64,000 nucleotides of DNA from Bartonella sp. M0177 (GTDB taxonomy: Bacteria; Pseudomonadota; Alphaproteobacteria; Rhizobiales; Rhizobiaceae): assembly GCF_016102285.1 (NCBI RefSeq), contig NZ_JACFOY010000001.1, positions 2,046,001-2,110,000 of the forward strand, given 5' to 3'. A program made the translations under genes and the position numbers. Position 1 is the stretch's first letter. Each line of letters begins with the position of its first letter. Positions 1 to 64,000 of this stretch are shown here, piece after piece. The notes below the pieces were generated by a model, which saw nothing but the letters and a program-made list of their open reading frames with translations, was not told where the DNA came from and made no database searches.

Positions 1-973
1 AGCTATTCTGGATCACTTCGACAATTTGTCTTGTCGCTTCACCATTTGCCGTGACAGTCGACAACATTGCATCGACAGAACGCTTGTTGTTTTCCGATTG
101 TTCGGACACAACCTCCAGCATTTTGTCCATGGTTTGCTGTTGAGCAGCCTGCCCTTCGACGAAGCTACTGGATATTTCAATAAATTTTCCGGTATCTTCA
201 TGAGAAAACTCGACATGACGGGAAAGAACTGCTGCCAATCTGTTGATCGCACGTGTTGTCGCGTCGATTGTGCCGGTCTCGCCAGCCATTTTGGAAGCTT
301 CTTCACCGCTTGCAACAAACGACCATTTTTCGATATCGTAAACAATACCTTCTGTTGTACGTCCCATGAAATGGGCAATCAAACCGGTACAAATAGATGA
401 CCCCAGACCGAACATGGATGACGAAAACGCGGTTGCCATACCACCGAGAGGTGCTGCCAGCGAATTGACCAGCGACTTCGCCTGGATTTCATCAGCCGAC
501 GACAAAACGTTGATAGACCCGCGAATACCTTCCATAGTAAATGTCAGACCGAAAAACGTACCGAGCAAGCCCATGGAAATAACAGCACCGGCTGCATAGA
601 ACAGAAAATCCACCCGCCAGTCCAACGCCGAAGAAACCAGTGAGATTGCGGAATTTCTTTCATCTTCATTAAAGCTGATAAGATCGCGCAATCGACCGCG
701 CAACAACCGCATATAGCCTTTTAAAACCGGCTCTTCACTATCGCGCGGAAAATTCCCTTTGAATTCTACCCACTGTTTCACCCCTGATTTGAGGTAGAAC
801 ATTGTGTAAATTGCATAAACAAGGACGATCGCGTCGAATACAGCAATGATGCTATTAAAAATAATGTTATGCGCCACAAAATCGCCGTGAAACACCACGG
901 TGTAAACAAGCGCAAAGAGCGACAGAAGCGCAAGCACCAATGAAAAATACAGTACAGAACGAGTAGATCTCAT
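1..973 (-). CDS. MotA/TolQ/ExbB-family proton-channel protein, partial (3' end beyond window)
   Basis: I translated this from the minus strand. The ATG at 973 has AAGGGG six bases upstream, and the frame stays open to the left edge (324 codons), so the C-terminus is missing. Four hydrophobic segments are visible at about residues 7-28, 37-60, 121-146 and 173-203. Segments three and four carry the MotA/ExbB signature: GLLGTFFGLTF near 136-145 and PLGGMATAFSSSMFGL near 175-190. After residue 205 the chain turns charged and helical, suggesting a cytoplasmic tail. In this family such proteins form the ring of an ion-driven stator with a MotB/TolR/ExbD-like partner, which would lie outside the window. 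The neighbourhood (giant type I adhesin) suggests a SiiB-like role. A ZorA-like or generic stator role is the alternative. Family assignment is firm, role is inference. Confidence 0.8.
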   Translation of the reverse strand, partial: MRSTRSVLYFSLVLALLSLFALVYTVVFHGDFVAHNIIFNSIIAVFDAIVLVYAIYTMFYLKSGVKQWVEFKGNFPRDSEEPVLKGYMRLLRGRLRDLISFNEDERNSAISLVSSALDWRVDFLFYAAGAVISMGLLGTFFGLTFTMEGIRGSINVLSSADEIQAKSLVNSLAAPLGGMATAFSSSMFGLGSSICTGLIAHFMGRTTEGIVYDIEKWSFVASGEEASKMAGETGTIDATTRAINRLAAVLSRHVEFSHEDTGKFIEISSSFVEGQAAQQQTMDKMLEVVSEQSENNKRSVDAMLSTVTANGEATRQIVEVIQNS

Positions 974-1918
974 AAATAACCCCTTTTGATGCAGCTCCTG
1001 CACCGAAAAAACATTCTACCCCCCACCGCTACAAACGGCTTTTCCGCCAATTGACCATATTGACGAAATTTTTCCCATCTGCGCGCCCAAACTCCACAAT
1101 TCAAGAATCATAGAACGTTTTAATGAGTTAACAAATTTTTGCAAGATATGGTGAATTTTTAGTTAACAACAAAATTAATACGAAATATCAATTTGTTAAA
1201 AAGTTTTTCGCTTTATTTACAGTCATTCTAAACTAAAATTGTGATTCACTTTCTGTTACAATCCCCATATCCCTGAACATGTAGGTGAAAATTTTTCTTT
1301 AAACATTTAATCGGCTATCTATCTTTGTTTTGCAACCCGATCTGTTCACATTTTCGTATGTTAACGAGTTATATCGCACACAATAAATAATTATTTTAGT
1401 TGTAAAATATATTATATAAATTTGAATTATTAATTATGAACAGTATTATTTATATTTATTTTATAATAACTTTCGTTTTTTAACTTTTTTATTTTTATAT
1501 TATAAATTATGTTTCTATAATATCAATTTTTCAACTAATTCGTGAAATGATAACTCGTATTTACATTGATTATTTATTTTACAGTCGCCTAAAGAGCTTT
1601 AATATGAAAATTTCATGAATGAAAATAACGATTGCCGACTTTGCTTCTGGCTGTTCATGAAGCGAGCTTAAGGGAGGATACGTTACAAAATGCTATGTTT
1701 CTTCCTGTCCTAAAAAGACCATTATGTCATTTTGTTATAACATGGGTTTATATGTTTCGCCCCTGAAGTCATCTTTTATCCTGATTAATCCCCTCTGTTC
1801 TTAGAGACAAAAGGCGAAAATGAATAAAAAGCGCCGCATCAGTTCGCTTGCGTGAATCAATGCGGTATAATCACCCTAAAATCAGACAATTGAAACGTTA
1901 TAGTCCGCTTCAAATTCA
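974..1918. other. Long AT-rich intergenic block without a recognisable gene
   Basis: About 945 bases with no convincing reading frame. The part from about 1290 to 1620 is extremely AT-rich, with long runs of A/T and short palindromic TTAATTATGAA-type stretches. A purine-rich GGGAGGATACG followed by a seven-codon frame occurs near 1672-1713, but it is too short to call. The block lies upstream of the MotA-like gene, so it should hold that gene's promoter. I see no specific operator. Confidence 0.6.
1831..1866 (-). terminator. Possible hairpin downstream of the octad-repeat gene
   Basis: CCGCAT and ATGCGG arms enclose a smaller TTC/GAA pairing just past the stop of the octad-repeat gene. There is no strong T-tract on the minus strand, so this is a weak terminator candidate. 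Confidence 0.25.
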
Positions 1919-2329
1919 TTACCTGCGTTTCAGCGCCAGTTCCAAGTCCTTTTTCAGTTCCTGTTCAAAGTCCCGCTTGAGCTGCTGGGACAAATCACGT
2001 TCGATTTGCTGTGCCAAATCCCGTTTCAGTTGTTCTGCCAAATCTCTTTTTAACTGCTGTGTCAGGTCCCGTTTGAGTTGCTGTAACAAATCCCGTTCGA
2101 GCGGCTGCACCAAATCCCGCTTGAGTTCCTCTGCCAAATCCTTTTTGAGCTGTTGGCTCACGTCCCATTTAAGGTCATGCGCCAAGTCGCGTCTGAGCTG
2201 CTCTGCCAAACCCCGCTTCAGTTGCTCGGACAAATCCCGTTCGATCTGCTGCGCCAGATCTTTCTTGAGCTCCTGTGCCAACTCCTTTTTCAGCACTTCC
2301 ACCAAATCCCTTTTGAGCTGCTGGTCCAA
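1919..2329 (-). CDS. Octad-repeat protein: sixteen tandem 8-residue units
   Basis: 136 residues. After an initial Met-Asp the protein is sixteen consecutive octads of consensus QQLKRDLA, then a final LALKRR. Position 3 is Leu/Ile and position 7 Leu/Val/Phe, with Lys/Arg at 4-5 and Asp/Glu at 6 in nearly every unit. No ATG is available: a TAG stop lies in frame nine codons upstream, and the only sensible start is TTG at 2329 with AGGGGA about nine bases before it. The protein should be helical, highly charged and amphipathic. Leucines spaced 4-4 do not fit a heptad coiled coil. No signal peptide or membrane segment is seen. The 24-bp DNA units make all frames nearly stop-free, which explains long antisense frames here. 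Function unknown. It sits between the MotA-like gene and a membrane-protein gene, all on the same strand. Confidence 0.65.
   Translation of the reverse strand: MDQQLKRDLVEVLKKELAQELKKDLAQQIERDLSEQLKRGLAEQLRRDLAHDLKWDVSQQLKKDLAEELKRDLVQPLERDLLQQLKRDLTQQLKRDLAEQLKRDLAQQIERDLSQQLKRDFEQELKKDLELALKRR
1925..2324. repeat. 24-bp in-frame tandem repeat (minisatellite)
   Basis: About sixteen degenerate copies of a 24-base unit; on the plus strand each reads roughly CAAATCCCGTTTGAGCTGCT with four more bases. Because the unit is a multiple of three, slippage would change protein length by whole octads without a frameshift. Confidence 0.85.
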
Positions 2330-2646
2330 AGTCCCGTCTCCCCTGAATGTTGACTATTCGAATAAATTTTGAATGGCCGGATGATATGTCAACTCAAGGG
2401 CTAAATAAAGAACAATAAGGCGAAACGGCTTTGTCTTGAGCGAACAAATCTTTTTTCATCCATAAAGACAAAAAATCTTGATTTTGCCAATTATACCGAC
2501 AGAGAAGAACTATTTACGCTCAGAACGCTTGAATTTTACTACAGAACAAAATGGACAAGACGATCTAGTGAAACCGAAAACGGGAAAATTTCACTGAATT
2601 ACAAATACAAAATCACTTAAACGCAAATTGTGGAAAAAGCCGGTAT
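2330..2646. other. AT-rich spacer between the octad-repeat and 969-residue genes
   Basis: About 317 bases with no supported gene. It contains the TTG start region of the octad-repeat gene and A/T-rich sequence. I find no terminator or operator I can defend. Confidence 0.5.
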
Positions 2647-5556
2647 CTAGTGGGTATTTTTCTCGTTGAATTTATCAAAGAGTTCCTGGTTTTGTGGACC
2701 TTTGTTCAGAACAAACAAGGCTGTTCTACCATCATTGAAAGTGGCCGGGAAACCGAACACTACCGCATGTCCGAGAAAATTTTCGTTATAGTCTTTATCA
2801 TCGGGAACGAACCGTAAAGACGCTATGAAATTATTCTCGAAAAGATTGGCAACAGTTGTTGAGGCCTGACTATTGAGGATATTGGTTTTGTCGCCAAAAT
2901 AAATGCCGCGAACACCGACAACCGAACTTCTATCCACGCCTTCGAATTGGGTAAAAGACAAATCGATGAGATGCGTCGCATCGAGGTTTTCACGATAATT
3001 TTTACGAATGCTCATTCGCACGCCCATTTGGCCATCCGTTGTTGTGAAATCTGCGACGAGAGCGGTTTCGTCATAAGGATTTTCCGCACTATGAGGCGGC
3101 CTGAGCGTCCATGCCACTGCCCCCTCCAATTTGCGCTCTATGCCGTTTTTGTCTTTCATCAACATACTGGCATCAGCGCGTTTTCTTGTCCGGATTTGCG
3201 CATCTTGAGGATTGACACCATTCACGCCTTTTGTTTTCGGCGGTTCCAACATTGCTTGTTGATAAGGACTTTGAACACCATTCGGATTGACAGCCGCCGA
3301 CGGCAAATCAACGTCTTTTCTTGTTTTCTCGAGCGGGCGGGATGACATGTCAGAACCTGAAGCTTTTGAAAGTGTTTTGCCGACTTCAGGATTTGCAACG
3401 TCATGATCTGCATCGGCCAAGCTAAGCGCTTGCGCCGCTTGGTTATCCGAAGCTGAAGAATTGATGGCCGAAGTAGCCGACAAATCGAAAGTCCGGCTAT
3501 CACCACCAATATTTACGGATGAGAAAACCGGTACATTGCCCCGCCAGAAATAATAGACCCCGCTCGATAATACACACGCAGCCAGAATACCGGCAGCAAA
3601 ACTCCCTTTGCCCCTGATATTTTCGCGTATCGCATGCGATAGAGCTTTGTAAGTCGGTTGTCTCCAGAACCTTTTTTGGCGGCGGGCATCAAAAGACAAG
3701 TCCTTCGGAAAAAGATCCTGTTCGAATTGCTTGGACTGCGTTTGACCCAACGCTTTCGATTGCGACCGGGTTTCTGACGGAGCCTTGCGGTTCGAGTTTT
3801 CGTCCGATGTGGCTGTGTTATTCGTCTGTTGCTCGAAGAGATCGGCGTCCCGCTTGTCATATTTGACAATAAAATCCGGAATTGGCGGTACATTGTCCAG
3901 CTCATCCCTGTTATTTTCAGGGAAACTCTGTCTTGTCTCCTCGTCAGGAATTTTGCTCGCAAATTCTATCTCGTTTAAAGCAAAAAGATTTCCGTTATCG
4001 AAAACGGTTTGTGGATATGTTGTCCGGTTGCGATCGGTGTTACTTCCAACACCATTGAAGAAAACATTTTTTGCGTCATTTTTCAAAGGAGCGACAAATA
4101 TTTTCTGTTCCGGAGATCTGCCGTTCATGCCGGTAGCGGAGGCAGCAGTGTTTGATAATCCTCTCCCTGACGGCGCCGATATTATCGGCCGCGGCAGAGG
4201 TGAGGCAGTAACCACGGTTTCTCTTTTGAACAAACGCCGCTCCAATTCCTTCATTTGCTCATCCACCGATATTTTCCGGCCTGCCGCAGGATCGGGCTGA
4301 TTTGACACGTTGAATTGTTCCACCGCGACCGTTTCATCAAGAAAATAAATGTCGGGGGTGGCAGCGTAACCGCCAACATTGCCATATCCGGCTTGTTGAG
4401 CTTGTTGACCGGATGGCGCGCGCTTGCCTTCATTCTTCTTAACGCCGGATGTTGCTTGATAGGACTGTGACCGAGCAGCATTTTCCCACGGCCTTTCAGG
4501 CTGTCTTTTTGAAAACGCCCCATCCGGTAGGAACGATCTTGCAGCGTTCATCGGCGCCTCACCATTCCCCATTGACTGTCTGTGCCCGTCACGACCTGTT
4601 TGAACACCGGCTTGAGGAAACCGGTTTATATTATTGACCGAAGGTCTGTTACCACGCTCACCATTCAATGGAAAAAATTGTCCCCCTTGGATTGCGGCCT
4701 GACGGTTTGCGGTTGGGGCGTTGCCGGTATTAAGTGAAGACTGTCTAAAACCATTCGTGATCGAACCGGAAAGACTATAATAAGGCCTATTTTCTTTTAG
4801 GAAATTTTGCTGCCATGGCATATTTTGCGGGAGTTCGCCTTGCGAAATTTGCTGTGCTCCGGCGTCGGAAAATAGAGCATTATTGCGGGCATTAACCGAT
4901 TGTAAATTCGCCTGCCGGCCCAGAGAGGGGGTTACTTTTCTTTCTCTACCTTCGATAAATGCTTCGATTTCATTATCATCTTCTGCATATAAATTCCGTT
5001 CACGGGACAAATCATTATTATTGAGAGCTGCCGATTGATTACTGTCGCTTTGACGTGAAGCTCTGCGGGCGGCAAAATCGATCAAATGCGGATTATCGGT
5101 TAAGCCTTGTGCGCCATTTGCCGCTGCGTTACGGTCTTTGAAATTGAAAAGGCCGATAACATCGGTCATTGACAGTTCATCGTTTTTGAACGACCAATAT
5201 CTGAACATATTTTGGCTGGAAGCCAATTGCCGCAAGCGGCCGTGATCAACTGCCACCTCGCGTTTTGTACCGAAATAATCCGGTAAATATGCCTGATAGG
5301 CGAAATGGCAGGGAACCCCATTTTCCTCCAACACGAAATATTCCGGCCGTAGAAGATAAGAAGCCTCGACCTCGCATATCGCAGCCTCCAGCCTCAACAT
5401 ATATGAATGCTGGACAATATCGGGCGCGTTCATTTCATTCAGCTTCGATTTGATAGCCAAACGCGTTTTTTCATAAATAAGCTGCCGACCGTCCGAATTC
5501 GGACGCGATTTTTGTCGTTCAATCGAATGCCTGAGCAGCTTTGGAATGTTGATCAT
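2647..5556 (-). CDS. Single-pass membrane protein with Gln/Asn-rich middle, unknown function
   Basis: 969 residues. The N-terminal ~130 residues are a charged, folded-looking domain (IPKLLRHSIERQK, later RQLIYEKTRLAIKSKLNE). About 150-640 is low-complexity, rich in Gln, Asn, Ser, Arg and Pro. A single membrane segment lies near 648-670 (FAAGILAACVLSSGVYYFW). After a polar linker, the last ~190 residues (from RTRKRADASMLMKDKNG) form a second domain ending in TALFVLNKG. From memory, the N- and C-terminal domains resemble a widespread uncharacterised Rhizobiales membrane-protein family whose members are usually much shorter. The long disordered middle is then the unusual part. Topology is probably N-in, C-periplasmic. 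The start has no strong ribosome-binding site. Function unknown; any link to the neighbouring secretion operon is by position only. Confidence 0.75.
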   Translation of the reverse strand: MINIPKLLRHSIERQKSRPNSDGRQLIYEKTRLAIKSKLNEMNAPDIVQHSYMLRLEAAICEVEASYLLRPEYFVLEENGVPCHFAYQAYLPDYFGTKREVAVDHGRLRQLASSQNMFRYWSFKNDELSMTDVIGLFNFKDRNAAANGAQGLTDNPHLIDFAARRASRQSDSNQSAALNNNDLSRERNLYAEDDNEIEAFIEGRERKVTPSLGRQANLQSVNARNNALFSDAGAQQISQGELPQNMPWQQNFLKENRPYYSLSGSITNGFRQSSLNTGNAPTANRQAAIQGGQFFPLNGERGNRPSVNNINRFPQAGVQTGRDGHRQSMGNGEAPMNAARSFLPDGAFSKRQPERPWENAARSQSYQATSGVKKNEGKRAPSGQQAQQAGYGNVGGYAATPDIYFLDETVAVEQFNVSNQPDPAAGRKISVDEQMKELERRLFKRETVVTASPLPRPIISAPSGRGLSNTAASATGMNGRSPEQKIFVAPLKNDAKNVFFNGVGSNTDRNRTTYPQTVFDNGNLFALNEIEFASKIPDEETRQSFPENNRDELDNVPPIPDFIVKYDKRDADLFEQQTNNTATSDENSNRKAPSETRSQSKALGQTQSKQFEQDLFPKDLSFDARRQKRFWRQPTYKALSHAIRENIRGKGSFAAGILAACVLSSGVYYFWRGNVPVFSSVNIGGDSRTFDLSATSAINSSASDNQAAQALSLADADHDVANPEVGKTLSKASGSDMSSRPLEKTRKDVDLPSAAVNPNGVQSPYQQAMLEPPKTKGVNGVNPQDAQIRTRKRADASMLMKDKNGIERKLEGAVAWTLRPPHSAENPYDETALVADFTTTDGQMGVRMSIRKNYRENLDATHLIDLSFTQFEGVDRSSVVGVRGIYFGDKTNILNSQASTTVANLFENNFIASLRFVPDDKDYNENFLGHAVVFGFPATFNDGRTALFVLNKGPQNQELFDKFNEKNTH

Positions 5557-5803
5557 TGTAGCGCGCTATTTCCATCTGGATAACAATAGAAGCCGAATAA
5601 TTTGCACTAGAGCTGTTTTTCATTACCCCATAATTCGATAATTTAAACTAAAACCATCGTCTACTCTATATTTTTCACATAGAAAATTATGAAAAATTAC
5701 CATACAATCCTCTTATTATGTTTCTATTATAGTATAACAACTCGTTGTTTTTATAAAAATATTTAGTCGGCTTATTATTAATATCAAATTTTTAATTCAC
5801 ACG

Positions 5804-6973
5804 TCACCGTTCCCGCAACGCTTCTTTTGCGCGATTGAGCGGCTTTATCAAATAATCCATTACGGTTTTTTGACCGGTACTGATTTCAGCAGTCGCAACC
5901 ATTCCCGGAATAATCTGATGGCGTTTTCCGTCCTTGGTTTCGAGATAGCTATGATCGGTCAGAATATAGGCCCGATAATAATAAATCCGCTTGTCGACAT
6001 CATCTTCGATTGAATCGGGCGAAACCATCTGCACATGACCGGGAAGCGAACCATAAATTGCTGAATCATAGGCAGTGATTTTGACATTTGCCGGCTGGTC
6101 TTTGTGAATGAAAGCGATATCGCGCGGGTTCAATTTTGCCTCTATGAGAAGCTGGTCGCCCAAAGGCACAATTTCCATCAATGTTCCGCCAGGGGCAACA
6201 ACCCCGCCAATCGTTGTAACGCGGATATCTTTGACAATTCCATTGGTCGGAGAACGGATGACTGTGCGCGTCAACTGGTCGGCCAATCCTTCTCTGGTTT
6301 TCAATAGCGGCTCGAGATCGGCCATTGTTTTGGTATAATCACCGCGTAAAGCAACAAAATATTCATTTTTTGTCGCCGCAAGTTTTGATGACAATTCGGC
6401 CGCATTCTGCTGCAATTTCAACACCTCGACCTCGCTTGCAGCACCTGTTTTCAGCAAAGGTTTGGCAATTTCCACTTCGTCTTGCGCAAGTTTCAACTGC
6501 TCCGTCAGATTAAGTACATTTTCCTTGAAGGCCTGACGATTGGTGAAAAAAAGCTCGGTTTCGCGGTCAATAACATCTTTTTTATCGCGAATTTCCTCGG
6601 GATAATTGACACTGTTCTGATAATTCATTTCGGCAAAAAGACGTGCAGCCCGCGCCTGAAGGGCAACGATCTTGGCTAGAGTTTCATCGACATTGGACTT
6701 TGCCTTTGCCGGATCAAGAGCAGCAAGAACCTGCCCTTCGCGAACCTCGTCGCCCTCTCTCACCGAAAGTTCGGCAAGAATGCCGCCCTCGAGATTCTGG
6801 ATAATCTGGCCTTTGGAAGCGGGCATCACTTTGCCCTCGCCGATTGCGACTTCATTCAAAACGGCGAAATAGGACCAGATCATGAAAATGACAATCATCG
6901 CGATGATGATCCAAAGGATCAATCTTGCTCTCTCATTGATACCGTGAACTTTTACCAGTGAATCGACATTCAT
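5804..6973 (-). CDS. HlyD-family periplasmic adaptor of type I secretion system
   Basis: 389 residues, the last gene of the adhesin operon; its ATG is two bases after the stop of the ABC exporter gene. A short cytoplasmic N-terminus is followed by one membrane anchor at about 17-40 (LILWIIIAMIVIFMIW). Then comes the barrel-sandwich half-motif IIQNLEGGILAELSVREGDEV, a long coiled-coil hairpin around 100-210, the second half-motif (VIRSPTNGIVKDI) and a C-terminal beta domain ending in PGMVATAEISTGQKTVMDYL. This is the complete layout of HlyD/LapC adaptors, of normal length. It should bridge the inner-membrane exporter and the TolC-like duct to move the giant adhesin out in one step. Confidence 0.95.
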   Translation of the reverse strand: MNVDSLVKVHGINERARLILWIIIAMIVIFMIWSYFAVLNEVAIGEGKVMPASKGQIIQNLEGGILAELSVREGDEVREGQVLAALDPAKAKSNVDETLAKIVALQARAARLFAEMNYQNSVNYPEEIRDKKDVIDRETELFFTNRQAFKENVLNLTEQLKLAQDEVEIAKPLLKTGAASEVEVLKLQQNAAELSSKLAATKNEYFVALRGDYTKTMADLEPLLKTREGLADQLTRTVIRSPTNGIVKDIRVTTIGGVVAPGGTLMEIVPLGDQLLIEAKLNPRDIAFIHKDQPANVKITAYDSAIYGSLPGHVQMVSPDSIEDDVDKRIYYYRAYILTDHSYLETKDGKRHQIIPGMVATAEISTGQKTVMDYLIKPLNRAKEALRER

Positions 6974-6975
6974 CG

Positions 6976-9495
6976 TCAGCCCCTCGCCTGATTATCATTG
7001 GGAGCACTTGCGGTAGCAAAAGCGGTTCGGTCGAGACCGAGCATCTCGTCCTTCGAGCCGTCTCTGACAATGCGGCCATTGTCGATAACGATGATGCGGT
7101 CAACGAGCTTCAAAACCGGATAGCGGTGGGTTGCCACAATGAATGTCTTATTGCCAATCCAGGATTTCATGCGTTCAAGAACTGCAACCTCTGTTGCTTC
7201 ATCAAGCGAAGCAGTCGGTTCGTCAAGCAACATAATATGTGGCGAGCGTAGAAATAAACGGGCAAGCATCAATGTCTGTTTTTGCCCGCCAGAGAGGCCA
7301 ACCCCGCTTTCGCGTAATTTGAGATCAAGCCCGTGCGGCTGGTTGAGCAACAACTGGTCGGCACAGGAAAGATGCATAGCTTTCAAAATATCTTCGTCTG
7401 TTGCCAAAGGATTGGCCGCCAGAAGATTATCCCGCAATGAGCCGTAAAACAGACTGGACTCCTGAAACATTGCCCCGACATCCCGCCTTATATCGGCAAT
7501 GTCGATCATCCCGATCGGGGTATCATCAAGGAGAACACGTCCCTGAACAGATGCCGAAAGGCCGGCAAAGAGGCGAAGAAGCGTTGATTTTCCAGCCCCC
7601 ACACGCCCGAGGATCGCTATTTTTTCTCCCGGTTTTATATGAAGACGCGGTATGATCAGAGCCGGTTTTTCTTGCGGCCCGTAAAGATAGACCAAATCCT
7701 GCAAGTCGTATTTTCCCCGCAAGACAGGTTTATGATAATAGTCTTTGTCGCTGTCGTGATCGACCGGCAAAGTGAGTAAACCATCAAGCCCTTTTTTCCC
7801 CACACGGGCATTTTGTAATTTGCTCAAAATTGCCGGTATCTGTGAAAGAGGTGCAATTGTCCGGCTTGTGAGAATGGAACAGGCAAGAACCGCACCGAAA
7901 GACAATTTGGCGTCGAGTATGCCGTAAACGCCCGCAATAACCACACCGACATAGGCAATTTGCTGCATCGTTTGTGAAAAATTCATCAGCATGGAAGCAA
8001 TTTCACGCTGTTTCAGGCTGATATTGCCGCTTACTTTATTGACCTCACCCCATAAACGGCGAAAACGCGGTTCTGCCTGAAGCAATTTGATATCTTCGGC
8101 ACGATAAATCGACTCCATCAAAATAGCATTGCGCATGGCGGATTCTTCCAACCCTTGATTGGAAAGTTTCGCAAGCGGGATCTGGGCAAAAATTCCAGGC
8201 AGTACAATGAAAGGAATAGCCGCAATGGGAACAAACACGACATAGCTGCCGATGAGCCAGATAATGAAGAGAAATGATACAACAAAAGGAAGGTCGATGA
8301 GCACACCCAGCGTTGTCGAAGTTAAAAGTTCCCGCATCTGGTCAAGATCGCGCAATTGCGAAATCAAGGTTCCCGGAGACCGCGGTCTTGCATCATTGCG
8401 AATATTCAAAACACGCGCGTAAAACATAGCCGACAATTTGAGATCGGCCTGTTTGCCGAAATGGTCGGTCACGGCTACACGTGTTGTCTTCAAAATGAAT
8501 TCGAGAAGCAAGGCCAAGGCCACACCGGAAGCCAGAACCCACAATGTATTGGTCGACCTTCCCGGCACAACGCGATCCCAAACCTGCATAGCAAACAAGG
8601 ATGTTCCGATTGCAAGCAAATTACCGACGAGCGAACCGAGACCCAATTGCAGAAATATCGGCCAATTGGCCACAAATAACCCTTTGAACCATGATTTTGG
8701 TTTTTTTTGCAGATATTCGTCAAGCCGGTCGTCATGGGCACTCAAATGGCGTTCGAGAACGAGAAGCTTTATCTTTTGTTTGCCATGTGTGAGCGTATCA
8801 AAAGCAATGCGTTTTCTGAAAACATTGTTGTCGATAACAAAATCGACAATACCGGATGCCCCCTCTTTGGCCGTGAGCAAACCGAGCTCGCCATCAATTT
8901 GAAGAATAGCGGGCATCAGAACCGAAGAAATTGCTGTTGGCTCGACTTCGACAAATGTTGCAGCCAAACCACAGCTAAGGGCAATATCGATAATTGTTTC
9001 GTCTTTTTGTGCACCACCACTCCATTTTGAAGCATTCCGTACAAGTTCGTTCGAAACCGGTATATTGAGTTGGCGGGCAGCAAGCAGCAGCACATCGACC
9101 CATTTCCCCATGAACAAGACACTGTTTCTGTTTTCATTATTTTTGCGGGCAGAATTTGCGGCCTTTCTTTGTTTTTGCGATGTATCGCGTTCCGCATGGG
9201 ATGGCTTCGGGCCTTTATTCCTGCCTTCATCTTTGGCTTTGAGAGCTTCGCCAGCACCATTCAATTTCTGCTGTTTTCCGGCATTTTCAGCCGATATTTT
9301 TCCGCTATTTTCGAGCGGTGTCCCATATAGTTCGCGGCGTCCGTTTTCGAGTTTGTCATTGATTGCAGCTTGCGCCGACCTTCCGTTTGCAATTGTGTTT
9401 TTCTCTTCGTCATTTTCTTCGTCGGCGGACGAAAACGCATTTGTTCCACGAGGAGTAAAAGCAAATTTACCGGTGAAATGATCGAAACTTGTCAT
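6976..9495 (-). CDS. Type I secretion ABC transporter with C39-like domain (LapB/BapB-like)
   Basis: I place the start at the ATG at 9495 (MTSFDHFTGKF, 839 residues). It has GAGAG upstream and lies ten bases past the TolC-like stop; a longer frame would run deep into that gene. Residues ~15-125 are an unusual charged, Lys/Asn/Glu-rich extension. About 129-270 is a C39-peptidase-like domain without a catalytic Cys in the expected place, as in LapB exporters that do not cleave their substrate. About 310-600 is the membrane domain. The ATPase follows: Walker A GRVGAGKST near 629, signature LSGGQKQ near 736, Walker B IMLLDEPTAS near 755, and the H-loop His. It should energise export of the 6069-residue adhesin. 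The N-terminal extension is longer than usual. Confidence 0.93.
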   Translation of the reverse strand: MTSFDHFTGKFAFTPRGTNAFSSADEENDEEKNTIANGRSAQAAINDKLENGRRELYGTPLENSGKISAENAGKQQKLNGAGEALKAKDEGRNKGPKPSHAERDTSQKQRKAANSARKNNENRNSVLFMGKWVDVLLLAARQLNIPVSNELVRNASKWSGGAQKDETIIDIALSCGLAATFVEVEPTAISSVLMPAILQIDGELGLLTAKEGASGIVDFVIDNNVFRKRIAFDTLTHGKQKIKLLVLERHLSAHDDRLDEYLQKKPKSWFKGLFVANWPIFLQLGLGSLVGNLLAIGTSLFAMQVWDRVVPGRSTNTLWVLASGVALALLLEFILKTTRVAVTDHFGKQADLKLSAMFYARVLNIRNDARPRSPGTLISQLRDLDQMRELLTSTTLGVLIDLPFVVSFLFIIWLIGSYVVFVPIAAIPFIVLPGIFAQIPLAKLSNQGLEESAMRNAILMESIYRAEDIKLLQAEPRFRRLWGEVNKVSGNISLKQREIASMLMNFSQTMQQIAYVGVVIAGVYGILDAKLSFGAVLACSILTSRTIAPLSQIPAILSKLQNARVGKKGLDGLLTLPVDHDSDKDYYHKPVLRGKYDLQDLVYLYGPQEKPALIIPRLHIKPGEKIAILGRVGAGKSTLLRLFAGLSASVQGRVLLDDTPIGMIDIADIRRDVGAMFQESSLFYGSLRDNLLAANPLATDEDILKAMHLSCADQLLLNQPHGLDLKLRESGVGLSGGQKQTLMLARLFLRSPHIMLLDEPTASLDEATEVAVLERMKSWIGNKTFIVATHRYPVLKLVDRIIVIDNGRIVRDGSKDEMLGLDRTAFATASAPNDNQARG

Positions 9496-9505
9496 GGCAA
9501 AACTC

Positions 9506-10996
9506 TCAACTATGCTCACGCAAACGACTGACCAATTGCCCCACCGCATAATAGGCTTTGATTTTTGCATAGAGGCGATCGGATAAAGCTGTAATCTGGT
9601 CACTTTCAGCAACGAACGCATCACGTTCGGCATTGATGACATCGGTTAATGGACGCTTGTTCAACGTATATTGCTGCCAATAGAGATCGCGCGAAGAAAG
9701 CGATAAATTCATCATCTGGCGGGCATTATCCATACGCTCGGTGGCTCCCCTTTCTTCCGTTTCAGCCGCACCTCTGGTTGTGCGCGATACAAGCTTTTCG
9801 TTTTCGGCTGCCTGACGGGCAGCCCGCAATTCTGCTTCGGCCGCTTCTATCTGGTATTTTTCGCGCTTTCCGGAAGAAAATTGTCCACTCAATTGCAGGC
9901 CGACAAAAGTGCTATCATTCGTCGCATTCCGCTGTCCGGTAGCGCCGGACTGGCTCACGCCGAGACTGACTGCGGGAAACCGTTCGGCCTTGGCCAAACG
10001 TAGCCGCTGTTGGGATGCTTTGACTTCCGCCTCTGCGGCAAGCACTGCCGGCGTATGGTCAATGTCGTTTTCGCCATTGCTCAGACTGTCCATAAAGCGC
10101 GTTGTTTCTGCAAGAGTTTTCACTTTTTGCGGACGGAAACCGGTAATTTGCGAAAATTTTCCGGCTGCCACATCAAAGCGCGTTGTTGCCTGTAAAAGAT
10201 CGGACTTTGCCCGTTGCATCCCGACCTCCGCCTGATTGAGATCGGAGGCATCCGACAGGCCGGCACGCACGCGTTGGCTAATCTTGTTATGGGTATCACT
10301 CAAAAGGCGTGTTTCACGTTCTGCTGCTCCGATCAATTCCTGTGCGGCAGAAAGTTCAACGAAAATATTGGCAATATTCTGAGCCACATCTTCCATTGTA
10401 CTATTCAATTGATGGGTCTGTTTTTCGTTTGTGGCCTGGGCTGCACCTATGCGACTTGACGTTCTGCCAAAATCGTAGATGAGTTGCGAAGCGCCAACAG
10501 TGCCGCGCACATTGCCGGCATCATTATTATTGTTACCGGAATTATAATAACGGTTATAACCGGGATTGAGGCTATATTGGAAGGTCGGATACCAGGCCGC
10601 CTTTTCAATGGCAATTTGCGCTTTGCTTTGCGCAACAATTGCATTTGCCCTTCCGATATCCGGATGACGGGCCAAAGCAATACCGACAGCATCTTTCATG
10701 CCTATCCGGTCAGTCGAAATTGTTGTCACAGCATCATCGGCCTTTGTCGATGATGGCACATGTGGCAAGTTCCGATTGTCGGAACCCGATTCCTTATAAC
10801 CTGTTTTTTGCGCCTTTTGATAATCGGTGAGAGGTGCTGTTCCTGCTCCCTGATGACGCACAATACGGGATTGGTGAGAACGCGGTGTCGTGCAACCGGC
10901 AACAGCAATCAACACAAAACATAAAAGAGCACTGCTTGCCAAAGCCATTTTCCGCTGCACACCGGAATGATGATCGTGATAGAGGCTAACCGGCAT
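9506..10996 (-). CDS. TolC-family outer-membrane efflux lipoprotein of the adhesin secretion system
   Basis: The preferred start is the ATG at 10996 (MPVSLYHDHH, 496 residues), preceded by AAGGGGGG. It overlaps the end of the halogenase-like gene by eleven bases, implying translational coupling. A hydrophobic stretch (LASSALLCFVLIAVAGC) ends in a lipobox-like VAGC, so the mature protein is probably lipid-anchored; a shorter start at MALASSALL is possible. The body shows two TolC-type halves of long helices, beginning GMKDAVGIALARHPDI and with LIYDFGRTSSRIGAA, and a C-terminus with PLTDVINAERDAF. Outer-membrane duct for the type I system (LapE/BapD role), directly followed by the ABC and HlyD genes. 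Confidence 0.9.
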   Translation of the reverse strand: MPVSLYHDHHSGVQRKMALASSALLCFVLIAVAGCTTPRSHQSRIVRHQGAGTAPLTDYQKAQKTGYKESGSDNRNLPHVPSSTKADDAVTTISTDRIGMKDAVGIALARHPDIGRANAIVAQSKAQIAIEKAAWYPTFQYSLNPGYNRYYNSGNNNNDAGNVRGTVGASQLIYDFGRTSSRIGAAQATNEKQTHQLNSTMEDVAQNIANIFVELSAAQELIGAAERETRLLSDTHNKISQRVRAGLSDASDLNQAEVGMQRAKSDLLQATTRFDVAAGKFSQITGFRPQKVKTLAETTRFMDSLSNGENDIDHTPAVLAAEAEVKASQQRLRLAKAERFPAVSLGVSQSGATGQRNATNDSTFVGLQLSGQFSSGKREKYQIEAAEAELRAARQAAENEKLVSRTTRGAAETEERGATERMDNARQMMNLSLSSRDLYWQQYTLNKRPLTDVINAERDAFVAESDQITALSDRLYAKIKAYYAVGQLVSRLREHS

Positions 10997-12851
10997 GAAC
11001 ACCCCCCTTTTCCTGTTCCGTTTGCGCTTGAGAAAACCGTGCATGATTGGCAAATTGGAACTGGTAACCGACCGGTTGCCGATTTTGTCCGCCCACTTCA
11101 TTTCCCTCACCCTCATGAAGCGGCTCCTGCCCGAAAGAGTGTCCGAAAACAGGCGGCAAGTTTTTCTGTGCGTTTAATTTACTTTGTGCACTTGACCCGT
11201 TTTGCGGGCTTAATTTGCTTTGTGCACACAAGTTACTTTCTGCCCCCAATTCATTTTGTGCCCCTAATTCATTTTGTGCATTGCCGCGTGTTAAAACGCC
11301 CCGTCCATAATGTTCCATTTTGTCGCGGATATTGGGAGGAAGTCCCTCAAGCTCGTTCAAAGCAGCGGCTTTACTCACAATTCCAAGTGAAGACGCAATA
11401 AAAAGCCAATCCAGCACATGATATAAAGGAGGAAAACCGGCGCCATAATTTTCAAAATCAATGACGCGCGGCAAGCGTTCGGCAAAACAGGCAAGCATTT
11501 CCTGATAGTGTGAAGAACGCCGTGCCGATGCAGCATCGCGCCAGAACTCTGTGTCGCGTCGCCTGCCATCGAAATGCATCCTTAAAAAATCGGCATTGGC
11601 TTTGAAAGCCCCGTCATTGGATTTGTTGTAATCTTCAATAATATGCTCGCCAATAACGCCGTTACATTCCAATAATATGCGTTCCAGTCGGGCAATTTGG
11701 TGAATTGTGGTTTCTGTAGCACTTGCTTGCAAAGGGCCGAGATATCCCGAGGAAACACCGATGGCGATAGTATTTCCCATCCATGCTTTTTCAAAATTTC
11801 CCGGATCGAATGTAATGACCGGCCGTGCTGCGACAGGTGATCCGAAAAGCAATTCCACCTCTCTTTTCGCGCGTAACCAGTCGGTATGATTATTTGAAAA
11901 AACATGAATTCCGCTATAATTGTCGCTTAACGGTATCCGGCAGATATATCCGGCCGGAGTTGCAAAATATTCGCTAACAAGGTCAACTCTAGCCCCGTTA
12001 TTTGCAAGCCTGAAATCAATTGCGCTATTGGGGAGCAGACTATCGGAAGAAGAATGCCATCTTCCATTCAGTTTTTGCCCGACGAGCAAATGTCTGAGAC
12101 CTGAAGCGTCGATAACGAAATCGACATTGAAAATATCTCCGCCAGAAAGTTTGAGGGCATCTACATGACCATCCGGAGAAATCTCGAAGTCGATGACTTT
12201 TCTGGCGAATGCACGGATCTTCCGTTCCATGCCGATTTTTTTGAGATAGTCGACAACCAGACGACAATCAAAATGCAAGGTAGGTTCCACACCGCTTCTA
12301 TGTGTATTGAAAACCGCATTGGCTTCAAGCCGGTTAGCCTTCTGTTCAATCAATGCGAAAGCCGGAAAAATTGTTTCGAGAGGAACGCCCAAAGCAATGG
12401 CAGTGGCAAGATAAGGCCAAAAACCGTAGAGGGAAAAATCAAGTTCTTCAAGATGATCGTTCATGCCCGGATGAAGATTGTAGAAAATGTCGCTCGCACT
12501 GCCATTGCGGAAACCGCGAAAGGCATTGCCCATCTTGAATGTCGGCTTTGTCGTTTGGACAAAATGCTGAAGATCAATATTCAAGCGACGAACCATTGCG
12601 ATAAAATGGTGAAGCCCGCCTTCGCCGCCTTTGAAACAGGGTAAATTCGGGTCCTCAAAAACGGCAATATCAACATTGGCACTGAATACGCGCCGCAACA
12701 TCAGAGCGGAGAGCCAGCCGGATAGCCCCCCACCGATTATTGCAATTTTTTTCACGCGTCTCACATCCAGCACTTTTTCTCTCCACGCTATAAAGCGATT
12801 GTTGAAGACCCGAGCTTGGTTTCGGAAAAGATGGCGAAGTTGATCCGCCAT
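10986..12851 (-). CDS. Flavin-dependent halogenase-like oxidoreductase within the adhesin operon
   Basis: About 621 residues; ATG at 12851 (a TTG lies one codon earlier), nine bases after the adhesin stop. A ~38-residue extension precedes the FAD-binding GGGLSGWLSALML. Family landmarks align by eye with RebH/PrnA: GGEGGLHHF for the GVGEATIP loop, PTFK for the segment with the catalytic Lys (K79), and DASGLRHLL for DCSGFRGLL. Two hallmarks are altered. The WxWxIP motif reads YICRIP, and the PLEST segment with the catalytic Glu and chloride site reads PLQAS. I therefore call it halogenase-like; true halogenation is doubtful. The C-terminal tail (about 520-565) is seven degenerate hexapeptides such as NAQNEL and GAQNEL, then a disordered His/Gln-rich end. 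The position suggests adhesin modification, but that is inference. Confidence 0.8.
   Translation of the reverse strand: MADQLRHLFRNQARVFNNRFIAWREKVLDVRRVKKIAIIGGGLSGWLSALMLRRVFSANVDIAVFEDPNLPCFKGGEGGLHHFIAMVRRLNIDLQHFVQTTKPTFKMGNAFRGFRNGSASDIFYNLHPGMNDHLEELDFSLYGFWPYLATAIALGVPLETIFPAFALIEQKANRLEANAVFNTHRSGVEPTLHFDCRLVVDYLKKIGMERKIRAFARKVIDFEISPDGHVDALKLSGGDIFNVDFVIDASGLRHLLVGQKLNGRWHSSSDSLLPNSAIDFRLANNGARVDLVSEYFATPAGYICRIPLSDNYSGIHVFSNNHTDWLRAKREVELLFGSPVAARPVITFDPGNFEKAWMGNTIAIGVSSGYLGPLQASATETTIHQIARLERILLECNGVIGEHIIEDYNKSNDGAFKANADFLRMHFDGRRRDTEFWRDAASARRSSHYQEMLACFAERLPRVIDFENYGAGFPPLYHVLDWLFIASSLGIVSKAAALNELEGLPPNIRDKMEHYGRGVLTRGNAQNELGAQNELGAESNLCAQSKLSPQNGSSAQSKLNAQKNLPPVFGHSFGQEPLHEGEGNEVGGQNRQPVGYQFQFANHARFSQAQTEQEKGGVHAG
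11160..11290 (-). repeat. 18-bp in-frame tandem repeat in the halogenase-like gene tail
   Basis: Seven degenerate 18-base units encode hexapeptides NAQNEL, GAQNEL, GAESNL, CAQSKL, SPQNGS, SAQSKL and NAQKNL. The first two copies are almost identical at DNA level, with ATTCATTTTGTGC repeated on the plus strand. Likely a slippage-prone linker. Confidence 0.75.
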
Positions 12852-12860
12852 CAATGGGGA

Positions 12861-13620
12861 TCATCCGATGATGATCTGGTGGTTTGCCAACAATGTTTCG
12901 AGATCGGTATCAACACCATTCAAAGTCAGAAGGTCGGTCGACTGGAAGGCGTTCCCCTTGCCATCACGGTCAATACTCAAAATCGTATTGCCGTTTTCGA
13001 CACGGGTTGAAAGGAAGTCCTTGATATTATCACCCCAGTCGATCTGGGCTTTGCCGTTGTTGTCAAAATGGGCAGCGCCATCGGCATCGGCACGGTAGCC
13101 TTGCAACAGGTCGGCGACATCAATGCGGTCGGCATCGGCATCAATCTTGGTTTTGTCGGCATCGATATAGGTACCAACCTTGAAGCCATAGACTGTGTCA
13201 TGGCCGTTGCCACCGGTTGCATCATCCTGCTGGAGGAGGCGATAAAGCAGAAGATCATGACCACCCGCTTCAAGGTGATAGGTGTCGTCACCACCACGAC
13301 CATCAAAGAAATTGTCGCCTTTACTACCGGTGAAGGTATCGTTGAATTTACTGCCGTAAATACCTTCAATGTCATTGAACTTGGCGTTGTTGAAGCCCGT
13401 CGACTGATAGCCGCTATTACTCAAATCAACGGTGACACCGACAGTCGATTTGCCAAAATCTACAATGTCTTCACCACCACTTGCCTGCCAATATTTTTCA
13501 CCGGCATCATTCCGCCAGCCACCACCACCGGAATAGCTCTGGCTACCGGCTTCGGCGGTGAAGACATCATTATAACCGGTGCCGACGAGTCCCGGACGAT
13601 AGCCCTGGGTTGCCGGATCA
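12861..13620 (-). other. C-terminal RTX-like and type I secretion signal region of the adhesin
   Basis: Encodes about the last 250 residues: a Gly/Asp-rich stretch with GSKFNDTFTGSKGD and GRGGDDTYH, then DRIDVADLLQGY and LLTLNGVDTDLETLLANHQ. This is the pattern of the T1SS C-terminal target domain of the VC_A0849 subclass. It marks the adhesin as the substrate of the adjacent exporter. Confidence 0.85.
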
Positions 13621-16600
13621 TTGTTTCCCGCACCGGTTGTCACCGTGTCGCCATCCTTATTGGCGTTCAGAATATAGGCATGGTCGGCTTCAACAGCTTT
13701 AAGACCTGTCCACGAGGTGTTGACATTTTCTATCGTATTGTCTTTGCCGTAACCGTTTGCATCTTTCGTATGGGTGTGGGCAATACCGCCAATATCGTTC
13801 GATTGCCCTTCGGTATTGCGCAAGACAACAACCGAATAGGTTTCATTTTCTTTCAAGCCATAGAAATGGACAAGGCCGGTATTATCGGACGCACCAATGC
13901 CTCCTTGCGCATTGATAACCTGCACGGCAACCAGATTACCGGCAGAGTCAAAAAGCTGGACGGTATTGTTATAGAACACATTGGCACCATCCTTGTCGGT
14001 GATGCGAAGATGCAACGACGTTCCATAACCGACCTTGTTTTTGTTCGACAAGATAAGCGATGAATGGGCGTTGTCACGCTGCATGGTGACATCAAGCGCG
14101 CCATCCCAATCATAGTCTACAAGCCCGATACCATAAATGAAGTTAATGCCACTGCCATCAATTGTCCTCGGGTCGACATCGCCGTTGGCACTGGAAAGAC
14201 GGCCACCCTGCGAACCGAAGATATCCCAATTATCCCATTTGACAGAACCATCAAGACCAACGCCGCCATTATGCCAGAGCTTCGTGCTAGCAGCACTCCC
14301 GCCGAAGCCAGGAACCTCCAGAATATCCATTTTGCCATCGTGATCCCAGTCGATAGCAACCGACCAGCGACCGTCAAGGTTGTCGCCCAAGCCAACAGCA
14401 TTACGCAATTGCCCGGTCCCGTCAGCTTTATTATAAAAGATCTGACTTTCCTTGTTGCCATGCCAATTGTGATGATTTTTGGCAAGGAACAGATCCATAT
14501 AACCATCACCATTATAGTCGGCCCATGTCATGGAAATGGTATTTTTATAGTTGTCAGGACCAATTGACTCATCAGTGCCATTACCGAAACTCGGCAATGA
14601 ATCGTCAAAATGCTGGTTGACTGACCAGTTGGTGCCATAAACACCGTTAACAGGGGCAGATTTGCCGCTGTTCAAGAGTGTCATCAATTGATACCAGTTG
14701 TTTGCATAGCCGGAAACGCCTGTCGTATCATTAATCCTCCCGTTACCGGCAAAATCGATCGTCCCGTTATTATCAAGGTCGATTGCCGACACATGGTGAT
14801 CGGTCATAAAATTGCTCGTGAGTGCGGACTGGTTACCGCCGAATTGCCGCCCCATACCGATAAACTGGTTACCGTTCAGGCTTGACGAAGTCGCTCCCTT
14901 GTTCAAGAAGATAGAGCCGGAATCCGCGCCGGAATCGCCCTGAATGACATCGAGATACCCGTCACCATTCATATCGAAAGTAGCAATGCCGCCGAGGTGG
15001 TTTTCAATAGAAGCCCCATTGAACATGTCGCCATATTTCACATCGACATAATTCCATTGATTGTCTCCCGTACCGACATAGGCAGCGGTTGTAAACCAGG
15101 AATAGGAGGTTTTCGTGGACCATACATCAATGTAACCATCATGGTTGTAATCGGCCATAGTATAGGAACCGAACAAAACATTTTCCGGCCCCCATCCCCA
15201 AACATCAACCGTCCCGTTATTAATTCCTGTCTGATAATTCAAATAGTGGGCTTCGGCCTTGCCGTTACTGTTGAAAACCCAGACATTCGAATTGGAAATA
15301 ACCTGCCACTCGCCATTATTGTTGAGAGCGACAGCCTGCGTATAACTTAAATCTCCACTACCTCTTAGAGTATTGTTGTTTGAAATTCCATAATCGGGAA
15401 CATTTGCAGCGCCGGTTGTGTCAACGCGCACTTCGACATCATGCGCTTCGCCGACATAACCGGATTTCGAAACAATCGCCGTTGTGAAGATATAGCTGTG
15501 GCGGTCGGTCAAGCTGCCATCAGGCAGTTTGAAACTGAATGTACCATCCGGTTTGATCTGGCTTTTGTCGACATAGCCCAACAGCACGTGATCGCGATAA
15601 ATGCCGATTTTCGCGCCATCTTCAAGATCGGCAAGATTGCCGCTGATTTTACCCTTCAGAACGGGATTTGTAACATCGACATATTCACCATTCTGGAAGA
15701 CTTTGCCGCCTTTACCGGTAAAGCCCGTAAATTCGGAATGTTGAGTTGAGCCATCAGTATCAATAACAACAGTTTTTGCCGACTTGTCGGTTGCATCATC
15801 ATCATAAATGCCGGTACTCGAAATAACGCGCGTCTTGATGACATAAGTTCCGTCAGCAAGGGCAGGCTTGTTTCGCCAATCAAGTTCCCACTTTCCATTG
15901 GCCGAATTATAGGTAAGGTCGTACCATTGATTATTGATGAGGGCTTGAACCTTGTCGGTATCCTTTAGCGTTCCATCCACTTTGAAGCTGAAGAGGAGTG
16001 TATTATCCTGTGTTGTGAAGTCGCTGCTCTCGAACCCCGTATCGTCAGTAATACTGTCGAGTGTTGCCTTGGCGCCGGGAACCGTTTTATCGACAATAAA
16101 TGAATGCGCTTCTGATGCCGGTCCTTCATTGCCGGCAGCATCCACCGGACGGGCTGTCAGCGAGTGTGAACCATTGGCAAGCTTGGCATCGGAGTTTCTG
16201 TTACCCGCTTCCCAGAACCATGTATGATCGCTATCCACATCCACTTCGGCAATTAATTTATTATTGTCATAAATGCGCACTTTCTTCGCGTCACTTGGTG
16301 CCGTTCCGCTGAAGATCGGGCTATCATCATTGGTGTGATCATTTTGATTGACAGTAATAATGGCCGGGCCTTCTTCACCATTGGCACTATTCGGCAAAAC
16401 ATTATCCTGAACAGTCTCGCCGGTTATCTGCTCGGGCGCGGTAATGTCGACCGTAACAACATATTCGTTTGAAACGCCGCTGGTCTTTCCCTCGGCATTT
16501 TGCGAAACGGCCGTAAACTTGTGGTCATTTTCGGTGAGCATTGCTCCGGTTGTATAAGACCAGTTGCCGTTGCCATCGGCATAAACGCGGCCAAGTTCCT

Positions 16601-19600
16601 TGCCATCATCATAGATGATCACAAGGCTGTTCTTCGGTGCTGTGCCTTTAATCGTCGGGTTGGTATCGTCGGTAGTGCCATGGTCTACACGGGAGCCACC
16701 ATTTGCGACTGTACCCTGAATAAGGCCGACATCATCAGTAACCCCGGTAATGGTCGGCCGATCAGGTTCACCATTATCAATATTCAGCTTGAAATCTTGT
16801 CCGCCAAGAACAGTACCATCGGCACCTGTTGCCTCAACATAATAATTATGTTCACCGGCGGTCTGTTCCGTCAAACCGATAGACCATGTGCCATCCGAAC
16901 CGACATTGAACGGGCCGCCAACTTTCGTTTGTTTTGAAGAATCGGTATAAACGTTGACAGTCGAGCCTGCCGGTGCCGTGCCATAAAGTTCGGGCGTTGT
17001 ATCATCGGTATGGCCGCCATTGGCTATCGGGCCTTTAATCGGATCCTCATTGTCAAAAGCATAATCAACCGTTACGGTATTTCCATTATCGGCTATTGTA
17101 ATATCGGTTCCAAAACCGCGATCGCTTTCATTACCGGCCGCATCTTTTACCGTGGTGGTAAAATGATGTTTGCCTTTATCAAGCGGTGTTGTCGGTGTGA
17201 ACGACCACGAACCACTATCCGGATCAACTTTCGCCTCGCCGATTGCTTTGTCGCCATCATAAATGGTCACAACATCACCCGGTTGCGGTTTATCTAACTT
17301 GCCCGAGAAGGTGGGCGTTGTGTCGTTTGTTGTTCCGTGATCGATGTTGGCATTGGAGATCTCGCCCTTATCAGGAGTAACGTCGCTTGTAATTGTCGGA
17401 CGTCCGGGTTTATCCGGTGCAGTTGTATCCACTACGAACGGATAAGGTGCGGTTGCCGCACTCGTGTTGCCACCGGCATCTGTTGCCTGAACCCAGATAT
17501 TATGGGTCCCGTCGTCAAGTTCCCGCAAACTCGTTTCCCAATGGCCGTCATTATCGACTTTTACGGTGTCGAGCAACCTGTCCTCACCATTTACGCGGTC
17601 GTAAATTTTAACATAAGAGCCTTTTGTACCGGTTCCTTTGATAAACGGCGTATCATCGCGTGTGATCCCGTTTTGCTGGATCTGGTTATCCGGAAACAAA
17701 ACATTCGGATCATCATCATGTCCAATCTGGGTAATTGACGGGGTACCGGGCGCATGCCCGATAAGATCGAACTCGACAACATCGGATTTTATATTGCCCA
17801 CCACGCCGGCATGGTTGACCGGAACCACCCAGAAACGGTGATGTCCCGGCATCAACGGACTATCCGGTTCAACCTCCCACGAACCGTCAGACTTGATATC
17901 TGCCCTGCCGATCGGCTTGGCATTCGGGTCTGACGGGTCGCAATCATAAAGAAGCACAGAAGCAACCTTGGCAGGGTCAAGCGAACCCGCTTTGCCTTTG
18001 ACTGTCGGCCTGTTATCATCGGTGACGCCGTTATTCGCGATATTTCCTGTTTCAAGACCCTGATCGTCATAGACGTCAAAATCCTTCGAGCCGGACCAAT
18101 CAGGTCCTTCAGTTGTCAGAGACAAGCCCAAAGGTGATGATTTCGGTCCCTGATTACCGGCCTTATCCTCAAGCACAGCAACAAAATAATAATCATTATC
18201 CGGATAATGGGCTGCATCAAGATTGGCGGTGAATGTCCAATTGGTGCCATTGGGATGGACAGAACCAAGCTTGATCGGCTTGCCATTTTCGTCTTTTAGA
18301 ATATTGCCGTCTTTATCGGCGAGATAAATGACAACATAATCGCCGGACTTGGCACCCGAAACTGTTCCGTGCAATTCGGGTGTGCGATCATCGGTATAAT
18401 TTTTTTCGGTATGGCTGCTTAATTCGGCTTCAACCCCGACATTATCAATGAATTTATCAAGCGTTATCGTGCCATCCGGACCTTGATTATCGAGCGTCAT
18501 TGTTTTTTCGTCGATATCCGATGTCCGGCCGGCATTGTCGATAATGCGGGTTTTGATGCTATAATTTGTGCCATCGGCACTCGCCGGCAAAGCTGTTACC
18601 GGACGGAAGAAATACCGGTCGTTTGCTGCGTCATATTCTGTGTCGTACCACTGCCCGCCGATATTGATTTGGACTTTTTCACCATTTGCGGCATTGAGCG
18701 GATAGTTGGTCTTAATGTAGATTGTCGGCTGTGTATCGCTGGTAACATAGTCGTTGGTATCAAAACCGGTATCCTGTGAAATACCGACAATTTTCGGTTT
18801 GGTGGCAATCGTTCCGGTAAGAACCTTAAAATTCCATGCACCGGTTGGAATACCGATATTGCCAACAGCATCAACGGGCTTGGCCTGAAACGAATGGTCG
18901 CCATTTTCCAAAGCCGTATCGGGTGTAAAACTCCATGTATATTGCCCGTTATTTTCAACAACCTTGGCTTCGCCGATTTTAACGCCATGGTCATAAATAA
19001 AGACCTTGTCGATGTCCGCTGTGGCCGAACCGCTATAGGTCGGCCTGTCGTCATTCGTCATGCCATTATTGCTGATCGTACCGGTAGTTTCCGGTACGTC
19101 GTCAGTCAAGTTGACAGACTGCAAAGCATCCGGCGCAGTCAAATCGATCGTATATTTGAACTCGGATGATTTATCGCTTTCATTGCCGGCTGCATCAACA
19201 GATGTTGCCTGAAAGTGATGTTCTCCTTCCGGTAACGGGCTTTGAACCGAATATTCCCAATTGCCATTGGAATCGGCTTTCACGCTATCAACAAGATGCG
19301 TCTCGCCATTAACCGTATCGTAAATATTGACTATGCCGTTCGGTTCGGCGCCATGGCCTTTCAAAGTCGGCGTTGTATCGTCACTTGCCGCACCGGAGGC
19401 AAGATTATCCGACTGGTTCGCACCGACATCATCGCTGGCACTGACAATCTCCGGAACATGGTTATTTTGCGTGTCGACAACAAGCGTGAAGCTGTCAGAC
19501 TTCGTCGAATTATTCGGAAGCGTTGCCTCCGCAACAATCGTATGACTACCATCGTGAAGTAGCTTCTCTTTCGGCCACACAAATGTCCAGTCGCCATTGG

Positions 19601-22600
19601 AATCGGCATAGACTGTGCCGATTTCTGTTTTCACTCCACCAACATCAGTATAGATAGTGACAGTCGAATTGGCTGTTGCACGTCCATGCAATTCCGGCGT
19701 TGCATCATTGGTGAGCCCTCCGTCGGAAATCTTTCCGGTGTAATCTTCGGTGGAAACATTTTTGTCATCAACAGCGTAAAGGATGCTGACATCGACACTT
19801 GTCGGATCGATTGTCACCGATGTTGATTGGCTTTTTGCACTTTCATTTCCTGCCGCATCGGTGACCGATATTGCAAATTCGTAATCACCTTTATCAAGCG
19901 GATTTTCCGGTGTCCATGACCATTTGCCCGAGGACGGGTCGACCGTTGTCTCGCCAAGCTTGACATAGGAACCGTCGACTTTTTTGAAAATGGTAACCTT
20001 GTCTCCCACTTGCGGGTTTTGAACAGTACCGCTGAATATCGGGGTCTGGTCGGGTGTCGTTCCATTATTTTCAATCGTACCGATCTTGGGGTCCTGATCG
20101 GATTGAAGAGAAGGAATATCCGGCTGGTTTGGCGCATGATTATCATAAACAATCGGATAATTACCGGTTTTTGAACTCGGCGCACCCGTCTGGTCAACTG
20201 CTTGAACCGCAAAGTTATAATGCGTTCCAAGACCATTGGTCGAAGTATCTTTCAAGGCATAAGCGGCCGGAAGCTTGAAAGTCCATGTGCCATCCTCGCC
20301 GACAATAACCGGATTATCATCGGTATTGATTTCCTGGTCGTTTTTATAAATGTGAATGCGTGTGCCTTTGGTTCCCATACCATGAAGGGTCGGTGTCGCA
20401 TCGTCTGTCGACTGGCCTTTTTGCAGGTAAACGGATTTGCCTTCCGGATTGTTATAATCATCAATAATATTGGTGATGGATGGTGTCCCCGGAGCATGTC
20501 CGGCAAAATTGAAGTTCCATTCGACATTATCAAGCGGCGTGCGGTTTCCTGCCTGATCTACAGCAACCAGATGGAAACGGTGTTGGCCGGGGGTAATGGC
20601 TTTATTCGGAATGATTTTGAATGATCCATCCGCCTCGATAAGTCCTTCGCCGATTTTGGTGTTTCCGTCATAGAGTTCTACGATTCCACCGGCAGCCCCC
20701 GTAACAGTTCCCGCTCCCGCATGAAGTTCCGGATAATTGTCATCGGTGACGCCACCCGAATGCGGTATCACGCCCGTATCGGGTTGCTGGTCGTCTATCA
20801 ATTTTATAGAATTGGTATCGCCCCATTGAGGGCCTGTCACATCGACAGTCAAAAAGAAGTCGTTGCTTGAAGCGCCTTCATTTCCGGCAGCATCCTTGAC
20901 AACTGCAACATATTGGTAATTGCCATCGGCAAGTTCGGGAAGCTGGTACTGCCAGCTATAAGTGCCATTGCCGTTTGATGTGAGGTGAATATTGTCGGCA
21001 ACACTATGGAGATTGCCTTGGGAATCACGATAATAGAGATGAACAACATCGCCCTCATGAGCACCTTTCACCGTGCCTTTAAGAAGTGGCGTCTTGTCAT
21101 TGGTTGCCGTTCCTGACGGATAATCGCCAACATTGTTTTCGACATCGTCATGGAATGTGTCAATCGTGACCGTATAACCGTCTAACGGCGGTGTATTGTC
21201 AATTGTCAAATCCCGCGTTGTGTTCTGGCCGACATTGCCTGCCGCATCGACCACACGTGCCCTGACGTGATAGACCTGATCGGTCAGTTCATGCCCAACC
21301 GCATAATAATATTTTCCGGTTCTCTCATTATAGCTTGCTGTAAACCATGTCAGCCCGTCATCAATCGAAATTTCGACATGTTCGTTATCGGCAAGTGGCT
21401 GATTGACACGCACAAAAATCGTCGGATTTCTGTCCTGCGTTATAAGGTCGTCGTCTTTTGGACCGGTATCGTTCGACACGCTGTCGATTGTCGGTATTGC
21501 GCTTGGTGCAATTGTATCGACAATAAATTTCGAACCCTGGCAATCTGTGCCTTCATTGCCGGCACTATCCACCGGACGGGCAGTCAATGTATGTTGACCT
21601 TCAGAAAGCTTGTGGGTTTCGTCAGGTGTAAACGACCATGTCCCGTCTTCCTCGACTTTTGTTGAACCGATCAGCTTGCCATTATCATAAATATTGACAG
21701 TTTTTGCGTCCGAAGGTGCTTTTCCGGAATATTCGGGCCGATTGTCATTGGTATACTGGTCTTTTGCAAGTTTACCGACAAAATCATTTTTATCATTTTG
21801 GACATCGTCGGTCACTGAAACTGTATCATTTTTGATCGGTTCAGGCGCTGCAACATCGACAATCACGTTATAATCGGGAGAGTGCTGGCTTTCATTGCCA
21901 ACCTCGTCGACAGTGGTTGCGCTTAAATGGTGTGTTGTGTCTCCTCCAAGCGGAGAAGGTGGTGTGAAACTCCATTTTCCTTGGCCATCGGCTATGACAG
22001 AACCGATAAGCTTGCTTTCGCCTTTTTCGCCATTACTATTTTCTTCCTGATCATAGATATTGACTTTCTGATATGGCTTTGCACCACTTCCGATAATTGT
22101 CGGGGTTGTATCATCCGTGCTGCCGCCATTTACAACATCATTCTGAATAGCGCCGACGTCATCGGTTACATTATCAATCGACGGCTGTTGATTGTTCGTT
22201 ATATCAACGTCAAAATTGAAATCGGCAGTCGATTTGCCCCCTGAGGCATCCGTGGTTTCAGCATGAATGACGTAATGTCCTTCGCCGAATTTTTCACTAT
22301 CCTTGACCTGATAGGACCAATTGCCTTCACCATCGGTTCTAACCTTTGCAAGCTGATGAACCTGATTATTGGCATCGGTATATGTCAGAACAACGTCAGA
22401 GTTCGGTGTTGCTTTACCGACAATAAGCGGCGTTCTGTCATCGGTCTTACTATTGTTTGTAATGTGTGATTCAAGCGGTGCCTGATCATCAACAAGATAA
22501 TCAATGCTCACCTTGACCGTGCTTGTGTCAACCGTGATATTGGTCGCCGTCCCCTTGGCGCTTTCATTACCGGCCGCATCACTGACAGATGTCTGGAAAC

Positions 22601-25600
22601 CGTGCCCCCCTTTCCCTAACGGATCCTTCGGTGTCCACGACCAATCCCCTTGGTCGCTAACCTTTGCCTCCCCGACTTTCACACCATCCTGATAGATGTT
22701 GACCTTGTCACCGGGTTGATTCCCGTTGACCTTGCCGCTCAAAGTCGGTGTTGAATCGGCTGTTGTTCCGGTAATTGTATTGCCCTGATCATCTTTGGCC
22801 GTCGGTGCATCGGGTGCATCCGGCGCTTGTCTGTCAACAATAACCGGATAGCCGCCTGTTTCATGGCTCCATGTCGTGCCTTCCTTATCAAGCGCTATGG
22901 CTTTAATGACATGGCGGGTACCATTCCGGTCTGTTGCCGGATTAGCAAGCGTCGGAAGCGTGGTTTCCCAGGTTCCATCGTCCTTCACTTTGGCTGTCGC
23001 AACTTGCTTCCCGTCAACATAAATATAAACAGTCGAACCGGTAGTGCCTGTGCCCTTGATAAGCGGTGTGGAATCTCTTGTAACCGCATCTTTCTGGATT
23101 GTATCACCATTGTCATCAAGAACATTGATGATGGAGGGTGTTGCCGGTGCATGGCCGACAAAGTTGAAATCCCATGCCGTTGTTCCCTGCGGTTGCTCGT
23201 TTCCGGCGTGGTCGACCGGTTTTGCAACAAAGCTGTGATTACCCTGACGCAGTGGTACTGTCGGCTCGACACTCCATGACCCGTCACTATTGACTTTACC
23301 CGTTCCGACAAGCTCGCCATTGTCATAAAGGTTGATTGAACCAACTTTTGTCGGGTCAACCGAATGGGCAGCACCCTTCAATGTCGGGCGGCGGTCATCG
23401 GTGGTTGTACCCTTAAAAATTGTGCCGGTTTTCGGCAACTGGTCGTCAAAAAGATCAAGGCCGCTTTCGTTGATTACAGGTGGCGGTGTTGTTGCAACAG
23501 TCAGGCCGAAACCGGAAGAGGCTTGACCAAGATTTCCCGCTTCATCGGTAATCACACCTCTGAATTCGTGATAGCCGTCATTAAGATGGTCTGTTGCGGT
23601 GCCTCCGGGAATGCCTTTGACGTCGAACTTCCAATTGCCCGACTCGTCAACTTTTGCTGTGCCGATTGTTACCCAATCGTCACCGATTTTGACCTGCACA
23701 GTGACATAGTCGCCAGGCTTCATACCCGATGTATGACCGTTCAAAGTCGGCGTATTATCATTGGTTGCCTCACCGCTCCCACGGCTCTTCGACCCGCCTT
23801 CCTCATTGACATCATCGGTAAAGCTGTCAATCACGATCTCATAGTCGCCACCGATCGGCGCAGTCTTGTCGATAGTGACGTCCTGCGCCGGACCGTCTTT
23901 GGCATTGCCCGCATCGTCGACAACGCGTCCATAAACCTTGTGGACACCTTCAGCGAGATGAATGTTCGAATGGTCATAATACCAATAACCGTCGTTCTCG
24001 TCATAGGTGGCATCATACCATTTGCCGTCAACATTGACCTGAACCTTGTAGCCTGCCGGCAATTTTTCATTAACACCGAATTTGAAAACAAGACTGTCGT
24101 CGCCGGTCTTGAAATCGCTGTCGCTCAAACCCCGATCTTCCGTAATCGAAACCAGGCTTGTCGTCTCAGTCGGCGCATCTGTTTTCACCGTCAGATCATA
24201 TTCGGTATATTTTTCGCTATCGACACCAAGCTTGTTGGTTGTCTGCAGCTTGAAATGATGGGCACCGGGGGCAAGCTCGTCGACCGTGCATACCCATTTA
24301 TGATCATTACCAATATTGGCCGTGCCGATCTTGACCAGTTTGCCATCAATCTCGTCATAAATGGTCACTGTATCGCCGGGATTACCCTCGCCATAGAATG
24401 TCGGCTTGGTATCATTGGTTTTGCCACCCGAAACAAGATCATCGGTGTTTAGCGGCACGTCATCCTGAACACGCGTAATGTCCGGTGATGCAGGCGGCGT
24501 ATTATCAATATCAAGGGCAAAATCGGAATGGGCATTGTTGCCGTTTTGAGCTGTCACAGAAGCGGTATAAACATGGTGCCCGTTTGTTTGTTTGGGAAGT
24601 TCAAACGACCAGTTACCATGCTCGTCGGAGGTAACCGTGCCAATAACTTTTTCACCTTCTTTGATGGTTACAACTGTGTTGGAAGTGGTTGTACCGTAAA
24701 GCGTCGGTGTCGTGTCATCCGTTGTTGCGCCATTTGCAAGATCTTTGACAATATGGCCTTCATTATCGGCAGCATAATTGATCGAAACGAGAATTGCCGA
24801 ACTATCAATGTTAAAGTCGAATGCCGGGCTCTTGTCACTGATATTGCCAGCCTTATCGGTGTAAGTCGTGGTAATCGAATGTTTGCCCTGTCCGAGGTCA
24901 GTTGGCGTATAGCTCCAGTTTCCTTCACTATCGGAGGTAACGGTTTGAACATGTTTTGTCGTGCCATTAACGGTATCATAAATATCGACGACAACATTCC
25001 CCTCACCAGCTTTTCCGTGAATAGTCGGTGCTTTGTCATCAATCGTGCTGTTTTTCTCTACATCTCCCTTTTTATCACCGACATGGTCGTCCAACTTCGG
25101 CAGATCCGGTGTTGTCGGCTTTAATGTATCGACATTGATCGGCCAGAACCCTGTCTTGTCGGATTCCTGTCCGGCACTGTCACTTGCCGAAGCACGGATT
25201 TGCCAGCTCTCGCCATTCGGCAAAATACCGACCAATGAAGGATCAATCGCGACCGACCAATGGCCGTCACCTCCGACCTTAACCCCCTTGGCAACAAGTT
25301 TATCGCCAATATAGATATTGATAAACGAACCGGCATCACCGGTTCCTTTGATGAGCGGTGTGGCATCATTGGTAAACTGGTTTTTATCAATGAACTTGCC
25401 ATCCGGATGGGATGCATCAATCTCTTTTGCATCATTGTTGTAAATGCCGGTAATGGCCGGCATTCCCGGAGCTGCTCCGGCAATGTCGAAATTCCAGGTT
25501 TTGCCTTCGCCTTCATTACCCGCATCATCGGCCGGACGGGCTTCGATTGTATGCGTGCCCGAGCTCAAATGCGGCGTATAGGACCATGTGCCATCAGCTG

Positions 25601-28600
25601 CAACATCGGCAATACCGGAAAGTGTACCATCAACATAGATGTGAACCTTTGTCACATCACTTCCTGCTGGAAGTTTGCCTTTGATCTCAGATGTTTTATC
25701 GTCGGTTACTTTATGATTGGCATCGTTCAGGCTCCATGCCGTGGTGCCATTGGCGCCATCAAATTCGCCAGTCTGTGGTCCTTCGTCATCCCACAAGCCG
25801 ATGTCACTGCCAAGTGTTCCGGTTGGCCCCTTTGTATCAACCTCGAATTTATAGGCCGGTGTTGGCTGACCTTCATTACCCGCTTTATCAACCGGACGGG
25901 CTATCCATTCATGCACGCCATCGGCAAGCCCGTGTCCGGTTGACGGCGTGAAACTCCAGTCGCCATTTTTGTCAATTTCGGCAGAACCAATCAACTTGCC
26001 ATTGTCATAAATATTTACCGATTGCGTGTCACCTGAAATCGCGCGCCCGCTCATTGTCGGCGTATCATCATTGGTAAGCTTGATTTTTTCACCCTTACCG
26101 TCATCCTTCTCGATCCAGTTCGGGAAGTCACCGACATTCGTTTCCTTGTCATCAACAAGCTTGATGGTCTTGTCGTCAAGAACCGGTGGATCGCGGTCAA
26201 TGAAAAGATTATAGCCGTCTGTCGGGTTGCTTTCATTGCCGACACTATCCGTCTCTGTCACAATAAATGTATATTTTGTCGGGCTATGCTTCGGATCATC
26301 GGTCAAAGCGACCGTCGGCGTGACAGACCATGTTCCATCATCATTCACTTTTGTCTGGCCGATAAGCGTACGCTCACCAAGTTCGTTAACCGTATAAAGC
26401 TTGATAATGTCTCCCGCGACACCTTTACCATTAAAGGTCGGCGTGGTGTCATCGGTAATATCATTGTCGTTCAATGGACGGTTGCCATTCGGATATTTTA
26501 CCGGATCGTTGCCGACATTGTCGATAACCTCGACAAGCTGAGGGGTTGCTGGTGCCTTTGTATCAATATGCAGGTTGAAATGATGTTCGACTTTATTGCC
26601 TGCATTATTTGTCAAAGAGGCAATATATTCGTGTGTCTTGTCTTCACCGGCATTTTGTTGGGGTGGCAACTGGTATTCCCATGTTCCATCCCCCTTGACC
26701 GTCGTTTCATAGGTTGAACCGGTTGTCTTATCAAGAATGGTCACCTTTTGTCCGGCTGTGCCACGCCCGACAAGCTTCGGCGTTGCATCATTGGTAGCAC
26801 CGCCATTGACAATTGTTTTTGCGTCTTTCTGGTAGTCATCAACAGCGTGATCGATTTTGACTTCCGGTGGTGTCAAATCAAGATTGAAACCCAACGGGTC
26901 ACTTCTATCACTCACATTGCCGGCAGCATCGGTCAAGGTGGTTGTTATACTGTGTGCACCGGCTTTAAGCGGCGTGGTGGGCGTCCATGACCATGTACCG
27001 TTTTCATGGACGGTCGTCTCTCCTATAACATTGTCGCCATCATAAATGGTAACAATGGAATTCTTTTCGCCTTTTCCGGAAAAGAGCGGCATATCCTCGT
27101 CATAGGTCTTGCCTTCTTCAATGCTTCCATGCTGATCGCCGGAATTATCTTCCGCTTTGACAATATCGGGCTTTGCCGGTGCTGTCGTATCACGATTGAC
27201 CCAGCTATCGCCGGATTTGGCACCAACCGTTCCTGCATCATTTCTGGCATCGGCTACAAAACTATAGCGCCCGTCGGCAATGGCTTTGCGTGTCTCCACC
27301 GAAACAGTGCTCAAATCCACAGTCTGCGACCAGCTACCGGAGCCATTGCTTGTCGTGGTTTCAAATGTATGGATGACATTGCCGCTACCATCTTTCAGAT
27401 AAACAGTAATGATCGAATTGGCTGGGCCACTTCCCTGTAGATGGAATACGTTTTCCTTCGTCGGATTATCCCACGTGTAGGGTGCATTATTTGTACCCGT
27501 TGTGGCTGAATCGATCGACGTCTGGCCAACGGTTGCCATATCAAGAACAAACGGGAAGGATGTATGTGCTCCCTCGACACCTGCCTTGTTTTCATAAGCA
27601 ACTTCGAAATTATGATTATTGCCGGCGTTGAGTGTCGGCGTATAATCCCAACTTCCGTCTCCTTTCACCGGAATTTTGGTCAATAATTTGCCATTGTCAT
27701 AGATGTTGACCGTCGAAATCCGGCCGGAATTCAACAAATCTGTCGGCAAACGCCCTTTAAGGGTCGGCGTTGTATCGTCGGTGATAATAACTTTTTCGCC
27801 ATGTTGGCCTTGCCGTGTCGCCCACTCGCCATCACGATAGGAGCCGACAATCGACCCCGCATCGTCAATAAGATCGACTTCATCCTTGCTGTTGCCCATC
27901 GTCGGAACCGGCTCGGTATCGAAACCTAACAGGAACTTGCCGGAATGATTGCTTTCATTACCCGCCGGATCGGTTGCCGTCGTGGTAAATTCATGCGTTC
28001 CTTTTGTGTTGCTAATCGGACTTGTTGGCGAAACACTCCATGTACCATCGTCTTTTACTGTCGTTTGGCCGACAAGTTTATCGCCATCATATAATTTTAT
28101 AACGTCTCCGACAGTGCCTTTGCCGGAAAATGTCGGCGTTGTATCGTCTGTCGTATCACCACTATGAAGTTCCTTGTCTCCATTCGTATGGTTGGTGGCA
28201 TTGTCTTTATTGCCAACATTGTCGATGACTTTATCAATGGCCGGTGCGTCCGGTGCTTTGGTATCAATCGTCAAATGGAAATCGGCAGTCTGGGTATTGC
28301 CTGCCGCATTGGTGATTTTTGCGTGATAGGTATGGGTGACTTCCTGATTATCGCCTGCCTGACTTGGAAGCTCGAACTGCCAATTTCCCTGGCCGTCGAC
28401 TTTGGTTTTGCCGATTTCCTTGCCGTTTTCGTCGGTGATGACGACTGTCCCATTGGGCGTGCCACGCCCGTAAAGGGTCGGCGTGCGATCATCTGTGACA
28501 CCATTATCATGGACATCTTTACGGATAGCCCCTTCATTATCATGAGCACCATCGGCAAAAATCTCGACACCCGATTTGTCAACAGTGATTTTGACTGCGC

Positions 28601-31070
28601 CACTCTTTTCACTTTCATTTCCGGCCGCATCGGTCAATGTTGTCGTGAGGCTATGGTCGCCACCTTTAAGCGGCGGATTGGGCGTGAAACTCCACGTGCC
28701 ATCATCACCGACAACCGTCTCGCCAATCGGTGTTTTCCCGTCATTGTCATAAATCTTGACAACTTCGCCCTTTTTCCCCTTGCCCGACAAGGTTGGCGTA
28801 TCATCATCTGTTGTCCCGCCGGCAGTGATTTCGCCCTGTTTGTCGCCAACATTATCCATCGCCTTCGGCGCATCCGGCGCATCAGGTGCTGTCGTATCGC
28901 GTTCCAGCCAATGCGAGCCCGATGCATCGGTCGGAGCACCTTTACTGTCTACAGCACTTGCTTTGAAACTATAGTTTCCGTCTTTCAAAGGCGGATTGAG
29001 ATGTGACAGATCTCCCGTATTGACCGACCATGACCCGTCTTTCGAAACGTCAGCCGTCCATTCCAACGGCTCGCCTTTATAATTTTTGACCGGATTGCCA
29101 TCCTTGTCATAAAGTCTCAGCGTTACTTTCCCTGAAGACGGCCCGCCACCTGTCACAAAGAAACTGTTGGAATTGGTCGGGTAACCGGATTCATGATAAT
29201 GCCCCTGATCATCCTGTACCTGCTGGATAGACGGCGGCCCTGCACGGTTCAGATCAACCCAGAAATCATAATCATCGGGCTTCGACTGTTCGCCAACTGT
29301 GCCGTATTTATTGACAATGGCTGCACTTAAACGATGCTCACCCTGTAACCATTCCTGCTTATATTCGAAACTACCGTCACTATTGACCTTGGCTTCGCCA
29401 ATCTTCTTGCCATTGTCATAAATATTGACGTGATCGACTTTTGTAACATCATAACCACTCGGAATCTTGCCTTTGAAAACCGCATGGCTATCGTCGGTCA
29501 CCTTCTTATGGTCGCTGTCGCGTTGTGCCCAGTCTTTGTAAGATCCGGTAACCGATCCGACGTTATCAATGACATCAAGATTTTCGTTGCCAATTGCAGG
29601 AGGAAGTGTCCGGTCAAAAGCGAAATTGCCGTTGATATGATCGCTTTCATTGCCAACTTTGTTCTTGGCGTAAACCTCGTAATTATAATTGCCTTTGGTG
29701 AGCTTATAAGCTTCAGGCAAACGAAACGCGAATGTGCCATCATCACGGATAACTTTTTCGCCTGCCCCTCTCTGAACCCCCGCTTCATTCAACGTATTGC
29801 GATCAATGACAAATTCATGACCGTTCAATTTGATGATAATATGGGTAACATCCTTGCCGATTTTGCCGGAAAAAACCGGTGTCTCGTCATCGGTCGTACC
29901 GCCCGTCAATGGCAGCGCACCGGTTATTTCGGGATAATTGTCCTCGACACGGAAATCTTCTATTCGGCCCGGTTTGCTTGAATCGATATTGATATTGAAA
30001 TCGGTTCCCGCACTTTCATTACCGGCCGGATCTGTCAAAGTCGTAGTGAGTTTATGGTGACCTTCACTTAAAGCTTTGTTCGTCTCGACAGACCAGTTGC
30101 CATCTTTATCGACAGTGCCCTGCCCCACAAGCGTTTTATTGCCTTTGTCATCGGTATCATAAATTTTGACCGTACTTCCAGGTTCTCCCTTACCTGTCAA
30201 AGCGGGCGTGTTGTCATTGGTATAATCACCATCCTTCAATGTCCCGTCGGAGCCAACCGGATTAGGCGAGACATCGTCAATACCACGAGCAACACTCGGC
30301 GCATCGGGTGCATGAGTATCCACATTGAACTCGTAATTTGCCTCTGTACTGACGTTACCGTTGGCGTCAATCTGGGTTACTTTGGCGATGTATTTTCCGT
30401 CGTTAAGCTTCGGTAATTCGAAACTCCACGTGCCATCGGAATTGACCTTTGTGGTCATATCCGGAAAACCGTCAATGTGAATCCTGATTGTATTGCCAGG
30501 AATACCCTTACCCGACAAGAGCGGCGTCGTATCGTTCAGATATCCGCCATTCCTCACAGCCAGAAGATTTTTCGGATCATTATTGTTTATAACAAAATAG
30601 GTCGGTGCTGCCGGTGTTGTTTTGTTACCTTCCTCAACATGATTATTATCATCATTGCTATTCTGCGCCGCAATACCGCTACCCGCTCCAACAGCCCCCA
30701 GAATCCCGAGAAGAACAGCGTTCGAATAACCGCTCTTGTCGGTTATTTCTTCATAGAGCACATTGCTATCAACAACACCGTCACCATTCGCGCTTAAAGC
30801 CTGACTGAAGTCGGTCAGCCAGGTTGCCCCGTCATCGATAAAAATGAGATTGCAGATCGGATGGCCCGCATTGAAGAAATTCTTGATGCGAACAGTTTTC
30901 CCGTCCGCAAAATTGATAATCAGGTCATTGCCGGCACGGCTATAATTGGAAATGCTTTCCTTATCTGCCGTAAGAACGAAATTCAGCGGCTTGCCACCAC
31001 TGTCAACCGCACCACTCTTTTCTGTCAATTTAACAACGGGATGTTGTTTTATTATATCCGACTTCGTCAT
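12861..31070 (-). CDS. Giant BapA-type Ig-repeat adhesin, type I secreted
   Basis: 6069 residues from the ATG at 31070 (AGGTAG upstream). Residues ~35-105 match the BapA/LapF prefix-like domain (SRAGNDLIINFADGKTVRI, then NFF...NLIFIDDGATW). A Gly/Ala hydrophobic segment near 115-135 (AVLLGILGAVGAGSGIAA) follows. About 150-5210 is some 45 Ig-like modules of ~100 residues, each with a T[ND]DxTPxxxGxG motif, VxIYDxG, DGxWxxxP and DxAGNES. About 5250-5665 holds six DxNxDGxxD calcium-type motifs. About 5690-5770 resembles ASPIC/UnbV, and a degenerate RTX stretch (GRGGDDTYH) precedes the C-terminal signal ending LETLLANHQIIIG. The protein should leave the cell C-terminus first and stay tethered by its N-terminus. 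Expected roles are biofilm formation and host or cell adhesion. No LapG-type TAAG site was seen. Substrate specificity is unknown. Confidence 0.95.
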   Translation of the reverse strand: MTKSDIIKQHPVVKLTEKSGAVDSGGKPLNFVLTADKESISNYSRAGNDLIINFADGKTVRIKNFFNAGHPICNLIFIDDGATWLTDFSQALSANGDGVVDSNVLYEEITDKSGYSNAVLLGILGAVGAGSGIAAQNSNDDNNHVEEGNKTTPAAPTYFVINNNDPKNLLAVRNGGYLNDTTPLLSGKGIPGNTIRIHIDGFPDMTTKVNSDGTWSFELPKLNDGKYIAKVTQIDANGNVSTEANYEFNVDTHAPDAPSVARGIDDVSPNPVGSDGTLKDGDYTNDNTPALTGKGEPGSTVKIYDTDDKGNKTLVGQGTVDKDGNWSVETNKALSEGHHKLTTTLTDPAGNESAGTDFNINIDSSKPGRIEDFRVEDNYPEITGALPLTGGTTDDETPVFSGKIGKDVTHIIIKLNGHEFVIDRNTLNEAGVQRGAGEKVIRDDGTFAFRLPEAYKLTKGNYNYEVYAKNKVGNESDHINGNFAFDRTLPPAIGNENLDVIDNVGSVTGSYKDWAQRDSDHKKVTDDSHAVFKGKIPSGYDVTKVDHVNIYDNGKKIGEAKVNSDGSFEYKQEWLQGEHRLSAAIVNKYGTVGEQSKPDDYDFWVDLNRAGPPSIQQVQDDQGHYHESGYPTNSNSFFVTGGGPSSGKVTLRLYDKDGNPVKNYKGEPLEWTADVSKDGSWSVNTGDLSHLNPPLKDGNYSFKASAVDSKGAPTDASGSHWLERDTTAPDAPDAPKAMDNVGDKQGEITAGGTTDDDTPTLSGKGKKGEVVKIYDNDGKTPIGETVVGDDGTWSFTPNPPLKGGDHSLTTTLTDAAGNESEKSGAVKITVDKSGVEIFADGAHDNEGAIRKDVHDNGVTDDRTPTLYGRGTPNGTVVITDENGKEIGKTKVDGQGNWQFELPSQAGDNQEVTHTYHAKITNAAGNTQTADFHLTIDTKAPDAPAIDKVIDNVGNKDNATNHTNGDKELHSGDTTDDTTPTFSGKGTVGDVIKLYDGDKLVGQTTVKDDGTWSVSPTSPISNTKGTHEFTTTATDPAGNESNHSGKFLLGFDTEPVPTMGNSKDEVDLIDDAGSIVGSYRDGEWATRQGQHGEKVIITDDTTPTLKGRLPTDLLNSGRISTVNIYDNGKLLTKIPVKGDGSWDYTPTLNAGNNHNFEVAYENKAGVEGAHTSFPFVLDMATVGQTSIDSATTGTNNAPYTWDNPTKENVFHLQGSGPANSIITVYLKDGSGNVIHTFETTTSNGSGSWSQTVDLSTVSVETRKAIADGRYSFVADARNDAGTVGAKSGDSWVNRDTTAPAKPDIVKAEDNSGDQHGSIEEGKTYDEDMPLFSGKGEKNSIVTIYDGDNVIGETTVHENGTWSWTPTTPLKAGAHSITTTLTDAAGNVSDRSDPLGFNLDLTPPEVKIDHAVDDYQKDAKTIVNGGATNDATPKLVGRGTAGQKVTILDKTTGSTYETTVKGDGTWEYQLPPQQNAGEDKTHEYIASLTNNAGNKVEHHFNLHIDTKAPATPQLVEVIDNVGNDPVKYPNGNRPLNDNDITDDTTPTFNGKGVAGDIIKLYTVNELGERTLIGQTKVNDDGTWSVTPTVALTDDPKHSPTKYTFIVTETDSVGNESNPTDGYNLFIDRDPPVLDDKTIKLVDDKETNVGDFPNWIEKDDGKGEKIKLTNDDTPTMSGRAISGDTQSVNIYDNGKLIGSAEIDKNGDWSFTPSTGHGLADGVHEWIARPVDKAGNEGQPTPAYKFEVDTKGPTGTLGSDIGLWDDEGPQTGEFDGANGTTAWSLNDANHKVTDDKTSEIKGKLPAGSDVTKVHIYVDGTLSGIADVAADGTWSYTPHLSSGTHTIEARPADDAGNEGEGKTWNFDIAGAAPGMPAITGIYNNDAKEIDASHPDGKFIDKNQFTNDATPLIKGTGDAGSFINIYIGDKLVAKGVKVGGDGHWSVAIDPSLVGILPNGESWQIRASASDSAGQESDKTGFWPINVDTLKPTTPDLPKLDDHVGDKKGDVEKNSTIDDKAPTIHGKAGEGNVVVDIYDTVNGTTKHVQTVTSDSEGNWSYTPTDLGQGKHSITTTYTDKAGNISDKSPAFDFNIDSSAILVSINYAADNEGHIVKDLANGATTDDTTPTLYGTTTSNTVVTIKEGEKVIGTVTSDEHGNWSFELPKQTNGHHVYTASVTAQNGNNAHSDFALDIDNTPPASPDITRVQDDVPLNTDDLVSGGKTNDTKPTFYGEGNPGDTVTIYDEIDGKLVKIGTANIGNDHKWVCTVDELAPGAHHFKLQTTNKLGVDSEKYTEYDLTVKTDAPTETTSLVSITEDRGLSDSDFKTGDDSLVFKFGVNEKLPAGYKVQVNVDGKWYDATYDENDGYWYYDHSNIHLAEGVHKVYGRVVDDAGNAKDGPAQDVTIDKTAPIGGDYEIVIDSFTDDVNEEGGSKSRGSGEATNDNTPTLNGHTSGMKPGDYVTVQVKIGDDWVTIGTAKVDESGNWKFDVKGIPGGTATDHLNDGYHEFRGVITDEAGNLGQASSGFGLTVATTPPPVINESGLDLFDDQLPKTGTIFKGTTTDDRRPTLKGAAHSVDPTKVGSINLYDNGELVGTGKVNSDGSWSVEPTVPLRQGNHSFVAKPVDHAGNEQPQGTTAWDFNFVGHAPATPSIINVLDDNGDTIQKDAVTRDSTPLIKGTGTTGSTVYIYVDGKQVATAKVKDDGTWETTLPTLANPATDRNGTRHVIKAIALDKEGTTWSHETGGYPVIVDRQAPDAPDAPTAKDDQGNTITGTTADSTPTLSGKVNGNQPGDKVNIYQDGVKVGEAKVSDQGDWSWTPKDPLGKGGHGFQTSVSDAAGNESAKGTATNITVDTSTVKVSIDYLVDDQAPLESHITNNSKTDDRTPLIVGKATPNSDVVLTYTDANNQVHQLAKVRTDGEGNWSYQVKDSEKFGEGHYVIHAETTDASGGKSTADFNFDVDITNNQQPSIDNVTDDVGAIQNDVVNGGSTDDTTPTIIGSGAKPYQKVNIYDQEENSNGEKGESKLIGSVIADGQGKWSFTPPSPLGGDTTHHLSATTVDEVGNESQHSPDYNVIVDVAAPEPIKNDTVSVTDDVQNDKNDFVGKLAKDQYTNDNRPEYSGKAPSDAKTVNIYDNGKLIGSTKVEEDGTWSFTPDETHKLSEGQHTLTARPVDSAGNEGTDCQGSKFIVDTIAPSAIPTIDSVSNDTGPKDDDLITQDRNPTIFVRVNQPLADNEHVEISIDDGLTWFTASYNERTGKYYYAVGHELTDQVYHVRARVVDAAGNVGQNTTRDLTIDNTPPLDGYTVTIDTFHDDVENNVGDYPSGTATNDKTPLLKGTVKGAHEGDVVHLYYRDSQGNLHSVADNIHLTSNGNGTYSWQYQLPELADGNYQYVAVVKDAAGNEGASSNDFFLTVDVTGPQWGDTNSIKLIDDQQPDTGVIPHSGGVTDDNYPELHAGAGTVTGAAGGIVELYDGNTKIGEGLIEADGSFKIIPNKAITPGQHRFHLVAVDQAGNRTPLDNVEWNFNFAGHAPGTPSITNIIDDYNNPEGKSVYLQKGQSTDDATPTLHGMGTKGTRIHIYKNDQEINTDDNPVIVGEDGTWTFKLPAAYALKDTSTNGLGTHYNFAVQAVDQTGAPSSKTGNYPIVYDNHAPNQPDIPSLQSDQDPKIGTIENNGTTPDQTPIFSGTVQNPQVGDKVTIFKKVDGSYVKLGETTVDPSSGKWSWTPENPLDKGDYEFAISVTDAAGNESAKSQSTSVTIDPTSVDVSILYAVDDKNVSTEDYTGKISDGGLTNDATPELHGRATANSTVTIYTDVGGVKTEIGTVYADSNGDWTFVWPKEKLLHDGSHTIVAEATLPNNSTKSDSFTLVVDTQNNHVPEIVSASDDVGANQSDNLASGAASDDTTPTLKGHGAEPNGIVNIYDTVNGETHLVDSVKADSNGNWEYSVQSPLPEGEHHFQATSVDAAGNESDKSSEFKYTIDLTAPDALQSVNLTDDVPETTGTISNNGMTNDDRPTYSGSATADIDKVFIYDHGVKIGEAKVVENNGQYTWSFTPDTALENGDHSFQAKPVDAVGNIGIPTGAWNFKVLTGTIATKPKIVGISQDTGFDTNDYVTSDTQPTIYIKTNYPLNAANGEKVQINIGGQWYDTEYDAANDRYFFRPVTALPASADGTNYSIKTRIIDNAGRTSDIDEKTMTLDNQGPDGTITLDKFIDNVGVEAELSSHTEKNYTDDRTPELHGTVSGAKSGDYVVIYLADKDGNILKDENGKPIKLGSVHPNGTNWTFTANLDAAHYPDNDYYFVAVLEDKAGNQGPKSSPLGLSLTTEGPDWSGSKDFDVYDDQGLETGNIANNGVTDDNRPTVKGKAGSLDPAKVASVLLYDCDPSDPNAKPIGRADIKSDGSWEVEPDSPLMPGHHRFWVVPVNHAGVVGNIKSDVVEFDLIGHAPGTPSITQIGHDDDPNVLFPDNQIQQNGITRDDTPFIKGTGTKGSYVKIYDRVNGEDRLLDTVKVDNDGHWETSLRELDDGTHNIWVQATDAGGNTSAATAPYPFVVDTTAPDKPGRPTITSDVTPDKGEISNANIDHGTTNDTTPTFSGKLDKPQPGDVVTIYDGDKAIGEAKVDPDSGSWSFTPTTPLDKGKHHFTTTVKDAAGNESDRGFGTDITIADNGNTVTVDYAFDNEDPIKGPIANGGHTDDTTPELYGTAPAGSTVNVYTDSSKQTKVGGPFNVGSDGTWSIGLTEQTAGEHNYYVEATGADGTVLGGQDFKLNIDNGEPDRPTITGVTDDVGLIQGTVANGGSRVDHGTTDDTNPTIKGTAPKNSLVIIYDDGKELGRVYADGNGNWSYTTGAMLTENDHKFTAVSQNAEGKTSGVSNEYVVTVDITAPEQITGETVQDNVLPNSANGEEGPAIITVNQNDHTNDDSPIFSGTAPSDAKKVRIYDNNKLIAEVDVDSDHTWFWEAGNRNSDAKLANGSHSLTARPVDAAGNEGPASEAHSFIVDKTVPGAKATLDSITDDTGFESSDFTTQDNTLLFSFKVDGTLKDTDKVQALINNQWYDLTYNSANGKWELDWRNKPALADGTYVIKTRVISSTGIYDDDATDKSAKTVVIDTDGSTQHSEFTGFTGKGGKVFQNGEYVDVTNPVLKGKISGNLADLEDGAKIGIYRDHVLLGYVDKSQIKPDGTFSFKLPDGSLTDRHSYIFTTAIVSKSGYVGEAHDVEVRVDTTGAANVPDYGISNNNTLRGSGDLSYTQAVALNNNGEWQVISNSNVWVFNSNGKAEAHYLNYQTGINNGTVDVWGWGPENVLFGSYTMADYNHDGYIDVWSTKTSYSWFTTAAYVGTGDNQWNYVDVKYGDMFNGASIENHLGGIATFDMNGDGYLDVIQGDSGADSGSIFLNKGATSSSLNGNQFIGMGRQFGGNQSALTSNFMTDHHVSAIDLDNNGTIDFAGNGRINDTTGVSGYANNWYQLMTLLNSGKSAPVNGVYGTNWSVNQHFDDSLPSFGNGTDESIGPDNYKNTISMTWADYNGDGYMDLFLAKNHHNWHGNKESQIFYNKADGTGQLRNAVGLGDNLDGRWSVAIDWDHDGKMDILEVPGFGGSAASTKLWHNGGVGLDGSVKWDNWDIFGSQGGRLSSANGDVDPRTIDGSGINFIYGIGLVDYDWDGALDVTMQRDNAHSSLILSNKNKVGYGTSLHLRITDKDGANVFYNNTVQLFDSAGNLVAVQVINAQGGIGASDNTGLVHFYGLKENETYSVVVLRNTEGQSNDIGGIAHTHTKDANGYGKDNTIENVNTSWTGLKAVEADHAYILNANKDGDTVTTGAGNNDPATQGYRPGLVGTGYNDVFTAEAGSQSYSGGGGWRNDAGEKYWQASGGEDIVDFGKSTVGVTVDLSNSGYQSTGFNNAKFNDIEGIYGSKFNDTFTGSKGDNFFDGRGGDDTYHLEAGGHDLLLYRLLQQDDATGGNGHDTVYGFKVGTYIDADKTKIDADADRIDVADLLQGYRADADGAAHFDNNGKAQIDWGDNIKDFLSTRVENGNTILSIDRDGKGNAFQSTDLLTLNGVDTDLETLLANHQIIIG
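13790..15330 (-). other. C-terminal head of the adhesin: FG-GAP/VCBS-type repeats and ASPIC/UnbV-like segment
   Basis: Six motifs of the form DxNxDGxxD are visible: DYNHDGYID, DMNGDGYLD, DLDNNGTID, DYNGDGYMD, DWDHDGKMD and DYDWDGALD. They are spaced as in integrin-like beta-propellers and are probably Ca2+-binding. They are followed by a segment (NTVQLFDSAGNLVAVQVI, later TGLVHFYGL) reminiscent of ASPIC/UnbV. This is the only non-Ig part near the tip and the likeliest ligand-binding head. Confidence 0.75.
15430..30600 (-). repeat. Array of ~45 Ig-like modules arranged as a higher-order super-repeat
   Basis: I counted the T[ND]DxTP-type motif once per module. Modules fall into eight recognisable types that recur in fixed order, each cycle opening with a module containing GxAPGTPSI-like sequence. 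Cycle starts on the minus strand are near 29250, 27530, 25485, 23160, 20505 and 17765. Types are told apart by openings such as VSIDYxVDD, DNVTDDVG, TARPVDxAGNEG and WYDxxYxxxxxxYYY. The repeats are diverged enough that reading-frame integrity is kept throughout. Confidence 0.8.
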
Positions 31071-31683
31071 ATCTCGCTACCTGGGTCACTCATAGAAATA
31101 TCGATGTGGTTTCAATCACCACATGCTCAGCACCCAATAGTCGCGATTTCCCCCAAAGACATTCACCAAAGCATGTGCTTGCGAACGACACATTGTCTTT
31201 TAGCTAACGCGGGAAAGACAATAAACAATACTACTTATAGTTGTTTTATATATTTTTTGCAACTTAAAAATATATTTTTACAGTGCGGATACCGGCCATC
31301 CATCATCAAAAACGGATTTTAATCCTAATAAAACAAAATATGGGAAAATTTTTTTTATCATTATCGCTTCATACGGTTTTTACGAGTTTATTTTTTTGTT
31401 TACATAGGTCAATAGTTTACAAATTAATATTTGCGTAACACATTGAATAACTGACAGTTTTTCTAAAAAACTACAATCTGAAGAGGCTGTAAAAAATTTC
31501 ATATTGTTGTTTTGTAAATATATATTTATAAATATTAAAAATTATAATATGGTTAATTTTCGGTTAATTATTAATTTATACATATACTTTGTTTTCTATA
31601 AACAAATTTCATTAAGTATATTAAATTGAACAACAATTATAATAAAACTTAAATTCCCGCTATTCATAACCGCTTCATTTTGA
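31071..31683. promoter_or_regulatory. AT-rich upstream region of the adhesin operon
   Basis: About 610 bases between the adhesin start and the terminator of the acetoin reductase gene. The segment from about 31200 to 31640 is very AT-rich, with poly-A/T tracts typical of silenced or H-NS/MucR-type regulated promoters. The adhesin promoter must lie here. I cannot identify a specific -35/-10 pair or operator with confidence. Confidence 0.5.
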
Positions 31684-31714
31684 AAAACAAAAAGGCCGTT
31701 TTAAAAACGGCCTT
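31684..31714 (-). terminator. Rho-independent terminator of the acetoin reductase gene
   Basis: A perfect inverted repeat AAGGCCGTTTT/AAAACGGCCTT at 31692-31714 is followed on the minus strand by TTTTTGTTTTT. It lies about 35 bases past the stop and separates this gene from the adhesin operon. Confidence 0.9.
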
Positions 31715-31748
31715 AATGCTCGAAAATAATGTAAAACGTTCTTTTTTA

Positions 31749-32522
31749 TCAACGATAAACCATACCGCCATCAGTCAAAATGGATTGACCGGTTATGTAA
31801 TCGGAAGCCGGACTTGCAAGGAACGAAACGAGATTTGCCACATCATCCGGTGTTTCGGCGCGGCCAAGCGCAATGCCGCCGACAAATTTCTTATAGGTTT
31901 CACCGAGCGGTGCACCTGTGGTCTCGTGGAAGCGTTTGTCAATTTCCACCCACATATCTGTCCCCACAACACCCGGGCAATAGGCATTGACTGTAATCCC
32001 TTGGGAAGCATATTCCTTGGCAGCAGCTTGTGTTAAAGCGCGCACGGCAAATTTTGTTGCCGAATAAATGCCAAGCATTGCATAACCTTCATGTCCGGCA
32101 ATTGAACAAGCACTGACAATCTTGCCTTTTTGTTTTCTGGCAATGAATTTCTTGGCAGCAGCCTGAATCCCCCACAATGCGCCCTGAACATTGATCTTGA
32201 AAATTTTCTCGACTTCTTCAGGTGTTACATCAGCCAAAGCGTTGACCTGCGCAATGCCGGCATTATTGACCATAACGTCAAAACCGCCCAAATCTTTTTC
32301 CGCTTTATCAATGGCGCTGTAAACCTCGTCACGCAGCGAAATATCACCGGTGATTGTTGTGGCTTTTTGCCCCAAAGCTTCGATTTCCTTCGCCACAGCA
32401 GCAATCTTGTCTTTCTTGACATCGACAAGACCGATATTGAAGCCGTCTTTTGCCAGATGCAAAGCAATAGCGCGGCCAATTCCCTGACCTGAACCCGTGA
32501 CTACAGCTACTTTATTCGTCAT
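31749..32522 (-). CDS. budC: Acetoin/diacetyl reductase (2,3-butanediol dehydrogenase, SDR family)
   Basis: 257 residues from the ATG at 32522, which has AAGGAG upstream; the frame extends six codons further but without support. Classical short-chain dehydrogenase: NAD-binding GSGQGIG at 10-16, NNAG at 86-89, catalytic Ser140, Tyr153 and Lys157, and a C-terminal [14 protein letters not shown]. Close overall resemblance to Klebsiella BudC ((S)-acetoin-forming diacetyl reductase) in motifs such as [21 protein letters not shown] and [14 protein letters not shown]. It interconverts diacetyl, acetoin and 2,3-butanediol in the cytoplasm with NAD(H). It is monocistronic with its own terminator. The exact substrate and stereochemistry cannot be fixed from sequence. 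Confidence 0.85.
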
Positions 32523-33218
32523 GAAAATTCTCCTTTTCAACAGAGGTGTTTTTTTGAGTTAGTGTTTACAATGAAACAAAACAAGAGGCAAAAATGACGC
32601 AGTAAAAGAAACAATAATTTTATTATAAAGGTGTTTTTATTCAATAAATTACATGCTTGCCAAAGAAGTACCATTGCAAGTTCATAAAATAAATTTCATT
32701 TAAACCGTTCAAAAAACTTGAACATCAATATTCCTATCATAAATCGCTTCAAAAGCAAAGCCGGAACATAATTTGTTTTACTCTTTTATCCGTTTAAACC
32801 ACCATTTTTGTGAAACCAAAGGTCATTTGCTTGCATGAGCCAAAAAGGAAGCCAGAAAGCCCAACCAAACTTTCTTGCTTTTTAATTATCACCCGCGGAA
32901 ACGACACTCGGATGCGGATTCATAAGCACATGGACGAAAAAATCGAAAAACCGGAAACGTTGTTAAGCAGGGTCCGGTTTTCTTTAACGATTGCGCCTGT
33001 TTTTTCAATCAATTCTTTTAAAAAAGATAAAGGCAAATTTTCTTTAAAGGGCAAAACATTATCCGATCGCCGCAGAAGTCAGGAAAAGCAATTTTCTATA
33101 TCTCTCTTCACTGCATAACTGCCCAAGGCAATGCCTTTATTGTTTGGCACTTTTATATTTGAAAATATTTCGGCAGAAATTAGTTTGAAAGCAGAATTGT
33201 CGAGCCTTGGCTTGAAAC
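32523..33218. other. Intergenic region with no supported gene
   Basis: About 700 AT-rich bases between two minus-strand genes. A 102-codon plus-strand frame at 32810-33118 has no ribosome-binding site or recognisable sequence, so I do not call it. An imperfect AAAACCGG/CCGGTTTT pairing lies near 32948-32978. The promoter of the acetoin reductase gene should be within the part adjoining 32523. Confidence 0.45.
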
Positions 33219-33254
33219 GCAACCGGACGTTCTTCAATGAACAATTCCGGTTGC
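33219..33254 (-). terminator. Hairpin downstream of the DUF3088 gene
   Basis: GCAACCGGA and TCCGGTTGC arms enclose a second GTTC/GAAC pairing, giving a long stem just beyond the stop at 33288. The minus-strand side lacks a strong T-tract, so termination is plausible but not certain. Confidence 0.45.
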
Positions 33255-33287
33255 ACCCAATCGACCTCTCAAATCTCGCATCCTCAA

Positions 33288-33632
33288 TCAATGGCTGACG
33301 GGAATGCCGTAAAGCTCCGCCAAAGCTGCCAATATCGGTTTTGCGCCCGCTACGAGCTGATGACCGTTATAGTCACCGGTTTTATGTTCTGTTTTACGTC
33401 CTTCACCAAGGATCAGGAGTGGCAGAGACTGATTGTCTTCACCGGCAAGCGCAATAACGTTTTGGCGCGGACGGGTGAATTCGGCATAGCGCACATCAAG
33501 ATCTTTAAGCTTATCTTTAAAGGATGCAAGTGCCCCTTCGATCGGCAAGCAGTGAGGGCAATAAAACAATTTGTCAGGCTGGTTCGGATCTTTAAAAGCC
33601 TTTGGCAATAGAAAAAGAATATCTTTGGCCAT
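33288..33632 (-). CDS. DUF3088 family protein, thioredoxin-like
   Basis: 114 residues from the ATG at 33632 with AGAGG upstream; a longer frame to 33716 lacks support. It begins with a beta strand (DILFLLPKAF), then a CPHC motif near residues 24-27 (LFYCPHCLPIEG), then FTRPRQNVIALAGEDNQSLPLLILGEG. These are hallmarks of the DUF3088 family. The position of CPHC after the first strand suggests a thioredoxin-like fold. No signal peptide, so probably cytoplasmic. Function of the family is not established. It is divergent from the sulfur operon that starts at 33894, and a shared promoter region lies between them. Confidence 0.75.
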   Translation of the reverse strand: MAKDILFLLPKAFKDPNQPDKLFYCPHCLPIEGALASFKDKLKDLDVRYAEFTRPRQNVIALAGEDNQSLPLLILGEGRKTEHKTGDYNGHQLVAGAKPILAALAELYGIPVSH

Positions 33633-33893
33633 CGTTACCTCTTTTTTGAATGATGCTGGTTTAAAATTCTCTGAACGATACAGGTTCGAAATTTTATACG
33701 CCTTTCCGGCGCTCATTGACCATCAATCCAATTTAAAAATTTAAGAAAAACCGGAAATGTTTTTCAACATTTCAAAAAACTATAGAATGGATAGGCTATC
33801 AAAATCCAAATTCTCCGCCGATTATAAAAAAACGAGACGGTGTCCGGAAGGAATAAGGACAGAACAACCGTTTAACCGGCAGGAGATTATATA

Positions 33894-34898
33894 ATGGTCT
33901 ATGACTTGAGCCTTTTGGATAAATGCCCGCTTGATATCAACCGCAATGCCGGGCAAGCATTACGCAACGCAGTAGAAACAGCTCGTGCAGCAGAAGCGGC
34001 CGGTTTCCGTCGTTTTTGGGTAGCCGAACATCATCACTCCAAAGAATTTGCGTCGAGCGCACCGGAAATACTTGTTGCCTATCTGTTGGCAGCAACACGC
34101 AGAATACGCGTTGGCTCGGGTGGCGTCATGTTGCAACATTATAGTCCGTATAAAATAGCCGAAGTCTTCAATGTGCTCTCGGCTATCGAACCGGGACGCG
34201 TAGACCTCGGAATCGGCAAAACACCGGGTGGTTTGCCACATACAACAGCAGCACTTCAGGCCGAATTTTCCGACGAGAACCGCATCGGTTTCGAAGAAAA
34301 ACTGGAACTTCTCGACAAGCTCCTCGGCGGCGAGGAAATAAAGGAAGGGCGTTTTGCCGGATTGGCCGCAACGCCCAAGCCGGAAGTCCGTGCAAGTACC
34401 TTCCTGCTTGGAGCAAGTGCCGAGAGCGCAAAACTCGCTGCACGCCTCGGCTGGCAATTCAGCTATGCCGGTCATCTGAACGGAAGCGAAGAAAAATTGA
34501 AAAATACTGTTTCCACTTTTCGTCGGGCAACTTCCGGTGGCGTTCCGCAATTGGCGCTTGCCGCCGTCATTGATAAATCCGACAAGCGGGCAAAAGAACG
34601 CGCCAATGCAATTGCCATTTATAAAATCCATTTTTCCGATGGCAAAACATTTTCGCTCACCACTTTGGAAGCAGCAGAAGATTTCGGCCGTCTTTCCGGT
34701 CGTTCCGATTACACCATCGAAGAACATCGCACACAAATTATTGCTGGCACTGCTGCAACGGTCAACAAGGAGCTGCAAGCTCTTCATCACCAGTACGGAA
34801 TTGGTGAATTCATGTTGGAATTGCCTGCAAGCAGTGTCGAAGAACGTATCAACGCAATTGGCGCTCTTGCTTTCGAGCAAGAAAAACTCGCCGCCTGA
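33894..34898 (+). CDS. LLM-class flavin-dependent monooxygenase (luciferase-like)
   Basis: 334 residues; ATG preceded by AGGAG. Bacterial-luciferase-like TIM barrel: FRRFWVAEHHHSKEF near 35-50, RIRVGSGGVMLQHYSPYKIAE near 70-95, EPGRVDLGIGKTPGG near 100-115. This resembles the alkanal-monooxygenase-like branch (YtmO/MsnO8-type). Such enzymes use FMNH2 delivered by a separate reductase, here encoded two genes downstream. It opens a plus-strand operon with another monooxygenase, an FMN reductase, an acetyltransferase, an amino-acid-type importer and cysteine synthase. The likely job is oxidative cleavage of a carbon-sulfur bond in an organosulfur compound. The exact substrate is unknown. Confidence 0.85.
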   Translation: MVYDLSLLDKCPLDINRNAGQALRNAVETARAAEAAGFRRFWVAEHHHSKEFASSAPEILVAYLLAATRRIRVGSGGVMLQHYSPYKIAEVFNVLSAIEPGRVDLGIGKTPGGLPHTTAALQAEFSDENRIGFEEKLELLDKLLGGEEIKEGRFAGLAATPKPEVRASTFLLGASAESAKLAARLGWQFSYAGHLNGSEEKLKNTVSTFRRATSGGVPQLALAAVIDKSDKRAKERANAIAIYKIHFSDGKTFSLTTLEAAEDFGRLSGRSDYTIEEHRTQIIAGTAATVNKELQALHHQYGIGEFMLELPASSVEERINAIGALAFEQEKLAA

Positions 34899-34919
34899 CC
34901 CATATCGAGGAGATTTAAG

Positions 34920-36251
34920 ATGACGCATAATAAAATCAATTTCGGCATCATGCTTCATGGTGCAGGCGGCCATATGAATTCATGGCGCCATCCTTCTGTT
35001 CCGGCAGATGCGAGTGTCAACATTGCTTACAATGTCAATCTTGCCAAACGTGCTGAAGCCGAAGGGCTCGCTTTCGTTTTTGTTGCCGACGGGCTTTACA
35101 TCAATGAAAAATCGATTCCGCATTTTCTGAACCGTTTCGAACCGCTCACTCTTCTATCGTTTCTCGCCGCACATACGTCGAAAATCGGTCTTGGCGGCAC
35201 GGTTTCAACCTCTTACAGCGACCCGTTCACGGTTGCGCGCCAATTTGCGTCCCTCGACCTTTTAAGTGGCGGGCGGGCTGCATGGAACATTGTCACAACC
35301 CCGCTTGAAGGGACTGCCAAAAATTATGGCCGCCCGCATCCCGATCATACATTGCGTTATGAAATCGCCAGCGAATATATCGACGTGGTCAAAGGGCTAT
35401 GGTCTTCATGGGAAGAAGATGCATTTGTTCGTAACCGCGAAACCGGCCAGTTTTTCGACCCGAAAAAATTGCACCGCGTCAATCATCACGGCAAGTTTTT
35501 CTCGGTAGAAGGGCCGCTCAATATCCAGCGTTCCCCACAAGGCGAACCGGTTATTTTCCAAGCTGGCGCATCCGAATCCGGCATTCATTTCGCCTCCAAA
35601 TATGCCGAGGCGGTCTTTACCCACATCAGAGATATTGACGAAGCTAGAAACTATGCCAAGCGCATCAGAGATGGAGCGGTTGCACATGGTCGCTCGCTCA
35701 ATGATGTGAAGATTTTTCCGGGTATCAGCCCGATTGTAGGACGCACCAAAGAAGAGGCAGAAGAAAAATTCCGCGAAATCCGCAATCTCGTCAATATCGA
35801 AGATGCACTTGCCTATCTTGGCCGCTATTTCGATCATCACGACTTTGCGCAATATGATCTCGACAAACCTTTCCCCGAAATTGGCGACATCGGGAAAAAC
35901 AGTTTCCGTTCAACGAGCGACCACATCAAGCAAGAGGCAAAAGAAAAAGGGCTGACTTTACGTGAAGTGGCACTCAAGGTAACCACTCAACGTGGCGATT
36001 TTATCGGTAGTTATGACGACGTTACAAATCGCATTATCGAATGGTTCGACAGCGGCGCTGCCGACGGCTTCATCCTCACTATGCAGGTAAGTGGCCAAGG
36101 CTTCGAAGACTTTTCTGCCGAAATCTTGCCTCGCCTTGAAGAACGCGGCTATTTCGATCGCAAGCTCCATCACAACACATTGCGTGAAAATCTTGGCCTT
36201 GCCATTCCCTCGAACCGTTATGCCGAAAAACAGCAAATTGTTGCTGCTTGA
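34920..36251 (+). CDS. NtaA/SnaA/DszA-family FMN-dependent monooxygenase
   Basis: 443 residues, 21 bases after the previous gene with GAGGAG upstream. Typical family opening HGAGGHMNSWRHP, then AEAEGLAFVFVADG, ARQFASLDLLSGGRAAWNIVT and YIDVVKGLWSSWEEDA, with EPVIFQAGASESG in mid-protein. The length is standard for the NtaA group. The family includes nitrilotriacetate, dibenzothiophene-sulfone and N-acetyl-S-modified-cysteine monooxygenases (YxeK, YtnJ). In this operon the last type is the best fit: C-S bond cleavage of an N-acetylated cysteine conjugate. The substrate is inferred from context only. Confidence 0.87.
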   Translation: MTHNKINFGIMLHGAGGHMNSWRHPSVPADASVNIAYNVNLAKRAEAEGLAFVFVADGLYINEKSIPHFLNRFEPLTLLSFLAAHTSKIGLGGTVSTSYSDPFTVARQFASLDLLSGGRAAWNIVTTPLEGTAKNYGRPHPDHTLRYEIASEYIDVVKGLWSSWEEDAFVRNRETGQFFDPKKLHRVNHHGKFFSVEGPLNIQRSPQGEPVIFQAGASESGIHFASKYAEAVFTHIRDIDEARNYAKRIRDGAVAHGRSLNDVKIFPGISPIVGRTKEEAEEKFREIRNLVNIEDALAYLGRYFDHHDFAQYDLDKPFPEIGDIGKNSFRSTSDHIKQEAKEKGLTLREVALKVTTQRGDFIGSYDDVTNRIIEWFDSGAADGFILTMQVSGQGFEDFSAEILPRLEERGYFDRKLHHNTLRENLGLAIPSNRYAEKQQIVAA

Positions 36252-36268
36252 AGCCGAAAGGACAAAAC

Positions 36269-36883
36269 ATGAGCAAAGTGATCGCTTTTTCCGGCAGTTT
36301 CAACCGGCCATCAAAAACCAGCGCTCTCGTCAATTATATAGGCAAGGAAGTTGCCCGAAAATTCGGCACCGAGGTTCAGAGCTATGATCTTCAGGATGTC
36401 GGAATCTCGCTGGGTCTTGCCCAGCGTGCCGACAAGCTTGAGCCGAAAGGCCAACAAATTATTGAAGAGCTGACTTTGGCAGACGCCATTATCATCGGCA
36501 GTCCGGTCTATAAAGGCAGTTATCCGGGATTGTTCAAACATTTCATCGATCTCATCGAGCCGGAAAGACTTTACGGAAAACCTGTTCTTCTTTCCGCAAC
36601 CGGTGGTGGCGACCGTCATGCTTTGATGGTCGAACATCAATTACGCCCGCTTTTCGGTTTCTTCATGGCGCATAGCCTGCCAACCGCTATTTATGCTTCG
36701 TCACGTGATTTCGGGCCGGATAATGAAATCCAGTCGCAAGATCTTATTTCCCGCATTGATAAGGCTGTCGACCAATTCCTTCCCTTTCTCAAAAGCCAAC
36801 CGGTCGATGCTGCCAGTCAAAAAACGACCATTCAACTGACAAGGGAAAATAACGACGTTCTTCCTCTTGCGGCCAATTCCTGA
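36269..36883 (+). CDS. NAD(P)H-dependent FMN reductase (MsuE/SsuE type)
   Basis: 204 residues from the ATG at 36269, with GAAAGGAC upstream; a start seven codons earlier is less likely. Flavodoxin-like fold: IAFSGSFNRPSKT near 5-17 (phosphate loop), IIIGSPVYKGSYPGLFKHFIDL near 75-97, LSATGGGDRHALMVEHQLRP near 110-130. These are hallmarks of sulfonate-type FMN reductases. It should supply FMNH2 to the two monooxygenases encoded just upstream. Cytoplasmic. Assignment to the family is firm; MsuE versus SsuE is not resolved. Confidence 0.87.
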   Translation: MSKVIAFSGSFNRPSKTSALVNYIGKEVARKFGTEVQSYDLQDVGISLGLAQRADKLEPKGQQIIEELTLADAIIIGSPVYKGSYPGLFKHFIDLIEPERLYGKPVLLSATGGGDRHALMVEHQLRPLFGFFMAHSLPTAIYASSRDFGPDNEIQSQDLISRIDKAVDQFLPFLKSQPVDAASQKTTIQLTRENNDVLPLAANS

Positions 36884-36896
36884 GGGAGAAAAGGCA

Positions 36897-37481
36897 ATGA
36901 AACAATTTGTTTTTACGAGCCTCAAGGATCCGCGAGCCGCGCGGCTGCGCGCCGCCTTGATAGAAGAATATGATAGCCGCTACGGTACCTTCTATGATGA
37001 AGAAGGTGCCAAAGCCGAGCTCGACCGCTATCCGGCTGAAGATTTCGCCCCGCCAAGGGGAAATTTTCTTCTTTTGATTGAAGGAGAAGAGACGATCGGT
37101 GGCGGTGCTTTCAAATTTTTCGATGACACAACAGCCGAATTCAAACGCATCTGGATTGATAATGGTTATCGCCGTCAGGGCCTTGCGGCGCTCATTCTCG
37201 ACAAACTCGAACGGCAAGCGCAATTACAAGGGTATAAACGCGTTTATCTCACCACCGGCTTTCGCCAGCCGGAGGCTGTCAATCTCTATCTGAAAAATGG
37301 CTATACCAATCTTTTTGATTTGAATGGCGATTGGGAAGCTTATCGCCATTTGCCTTTTGAAAAAGACATCCGCAACAAAAATCACGAACACAATCCTAAT
37401 CGGGGTAATGACCTCGATCATCATTTGCAGTCATTCTCACCTGTCAAAGCCGAAAGCGCATTGCCGCCGACAAGCCTTTGA
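36897..37481 (+). CDS. GNAT-family N-acetyltransferase
   Basis: 194 residues from the ATG at 36897, with GGGAG upstream. The acetyl-CoA loop is visible as GYRRQGLAALILDKLE near 93-108, followed by LTTGFRQPEAVNLYLKNGYT. The N-terminal part (RGNFLLLIEGEETIGGGAFKFF) forms the expected strands. After about 165 a polar, His/Asn-rich tail of ~30 residues follows. Flanked by organosulfur monooxygenases and a cystine/amino-acid-type importer, it may N-acetylate an S-modified cysteine before oxidation, as SnaA/SnaB do in Bacillus. That role is inference from gene content. Confidence 0.78.
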   Translation: MKQFVFTSLKDPRAARLRAALIEEYDSRYGTFYDEEGAKAELDRYPAEDFAPPRGNFLLLIEGEETIGGGAFKFFDDTTAEFKRIWIDNGYRRQGLAALILDKLERQAQLQGYKRVYLTTGFRQPEAVNLYLKNGYTNLFDLNGDWEAYRHLPFEKDIRNKNHEHNPNRGNDLDHHLQSFSPVKAESALPPTSL

Positions 37482-37493
37482 AAAGGAGCCCCC

Positions 37494-39353
37494 ATGTCAT
37501 CACTAACAGATATTCACACTCCCGAATTGTCCGCAAAATTTGATTCCGAAACAAATCAATACTCGGATTGCAAGGTCGTCCCCGCGCGCTATCCGTTGCG
37601 AATGTTCGGAACGGTTTTTTCTGTTCTTGTGATCGCGGTTATTTTATATTCGGTTTTAACAAACGAAAAATGGGGTTGGCCGGTTTTCGCAACATGGTTT
37701 TTCTCCGAACCGGTTCTTGCCGGCCTTGGCCGCACAATTTTGCTCACCATCCTTGCGACGATATCCGGTTCATTGCTGGGAACATGTCTGGCATTGGCCC
37801 GTGTTTCGAAATCACCACTGCTTGCCGGTCTGTCATGGAGCTATATCTGGTTATTGCGCTCCGTGCCGCTTATTGTGCTTTTGCTCATTCTCAACAATCT
37901 CGGTTATCTTTACGAAAGTATCCGCCTCACCAATCCGTTGAATGGCGAAATACTCGTCAATTACCCGATGGTATCTTTGCTGACACCTTTTCTTGCCGCT
38001 TTCATCGGCTTGACACTCAACCAGTCGGCATTTTTTGCCGAAATCGTTCGCGGGGGAATTTTGTCTGTCGATAACGGCCAGCATGAGGCCGCCGCTTCCC
38101 TCGGATTGTCGAAAAAACGGCAAGTCTTGCGCATCGTCTTGCCGCAAGCCATGCGCACTATTCTTCCTACCGGCTTTAACGAAATTATCGGTTTGGCCAA
38201 AGGAACCTCTATGGTTTACGTTTTGGCCTTGCCGGAATTGTTTTATACCGTTCAGGTTATCTATCGGCGCAATCTTGAAGTGATACCGCTTCTGATGGTT
38301 GCAACCGTCTGGTATCTGGTCATTATGACGGTGCTTTCGATTGTTCAGTATTATATTGAAAGCATTTACGCCAAAGGCGCCGTGCGCAATCCTTCGGAAC
38401 TCGCTTTTTCACGGATTGAACGTGGCCTCGGTAACCTTGCCCGTCATGTCCCGTTTTTAAAAATACCGTCGGCCTCGACAGCGGAAGATAAATTGACGTT
38501 AAGCGATCAAATCGAAGACTTGGCAGAGGGCGAGGATCCATCGCTTGACGAGTGCCAGCATCCGGCCTTTGGCAATCTTTATTCGGGTGAAGGTGCAGAA
38601 GTCAATGTTCACAATGTGTCGAAATATTTCGGCGCTAACAAAGTGTTGGACAATGTCAGTCTTACAGTGCCAGCAGAGAGTGTAACCGTTATTCTGGGAC
38701 CATCCGGTTCCGGAAAATCCACACTCCTTAGAACAATCAACCATCTTGAACGCGTTGATAGCGGCTTTATTGATGTTGATGGCGAATTGATCGGCTATCG
38801 CAGAGAAGCAAATACGCTTTACGAACTGAAAGAAAAAGACATTCTGAAACAACGCGCCGACATTGCCATGGTGTTCCAGAATTTCAATCTGTTTCCGCAT
38901 TTGACTGTTCTCGAAAACATTATCGAAGCACCGACACAAGTTAAAAAACTTCCCCATAAAAAGGCGGTTGAAGAAGCGCTTGATCTGTTGTCCCGTGTCG
39001 GTTTGAAAGACAAAGCCAATGTTTATCCGCGGCAACTTTCCGGTGGGCAACAACAACGTGTTGCCATTGCCCGTGCATTGGCGCTTCGCCCCAAAGTTCT
39101 GCTGTTTGATGAACCGACTTCCGCCCTTGATCCCGAGCTTGTCGGTGAAGTGCTCGATGTCATCAAAGAGCTCGCCCGTACCGGTTCGACACTTATCGTC
39201 GTCACCCATGAAATCGGATTTGCCCGCGAAGTCGCTGATACGATCGTCTTCATGGAAAGCGGAAAAATAGTTGAAACAGGAAGTCCCGAAGAGGTCTTCA
39301 ACCACACGAAACAGGCAAGAACAAAAGCCTTTTTAAACAAGGTTTTAAAATAA
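37494..39353 (+). CDS. Fused polar-amino-acid-type ABC permease and ATPase
   Basis: 619 residues, with AAGGAG before the ATG. Residues ~30-300 are a HisM/TcyL-type permease with the EAA loop ([20 protein letters not shown] near 198-217). Residues ~360-619 are a GlnQ/TcyN-type ATPase: Walker [10 protein letters not shown] near 402, signature [12 protein letters not shown] near 515, Walker [15 protein letters not shown], switch His in VVTHE. Fusion of permease and ATPase in one chain is uncommon among these importers. Two binding-protein genes follow. Predicted role is uptake of cystine or S-substituted cysteine across the inner membrane; the substrate is inferred from the operon. Confidence 0.88.
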
Positions 39354-39402
39354 TACGCCACTTTGAAAAATCGGCAATTTGCCAAATATTATGAGGTTTT
39401 TT

Positions 39403-40353
39403 ATGAGTTTATTCGGTAATAATTTCGGCGTCAAAACACTGCTTATCGCGGCAAGTTTGGCATTTTCGCAAGCATCGTGGTCTGAAACTGTGCCACTTGA
39501 TCTATCGGTAGAACAGCCTGGTCGCCCGCATACGACTTTCAGTCAGGAACGCGCCAACGAAGTTGCCAATGTGCCTTTCGTGAAAAAGGATACATTGACA
39601 ATCGCATTCAGCACGAACAGCAGCCTTCCCTTGCACGACTATGCAAGCGACGCAAAAACATGGATAGGATCGGATGCCGATATTATTTCAGCCATCGCCG
39701 AACGTATGGGCAAAAAACTCGAATTCATCAATATCAATTGGGAAGATTGGCCGTTGGGTCTATCAAGCGGCAAATATGACGGTGTCATTGCCAATCTGAC
39801 AGTGACTGAAGAGCGCAAAGAAAAATTCGATTTTGCTACCTACCGCCACGATGTCATCGGCATCTATGTCAAGAAATCGAGCCCCATCAAAGAAATTAAA
39901 GAAGCAAAGGATATTGCCGGTTTGCGGGTAATTACCGATGCCGGTACAAATCAGGAAAAACTTCTGCTTCAGTGGAATGATGAAAATGTCAAAAACGGTT
40001 TGAAACCGGTAGAAGTTCAATATTATGATGACCGCGCTTTGCAAACGCTGGCTTTGGACAGCGACCGCGCCGATGCCATTTTCAGTGTCAACGCCATGCA
40101 ATCGCTTGTAGCCGCCACAACCGGTAAAACAAGACTGGTTGGCACCATCAACGGGGGTTGGCCACTAACCGCCGATATCGGTATCGGTTTGCCTAAAAAT
40201 AGCCCGCTCACCAAACCCGTTTCGGATTGTATCAATGATATAATTGCCGATGGAACATATGAAAAAATCCTCAAACGTTGGAATTTGACGGAAGAAGCCA
40301 TTTCGCAATCGCAAATCAATCCTCCCGGCTTGCCGAAACCTAAAGCTAAATAA
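39403..40353 (+). CDS. Periplasmic substrate-binding protein, amino-acid/cystine type (first of two)
   Basis: 316 residues from the ATG at 39403, chosen because GAGG sits six bases upstream; ATG 39391 is also possible. A Sec signal (TLLIAASLAFSQASWSE) with no lipobox Cys means a soluble periplasmic protein. The SBP_bac_3 fold shows as WIGSDADIISAIAERMGKKLE, WPLGLSSGKYDGVIANLTVTEERKEKFDF and GLRVITDAGTNQEK. It pairs with the upstream permease-ATPase. A second, related binding protein follows, as TcyJ and TcyK do in Bacillus. Confidence 0.85.
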   Translation: MSLFGNNFGVKTLLIAASLAFSQASWSETVPLDLSVEQPGRPHTTFSQERANEVANVPFVKKDTLTIAFSTNSSLPLHDYASDAKTWIGSDADIISAIAERMGKKLEFININWEDWPLGLSSGKYDGVIANLTVTEERKEKFDFATYRHDVIGIYVKKSSPIKEIKEAKDIAGLRVITDAGTNQEKLLLQWNDENVKNGLKPVEVQYYDDRALQTLALDSDRADAIFSVNAMQSLVAATTGKTRLVGTINGGWPLTADIGIGLPKNSPLTKPVSDCINDIIADGTYEKILKRWNLTEEAISQSQINPPGLPKPKAK

Positions 40354-40452
40354 AAATCAAGCCAAATAACAGTCCGGCCAAAAAGAGTTCGGCGCAAGTC
40401 GAACTCCGGTCAAAGAACTATAAAGTTGTCACGCTAACCGTGAGGCCCCCCC

Positions 40453-41394
40453 ATGAAGAAGACCAAAATTTTCGTTCCATTATTTTTCATCGTCTTCCTT
40501 GCGGAAACGGTGCTCAACGCTTACGGGCTTGACCAGAAACCCTTTTTTGACACCACTGCCGAACAGAGGGGACGCATTCACGTAGGCAAAAATGACGACG
40601 CAATCAAAGCAATTCCGCCAGACTATCATTTTGTCAAACCGGACACATTTACTGTTGCTGTTGCCCCGAGCGACCCGCCATTATTGTTTTATGCAAATGA
40701 TGCCAAAACGCCCATCGGTTCGGAAGCGGACTTTGCCTCCGCAATCGCCGAAAGTTTAGGTAAAAAGCTCGAGCTCGTTCCCATTCCGTGGGTCGACTGG
40801 CCACTCGGTTTATCTTCCGGCAAATATGACGCGGTGCTTGCAAATGTCGGCGTTACCGAAGCACGCAAAAAGAAGTTCGATTTTTCCAGCTATCGTCAGG
40901 GTATCCATGGATTTTACGTAAGAACCGACAGCCCGATCAAAAAGGTCGAAAAACCCGAAGACCTCGCCGGATATCGGGTTGTTGTCGGCAGCGGAACCAA
41001 TCAGGAACGCATTATGTTGCGTTGGAATGATATTGTTACTCGTGAAAATCTGAAGCCGATAGCACTTCAGGACTATGACGATAGTGCTGCAAGACTTCTT
41101 GCCATACAGTCAGGGCGGGCTGATGTGATTGTCGCTCCACATGCAAAACTGGCTTACATGGCATTGCGTGATGGCAATTTGCGCAAAGTCGGGACACTTC
41201 TTGCCGGTTGGCCCGATCGTTCCGACGTTTCGGTCGCGACGAGAAAATCGAGTGGTCTTGCCGAACCGGTTACAATTGCAATCAACGGACTTATAAAGTC
41301 GGGAGTTTACAGAAAAATTCTCGAGAAATGGCATCAGGAAGATGAAGCACTCGACGTTTCAGAAACCAATCCCCAAGGCATGGCAGAAGAATAG
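40453..41394 (+). CDS. Periplasmic substrate-binding protein, amino-acid/cystine type (second of two)
   Basis: 313 residues; GAGG stands seven bases before the ATG. The N-terminal signal (IFVPLFFIVFLAETVLNAYG) lacks a clear lipobox. It shares the scheme of the preceding binding protein almost motif for motif: PIGSEADFASAIAESLGKKLE, WPLGLSSGKYDAVLANVGVTEARKKKFDF and VVVGSGTNQERIMLRWND. The two are therefore diverged paralogues. They probably widen the ligand range of the one importer. The ligand is unknown. Confidence 0.85.
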   Translation: MKKTKIFVPLFFIVFLAETVLNAYGLDQKPFFDTTAEQRGRIHVGKNDDAIKAIPPDYHFVKPDTFTVAVAPSDPPLLFYANDAKTPIGSEADFASAIAESLGKKLELVPIPWVDWPLGLSSGKYDAVLANVGVTEARKKKFDFSSYRQGIHGFYVRTDSPIKKVEKPEDLAGYRVVVGSGTNQERIMLRWNDIVTRENLKPIALQDYDDSAARLLAIQSGRADVIVAPHAKLAYMALRDGNLRKVGTLLAGWPDRSDVSVATRKSSGLAEPVTIAINGLIKSGVYRKILEKWHQEDEALDVSETNPQGMAEE

Positions 41395-41409
41395 CGGAGA
41401 ATTATCCCC

Positions 41410-42360
41410 ATGAAAATCCATAACAATATTACTGAACTCGTCGGCAAGACCCCGCTTGTCGAGCTTCATCATTACGGCAAAAAACATCATTTGAAATCAA
41501 GAATTATTGCCAAACTGGAATATCTCAATCCGGCAGGCAGTATCAAAGACCGTGCCGCTTTGAATATGATTAATGAAGCGGAAAAATCCGGTAAGCTGAA
41601 AAAGGGCGATACTATTGTCGACATTACAAGCGGCAATACAGGCATTGCGCTTGCCGCTGTGGCGGCTGCCAAAGGCTATGCAACGAAATTCTATGTAAGC
41701 GATAATATCAGCGCCGACAAAATAAAACTTCTCAAGCTTTATGGTGCGGAAGTGGTTCCGGTTGAAAATTCTTTTTTCATGGATCCGGAAGCATTGGAAA
41801 AAATGGCTGCCCGCATCGTTTCGGAAAACCCGAACGCCTTTTTTATCGACCAATTGGCCAACCCCGATAATCCGAAGGTTCATATTGTCTCGACCGGCCC
41901 TGAAATCTGGGAAGATACAGACGGTCAGGTGGATATTCTGGTCTGTGCCATGGGTACAGGCGGAACGGTTTCGGGAACCGGAAAATATTTGAAATCGAAA
42001 AATCCCAAAATCAAAGTTGTTATTGCAGAACCGGCAGAAACCTCGCTTCCAAGTGAAGAAAATCCCTATCCGGATGAAATCGACGGGGTGCACAAGGTAA
42101 GCGAAGTACCCGCAGAGTCTCTGCCAAAGAACTATGCGGCAGAAGTGGTTGATGAAATTTTTTCACTCGACACCGCGGATGCTCTTAATGTTCAACGTGA
42201 TCTCTTAACGACAGAGGGAATATTCCCAGGTGTTTCGGCCGCTGCCATTTTATGGACAGCAACCCGCCTTGCCGAACGGGAAGAAAATAAAGGCAAAATG
42301 ATTGTTGCAATTTTCCCTGATAGTGGCGAACGTTATTTGAGTGCTGCAACAAAGAATTGA
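41410..42360 (+). CDS. cysK: Cysteine synthase (O-acetylserine sulfhydrylase family)
   Basis: 316 residues, fifteen bases after the preceding gene. PLP-binding Lys46 lies in NPAGSIKDRAA. The substrate loop TSGNTG is near 77-82 and the phosphate-binding GTGGTVSGTGKYLK near 178-191. It is a CysK/CysM-type enzyme that makes cysteine from O-acetylserine and sulfide or thiols in the cytoplasm. As the last gene of the organosulfur operon it may assimilate the sulfur freed by the monooxygenases. A cystathionine beta-synthase-like role is less likely, since no extra domain is present. A strong terminator follows. Confidence 0.88.
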   Translation: MKIHNNITELVGKTPLVELHHYGKKHHLKSRIIAKLEYLNPAGSIKDRAALNMINEAEKSGKLKKGDTIVDITSGNTGIALAAVAAAKGYATKFYVSDNISADKIKLLKLYGAEVVPVENSFFMDPEALEKMAARIVSENPNAFFIDQLANPDNPKVHIVSTGPEIWEDTDGQVDILVCAMGTGGTVSGTGKYLKSKNPKIKVVIAEPAETSLPSEENPYPDEIDGVHKVSEVPAESLPKNYAAEVVDEIFSLDTADALNVQRDLLTTEGIFPGVSAAAILWTATRLAEREENKGKMIVAIFPDSGERYLSAATKN

Positions 42361-42376
42361 AGCAATTGCATATTTG

Positions 42377-42408
42377 CGGGCAGAAGCCGATCTGCCCGTA
42401 AATTTTTT
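42377..42408 (+). terminator. Rho-independent terminator of the organosulfur operon
   Basis: CGGGCAG and CTGCCCG arms enclose an eight-base loop and are followed by TAAATTTTTTA, seventeen bases past the cysK stop. Confidence 0.85.
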
Positions 42409-42840
42409 AGGAACATTTGCAGTTTCAAGTTTTTCATTCCCCGTAATGACTTTTTGCAAAAACTCAAAACAGAACGGAAAAGCTTTTATTCTGTCAACGC
42501 CGAAGACCAAAAACTTTTTATTTTCGATTTTAACCACGTCATTCGGTTAAACAAAATCAGACCATACAACCAGAAACAGGATTTTTATAATCTGCCTCGC
42601 GCTGGAATCAAACAGGAACGATCAAACGAACGGCAATAAACTTCAGACATGAATTGGCATTTTAAGCCACGCATTTTCCAGCTCTGCATATTTGCAGGTA
42701 ACACGCGCATTGGCTTTTAAAATTTAAACAACTGGCCGTTCAGTTTGAAAAAACAAATGCCTAAAGAAAGCGCGAATAAGCTGGTTTAACAATCGCCAAG
42801 CTTTTCGCGTGGTTTCAAGCGCGCCTATACAATGAACTGT
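42409..42840. other. Intergenic region with no supported gene
   Basis: About 430 bases between the convergent cysK and WrbA-like genes. Short frames exist, but none has a ribosome-binding site or recognisable protein sequence. I see nothing definable. Confidence 0.5.
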
Positions 42841-43395
42841 TTATTTGCCGTTACAAAATTGTTTGGTAATTTCCGCCACATGATGTCCGAGATATTTGGC
42901 TGTGTTCAAATCTTCTATTTTCGGCGTGACATCCGGTGACGCATTGTCCGACTGCGCCATAGCGCCGAGCCAGCTTCCGATGCCATTAAGATCATTGCGT
43001 GTTTTACCGGAAAGCAGACCGAGATTGACCCATATCATCGCATGTTGGGCGGCAAAAAGGCTCATTGTTATCAAACTGTTGAGCTTGTCGCCATGTTCGG
43101 CTCCCGAATTGGTAAAACCTGCTGCAATCTTGTTGCGCCATTTCTGTTCGACAAAAGCCGGACCGGTTGAATCTTCCATAAATTGTTTGAAACGTGCACT
43201 CACCGTTCCATTATAGGTGGGCGAGCCGAAAATAATGGCATCGGCTTTTTCAAGCAGGTTCCAATCGACCGGTTTTTCATCAAGTCCGATCAAAAACGTT
43301 TCGGCATTTTGTACTTCTTTCGCTCCCTCTTCCACATAATGCGCCAATTTTTCCGTGTGCCCGAAGCCACTATGATAAACAATTGCTATTTTCAT
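42841..43395 (-). CDS. WrbA-like flavodoxin-fold NAD(P)H:quinone oxidoreductase
   Basis: 184 residues from the ATG at 43395; a TTG three codons earlier is the alternative. Flavodoxin fold with phosphate loop YHSGFGHTEKLA near 6-17, then IIFGSPTYNGTVSARFKQFMED near 65-86 and AAGFTNSGAEHGDK near 100-113. It resembles the WrbA branch of FMN-dependent quinone reductases but is somewhat shorter than canonical WrbA (~200). Soluble, no signal. Transcribed divergently from the aldo/keto reductase gene cluster. A role in quinone or oxidative-stress handling is the family expectation, not shown here. Confidence 0.78.
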   Translation of the reverse strand: MKIAIVYHSGFGHTEKLAHYVEEGAKEVQNAETFLIGLDEKPVDWNLLEKADAIIFGSPTYNGTVSARFKQFMEDSTGPAFVEQKWRNKIAAGFTNSGAEHGDKLNSLITMSLFAAQHAMIWVNLGLLSGKTRNDLNGIGSWLGAMAQSDNASPDVTPKIEDLNTAKYLGHHVAEITKQFCNGK

Positions 43396-44959
<1,564 letters not shown>

Positions 44960-44985
44960 TTAACGGTAAGAAAAGGTGATCTCTG

Positions 44986-45999
44986 ATGAGCCAGATTGGC
45001 AAAGGCAAGGATGAAACTATTATCGAACCGCTTCAGCCGATCATTGATGCCCATCATCACCTTTTCGACCGTCCTCCGCTTACCTATCTTTTGAAGGATT
45101 ATCTCGAAGATGCCCGCTCTGGCCATAATATTATCGCTTCGGTTTATGTAGAAACACAGGCTTTCATATCTCATTCAGGGCCGGAAGTTATGCGCCCTGT
45201 TGGTGAAGTAGAATTTGCAAACGGTGTAGCGGCAATGTCCGACAGCGGCGTTTATGGCAAAATCAAAGTAGCGGATGGAATTGTCGGATATGCCGACTTG
45301 CGTTTTGGCGAAAAAATTGCACCGCTCCTTGATACATGTCTTGAACGGGCAGGCACTCGCTTTAAAGGTGTCAGACAAAATATCATTGATGATAAAAGCC
45401 CGTTGCCATTCAAATTTGTGACCAATAGGCCACCGCATGACCTTGTAAACCACCCCGATTTTACAAAAGGTCTTGCCGAAGTTGAAAAGCGCCATCTCAC
45501 ATTCGACATTGGCGCTTTTCACCACCAATTGCTACAAATTGCGAAGCTTGCCGATACTTTTCCCGACCTTGTTATTGTGTTGAACAATATGGGGCACGTT
45601 ATGGCTTTGGGGCTTGACGAGAGAGAAAAGAAAGAAGCGCTTCAAACATGGCGAAACAATCTTCGAGAGCTTGCAAAACGACAAAATGTCGTCTGTAAAA
45701 TTGGCGGGCTAGGTCTGCCGTTTTTCGGTTTCAATTTGCACGAGCGTAAAGATGTCGTCACCAGTAAAGAGCTTGTCACACTCTGGCGGCCTTATATTGA
45801 AACAGCAATAGAAGCTTTTGGCGTTGAACGCGCGATGATGGAAAGCGATTATCCGATGGACGGGCGTTCATGCGGATATGTGCCGCTATGGAACGCGTTA
45901 AAATTATGCGTTTCGGGCGCATCAAAAGAAGAAAAAGACAATCTGTTTTATAAAGTTGCAGCCAAGACCTATCGCATCAACATTGAGGGGCTTGTTTGA
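44986..45999 (+). CDS. Amidohydrolase-family (TIM-barrel) metal-dependent hydrolase
   Basis: 337 residues. The metal-binding HxH is at 23-25 (IIDAHHHLFD), a mid-barrel His lies in NNMGHVMALG and the catalytic-type Asp in MMESDYPMDG. This is the amidohydrolase-2 pattern seen in 2-pyrone-4,6-dicarboxylate lactonase-like enzymes. No signal peptide. It lies 26 bases after the aldo/keto reductase and directly abuts the next gene (TGA then ATG), so all three are probably co-translated. The substrate may be a lactone or a related small carboxylate; this cannot be told from sequence. Confidence 0.82.
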   Translation: MSQIGKGKDETIIEPLQPIIDAHHHLFDRPPLTYLLKDYLEDARSGHNIIASVYVETQAFISHSGPEVMRPVGEVEFANGVAAMSDSGVYGKIKVADGIVGYADLRFGEKIAPLLDTCLERAGTRFKGVRQNIIDDKSPLPFKFVTNRPPHDLVNHPDFTKGLAEVEKRHLTFDIGAFHHQLLQIAKLADTFPDLVIVLNNMGHVMALGLDEREKKEALQTWRNNLRELAKRQNVVCKIGGLGLPFFGFNLHERKDVVTSKELVTLWRPYIETAIEAFGVERAMMESDYPMDGRSCGYVPLWNALKLCVSGASKEEKDNLFYKVAAKTYRINIEGLV

Positions 46000-46518
46000 A
46001 TGGCAGGTTTTCATAAACAATTGGTGAGGCGACTTGCCACCGGTTTCTTCGGTTTATTTTCAGGTCTTTTCCTTTCAATTCTCGCATTTCTAGCTGTTTC
46101 AGGTGAAGAAGCGCAAAGCCAAACTTTGAAAGGTGAAAATGACATGAACCAGATCGATATTGTTTTTAACGATACCGGAAAAACCTGCACGATCAAGCTT
46201 GATGACAGCGATGAAGCGCGTGATTTAATAAGTGAGTTGCCGCTCGAACTCACACTTGAAGATTTTAACAAAACCGAAAAAATTGCCACCTTGCCGAAAA
46301 AGCTTGATGTCAAAACACAGCCAAAAGGATTTAATCCCAAAAAAGGTGACGTTACCTATTATATTCCTTGGGGTAATCTTGCCATTTTTACACGCGATTT
46401 CCGCTTTTCGGAAAATCTTGTGCATCTGGGAACGCTTTCCGGTTGCATGGAAAATTTTGACCAACAGAAGACTATTCCCATAAGACTTGAAAAAAGCACA
46501 ATCTCGAACGCCCGCTAG
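46000..46518 (+). CDS. Cyclophilin-like-fold protein with N-terminal export signal
   Basis: 172 residues, starting immediately after the preceding stop. Residues 1-40 form a signal or anchor (RRLATGFFGLFSGLFLSILAF). About 49-165 match the small bacterial cyclophilin-like domain family: IDIVFNDTGKTCTIKLDDS, ISELPLELTLEDFN, YYIPWGNLAIF and HLGTLSGCMENF. Met49 lies where unexported homologues begin and is preceded by AAAGGTGAAAATGAC, the same arrangement as in the aldo/keto reductase of this cluster. Family members often accompany oxidoreductases, with no settled function. Peptidyl-prolyl isomerase activity should not be assumed. Confidence 0.75.
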   Translation: MAGFHKQLVRRLATGFFGLFSGLFLSILAFLAVSGEEAQSQTLKGENDMNQIDIVFNDTGKTCTIKLDDSDEARDLISELPLELTLEDFNKTEKIATLPKKLDVKTQPKGFNPKKGDVTYYIPWGNLAIFTRDFRFSENLVHLGTLSGCMENFDQQKTIPIRLEKSTISNAR

Positions 46519-46622
46519 CCTTCAGAACTCGGGACAGTAACAAATCTCGCCCGTTCGGTCGTGAAAAAAGCGTGTTGAAACTCGTGTTTCTGGTTAAAGC
46601 GACGGCTTTATTGATCTGTCAG

Positions 46623-47177
46623 TCATTTCATATTCGAGGGGAACAATGAAATTTTTGAATGATCGTGACGTTTCACAAATTTTATAGATGTGAGTGGAGC
46701 AATATCAATTTTAAACAAAGATGAAAGTGGCGCTTTCAACACATCAATCATAACCATTCGCAAAAAATTGGCGTCGGCGACAATTAATGTCGGTTCGGCA
46801 TAATTGACTTGTTCAAGCCATTCTGCGGTCTTGTCATAAAGGGTTTTGAAAGAGGTTCCCCCATGCGGGGCTGAATAAGGGTCACTCAACCATTGTTCAA
46901 GTTCGTCTTCCTCTTCATTTGCGAGTTCTTTCAAGGCTTTCGCGTGCCAATGCCCGTAATCGATAACAGGAATTAAGAAATCTATTTTGAATTCCAGCCC
47001 CAATAATTCGACCGTGCGGATAGATGAGGTAAGATTGGCGCAAACAATATTCATGCCCTTTTGAACCGAAAATTTTTCGGGCAAAAGAACATCGCTATCA
47101 AGACTTTCATTACCGGGAAAAATGCCACGCTGTTCGGCGCGTGTCATGCCATGAGTCATAATAATAATTTCCGCCAT
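46623..47177 (-). CDS. Degenerate histidine-phosphatase-like protein next to the cobalamin/CbtAB locus
   Basis: 184 residues from the ATG at 47177 (GGGAAG upstream). It keeps the histidine-phosphatase layout: a first strand with MTHGMTR near 7-13, and a C-terminal strand with LIVADANFLRM. The canonical RHG has become THG, and the second catalytic His expected in the VxHGxxxR segment is replaced (VADANFLRM). It is therefore probably inactive as a phosphomutase or phosphatase. Similar genes sit beside CbtAB and cobalamin genes in alphaproteobacteria (recalled, not checked). It is divergent from the riboswitch-controlled cbtB-cbtA. A CobC-like origin is possible. Confidence 0.6.
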   Translation of the reverse strand: MAEIIIMTHGMTRAEQRGIFPGNESLDSDVLLPEKFSVQKGMNIVCANLTSSIRTVELLGLEFKIDFLIPVIDYGHWHAKALKELANEEEDELEQWLSDPYSAPHGGTSFKTLYDKTAEWLEQVNYAEPTLIVADANFLRMVMIDVLKAPLSSLFKIDIAPLTSIKFVKRHDHSKISLFPSNMK

Positions 47178-47284
47178 TTGCTTCCCGACCTTTTTTGTTT
47201 TTTCAAACACGATCAATTTCTAAATTGTCACAGACAGTAATCTAGTAGTTTCAAACAGAATTTGACAGGGATTTTGCTTGAGAC

Positions 47285-47400
47285 TATGGTGAGCCTCACA
47301 TTCAATTTCGTGGAACCCGGTGCCAATCCGGGGCGGTCGCGCCACTGTGACTGTCTACCAATCATGGGACAGAAGCCAGAACTTCGATTTGATTGCATTT
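47285..47400 (+). promoter_or_regulatory. Cobalamin (B12) riboswitch
   Basis: The conserved core is readable: GGAACCCGGTGCCAATCCGG, then GGGCGGTCGCGCCACTGTGA (B12 box region) and AGAAGCCAGA downstream. It lies just upstream of cbtB, whose ribosome-binding site GGAGG at 47431-47435 follows the expression platform. It should switch off cbtB-cbtA when adenosylcobalamin is plentiful. Confidence 0.9.
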
Positions 47401-47439
47401 TCCTTAAACTCAAGGACGCGTTATCCTGAAGGAGGTTTC

Positions 47440-47661
47440 ATGTCTATTAAAACGGCGCATGCGCCGCAAACCATATTTGTTCCGACCAAAACCATTCCGG
47501 TCAAAGCCATTTTGCCATGGGCTATATTTGGCGGTCTTATTTGCCTCATCGCACTTTATTTCATCACTACAGAGCAAGGTGCATTGTCGCTTTTCAGCGG
47601 CACCACCATTCATGAATTCGTTCATGATGGACGCCATCTTCTCGGCTTTCCATGTCACTGA
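47440..47661 (+). CDS. cbtB: CbtB, small cobalt-transporter subunit
   Basis: 73 residues from the ATG at 47440 with GGAGG upstream. One membrane helix near 23-44 (AILPWAIFGGLICLIALYF) and a C-terminal His-rich motif (HEFVHDGRHLLGFPCH) typical of CbtB. It lies directly under a cobalamin riboswitch and twelve bases before cbtA. With CbtA it is predicted to import cobalt for B12 synthesis. Known homologues are identified mainly by this riboswitch context. Confidence 0.92.
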   Translation: MSIKTAHAPQTIFVPTKTIPVKAILPWAIFGGLICLIALYFITTEQGALSLFSGTTIHEFVHDGRHLLGFPCH

Positions 47662-47673
47662 GGAGATAGAATA

Positions 47674-48399
47674 ATGGGTTCACTCCTTTATCGGGGCATG
47701 CTTGTCGGCCTCGTTGCCGGTCTTATTGCGTTCGGATTTGCCCGCCTTTACGGCGAGCCTTATGTTGATCGTGCCATTGCTTTTGAAGAATCCCATGAAG
47801 CGGCAGAGGAAGCACAAAGCGACCATTCCCATGAAGCTGAAGAAGAAGTTGTCAGCCGAAAAACACAGGCCGGTTTTGGCCTTTTGACTGCACTTGTGGT
47901 TTTTGGTGCCGGTGCAGGCGGGCTTTTTTCCTGTTTTTGCAGCTATGCCTTTGGCCGTTTGGGAAAATTGAACATCATGGCCACAAGTCTACTGATTTCG
48001 GCTTCTGCCTTTATTTCAGTGGTACTGGTGCCGCAGTTGAAATATCCATCCAACCCGCCAGCGGTCGGGCAACCTGAAACCATTGTTTCGCGTACCGAAG
48101 ACTATTTCGCCCTTATTCTGGTGTCACTCCTTGCCATGGTTCTGGTTTATGTTGTGGCAAACCGGCTTAAAGCCAAATTCGGCGGGCTTAATGCGGCGAT
48201 TATTGCCATGATCGGCTATGCCGTATTCATGGGTATCGTCTATTTCATTATGCCGGTTGTCAACGAAGTTCCGGCCGACTTTTCGGCTGATGTCTTGTGG
48301 CATTTCCGCATGGCGACTTTCGGTATTCAGGCCATATTGTGGCTGATACTCGGTGTCGGTTTCGGTTATCTTGCCGAAAGACATATGAAAAAACTTTAG
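47674..48399 (+). CDS. cbtA: CbtA, cobalt-transporter membrane subunit
   Basis: 241 residues. The first membrane helix (YRGMLVGLVAGLIAFGFARLYGEP) is followed by a periplasmic acidic/His loop (SHEAAEEAQSDHSHEAEEE near 40-58). Four further hydrophobic helices follow near 70-95, 103-122, 143-160, 170-195 and 215-235, roughly five or six in total. This is the standard CbtA layout and length. It forms the cobalt uptake unit with CbtB and shares its B12-riboswitch control. Confidence 0.9.
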   Translation: MGSLLYRGMLVGLVAGLIAFGFARLYGEPYVDRAIAFEESHEAAEEAQSDHSHEAEEEVVSRKTQAGFGLLTALVVFGAGAGGLFSCFCSYAFGRLGKLNIMATSLLISASAFISVVLVPQLKYPSNPPAVGQPETIVSRTEDYFALILVSLLAMVLVYVVANRLKAKFGGLNAAIIAMIGYAVFMGIVYFIMPVVNEVPADFSADVLWHFRMATFGIQAILWLILGVGFGYLAERHMKKL

Positions 48400-48637
48400 C
48401 GGGGGATCGCAAGGAATAGTTAAAGCGGAAATTTCACGAAAAACTTTTTGTCTTCGACAAGTTAGCTTCTGTCTTCGACGGGGAATTTGTGCAACTTTCC
48501 GCTTCTATTCCTTGCATCACCAATTCACTTTCTGTCATACTCTTTGTCTTCATAACAGAAGGGTTTAGCCTTTTGTTTGTTTTGGCGCGGCTTTCGACCG
48601 GTCGCGGATTTTTAAAAAACAGGACAACGAGAATTTT

Positions 48638-49459
48638 ATGAAAATTTACATTTCAGCCGATATAGAGGGGGTGGCCGGTGTGGTTATCCCTCAGCAATGT
48701 TCATCCGGCAATGCCGAATATGAACGGGCGCGCCGCCTGATGACCAATGAAGTCAATGCTGCGGTTACCGGCGCATTTGAAGCCGGTGCGAAAGAAGTTG
48801 TTGTGAACGATTCCCATGGTGCAATGGTCAATCTCGTTCCCGAACTCCTTCATCCCGATGCCGAACTTATTCAGGGAAAACCGAAACCGCAAAATATGGC
48901 TTGCGGGCTTGCCGATGGCGATTTCGATATGGTTTTTCTTGTTGGCCACCATGCCGGAGCAAGCCTTGAAGGTGTGCTTGCCCACACCACCAACAGTCGC
49001 GCTTTCCGTGCTGTCTATCTTGGCGACAAACGATTGGGTGAACCCGGCATTTATGGCGCTTATGCGGGCGAACTCGGTATTCCTGTCGGGCTTTTAACCG
49101 GCGACAATTGCCTTGAAGAACAAAACAGGGAATTCTTCCCCAAAGCGAGATTTGCAACAGTCAAACACGCTTATGCCAATCGTGCCGCGCGTTCTCTTTC
49201 GCCCACAAAATCTTGCGAAAAAATAAAAACAGCCGCCTTTGAAGCCGTCAAGAACCGGCATGAAATGAAGCCCTTTATTATACGCCCTCCTTTTATGGTG
49301 AAATTCGAGGTTCTTTTACCGGCCCTTGCCGATCAGGCCGCACATCTACCTCCTGCCAAGCGTATTGATGCGGTAACAATCGGCTTTGACTGCAATTCGG
49401 TTCGTGATGCAATCGGCTGGATGAGCGCTGTTTCTGCACTTGCCGCTTCGGTCATGTGA
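48638..49459 (+). CDS. dppA: M55-family D-aminopeptidase (DppA type)
   Basis: 273 residues. Zinc ligands of the DppA family are in place: Asp8 and Glu10 (SADIEG), His60 (NDSHG), His104 (GHHAG) and Glu135 (LGEPGIYGAYAGELGIP); the catalytic-region His is at 116. B. subtilis DppA is a self-compartmentalised D-aminopeptidase that releases D-amino acids from small peptides. Here it stands convergent to a peptide-importer operon, isoaspartyl peptidase and P1 aminopeptidase, which supports a role in using unusual or D-containing peptides. A terminator follows. The symbol follows the protease usage, not the dipeptide-binding protein. Confidence 0.88.
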   Translation: MKIYISADIEGVAGVVIPQQCSSGNAEYERARRLMTNEVNAAVTGAFEAGAKEVVVNDSHGAMVNLVPELLHPDAELIQGKPKPQNMACGLADGDFDMVFLVGHHAGASLEGVLAHTTNSRAFRAVYLGDKRLGEPGIYGAYAGELGIPVGLLTGDNCLEEQNREFFPKARFATVKHAYANRAARSLSPTKSCEKIKTAAFEAVKNRHEMKPFIIRPPFMVKFEVLLPALADQAAHLPPAKRIDAVTIGFDCNSVRDAIGWMSAVSALAASVM

Positions 49460-49488
49460 GAGAAAGCTTGAACTTTGCTTGAACCATG

Positions 49489-49515
49489 AAAGCGGGCGAA
49501 AGCCCGCTTTTTCTT
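49489..49515 (+). terminator. Rho-independent terminator after the M55 peptidase gene
   Basis: AAAGCGGGC-GAAA-GCCCGCTTT with a GNRA-like loop, followed by TTTCTTCTTTTT. Strong intrinsic terminator for the plus strand. Confidence 0.92.
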
Positions 49516-49810
49516 CTTTTTGAGGCGACCGGTTTCCCATTCAAACAATATGGGATATGACCCGCTTTCAATGGTAGAATATGACCGGCTTTTCGATTGT
49601 GACGCTTCAAATTTCCGCGCTGATCTTGGAACATTTTACAAAAGCGGGCTTATGATTTTTCCGGCTTAAAAATGTTCCCGAAAAGAAAGCTTACAAACCG
49701 GTATGGAAATAAAATTCTGAAACCGACTTCAAAGCAGAGATGCCAAGCAAAGGGAAACAGTTTCCCCTTCGCTTGACAAACTTAACGAACAATCACCAAT
49801 TGCCGGAAAA
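49516..49810. other. Convergent intergenic region
   Basis: No gene seen. An imperfect inverted repeat at 49744-49775 (CAAGCAAAGGGAAAC paired with GTTTCCCCTTCGCTTG) could help end transcripts of the minus-strand operon, but there is no T-tract. Confidence 0.4.
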
Positions 49811-50740
49811 TCAATAAATGCCGGTATGGATTTCACCATCCTGCCCCATCCATGCGCGATACATTCCCTCGCTATTGAAAGGCAGGCACACTTCGCCCTT
49901 GGCATTGACGGCAATAAGCCCGCCCTCGCCGCCGATTTTTGCGAGATCTTTGACAACCGATTGCGCGGCTTCTTCGAGTGTTTCTTTTCCCCAGCGGATA
50001 CGGGCGTCGATTTCATGTGCGGCGGCATAGCGGATGAAATATTCGCCATGTCCGGTTGCCGAAACTGCACAGGTTTTGTCATCTGCCCATGTACCGGCAC
50101 CGATAACCGGACTATCGCCGACACGACCGGGGAACTTGGCAGTCATTCCGCCGGTGGATGTTGCCGCAGCCACATGGCCGAAAACGTCACAGGCAACCGC
50201 GCCGACTGTGCCGTGGCGCCGTGACGGGTCATTTTCTTCCCCGCCATTGCGGCGTCGCTCCATTTCCTGTTCAAGCGCTTTCATGCGCCGTTCGGTGTAA
50301 AACCATTCAGCCGGTTTGATCTCGAGCCCGATCTCGCGGCAAAATTCATTGGCTCCGTCACCGGCAAGAAAAACATGTTCGGTTTTTTCCATAACAGCGC
50401 GGGCTGCAAGAACTGGATGACGCGGCCCGAAAATTCCGGCAACGGCTCCGGCATTCCTGTCGCGGCCATCCATAATGGCCGCATCCATTTCCTGCGTGCG
50501 TTTGGTGGTATAAACGGCACCACGACCGGCATTGAAAAGCGGATCGTCTTCCAGTGCCATAACGGAAGCGGTGACCGCGTCAACGGCCGAGCCATTCGCC
50601 TTCAGCACAGCGCGCCCTGCCTCGAGTGCCAATGTCAATCCATGACGATAGGCTTTTTCCTTTTCTTCCGTCATATCTTTCGAGCGCATTGTGCCGGCGC
50701 CACCATGAATGGCGATAACCGGTTTTACAGGAGACGACAT
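49811..50740 (-). CDS. iaaA: Isoaspartyl peptidase / L-asparaginase (Ntn hydrolase)
   Basis: 309 residues. N-terminal PVIAIHGGAGT, then AVDAVTASVMALEDDPLFNAGRG, and the autocleavage site HGTVGAVACD with nucleophile Thr178 (E. coli IaaA uses Thr179). Downstream MTAKFPGRVGDSPVIGAGTWAD and ATGHGE line the active site. The enzyme cleaves itself into two chains, then hydrolyses beta-aspartyl dipeptides and asparagine. It is the last gene after a peptide/glutathione importer, as iaaA precedes gsiABCD in E. coli. Cytoplasmic. Confidence 0.93.
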   Translation of the reverse strand: MSSPVKPVIAIHGGAGTMRSKDMTEEKEKAYRHGLTLALEAGRAVLKANGSAVDAVTASVMALEDDPLFNAGRGAVYTTKRTQEMDAAIMDGRDRNAGAVAGIFGPRHPVLAARAVMEKTEHVFLAGDGANEFCREIGLEIKPAEWFYTERRMKALEQEMERRRNGGEENDPSRRHGTVGAVACDVFGHVAAATSTGGMTAKFPGRVGDSPVIGAGTWADDKTCAVSATGHGEYFIRYAAAHEIDARIRWGKETLEEAAQSVVKDLAKIGGEGGLIAVNAKGEVCLPFNSEGMYRAWMGQDGEIHTGIY

Positions 50741-50800
50741 TTCAAAGTCCTTTCAAAAAACCATTTCAGGCTATTTTAAAAAATAGCGTTCCGACGCCGG

Positions 50801-51688
50801 TCAATTGACGTCGATTTTGGGATCAAGCGCGTCACGCAAGCCATCGCCGAAAACATTGAAGGCCAAAACCGTAACAAAAATTGCAATACCCGGATAAAGG
50901 GTGAGGTGGTCGGCAACGCCCATATAGCTGCGGCCTGCGGCAAGCATTGCACCCCATTCGGAGCTTGGTGGTTGAGCACCAAGGCCGATAAAGGAAAGGC
51001 TTGCAGCGGTTAAAATAGACGTGCCGATACGCATGGAAAAATAGACAATCACATTAGGCAAGGTTCCGGGCAGCAAATGGCGCAAGACAATCATATGATC
51101 GGAAACACCGATGGCACGCGCCGCGTCAATATAGACAGCCTTTTTCATCGAAAGCGTTGTACCGCGCGAAAGGCGGGCAAAAACCGGTACAGAAAACACG
51201 GCAACCGCATAAATCACATTGTCAATTCCCGGCCCCAGAATGGCAATCACGGCAATGGCAAGCAAAATGCCGGGGAAGGCAAACAGCACATCGGAAATGC
51301 GCATAATGAGCGAGTCAAGAAAGCCGCCATAAAAGCCAGCAAGAATTCCCAGAAACACCCCGATAAGACCGCCAAGCGTAACCGACAGAAAACCGACTGC
51401 CAGAGAAATACGCCCGCCATAGATGATGCGGGTAAATATATCGCGGCCATATTCATCGGTTCCTGCCCAGTGGGCGGCAGATGAACCCTGCAAAATGGCA
51501 TTATAATCGGCACTATTGGGATCAAGCGTCATGAATAAGGGAGCGAAAATAGCCGAGCCGATCAACAAAAGCAGAAAAACAAGCGCCACAATTGCCGCTT
51601 TCTGGCGCGCGAAACGACGCAAAAATTCGCCGAAGGGCTTGCGCGTTGCCTCGGCAACAAGTGTATCGGATGAAGTGTTCGCACTCAT
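50801..51688 (-). CDS. gsiD: Peptide/glutathione ABC permease, DppC/GsiD type
   Basis: 295 residues; its ATG overlaps the previous permease stop by four bases. A polar N-terminus precedes six membrane helices, beginning [22 protein letters not shown] near 31-52. The DppC-type motifs [20 protein letters not shown] near 94-113 and the EAA loop ([20 protein letters not shown] near 187-206) are clear. With the upstream permease it forms the channel of the importer. GsiD is inferred from synteny with iaaA and the double ATPase; DppC-like dipeptide transport is the alternative. Confidence 0.85.
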
Positions 51689-52605
51689 GAGTAACGGATC
51701 TCCGGATTAACAAAAGCATAGAGAACATCAACCAGAAGATTGATGAGGATGAACTCTAGTGAAAAGAGCAATATCAGCGCCTGAAGAACCGGATAGTCGC
51801 GATAGGAGACTGAATCGATCAACAGTCTTCCAAGCCCCGGCCATGAAAACACTGTTTCGACAACAATCGAACCACCAAGCAAAAAGCCGAATTGCAAGCC
51901 CACCATGGTGATGACCGGAATAAGCGCATTGCGCAATGTGTGTTTCCATGTCACGAGACGTTCGGGAACCCCCTTGGCGCGCGCAGTGCGGATATAATCC
52001 TCACGTGATATTTCGATAAAGGCCGAACGCGAAAAGCGCGCCATCACGGCGGCAACCCCGACGCCGAGTGTAAATGACGGCATGATAAAATGAAGTGCCG
52101 TTCCATAACCGCCGGTTGGCAGAAGGCCAAGGCGCACAGAAAAGAGATTGATTAAGAGAAGGCCAAGCCAGAAGACCGGAAATGAAATGCCGGAAACGGC
52201 CACAACCATACCGGTATAATCCTGCCAACGCCCTCTTTTGACCGCCGAAAAAACACCGATGAGTAGCCCCAATATGGTTGACCAGATCATCGAAAAAACG
52301 GTGAGCCAGACAGTTGGCATAAAACGTTCGCCAATTTCTGTCGAAACGGGTTTGCGGGTTTTCAAGGATTCGCCAAAATCACCATGAACGGCGTTTTCCA
52401 CAAAGGTCACATATTGCGCCCATATCGGCCGATCAAGCCCAAGTTGCGAGCGCATGGCTTCCACTGTTTCCGCATCGGCATCAACACCGGCCGCAAGGCG
52501 GGCAGGATCGCCCGGCAAAAGCCGGACAAAACCGAATACGATGAGTGATATAACAAATATCACCGGTATGATGGAAAGCAGGCGTTTGATAATAAAAGCA
52601 AACAT
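51685..52605 (-). CDS. gsiC: Peptide/glutathione ABC permease, DppB/GsiC type
   Basis: 306 residues. The first helix ([29 protein letters not shown]) is typical of DppB, followed by [18 protein letters not shown], an EAA loop ([20 protein letters not shown] near 196-215) and a C-terminus ending in [16 protein letters not shown]. Overlaps gsiD by four bases and follows the binding-protein genes by 117 bases. Inner-membrane half-channel of the importer. Substrate assignment (glutathione or small peptides) rests on neighbours. Confidence 0.86.
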
Positions 52606-52722
52606 CGAAAATCCCGAACTTTAGAGTGAACGGCGCGAACACGCGCCTATTCTCCGTTATTATCCAGTTTAAAAACCCGTGTTCCAATGGATAACCACGG
52701 GTTCAATTCAAAAAACTCCGTT

Positions 52723-54255
52723 TCAATCGGCAAACTTTGCATCTTTCAAAAGAAAACCGCCATCCGGCAATGCATAAACACCTTCAAGGTTCTTTGTTTT
52801 GCCAGAAAGCACGTCTTTCTGGCCAAGGAATATCCACGGTGCATCCTCAAAAATGATCTTTTGCGCTTTGCCGTAAAGTTCGGCGCGTTTTGTGTCATCT
52901 GCCGTTTTGACGGCATCTGAAAGATCTTTGTCGACCTCGGCATTTTTATAATAGGCAACATTGAAGAGATTGGGCGGAAAGCTTTCGCTCGAAAAAAGCG
53001 GGCGCATTCCATAATCGGCATCGGCAGTTGATGCCGACCAGCCGCCAAACTGCATTTGCACTGTCGATTCTTCGGGTGTTCTTGCCCCCCAGACGCGGTC
53101 AGCCTCGACACCGGCTTCAAGTGGTGTAACATTCACTTTGATATTTACCGCCGCCAATTGTTGTTGCAAAAACTGCAAACCGCGAATGACCATGGTGCTG
53201 TTTTTGCCAAAAATTTCGGTGTTGAAACCATTCGGATAACCGGCGTCTGTCAAAAGCTGTTTGGCTTTCTCGATATTATATTCATACTCTCCGACATTGG
53301 TGTAATATTTCAGAAGTGGCGGAATAGGTGATGTGGCCGGTTCACAAAAACCGTTCATCACCACTTTGCAGAAGGCATTTTTATCAACTGCATAATTCAT
53401 TGCCTGACGTACACGCACATCGTCAAACGGCTTTTTCATTGTGTTGATTGCCACATAATATTCCGAAATCGACGGTTCTTTCGTCACAACCAGATTGGGC
53501 ATCTTCTGCGCAACGGCAAAAAGTTCCGGCGGAAAATCGGGAACAAATTGCACTTCTTGCGCCTGCAACATGGCAAAACGTGCACCATTTTCCGGTACCG
53601 AACGGATGGTGACACCATCTACGCCGACAGTGCCATTCCAGTAATGGTCGTTTTTTATGACTTCAAGCGTGTCGCTTGAACGGTTTTTGAAAATAAACGG
53701 GCCGGTGCCAACGGGGTGGCGGTCAATATCGCGACCATATTTTTCAAGAGCCGCCGGAGAAATCATCATGGTGCCGGTATGCGCCATGGAAGATGGAAAA
53801 GCCCCATAGGGTTCTTTGAGGATAACCTTGACCGTATAATCATCCACAACTTCGACATGGTCGAGCATGGAGACAAGAACGCGACGCGACAATTTGTTGT
53901 CGGGATTTGCGAGCCGTTCAAGATTGATTTTGACTGCTTGTGCATTAAAGTCTGCCCCGTCATGGAACTTCACGCCTTTGCGCAAATAAAAGGTAAATTC
54001 TTTGGCGTCGCTTGAAGCTTCATAACGTTCCGCAAGAAGCGGTATAATTTTCAAATCCTTGTCGAACCCCAACAAGCCTTCATAAATTGTCCGGAGCGAA
54101 GTCATGGTCAATGTATCATTGATATTGGTCGGGTCGAGCTTTGTCAGATTGACAGGAACGGCAACCGTCAACGTTTTGGCTTCTGACAGAGCCGGCATCA
54201 ACATGGTGGTACAGACGAGCCCCGCAGCAAGCAATCGTTTCAAATTCAACATCAA
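52723..54255 (-). CDS. gsiB: Periplasmic peptide/glutathione-binding protein, GsiB type (second copy)
   Basis: 510 residues with a Sec signal (LLAAGLVCTTMLMPALSEA). SBP_bac_5 fold: LTKLDPTNINDTLTMTSLRTIYEGLLGF near 37-64, FHDGADFNAQAVKINLERL, ISPAALEKYGRDIDRHPVGTGPF, VRQAMNYAVDKNAFCKVVM. It is nearly co-linear with the preceding 510-residue binding protein, including shared phrases such as LLAERYEASSDAKEFTFYLR, so the two arose by tandem duplication. It captures oligopeptide-like ligands in the periplasm for GsiCD/GsiA. Which copy binds glutathione cannot be told. Confidence 0.86.
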   Translation of the reverse strand: MMLNLKRLLAAGLVCTTMLMPALSEAKTLTVAVPVNLTKLDPTNINDTLTMTSLRTIYEGLLGFDKDLKIIPLLAERYEASSDAKEFTFYLRKGVKFHDGADFNAQAVKINLERLANPDNKLSRRVLVSMLDHVEVVDDYTVKVILKEPYGAFPSSMAHTGTMMISPAALEKYGRDIDRHPVGTGPFIFKNRSSDTLEVIKNDHYWNGTVGVDGVTIRSVPENGARFAMLQAQEVQFVPDFPPELFAVAQKMPNLVVTKEPSISEYYVAINTMKKPFDDVRVRQAMNYAVDKNAFCKVVMNGFCEPATSPIPPLLKYYTNVGEYEYNIEKAKQLLTDAGYPNGFNTEIFGKNSTMVIRGLQFLQQQLAAVNIKVNVTPLEAGVEADRVWGARTPEESTVQMQFGGWSASTADADYGMRPLFSSESFPPNLFNVAYYKNAEVDKDLSDAVKTADDTKRAELYGKAQKIIFEDAPWIFLGQKDVLSGKTKNLEGVYALPDGGFLLKDAKFAD

Positions 54256-54340
54256 TCATCCATTTCGTTGGTTTGTCGAGATTTATCGGTTTGTTGATAA
54301 AAGTTTTCAAAAAGTGGCAGCAAGGCTGCCACCCTTATTG

Positions 54341-55873
54341 TCATTCACCGGTAAATTTGGCGCCATCAACCGAGAAACCGCCATCCGGCAACATGTAAAC
54401 GCCTGTCAATTTCTTGGTTTTTACATAAATATTCTGCTTTTCACCGAGGAAAATCCACGGAGCATCTTCAAACACCGTTTGCTGGACAATTTTATAAGCT
54501 TCCGCACGTTTTGTATCATCGGCCGTCTTTACCCCTTCGGCGAGAGCCTGATCGACCTTTTCATTTTTGTAATAGGAGGTGTTATAGAGATTGGGCGGAA
54601 AGCTTTCGCTGGCAAAAAGCGGACGAAGACCATAATCGGCGTCACCCGTTGAAGCCGACCAGCCGCTATAAAGCAATTGCACATCGGATTTTTCAGGTGT
54701 CTCGGCACCCCAGACGCGGTCAGCCTCCACACCGGCTTCAAGCGGCGTTACCGTAACCTTGACATTGACCTTGGCAAGTTCCTGTTGCAAAAACTGCATG
54801 GCACGAATAACGGCCGTGCTGTTTCTTGAAAAAACCTCTGTTTCAAAACCGTTTGCATAGCCTGCCTCGGTCAGCAATTGTTTGGCTTTTTCAGGGTTAT
54901 ATTCATATTGCCCGACATTGGTATAAAAGCGCAATAGCGGCGGAATCGACGATGTTGCCGGTTCACAATAGCCGTTCAGGACAACCTTGCAGAAAGCTTC
55001 CTTGTTGACGGCATAGTTCAGGGCTTTGCGAACCCTGATGTCGTCAAAAGGCTTTTTCATGACATTCATCGACGTATAGAATTCATAGATCGACGGGGCT
55101 GTTGTTACGTCAAGCGTCGGTATCTTTTTGGCAACTTCGACAAGTTCGGAGGGAAAATCGGGAACAAATTGCAATTCGCCTGCCTGCAACATGGCAAAAC
55201 GGGCGCCACTTTCGGGAACCGAGCGGATGACAACGCCATCGACATCGGCAACTTTACCCCAATAATTTTCGTTTTTTGTTACCTCGAAAATATCGCCGCT
55301 CCAGCTTTTGAATTTGAACGGTCCGGTTCCGACAGGATGACGGTCAATATCCTTGCCATATTTCTTGATCGCTGCCGGAGAAATCATCATTGTGCCGGGG
55401 TGGGCAAGCGAGGAAGGCAGCGCCCCATAAGGCTCTTTGAGATAAATTTTGATTGTATAATCATCGACAATGTCGACATGGTCGAGCATCGAGATCAACA
55501 CCCGCCGCGACAATTTGTTTTCCGGATTGGCCAAACGGTCAAGATTGAATTTTACTGCTTCGGCGTTAAAATCCGTGCCATCATGGAACTTGACGCCTTT
55601 ACGCAAATAAAAGGTAAATTCCTTGGCGTCGCTCGAGGCTTCATAACGTTCGGCGAGAAGCGGAATAATCTTATAATCCTTATCGAAACCCAACAGCCCC
55701 TGATAGACTGTGCGCAGCGATGTCATTGTCAATGTGTCATTGATATTGGTGGGGTCAAGTTTGGTGAGGTTGAATTCGACACCGACAGCCAACGGTTTGG
55801 CTTCTGCCCAAATCGGCATTGCTGCCAATACCGAAACCAGTCCTGCTGCAAAATATCGTTTAACAAGCTTCAT
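54341..55873 (-). CDS. gsiB: Periplasmic peptide/glutathione-binding protein, GsiB type (first copy)
   Basis: 510 residues; its ATG overlaps the stop of the ATPase gene by four bases (ATGA). Signal peptide YFAAGLVSVLAAMPIWAEA. Same motifs and length as the downstream paralogue, differing mostly in the ligand-pocket half (for example DVTTAPSIYEFYTSMNVMKK against VVTKEPSISEYYVAINTMKK). Translationally coupled to the ATPase gene, so it is probably the main binding protein. Symbol tentative. Confidence 0.86.
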   Translation of the reverse strand: MKLVKRYFAAGLVSVLAAMPIWAEAKPLAVGVEFNLTKLDPTNINDTLTMTSLRTVYQGLLGFDKDYKIIPLLAERYEASSDAKEFTFYLRKGVKFHDGTDFNAEAVKFNLDRLANPENKLSRRVLISMLDHVDIVDDYTIKIYLKEPYGALPSSLAHPGTMMISPAAIKKYGKDIDRHPVGTGPFKFKSWSGDIFEVTKNENYWGKVADVDGVVIRSVPESGARFAMLQAGELQFVPDFPSELVEVAKKIPTLDVTTAPSIYEFYTSMNVMKKPFDDIRVRKALNYAVNKEAFCKVVLNGYCEPATSSIPPLLRFYTNVGQYEYNPEKAKQLLTEAGYANGFETEVFSRNSTAVIRAMQFLQQELAKVNVKVTVTPLEAGVEADRVWGAETPEKSDVQLLYSGWSASTGDADYGLRPLFASESFPPNLYNTSYYKNEKVDQALAEGVKTADDTKRAEAYKIVQQTVFEDAPWIFLGEKQNIYVKTKKLTGVYMLPDGGFSVDGAKFTGE

Positions 55874-57771
55874 TTTCCCTCTCCTTCAAACAATAGACCC
55901 GATTGTTCAACGCGTTCAAAAATGCCCACCGGATGACAGGCAACAAAATGTTCCGGCTCTACTTCAATGAGCGGCTCGACCAAAGGTTCATTACCCGGTT
56001 CCCTTACAGGGCTTGGAACTTCCCCTTCAATGAGCGGCCGCTCGATAAAACGGCGCGCCGGATCGGCTATCGGTACGGCGGCAAGCAGACGCTGCGTATA
56101 AGGGTGAAGCGGATGATTGAACACTGCCTGCCTTGGACCGATTTCGACAATCTGGCCAAGATACATCACCGCCACACGGTGACTAATGCGCTCCACCACA
56201 GCCATATCATGGCTGATAAAAAGATAGGATAGACCCAATTTTCTTTGCAAGTCCATCAATAGATTGACGATTTGCGCCTGAATGGAAACATCAAGGGCTG
56301 CCACTGCCTCGTCGGCAATGAGAAGTTCCGGCCCGCAGGCCAATGCGCGGGCAATACACAGGCGTTGACGCTGGCCACCGGAAAATTCATGCGGGTAACG
56401 GCGCGCCACATGTGGCGGAAGGCCGACAGCTTGCAACAATTCCTGCACGCGTTCATCAACCTTGTTTGCAGGAACGAGTTTATGCGTCAACAAAGGTTCG
56501 GCAATGGAAAAGCCGACAGTCAAGCGTGGATCAAGCGAGGCGAACGGATCCTGAAACACATATTGGATGTTCTGGCGTATCTTGTGGCGCTCGGCATTAT
56601 CCATTTTTAAAATGTCGCGCCCGTGAAGCAGAATTTCGCCGCTCCTCGGTTCGGTCAATTGCATGATCGTGCGCCCGACAGTGGATTTGCCGCAACCGCT
56701 TTCTCCGACAAGCGCCAGCGTTTCACCCGCTTTAATCGAAAAGCTCACTTGTTCTGCGGCGTGAACCCGCCCTGTCACTTTACCGAAAAAGTTCTTTTTG
56801 ACATCGTAACGGGTTACGAGTTTCTTGACATCAAGCACAACGTCATCAAGCTTCACTGTATCCTGCGGCAGTGCTTCGACCTTATCTTTACCGGGTGAGC
56901 GTATATCGAAAGGACGGGGCAATTTTTCGTTGGCAAGTGCACCAAGTTGGGGAACTGCGGCAAGCAGAGCTTGCGTATAAGGTGCTTGCGGGTGCTTGAA
57001 AATTTCGTTCGACGTGCCTTCTTCGATCTTGTCGCCACGGCACATCACAAGCACACGGTCGGCAACCTCGGCAACGACCCCCATATCATGGGTGATAAAG
57101 ACCACGCCCATGCCAAGCTCGTCCTGTAACATGCGGATAAGGCGCAAAATCTGCGCCTGAATTGTCACATCAAGGGCGGTTGTCGGTTCGTCGGCAATGA
57201 GAAGTTGCGGGCGACAGGCAAGCGCCATTGCAATCATCACCCTTTGACGCATACCACCGGAAAGCTGGTGCGGGTGGCGATCGAGGAGCCCCTTGGCATC
57301 GGGAATACGCACCTTTTCAAGCATGGCAAGCGCTTCCTGACGCACTTCCTTGTGTGTACCCCCCTGATGAAGGCGGATTGCCTCGCCAATCTGGTCACCA
57401 ATGGTGAAAACAGGATTGAGCGATGTCATCGGCTCCTGAAAAATCATCGCAATATTTTTGCCGCGAACGCTATTCATTTGCGATTGGGAAAGCTTTGTAA
57501 GATCGCGCACAGCACTCTTGTCATTGAAGAGCACCTCGCCGGAAGAAATTTTACCACCGCCGAATTCGATAAGACGCATAATAGAGAGCGACGTTACCGA
57601 TTTTCCGGAGCCGCTTTCGCCCACTATCGCCAATGTTTCACCGGCATTGACCGAAAAATCAAGCGACTTCACCGCACGGAAATTGCCGTCTTCGGTTTTG
57701 AAATCGACATCAAGGCCTTTTACGTTTAATAGCGGCGCATCCAAATTGACCAACCTCTTTTCTTCCGACAT
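55870..57771 (-). CDS. gsiA: Double-ATPase of peptide/glutathione importer, GsiA type
   Basis: 633 residues from the ATG at 57771 (MSEEKRLVNLD); a TTG 21 codons upstream is possible. Two complete ATPase units in one chain: first Walker A GESGSGKS, signature LSGGMRQRVMIAMAL and Walker B LLIADEPTTALD; second Walker A GESGCGKST, signature FSGGQRQRLCIARAL and LLIADEAVAALD. E. coli GsiA has the same two-ATPase layout and similar length. The second Walker B reads DEAVAALD, as is usual in this family. It powers import through GsiCD. Confidence 0.9.
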   Translation of the reverse strand: MSEEKRLVNLDAPLLNVKGLDVDFKTEDGNFRAVKSLDFSVNAGETLAIVGESGSGKSVTSLSIMRLIEFGGGKISSGEVLFNDKSAVRDLTKLSQSQMNSVRGKNIAMIFQEPMTSLNPVFTIGDQIGEAIRLHQGGTHKEVRQEALAMLEKVRIPDAKGLLDRHPHQLSGGMRQRVMIAMALACRPQLLIADEPTTALDVTIQAQILRLIRMLQDELGMGVVFITHDMGVVAEVADRVLVMCRGDKIEEGTSNEIFKHPQAPYTQALLAAVPQLGALANEKLPRPFDIRSPGKDKVEALPQDTVKLDDVVLDVKKLVTRYDVKKNFFGKVTGRVHAAEQVSFSIKAGETLALVGESGCGKSTVGRTIMQLTEPRSGEILLHGRDILKMDNAERHKIRQNIQYVFQDPFASLDPRLTVGFSIAEPLLTHKLVPANKVDERVQELLQAVGLPPHVARRYPHEFSGGQRQRLCIARALACGPELLIADEAVAALDVSIQAQIVNLLMDLQRKLGLSYLFISHDMAVVERISHRVAVMYLGQIVEIGPRQAVFNHPLHPYTQRLLAAVPIADPARRFIERPLIEGEVPSPVREPGNEPLVEPLIEVEPEHFVACHPVGIFERVEQSGLLFEGEGK

Positions 57772-58182
57772 TTCAACCGCTTTCCGGAACGCGTTTGAAA
57801 AAGCTGACTCCACCCGCTTTTTTAACGTACTCAAAATTCAACGAAAGGTTTTTTCTCAAATTCTTTCTACCCACTATGGTTGTTTTAGGCAAAACCAAGG
57901 ACAGAGCAACCCATTGTCATGGACAACGCCTTTAAACTGTCTTGCTATGAAACAATCGCCAGACTCTTGTTGTCTTGACCCTTCGGACACAAGAAAAGAT
58001 TGCTCACAATTAAAAATGCCGCCGAATATATCTTTTACGGGCGCATTTCTGCTTTACCTTTTTTTAAAACCGTCAAAGCCGGTTTTATTCACTAAATCGT
58101 GCTTGTCGTTCAAGTGTTTTTTTCAAAAACTTTTAAAACTGGCATATAAATTGCTTAAGAGCCCGTTATTTTCCTTTAAAAA
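57772..58182. other. Intergenic region between the P1 peptidase and the ATPase gene
   Basis: No gene seen. An AAAACCG/CGGTTTT hairpin lies near 58062-58079 with T-runs on both sides, a weak terminator candidate. The promoter of the importer operon should lie in the part nearer 57772-57900. Confidence 0.4.
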
Positions 58183-59259
58183 TCAGTCTGTTGAGGCACT
58201 GTTGATAAGTGTGGCAAGCGAGGTAAAGTGCGACGGTTTCATGGTTGCGGCATTAACGCCCGACATATCAGGCGCCATCCATAAAGACCGTAAAATGCTT
58301 TCTTCGGTTGCTTCTATGACCGCCTCGAACATGGGCGAGAGGGCGCGATCGTCAATATGGGGAACAGCCTTGATGTGCGATTCTTCTCCATTGTGACGAA
58401 GTTCTTTTGCCGTAGAAAAAGCAAGGGCAAAATCGCCCGAGCCATTACTCAAAGCTGCTCCACTTTTGGCAAGCCCCCCGAATGTCCGGTTGGCTAGCCG
58501 TTTCAATTGTCTTGAATCAAGCGGTGCATCGGTTGCAACAATCATAATAATCGACCCGTCTTTATCAGCACTCGGTACGGGATAATTTATGTCGCTCTTT
58601 TCGAGAATTCCAAGATGCCCGCCAAAATTCGACTGCACGAGAATGCCTATTGTATAGGTTTTGTCACCCATTTCGATAAGCCGCGAGGCCGTGCCGATAC
58701 CGCCTTTAAGACCGAAGGCCACTGTGCCGGTACCGGCGCCCACTGCCCCTTCTTCAAAACGGCCGGGACGTGCAATTTTTAGTGCTTCGAGCATTTCATC
58801 AAAGCTCGGGCGCAAAGCCCGTATATTATTCAGCCGTGAATCATTGGTTTCGCCAACAACAGCATTAATGGAGGTTGCTTTTTCATTGCCCTTTTCATGC
58901 AAAGTGTAATAAATCAGTGCTTCAATCGCGCGACCTGTTGCAAGTGTATTGGTGAGCAAGATCGGTGTTTCAAGCTCGCCAAGTTCTTCCACCTGAACGG
59001 AGCCCGCAAATTTTCCATAACCGTTAAATGCACTGAAACCGGCCGGTATTTTATTTTGAAAAATATTGTCGGAATGCGGCACAATTGCAGTGACACCAGT
59101 GCGGGTTGCGTCCCCTTCCTTGATCGTGACATGGCCTACTTTGACACCGGAAACATCTGTCAATGCATTGAGCGGACCACTTTTATAATGACGGGTCACA
59201 TAATGTTCCGGCAAAGGTTTCGAACAATCATTTTGGAACGACAATGCTAACCCTTTCAT
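58183..59259 (-). CDS. P1-family aminopeptidase (DmpA/BapA type, Ntn-like)
   Basis: 358 residues from the ATG at 59259, chosen for GAGG six bases upstream over an ATG five codons earlier. Family motifs: LTDVSGVKVGHVTI near 33-46, RTGVTAIVPH, PILLTNTLATGRAIEAL, VGETNDSRLNNIRA, EGAVGAGTGTVAFGLKGGIGTAS, and the nucleophile region GSGDFALAFS where DmpA-type enzymes self-cleave before Ser. Members hydrolyse N-terminal residues of L- or D-amino acid or beta-peptides. Its place in a peptide-import and M55/isoaspartyl peptidase neighbourhood fits use of unusual peptides. Cytoplasmic. Confidence 0.88.
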   Translation of the reverse strand: MKGLALSFQNDCSKPLPEHYVTRHYKSGPLNALTDVSGVKVGHVTIKEGDATRTGVTAIVPHSDNIFQNKIPAGFSAFNGYGKFAGSVQVEELGELETPILLTNTLATGRAIEALIYYTLHEKGNEKATSINAVVGETNDSRLNNIRALRPSFDEMLEALKIARPGRFEEGAVGAGTGTVAFGLKGGIGTASRLIEMGDKTYTIGILVQSNFGGHLGILEKSDINYPVPSADKDGSIIMIVATDAPLDSRQLKRLANRTFGGLAKSGAALSNGSGDFALAFSTAKELRHNGEESHIKAVPHIDDRALSPMFEAVIEATEESILRSLWMAPDMSGVNAATMKPSHFTSLATLINSASTD

Positions 59260-59289
59260 TTTTTCCTCAAGCATGGGAGCCCGAAGGAT

Positions 59290-59500
59290 TTAAGAATTAT
59301 ATAACAATTTCAATGACGAGTGAGCGTAAACATTATCCCGCGTCGCGTCCGGCTTTCTCGCAGTCACGAGATAATCAATATCTTTCATGGGTGCAACGGC
59401 GAATGTACCCTGTTTTTCGAATTTTGAATAATTGGCAAGAACGATTAGCTTTTCTCAAGTTTGCAATCATAGCGCGCGCGGATTCAATCATTGCCCGATA
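59290..59500 (-). pseudogene. Remnant of a DeoR-family transcriptional regulator
   Basis: Reading the minus strand, one frame gives RAMIESARAM (around 59492-59463). After a frameshift another gives LIVLANYSKFEKQGTFAVAP followed by MKDIDYLVTARKPDA (around 59445-59340) and then a TAA at 59290-59292. This order matches the C-terminal effector domain of DeoR/GlpR regulators, whose consensus runs RAMIESA, then VLADxSKFG, then LxxIDxLVTD. Only the last ~60-70 residues survive, with a frame break and no start. Decayed regulator, probably once controlling a neighbouring operon. Confidence 0.6.
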
Positions 59501-59671
59501 GAAATATCGGCAACATTGCTTGAATTTTAACCAATCAACATTCTTGAAGAAAACCGGCCTCTTTCAGCACGTTTGTTTCACGTGCCAAACCGGCAGGTTT
59601 TCTGTTCTTGGCTTCTCCGGTTTAAAAACAGTTTTAAATTCCGGATGGCGATTTTTTAAAGCGTCCGATTT
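59501..59671. other. Region after the carboxylase gene with inverted repeats
   Basis: GCACGT/ACGTGC (59567-59585) and a longer-range AAACCGG/CCGGTTT pairing (about 59591-59626) lie downstream of the biotin carboxylase stop on the minus strand. Either may end its transcript; neither has a clean T-tract. Confidence 0.3.
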
Positions 59672-61420
59672 CTAGCGGATACGGGCAATCACTTCCCCGA
59701 CATTGGCGATACTGCCAGCCGGTTTTACAATTTCCAATTTGCCGCTTGTTTCTGCAACAATATTGGTTTCCATCTTCATGGCTTCCATAACGGCTAAAGT
59801 CGAACCTTCTTCGACTTTTTCGCCGTCCTCGACGAGCCAGGCTTTGATCGTTCCGGGAATGGGTGCAGCAATGTCACCAGCGCCCTTATCGGCCTTTACT
59901 TGTTTCCCATCATCGGAATGCGAATTTTGTGCACCATTTGCTGCGTTCCCTGCCCCTTCAAGCAATTTCAAAAACCGGAAGGGCAAACCGAGTTCGACAC
60001 GTTTTCCGTCAATTTCGACATCAAAACGCTCGATCTGCGGGTCAATTTTATCGCCTTTGGTTTCCATAGCCAGTTTTTCGGCAAAATCGGTCTCGATCCA
60101 GCGTGTATAAACTTTAAAGCCGTTTTCTCCAATAAAATCCGGATGTTGAATAACAAGCCGGTCAAACGGCAAGACGGTTGCAACCCCTTCAATTTCAAAT
60201 TCGCTCAAAGCCCGTGCAGCACGTTTTAACGCTTCTTCGCGTGTTCTTCCGGTAATAATCAATTTTGCAATCATCGAGTCAAATTGCGGGGCAACAATGC
60301 CGCCTTCTACCACACCGCTATCAAGCCGCACACCGGGCCCTGAGGGAGGCGAAAACTTTGTAATTTTTCCAGGGCACGGCAAAAATCCACGCCCGACATC
60401 CTCGGCATTGATACGAAATTCGATTGCGTGGCCGACGGGTGAAGGCGTTTTATCAATTGTCAAAGGTAAACCTTCGGCAATACGGAATTGTTCAACAACG
60501 ACATCAATCCCGCTTGTTTCTTCTGTGACGGGATGCTCGACCTGCAACCGCGTATTGACTTCGAGAAACGAAACGACGTCATTGCGCCCCAACAGGAATT
60601 CGACAGTCCCGACGCCACTATAATTGACATGGCGGCAAATATTTGTAGCCGCTTCCTTCAAACGTTTTTCAACTACATCGGAAATAAAAGGTGCCGGTGC
60701 TTCCTCGACGAGTTTCTGGTTGCGCCTTTGTAATGAACAATCGCGGGTGCCAAGCACCACGACATGTCCCAGTTTGTCGGCAATCACCTGCGCTTCGACA
60801 TGACGGGGGCGATCAAGAAATTGTTCGACATAACATTCGCCACGGCCAAAAGCCTGAACCGCTTCGCGGACAGCCGACTGGAAAAGCTCTTCGGCCTCTT
60901 CCCGTTTCCATACAACCTTCATGCCGCGCCCGCCGCCGCCATGCGCTGCCTTGATTGCAACGGGAAAGCCATATTGTTCGGCAAAAGCGATAACATCTTT
61001 GCCGCTTGTGATCATACCGTTGCTACCGGCAACAAGCGGTGCGCCTACCTCTTTTGCAACTGCACGGGCTTTAAGCTTGTCGCCCAAAAGATCAATTACC
61101 TCCGGATCCGGCCCGATCCAGATAAGACCGGCATCAATCACTGCTTTGGCAAATTCGGCACTTTCCGACAAAAAGCCATAGCCCGGATGAATGGCATCAG
61201 CCCCCGAACGTTTGGCAATTTCAATAATCTTCGTACCATCAAGATAGGTTTCTTCCGGCCGATTACCGTTGAGGCTATAAGCTTCGTCGGCTTCTTTGAC
61301 AAAAAGCGCCGAACTATCAATATCGGCATAAATCGCCACCGAAGAAACACCATAATCGCGGGCTGCACGAATAATGCGCAATGCAATTTCTCCGCGATTG
61401 GCAATCAGTATTTTTTTCAT
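59672..61420 (-). CDS. Biotin carboxylase fused to biotin carboxyl carrier domain
   Basis: 582 residues from the ATG at 61420 (GGGGACG upstream). ATP-grasp biotin carboxylase in the first ~450: KKILIANRGEIALRIIRAA, IHPGYGFLSE, KAAHGGGGRGMKVV, and SFLEVNTRLQVEHPVTE. The C-terminal ~75 residues are a BCCP domain with biotinylation Lys in EAMKMET. Similar to the alpha subunit of acetyl/propionyl-CoA carboxylases. Such genes are often found beside pxpABC in 5-oxoproline and allophanate-hydrolase-like clusters. No carboxyltransferase subunit is in the window, so its acceptor is unknown. Confidence 0.87.
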   Translation of the reverse strand: MKKILIANRGEIALRIIRAARDYGVSSVAIYADIDSSALFVKEADEAYSLNGNRPEETYLDGTKIIEIAKRSGADAIHPGYGFLSESAEFAKAVIDAGLIWIGPDPEVIDLLGDKLKARAVAKEVGAPLVAGSNGMITSGKDVIAFAEQYGFPVAIKAAHGGGGRGMKVVWKREEAEELFQSAVREAVQAFGRGECYVEQFLDRPRHVEAQVIADKLGHVVVLGTRDCSLQRRNQKLVEEAPAPFISDVVEKRLKEAATNICRHVNYSGVGTVEFLLGRNDVVSFLEVNTRLQVEHPVTEETSGIDVVVEQFRIAEGLPLTIDKTPSPVGHAIEFRINAEDVGRGFLPCPGKITKFSPPSGPGVRLDSGVVEGGIVAPQFDSMIAKLIITGRTREEALKRAARALSEFEIEGVATVLPFDRLVIQHPDFIGENGFKVYTRWIETDFAEKLAMETKGDKIDPQIERFDVEIDGKRVELGLPFRFLKLLEGAGNAANGAQNSHSDDGKQVKADKGAGDIAAPIPGTIKAWLVEDGEKVEEGSTLAVMEAMKMETNIVAETSGKLEIVKPAGSIANVGEVIARIR

Positions 61421-61536
61421 GAACGTCCCCATCACTCCGAATTTATAATTTTCTCAAATCAAGCCTGTGTGCTTGTTTCTTCCAAAACCGGTCTTTGACC
61501 TTGTTGATTTTTGGCTCTCGCCAATTCCTTCCAATT

Positions 61537-63303
61537 TCATGATTTTGTTGAAGTTTTATTGGCACCGCTCTTCAAGCTTTTCTGCTCGCTATCATAAAAG
61601 TTTTTGACGGCGCGAAAGCGGATAGAAGCCCCTATCGGGATTTGTGCCGCAAGGTCGATCTGGTCTTCAACGAGATTGGCAATAACCGGATAACCGCCGG
61701 TAACAGGCCGATCACGCAAAAACAAAACCGGCTCGCCATTTGCAGGAACTTCTATTGCACCGGTTACTGTGCCTTCACTCGGCAATTCATCGCTTCGCGA
61801 GCGCTCGAGACGGGCGTCACTTTGTAATCTTATGCCAATTCTGTTGGAGGCTGGCGTCACTTGCCAGTGTTTTTCAAGAAACATCGCAATCGAATGCTCT
61901 GTAAACCAGTCGGTCCGCGGCCCCAAAACCACATCAAGCACCACATTATCGCCCGCTTCCGGCAAGACGTAAGGATCATCAAGTGACAATAAAACCGGCT
62001 GCAAAGGGCTATCATTGTCTATAAAGATCTTGTCACCCGCCACGAGCGGTTTCGGCCCCAAATTGGAAAGACTGTCAAAGGACGCACTTTTTAAAACCGG
62101 TTCAACTTTAAAGCCGCCACGCAAAGCCATATAACTGCGAAAGCCTGCCAAGGGTGCCCCGAGAATGATTTCATCGCCTTCATCAATGGCAAGCGGCGTG
62201 TTTTTTTCAAAAACAAAAACTGTGCCTTTTGCCGATTTGATGGTAATTGGCAGGTTAGCACCGGTAAAAGCAATAACCGATGCTTGCAATGCTTTCATAC
62301 GTGCATTCCCATAGGTAAATTCCAGCACCGGTTGTTCACGTGGATTGCCGACAAGCCGGTTGGCATTCTCCATTGCTTTCTGGTCAAGCGCACCTGAGGG
62401 GGAAAGCCCTTGCGAGGATTGGAACAAGCGCCCGCGATCCTGAAACGTCACCGGCATCAATGTTGTTACCAATTTGAAAACCGCATCTTCTTCAGGCTTT
62501 AGATTTTTTTTGCTGGGTAATAATTCGGCGTTGTCATAACTGCCCGTTTTCCCGTTACCTACTGTTTTCCCGATTTTTGGTGCTTCGTTTTCATCACCCG
62601 TTTTTGCTAAACCGGCTTTTTCATTTCGGGATAAGGAAAAGTTTGTCGTCCCTTTGGAATGTGCCGAATAATCTTTTGTCACATCGACAAAATGCACCCT
62701 GTCACCCGGTTTTAAAAGTGAAGGCGGGTCGCGGTCGAGATCAAACATTTTAACATCTGTCCGCCCGATCAATTGCCAGCCACCGGGGCTCGGTTGCGGA
62801 TAGACACCACCGAATTTTCCTGCAAGTGCAACAGAACCGGCGGGAATAGATTTTCGTGGTGATGCGCGTCTTGGAACATTGAAAACGGGATCGCCACCCG
62901 TCAAATAGGCAAAACCGGGAGCAAAGCCACAAAAAGCAACCTGATAATGGCTTTCCGTATGACGACGGATAACCTCTTCACGGTCTCTTTTTAAAAGAGC
63001 GGCAACGTCGTCGAGATCTTCCCCGTCATAGACAACCGGTATTTCGACAAGTTTGCCGCTTTTTTGTTGCCCTTTTTCAAGTTTCAATCCCGCAATTTTT
63101 GTTTCCAACGCGTTTTCATCAGCAAGCAAGGCATCAAAAATGACGAGCAAAGTCCGCGCTGCCGGAATAATTTCGACAATAGCTTGCAGATCTTTCTCTC
63201 CTCGCCGGATTTCTTGCTGCAAGCGGTCAAACAAAGCCAATGTCTCTTCAAGATTGGCAAGCTCGATCAGAAAGGCCGAATTATTGACACCGAGAAAGCG
63301 CAT
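61537..63303 (-). CDS. pxpBC: Fused 5-oxoprolinase subunits B and C (KipI-KipA fusion)
   Basis: 588 residues from the ATG at 63303; GAGGGAG lies about eleven bases upstream and the pxpA stop 17 bases upstream. Residues ~1-225 are PxpB/KipI: VVYDGEDLDDVAALL, FCGFAPGFAYLTGGDP, RASPRKSIPAGSVALAG, QPSPGGWQLIGRTD. A polar linker (~235-285) joins PxpC/KipA: VTFQDRGRLFQSSQGLSPSGALDQKAMENANRLV (interrupted here only by my reading), LEFTYGNA, AFTGANLP and RDRPVTGGYPVIANLVEDQ. In most bacteria B and C are separate. With PxpA the enzyme opens 5-oxoproline to glutamate using ATP. Confidence 0.88.
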   Translation of the reverse strand: MRFLGVNNSAFLIELANLEETLALFDRLQQEIRRGEKDLQAIVEIIPAARTLLVIFDALLADENALETKIAGLKLEKGQQKSGKLVEIPVVYDGEDLDDVAALLKRDREEVIRRHTESHYQVAFCGFAPGFAYLTGGDPVFNVPRRASPRKSIPAGSVALAGKFGGVYPQPSPGGWQLIGRTDVKMFDLDRDPPSLLKPGDRVHFVDVTKDYSAHSKGTTNFSLSRNEKAGLAKTGDENEAPKIGKTVGNGKTGSYDNAELLPSKKNLKPEEDAVFKLVTTLMPVTFQDRGRLFQSSQGLSPSGALDQKAMENANRLVGNPREQPVLEFTYGNARMKALQASVIAFTGANLPITIKSAKGTVFVFEKNTPLAIDEGDEIILGAPLAGFRSYMALRGGFKVEPVLKSASFDSLSNLGPKPLVAGDKIFIDNDSPLQPVLLSLDDPYVLPEAGDNVVLDVVLGPRTDWFTEHSIAMFLEKHWQVTPASNRIGIRLQSDARLERSRSDELPSEGTVTGAIEVPANGEPVLFLRDRPVTGGYPVIANLVEDQIDLAAQIPIGASIRFRAVKNFYDSEQKSLKSGANKTSTKS

Positions 63304-63320
63304 GGGAAAAAGACACTCCC

Positions 63321-64000
63321 TCAATCAACAAATGGCTTTAAGGAAACTCCGGCTTTTTCAAGACCGGCTTTGACAGCTTTGGCCATTAAAACGGCACTCG
63401 GACTGTCGCCATGGAGGCAAATCGACTGTGCATCAAGGCTAATCTCTTTGCCATCAATCGCGGTAATTTTGCCTGTCTCGACAAATTTTACCATACGTTC
63501 GGCAACGACAGCGGGGTCACTCAGCACAGCCCCTTTTTCGCGGCGGGATAGAAGTGTCCCATCACTCTTATAGGCACGGTCGGCAAAAGCTTCTGCCACC
63601 ACAACAAGTCCGGCTTCACGCGCAAAAGGAATAAGGGCGGAGCCTGCCAATGCCATAAGGGTGAGCGACGGCTCGACCGCTTTGATCGCATTGATAACGG
63701 CTTTTGCCTGACGCATATCATGGGCAATTGTGTTATAGAGTGCACCATGGGGCTTCACATAGACAACTTTGGTTCCTGCCGCCTTGGCAAGCCCCATAAG
63801 CGCCCCGATCTGATAAATGGCATCGCCCGTCAATTCGCTATCGGTCGGGTCCATATTGCGGCGCCCGAAGCCTACAAGGTCACGATAGCCGATATGTGCA
63901 CCAACGCGCACATTATTCTTTTTGGCCGCCTCGAGTATGCGTAAAATACCGGCAGGGTCACCAGCATGAAAACCGCAAGCAACATTGGCACTGGTAACAA
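63321..64000 (-). CDS. pxpA: 5-oxoprolinase subunit A (LamB/YcsF family), partial at right edge
   Basis: The frame runs open to the window edge, so the N-terminus is missing (about the first 15-25 residues, judged by family length). Readable motifs: [15 protein letters not shown] close to the edge, [49 protein letters not shown] and [10 protein letters not shown] near the end. All are hallmarks of PxpA. It is followed by the fused pxpBC after 17 bases. Together they hydrolyse 5-oxoproline, a breakdown product of glutathione and N-terminal glutamine. Confidence 0.93.

Follow-up and report, generated by a model that had tools for sequence, protein, structure and literature searches.

The window, the 64,000-nucleotide stretch of DNA analysed here, comes from a bee-type (bee-gut) Bartonella and carries a minus-strand operon encoding, in order, a giant adhesin, a homologue of the flavin-dependent halogenases (FDH), a TolC protein, an LssB-type ABC transporter, an HlyD adaptor, a 969-aa protein and a MotA/ExbB-like protein:

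12861..31070, minus strand: giant adhesin, 6069 aa, with a BapA_N prefix and Big_13/Big_6 Ig-like repeats
12774..12860, minus strand: probable intergenic stretch of 87 bases, containing the FDH ribosome-binding site GGAGAG
10986..12773, minus strand: FDH-fold protein, 595 aa from a probable GTG start (ORF-finder version: ATG at 12851, 621 aa)
9506..10996, minus strand: TolC-type outer-membrane protein (PF02321, 152 bits)
6976..9642, minus strand: T1SS permease/ATPase of the LssB type (TIGR03375, 730 bits against a cutoff of 693)
5804..6973, minus strand: HlyD-type periplasmic adaptor (TIGR01843, 336 bits, over cutoff)
2647..5556, minus strand: 969-aa protein with one apparent membrane segment, judged by eye
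2..1003, minus strand: MotA/ExbB-like protein, a weak match (20.8 bits against a cutoff of 22.9), cut at the window end

This layout resembles SiiE/BapA-type systems in its BapA_N prefix, Ig-like repeats, LssB-type ABC transporter, HlyD and TolC, but differs from them in having an FDH-fold gene between adhesin and TolC. The weak MotA/ExbB-like gene, a 469-aa frame in the full genome, is reminiscent of SiiB. The TolC protein matches OEP over its cutoff and TIGR01844 below its cutoff (174 versus 225), and the 969-aa protein has no Pfam or NCBIfam match at 0.001; relatives of the latter share its operon position, some of them matching across only ~70 residues. The adhesin, scanned as three pieces rather than as a whole protein, matches BapA_N (37.7 bits, cutoff 27) and, in two of the pieces, Big_13 (8.6e-40 and 8.3e-75), with an FG-GAP region near its C-terminus and a weak RTX-like end (HemolysinCabind, 21.0 bits against a cutoff of 23).

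A preliminary description of this DNA had placed the halogenase-like gene within the secretion operon, overlapping the TolC-like gene by 11 bases, and both points hold: the FDH stop codon TAG lies at 10986–10988 and the TolC ATG at 10996, behind AGGGGGG. The nine-base gap it gave between the adhesin stop and the FDH gene is true only for the ATG at 12851, which is probably not the real start. Of 12 Bartonella loci besides the window, 11 have a TTG or GTG at one conserved site just before (I/L)D(L/V)R, L032 being the exception; the codon sits behind GGAG in all 11, and 8 have an in-frame stop no more than 30 codons upstream. The window equivalent is the GTG at 12773–12771, behind GGAGAG, where the gene probably starts, 87 bases past the adhesin stop, and because of this probable start we rejected the nine-base spacing as a sign of translational coupling.

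The protein is an FDH homologue, as first described: it matches PF04820 at 245 bits (1.7e-72) and PDB halogenases by sequence down to 5.4e-35, well outside what chance would give, and its structural model aligns with SttH at Z 46.5 over 464 residues. The fold shared with known FDHs spans about 460–480 residues at Z of about 38–46 (38.8 for MibH). In 621-aa numbering, the model is confident over most of residues 34–525 or thereabouts, except 128–141 and 172–188, and the tail at 529–621 is disordered. The FAD-binding motif and Lys79-type segment named in the preliminary description are both found, the GxGxxG as GGGLSG at 40–45 (GGGLSGW) and the lysine as K106, which aligns with the catalytic residue (PrnA K79) in PDB and clade alignments. 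Its account of altered catalytic motifs is likewise borne out, with YICRIP in place of WxWxIP, both tryptophans being lost (W302Y/W304C in the window clade), and E375Q at the catalytic glutamate (PrnA E346), a replacement found in the window, L031, L032 and L039. In PrnA, E346Q is reported to slow the enzyme roughly a hundredfold and K79A to leave it dead (PMC5727139). The window protein has its fold, FAD motif and catalytic lysine in common with RebH, PrnA, SttH, BrvH and Xcc4156, but differs from them in its glutamine, in YICRIP and in keeping 33 of 53 signature residues.

The signature comprises 53 alignment columns in which 90% or more of 43 other FDHs agree; when outgroup members were withheld one at a time, they kept a median of 98% and a minimum of 88% of it. 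Across the clade, 21 of 22 sequences keep 31–45 of the 53 and have lost at least eight, in differing combinations, and L034, whose gene belongs to an adhesin operon, comes close to a canonical FDH with 51. FAD-motif glycines are lost in L197, which lies beside an adhesin (G42D/G45A), and in the adhesin-linked L038 (G41S/G42D), and the Tokpelaia copy combines K106R with G76Q/E77D. Catalysis may persist in some copies, given that K106 survives in 20 of the 22 clade rows and that L034 is so nearly complete. Several adhesin-linked copies have lost catalytic residues, which speaks against halogenation being the function that is conserved.

Purifying selection is evident in all pairs computed on intact cores. 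With the frameshifted L176 left out, core dN/dS is 0.13–0.25 in six window-clade pairs, and dN/dS is 0.15–0.20 for TolC and 0.14–0.23 for the ABC transporter; 12 further pairs give 0.05–0.16, with dS above 1.2 in 5 of them. Over the whole ORF, window-clade values are 0.20–0.42, mostly above those of ABC and TolC. Thirteen of the 14 Bartonella FDH copies have an uninterrupted core frame, and we do not take the broken gene of the exception, the conspecific G834, as biology because the adhesin and 969-aa genes are split in that assembly too. Stops inside the matches of G014, G813, G840 and G006:C25 lie, by coordinates, just outside the open frames.

Of 71 Bartonella genomes, the same 13 contain the FDH homologue, the LssB ABC transporter and the adhesin C-terminus (E thresholds 1e-10, 1e-60 and 1e-20, respectively), and all 14 Bartonella FDH copies lie in one run with adhesin and cognate ABC, G006 having two operons, each with its own FDH. 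At G813:C16 there is an extra adhesin C-terminus on a 3.8-kb contig, and the remaining 1.1 kb of that contig contains no FDH. The co-occurrence search proposed in the preliminary description extended the FDH–adhesin association beyond close relatives: in two other genera the FDH gene stays beside a giant adhesin with the LssB exporter elsewhere, as in G963, G869 and G911, where it adjoins an adhesin frame of at least 1708 aa. G911, probably the genome of Ca. Tokpelaia hoelldoblerii, has an adhesin frame of 6202 aa and an FDH within the same clade as that of the window. The pairing also has exceptions: six of eight adhesin C-termini in g438 are without an adjacent FDH and four FDH genes there are without an adjacent adhesin, and four rhizobial genomes contain clade members and no adhesin of this type.

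Within Bartonella, four terminal groups are shared by the FDH, ABC and TolC trees. The Bartonella copies do not all fall together in the FDH tree, where two changes are needed and none of 200 bootstrap trees (0%) unites them, although the starred branches are still compatible with a single clade; the ABC tree sets the Bartonella copies apart from g438 and Tokpelaia. Given this conflict, co-inheritance is shown for the terminal groups only. Nor do divergences track one another, G815 and the window being 91% identical in the adhesin C-terminus and 46% in the FDH.

Searches at order, class and phylum level sampled genomes, and neighbourhoods, spanning up to about 10 kb per side and less at contig ends, were checked for 21 of 30 non-own order-search matches and, in the class search, at 20 loci that represent part of its 55 non-own matches. 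By tblastn in all six frames, FDH was recovered in all 40 order and class loci plus L033; in these same loci TolC and both adhesin ends were unmatched throughout at 1e-4, HlyD gave one weak match (L074, 25%) and ABC reached only 24–32% identity over at most 432 residues. The neighbourhood check of L040, a weak PF04820 match, found nothing. In a phylum draw of 299 genomes (E ≤1e-50), the top-scoring hit other than the window itself reached 207 bits, against 528–992 bits for intact clade members.

The preliminary description knew of no type I adhesin system accompanied by an enzyme of this kind and named the locus its best candidate for an undescribed system; the arrangement is not undescribed because the co-location is already published. 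In Ca. Tokpelaia hoelldoblerii the gene for a giant T1SS protein is reported to be followed directly downstream by one for a tryptophan halogenase, an organization conserved in B. tamiae, with the Tokpelaia T1SS genes placed elsewhere, next to the origin (PMC5156944). As in the window, a giant Ig-repeat protein is followed by a halogenase gene; section 6 of that paper is silent on catalytic residues, whereas the window shows the E-to-Q replacement and loss of the WxWxIP tryptophans. The paper left an incomplete B. apis dataset outside its gene-gain analysis, and was alone relevant among the matches listed for halogenase with T1SS, adhesin or Bartonella, in literature including few subscription journals.

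The pairing persists although halogenating residues have often been lost, and this points to a protein that works for the adhesin and has given up making halogenated compounds. Our leading explanation, which we advance tentatively as plausible but short of probable, is that an FDH ancestor became a dedicated cytosolic partner of a giant T1SS adhesin, most likely non-halogenating in the window lineage. The FDH fold and probably FAD would be retained, and the partner would bind the adhesin polypeptide before export, as a holdase or secretion checkpoint; residual flavin chemistry on the adhesin may or may not accompany binding. We infer the cytosolic location, direct adhesin contact, binding role and continued FAD binding.

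Modification of adhesin side chains is possible, and a flavoprotein that oxidizes or halogenates them before export, for example in the tryptophan-richer part of the C-terminal region (10 Trp per 300 residues at 5401–5700, versus 2–7 in other full blocks), is a rival that we consider rather unlikely. It is favoured by the retained GxGxxG and K106, by near-canonical L034 and by the precedent of FDHs known to brominate Trp residues of ribosomal peptides (PMC10286304, PMC10858898). MibH and SrpI share the FDH fold and act on a ribosomal peptide, but their substrates are small precursor peptides, whereas the candidate substrate here is a 6069-aa T1SS adhesin. A further point in favour of modification is that two Bartonella genomes carry a second operon with an Ig adhesin (L177 and L178), where the slot separating adhesin and ABC is occupied by a TPR/GT41 glycosyltransferase. 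This arrangement recalls HMW1C, a cytosolic GT41 glycosyltransferase encoded beside the adhesin that it modifies, although that enzyme belongs to another family than FDH and the HMW1 secretion route differs from that of T1SS adhesins. The two GT41 examples count as one case because they are close relatives, a third operon, L179, which is truncated by its contig, has neither of the two enzymes, and the lost catalytic glutamate of the window clade, the FAD-motif glycines missing from L038 and L197 and the missing Tokpelaia lysine all stand against modification. A fuller version, in which L034 would be the ancestral halogenating form, the window protein a derived oxygenase or pseudoenzyme and the slot exchangeable between FDH and GT41, seems to us unlikely.

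We regard as very improbable a small-molecule enzyme, producing a halogenated indole or antibiotic, that shares the operon by chance. FDH ancestry is in its favour, distant relatives occur in other settings, for instance in FDH gene arrays or beside peptide-type ABC transporters, and an antibiotic role has been mentioned for the Tokpelaia halogenase (PMC5156944); yet the catalytic glutamate is lost, the six operon proteins scanned include no further biosynthetic family, and the adhesin is present in 13 of 13 FDH-bearing Bartonella genomes. Equally improbable, in our estimation, is a decaying passenger gene kept in place only by its operon: many signature residues are lost, whole-ORF dN/dS is raised and two of the four rhizobial orphan copies are disrupted, in one case through a transposase gene, but core dN/dS in the window clade is near that of TolC and ABC and low in other pairs, and the open core frame fails only in G834.

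Should the protein modify or escort the adhesin, type I secretion would gain a new kind of accessory factor and the FDH fold a non-metabolic role. The copies beside adhesins also offer a testable series in gut symbionts and related bacteria, with the almost complete FDH of L034 at one end and L038 and L197, which lack FAD-motif glycines, at the other.

In the window, the gene order on the minus strand after the giant adhesin is the flavin-dependent halogenase (FDH) homologue, TolC, an LssB-type ABC exporter, an HlyD adaptor, a 969-aa protein and a MotA/ExbB-like protein.

Flanking features of the FDH gene in the window
12861–31070, minus strand: giant adhesin, 6069 aa
2647–5556, minus strand: 969-aa protein, one apparent membrane segment by eye
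2–1003, minus strand: protein weakly like MotA/ExbB, truncated by the window end

The host of this DNA is Bartonella: across 594 residues, the FDH homologue shares 90% identity with the copy in Bartonella apihabitans BBC0178, a bee-gut species. As the preliminary description stated, the end of the FDH gene overlaps the start of the TolC gene (ATG at 10996) by 11 bases. Its nine-base gap to the adhesin presumes a start at ATG 12851, which is probably wrong: because 11 of the 12 Bartonella loci examined besides the window carry a TTG or GTG behind GGAG at a shared, conserved site, with an in-frame stop at most 30 codons upstream in 8 of these 11, the true start is probably the window counterpart, GTG 12773, 87 bases past the adhesin stop. 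The 969-aa gene is fast-evolving (dN/dS 0.30–0.37 in window-clade pairs without L176), and family searches gave its product no Pfam or NCBIfam match. Beyond the window start (L226, same genome) the run seems to go on with a TolC-like gene and a 229-aa protein, whose relative in G813 scores a sub-threshold 22.1 bits against MotB_plug (cutoff 24). After these come a second HlyD, a 2356-aa protein that matches RTX below cutoff and an ABC-like frame truncated at the edge of the stretch. Together with the MotA-like gene, they may make up a second type I system or an energy module like that of SPI-4. On the opposite strand, at 33894–36883, lie two luciferase-like monooxygenases and an FMN reductase, then GNAT and ABC transporter genes.

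The window protein matches PF04820 (245 bits), and its AlphaFold model (mean pLDDT 75.7, pTM 0.77) reaches a pLDDT of at least 70 at 428 of 621 residues, falling below 50 at 128–141, 172–188 and nearly the whole tail from 529. When this predicted structure was compared with known folds by Foldseek and VIA-align, FDHs came first (2wes_A, 1.5e-34; SttH, Z 46.5 over 464 residues, rmsd 3.0). The motif changes described previously hold: GxGxxG and K106 are retained, WxWxIP has become YICRIP and the catalytic Glu is now Q375. In PrnA, the equivalent Glu-to-Gln change slows the reaction by about two orders of magnitude, and the reaction stops without the catalytic Lys (PMC5727139). The C-terminal tail (10986–11270) carries short, imperfect AQNELGAQ-type repeats that differ among close relatives, and is predicted to be disordered.

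We scored 53 signature columns, each at least 90% conserved across a set of 43 other FDHs, 10 of them cellular and 33 viral; the members of this set retain a median of 98% when each is left out in turn and the columns are rechosen. The window copy keeps 33 of 53 and the 22 clade rows 31–51, L034, a Bartonella operon copy, being the only one above 45. Losses vary by lineage and hit the catalytic Glu, Lys, WxW and FAD glycines. Across the six pairs among the window, L031, L032 and L039, core (34–515) dN/dS is 0.13–0.25, close to that of TolC (0.15–0.20) and ABC (0.14–0.23) and far above that of HlyD (0.01–0.02; L031 gave no HlyD, its contig stopping short of that gene). Taken over its whole ORF, the FDH gives 0.20–0.42, owing to its variable N-terminal extension and tail. 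Twelve further FDH pairs gave 0.05–0.16, five of them unsure at dS >1.2; they include L197/L199, both without two FAD-motif glycines. A thirteenth, from the window clade, gave 0.185. Pairs with the frameshifted L176 (core 0.25–0.72) were excluded. By these comparisons the gene appears eroded in signature residues but not decaying.

FDH profile, LssB ABC and adhesin C-terminus all occur in the same 13 of 71 Bartonella genomes, which are related and not 13 independent cases; G006 has a pair of divergent operons, and both include an FDH of their own. FDH, ABC and TolC trees share the terminal groups L034+L038; L035, L036, L175; the window clade; and L037, L172, L173, L174, the branching order of the last three being weakly supported. 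The ABC tree unites all Bartonella copies but the FDH tree does not (0% of 200 bootstrap trees), which argues against full congruence; in the pair L034/L038 the FDH may have a history of its own. In G815 the adhesin C-terminus is 91% identical to that of the window and the FDH 46%, arguing against tight matching of the two. A second adhesin C-terminus in G813 (L317; 96% identity to that of the window) sits on a contig of 3.8 kb and has no FDH after it; it may reflect contamination or a second operon.

In a family draw of 394 genomes, 18 genomes match the FDH at 1e-20 or better, 10 of them at 1e-90 or better: Bartonella G000, G014 and G839; G963 and G869 of genus g438; G911, of another genus; and rhizobia G887, G1086, G974 and G910. 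All 22 intact copies in the tree (broken G974 and G910 copies left out) form one clade on a long stem (support 100/100). The adhesin association reaches past close relatives: since FDH directly adjoins a giant adhesin in G963, G869 and G911, with the LssB ABC (67–68% identical to the window's) far off, FDH accompanies the adhesin more than the exporter. In G911 a TolC-like gene lies two genes downstream of FDH. Against this, six g438 adhesin C-termini have no neighbouring FDH, and each g438 genome has a tandem FDH pair apart from adhesins, one member of which has lost the catalytic Glu and FAD glycines, yet shows dN/dS 0.05.

Tandem FDH-clade pairs in g438, near Tol-Pal-like genes (by eye)
L198, 8174–11247
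L200, 8008–11068

None of the four rhizobia matches the adhesin C-terminus at 1e-10; an ABC is either absent or, at best, 35–37% identical. Their orphan copies (L202–L205) include two near nitrogenase-type genes; two are broken, one of them split by an IS4/5-like transposase gene. More distant FDHs of other alphaproteobacteria (L033, L081, L121) have peptide-type ABC transporter genes nearby.

The preliminary description knew of no type I adhesin system with such an enzyme; the adjacency has, however, been in print since 2016, when it was described for Ca. Tokpelaia hoelldoblerii; the same paper finds this organisation conserved in B. tamiae and already places the Tokpelaia T1SS far from the FDH–adhesin pair (PMC5156944). 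As far as the literature searched goes, the following are new: the spread across bee-type Bartonella and g438; terminal groups shared between the trees; loss of signature residues while purifying selection persists; L034 as a near-canonical copy; the corrected FDH start; and a GT41 parallel.

That parallel is an additional Ig-adhesin operon in G839 and G008, near relatives that count as one case; here a TPR/GT41 glycosyltransferase gene separates the adhesin from the ABC exporter, in L177 together with a Sel1-repeat protein.

GT41-bearing Ig-adhesin T1SS operons, two Bartonella genomes
L177, 6696–19901
L178, 6906–19899

HMW1C-type GT41 enzymes modify adhesins. Because GT41 stands in the same position, the analogy suggests that the slot behind the adhesin can hold adhesin-directed factors; in L179, a G006 fragment, TolC and ABC come directly after a BapA_N protein, and neither enzyme is present. 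That the FDH-fold protein covalently modifies the adhesin is the main rival reading, which we consider less likely, the catalytic Glu being replaced in the window clade. We tentatively favour, at a little less than an even chance, an FDH-derived dedicated adhesin partner: halogenation would have been lost in the window's lineage, and the protein would bind the adhesin before export.
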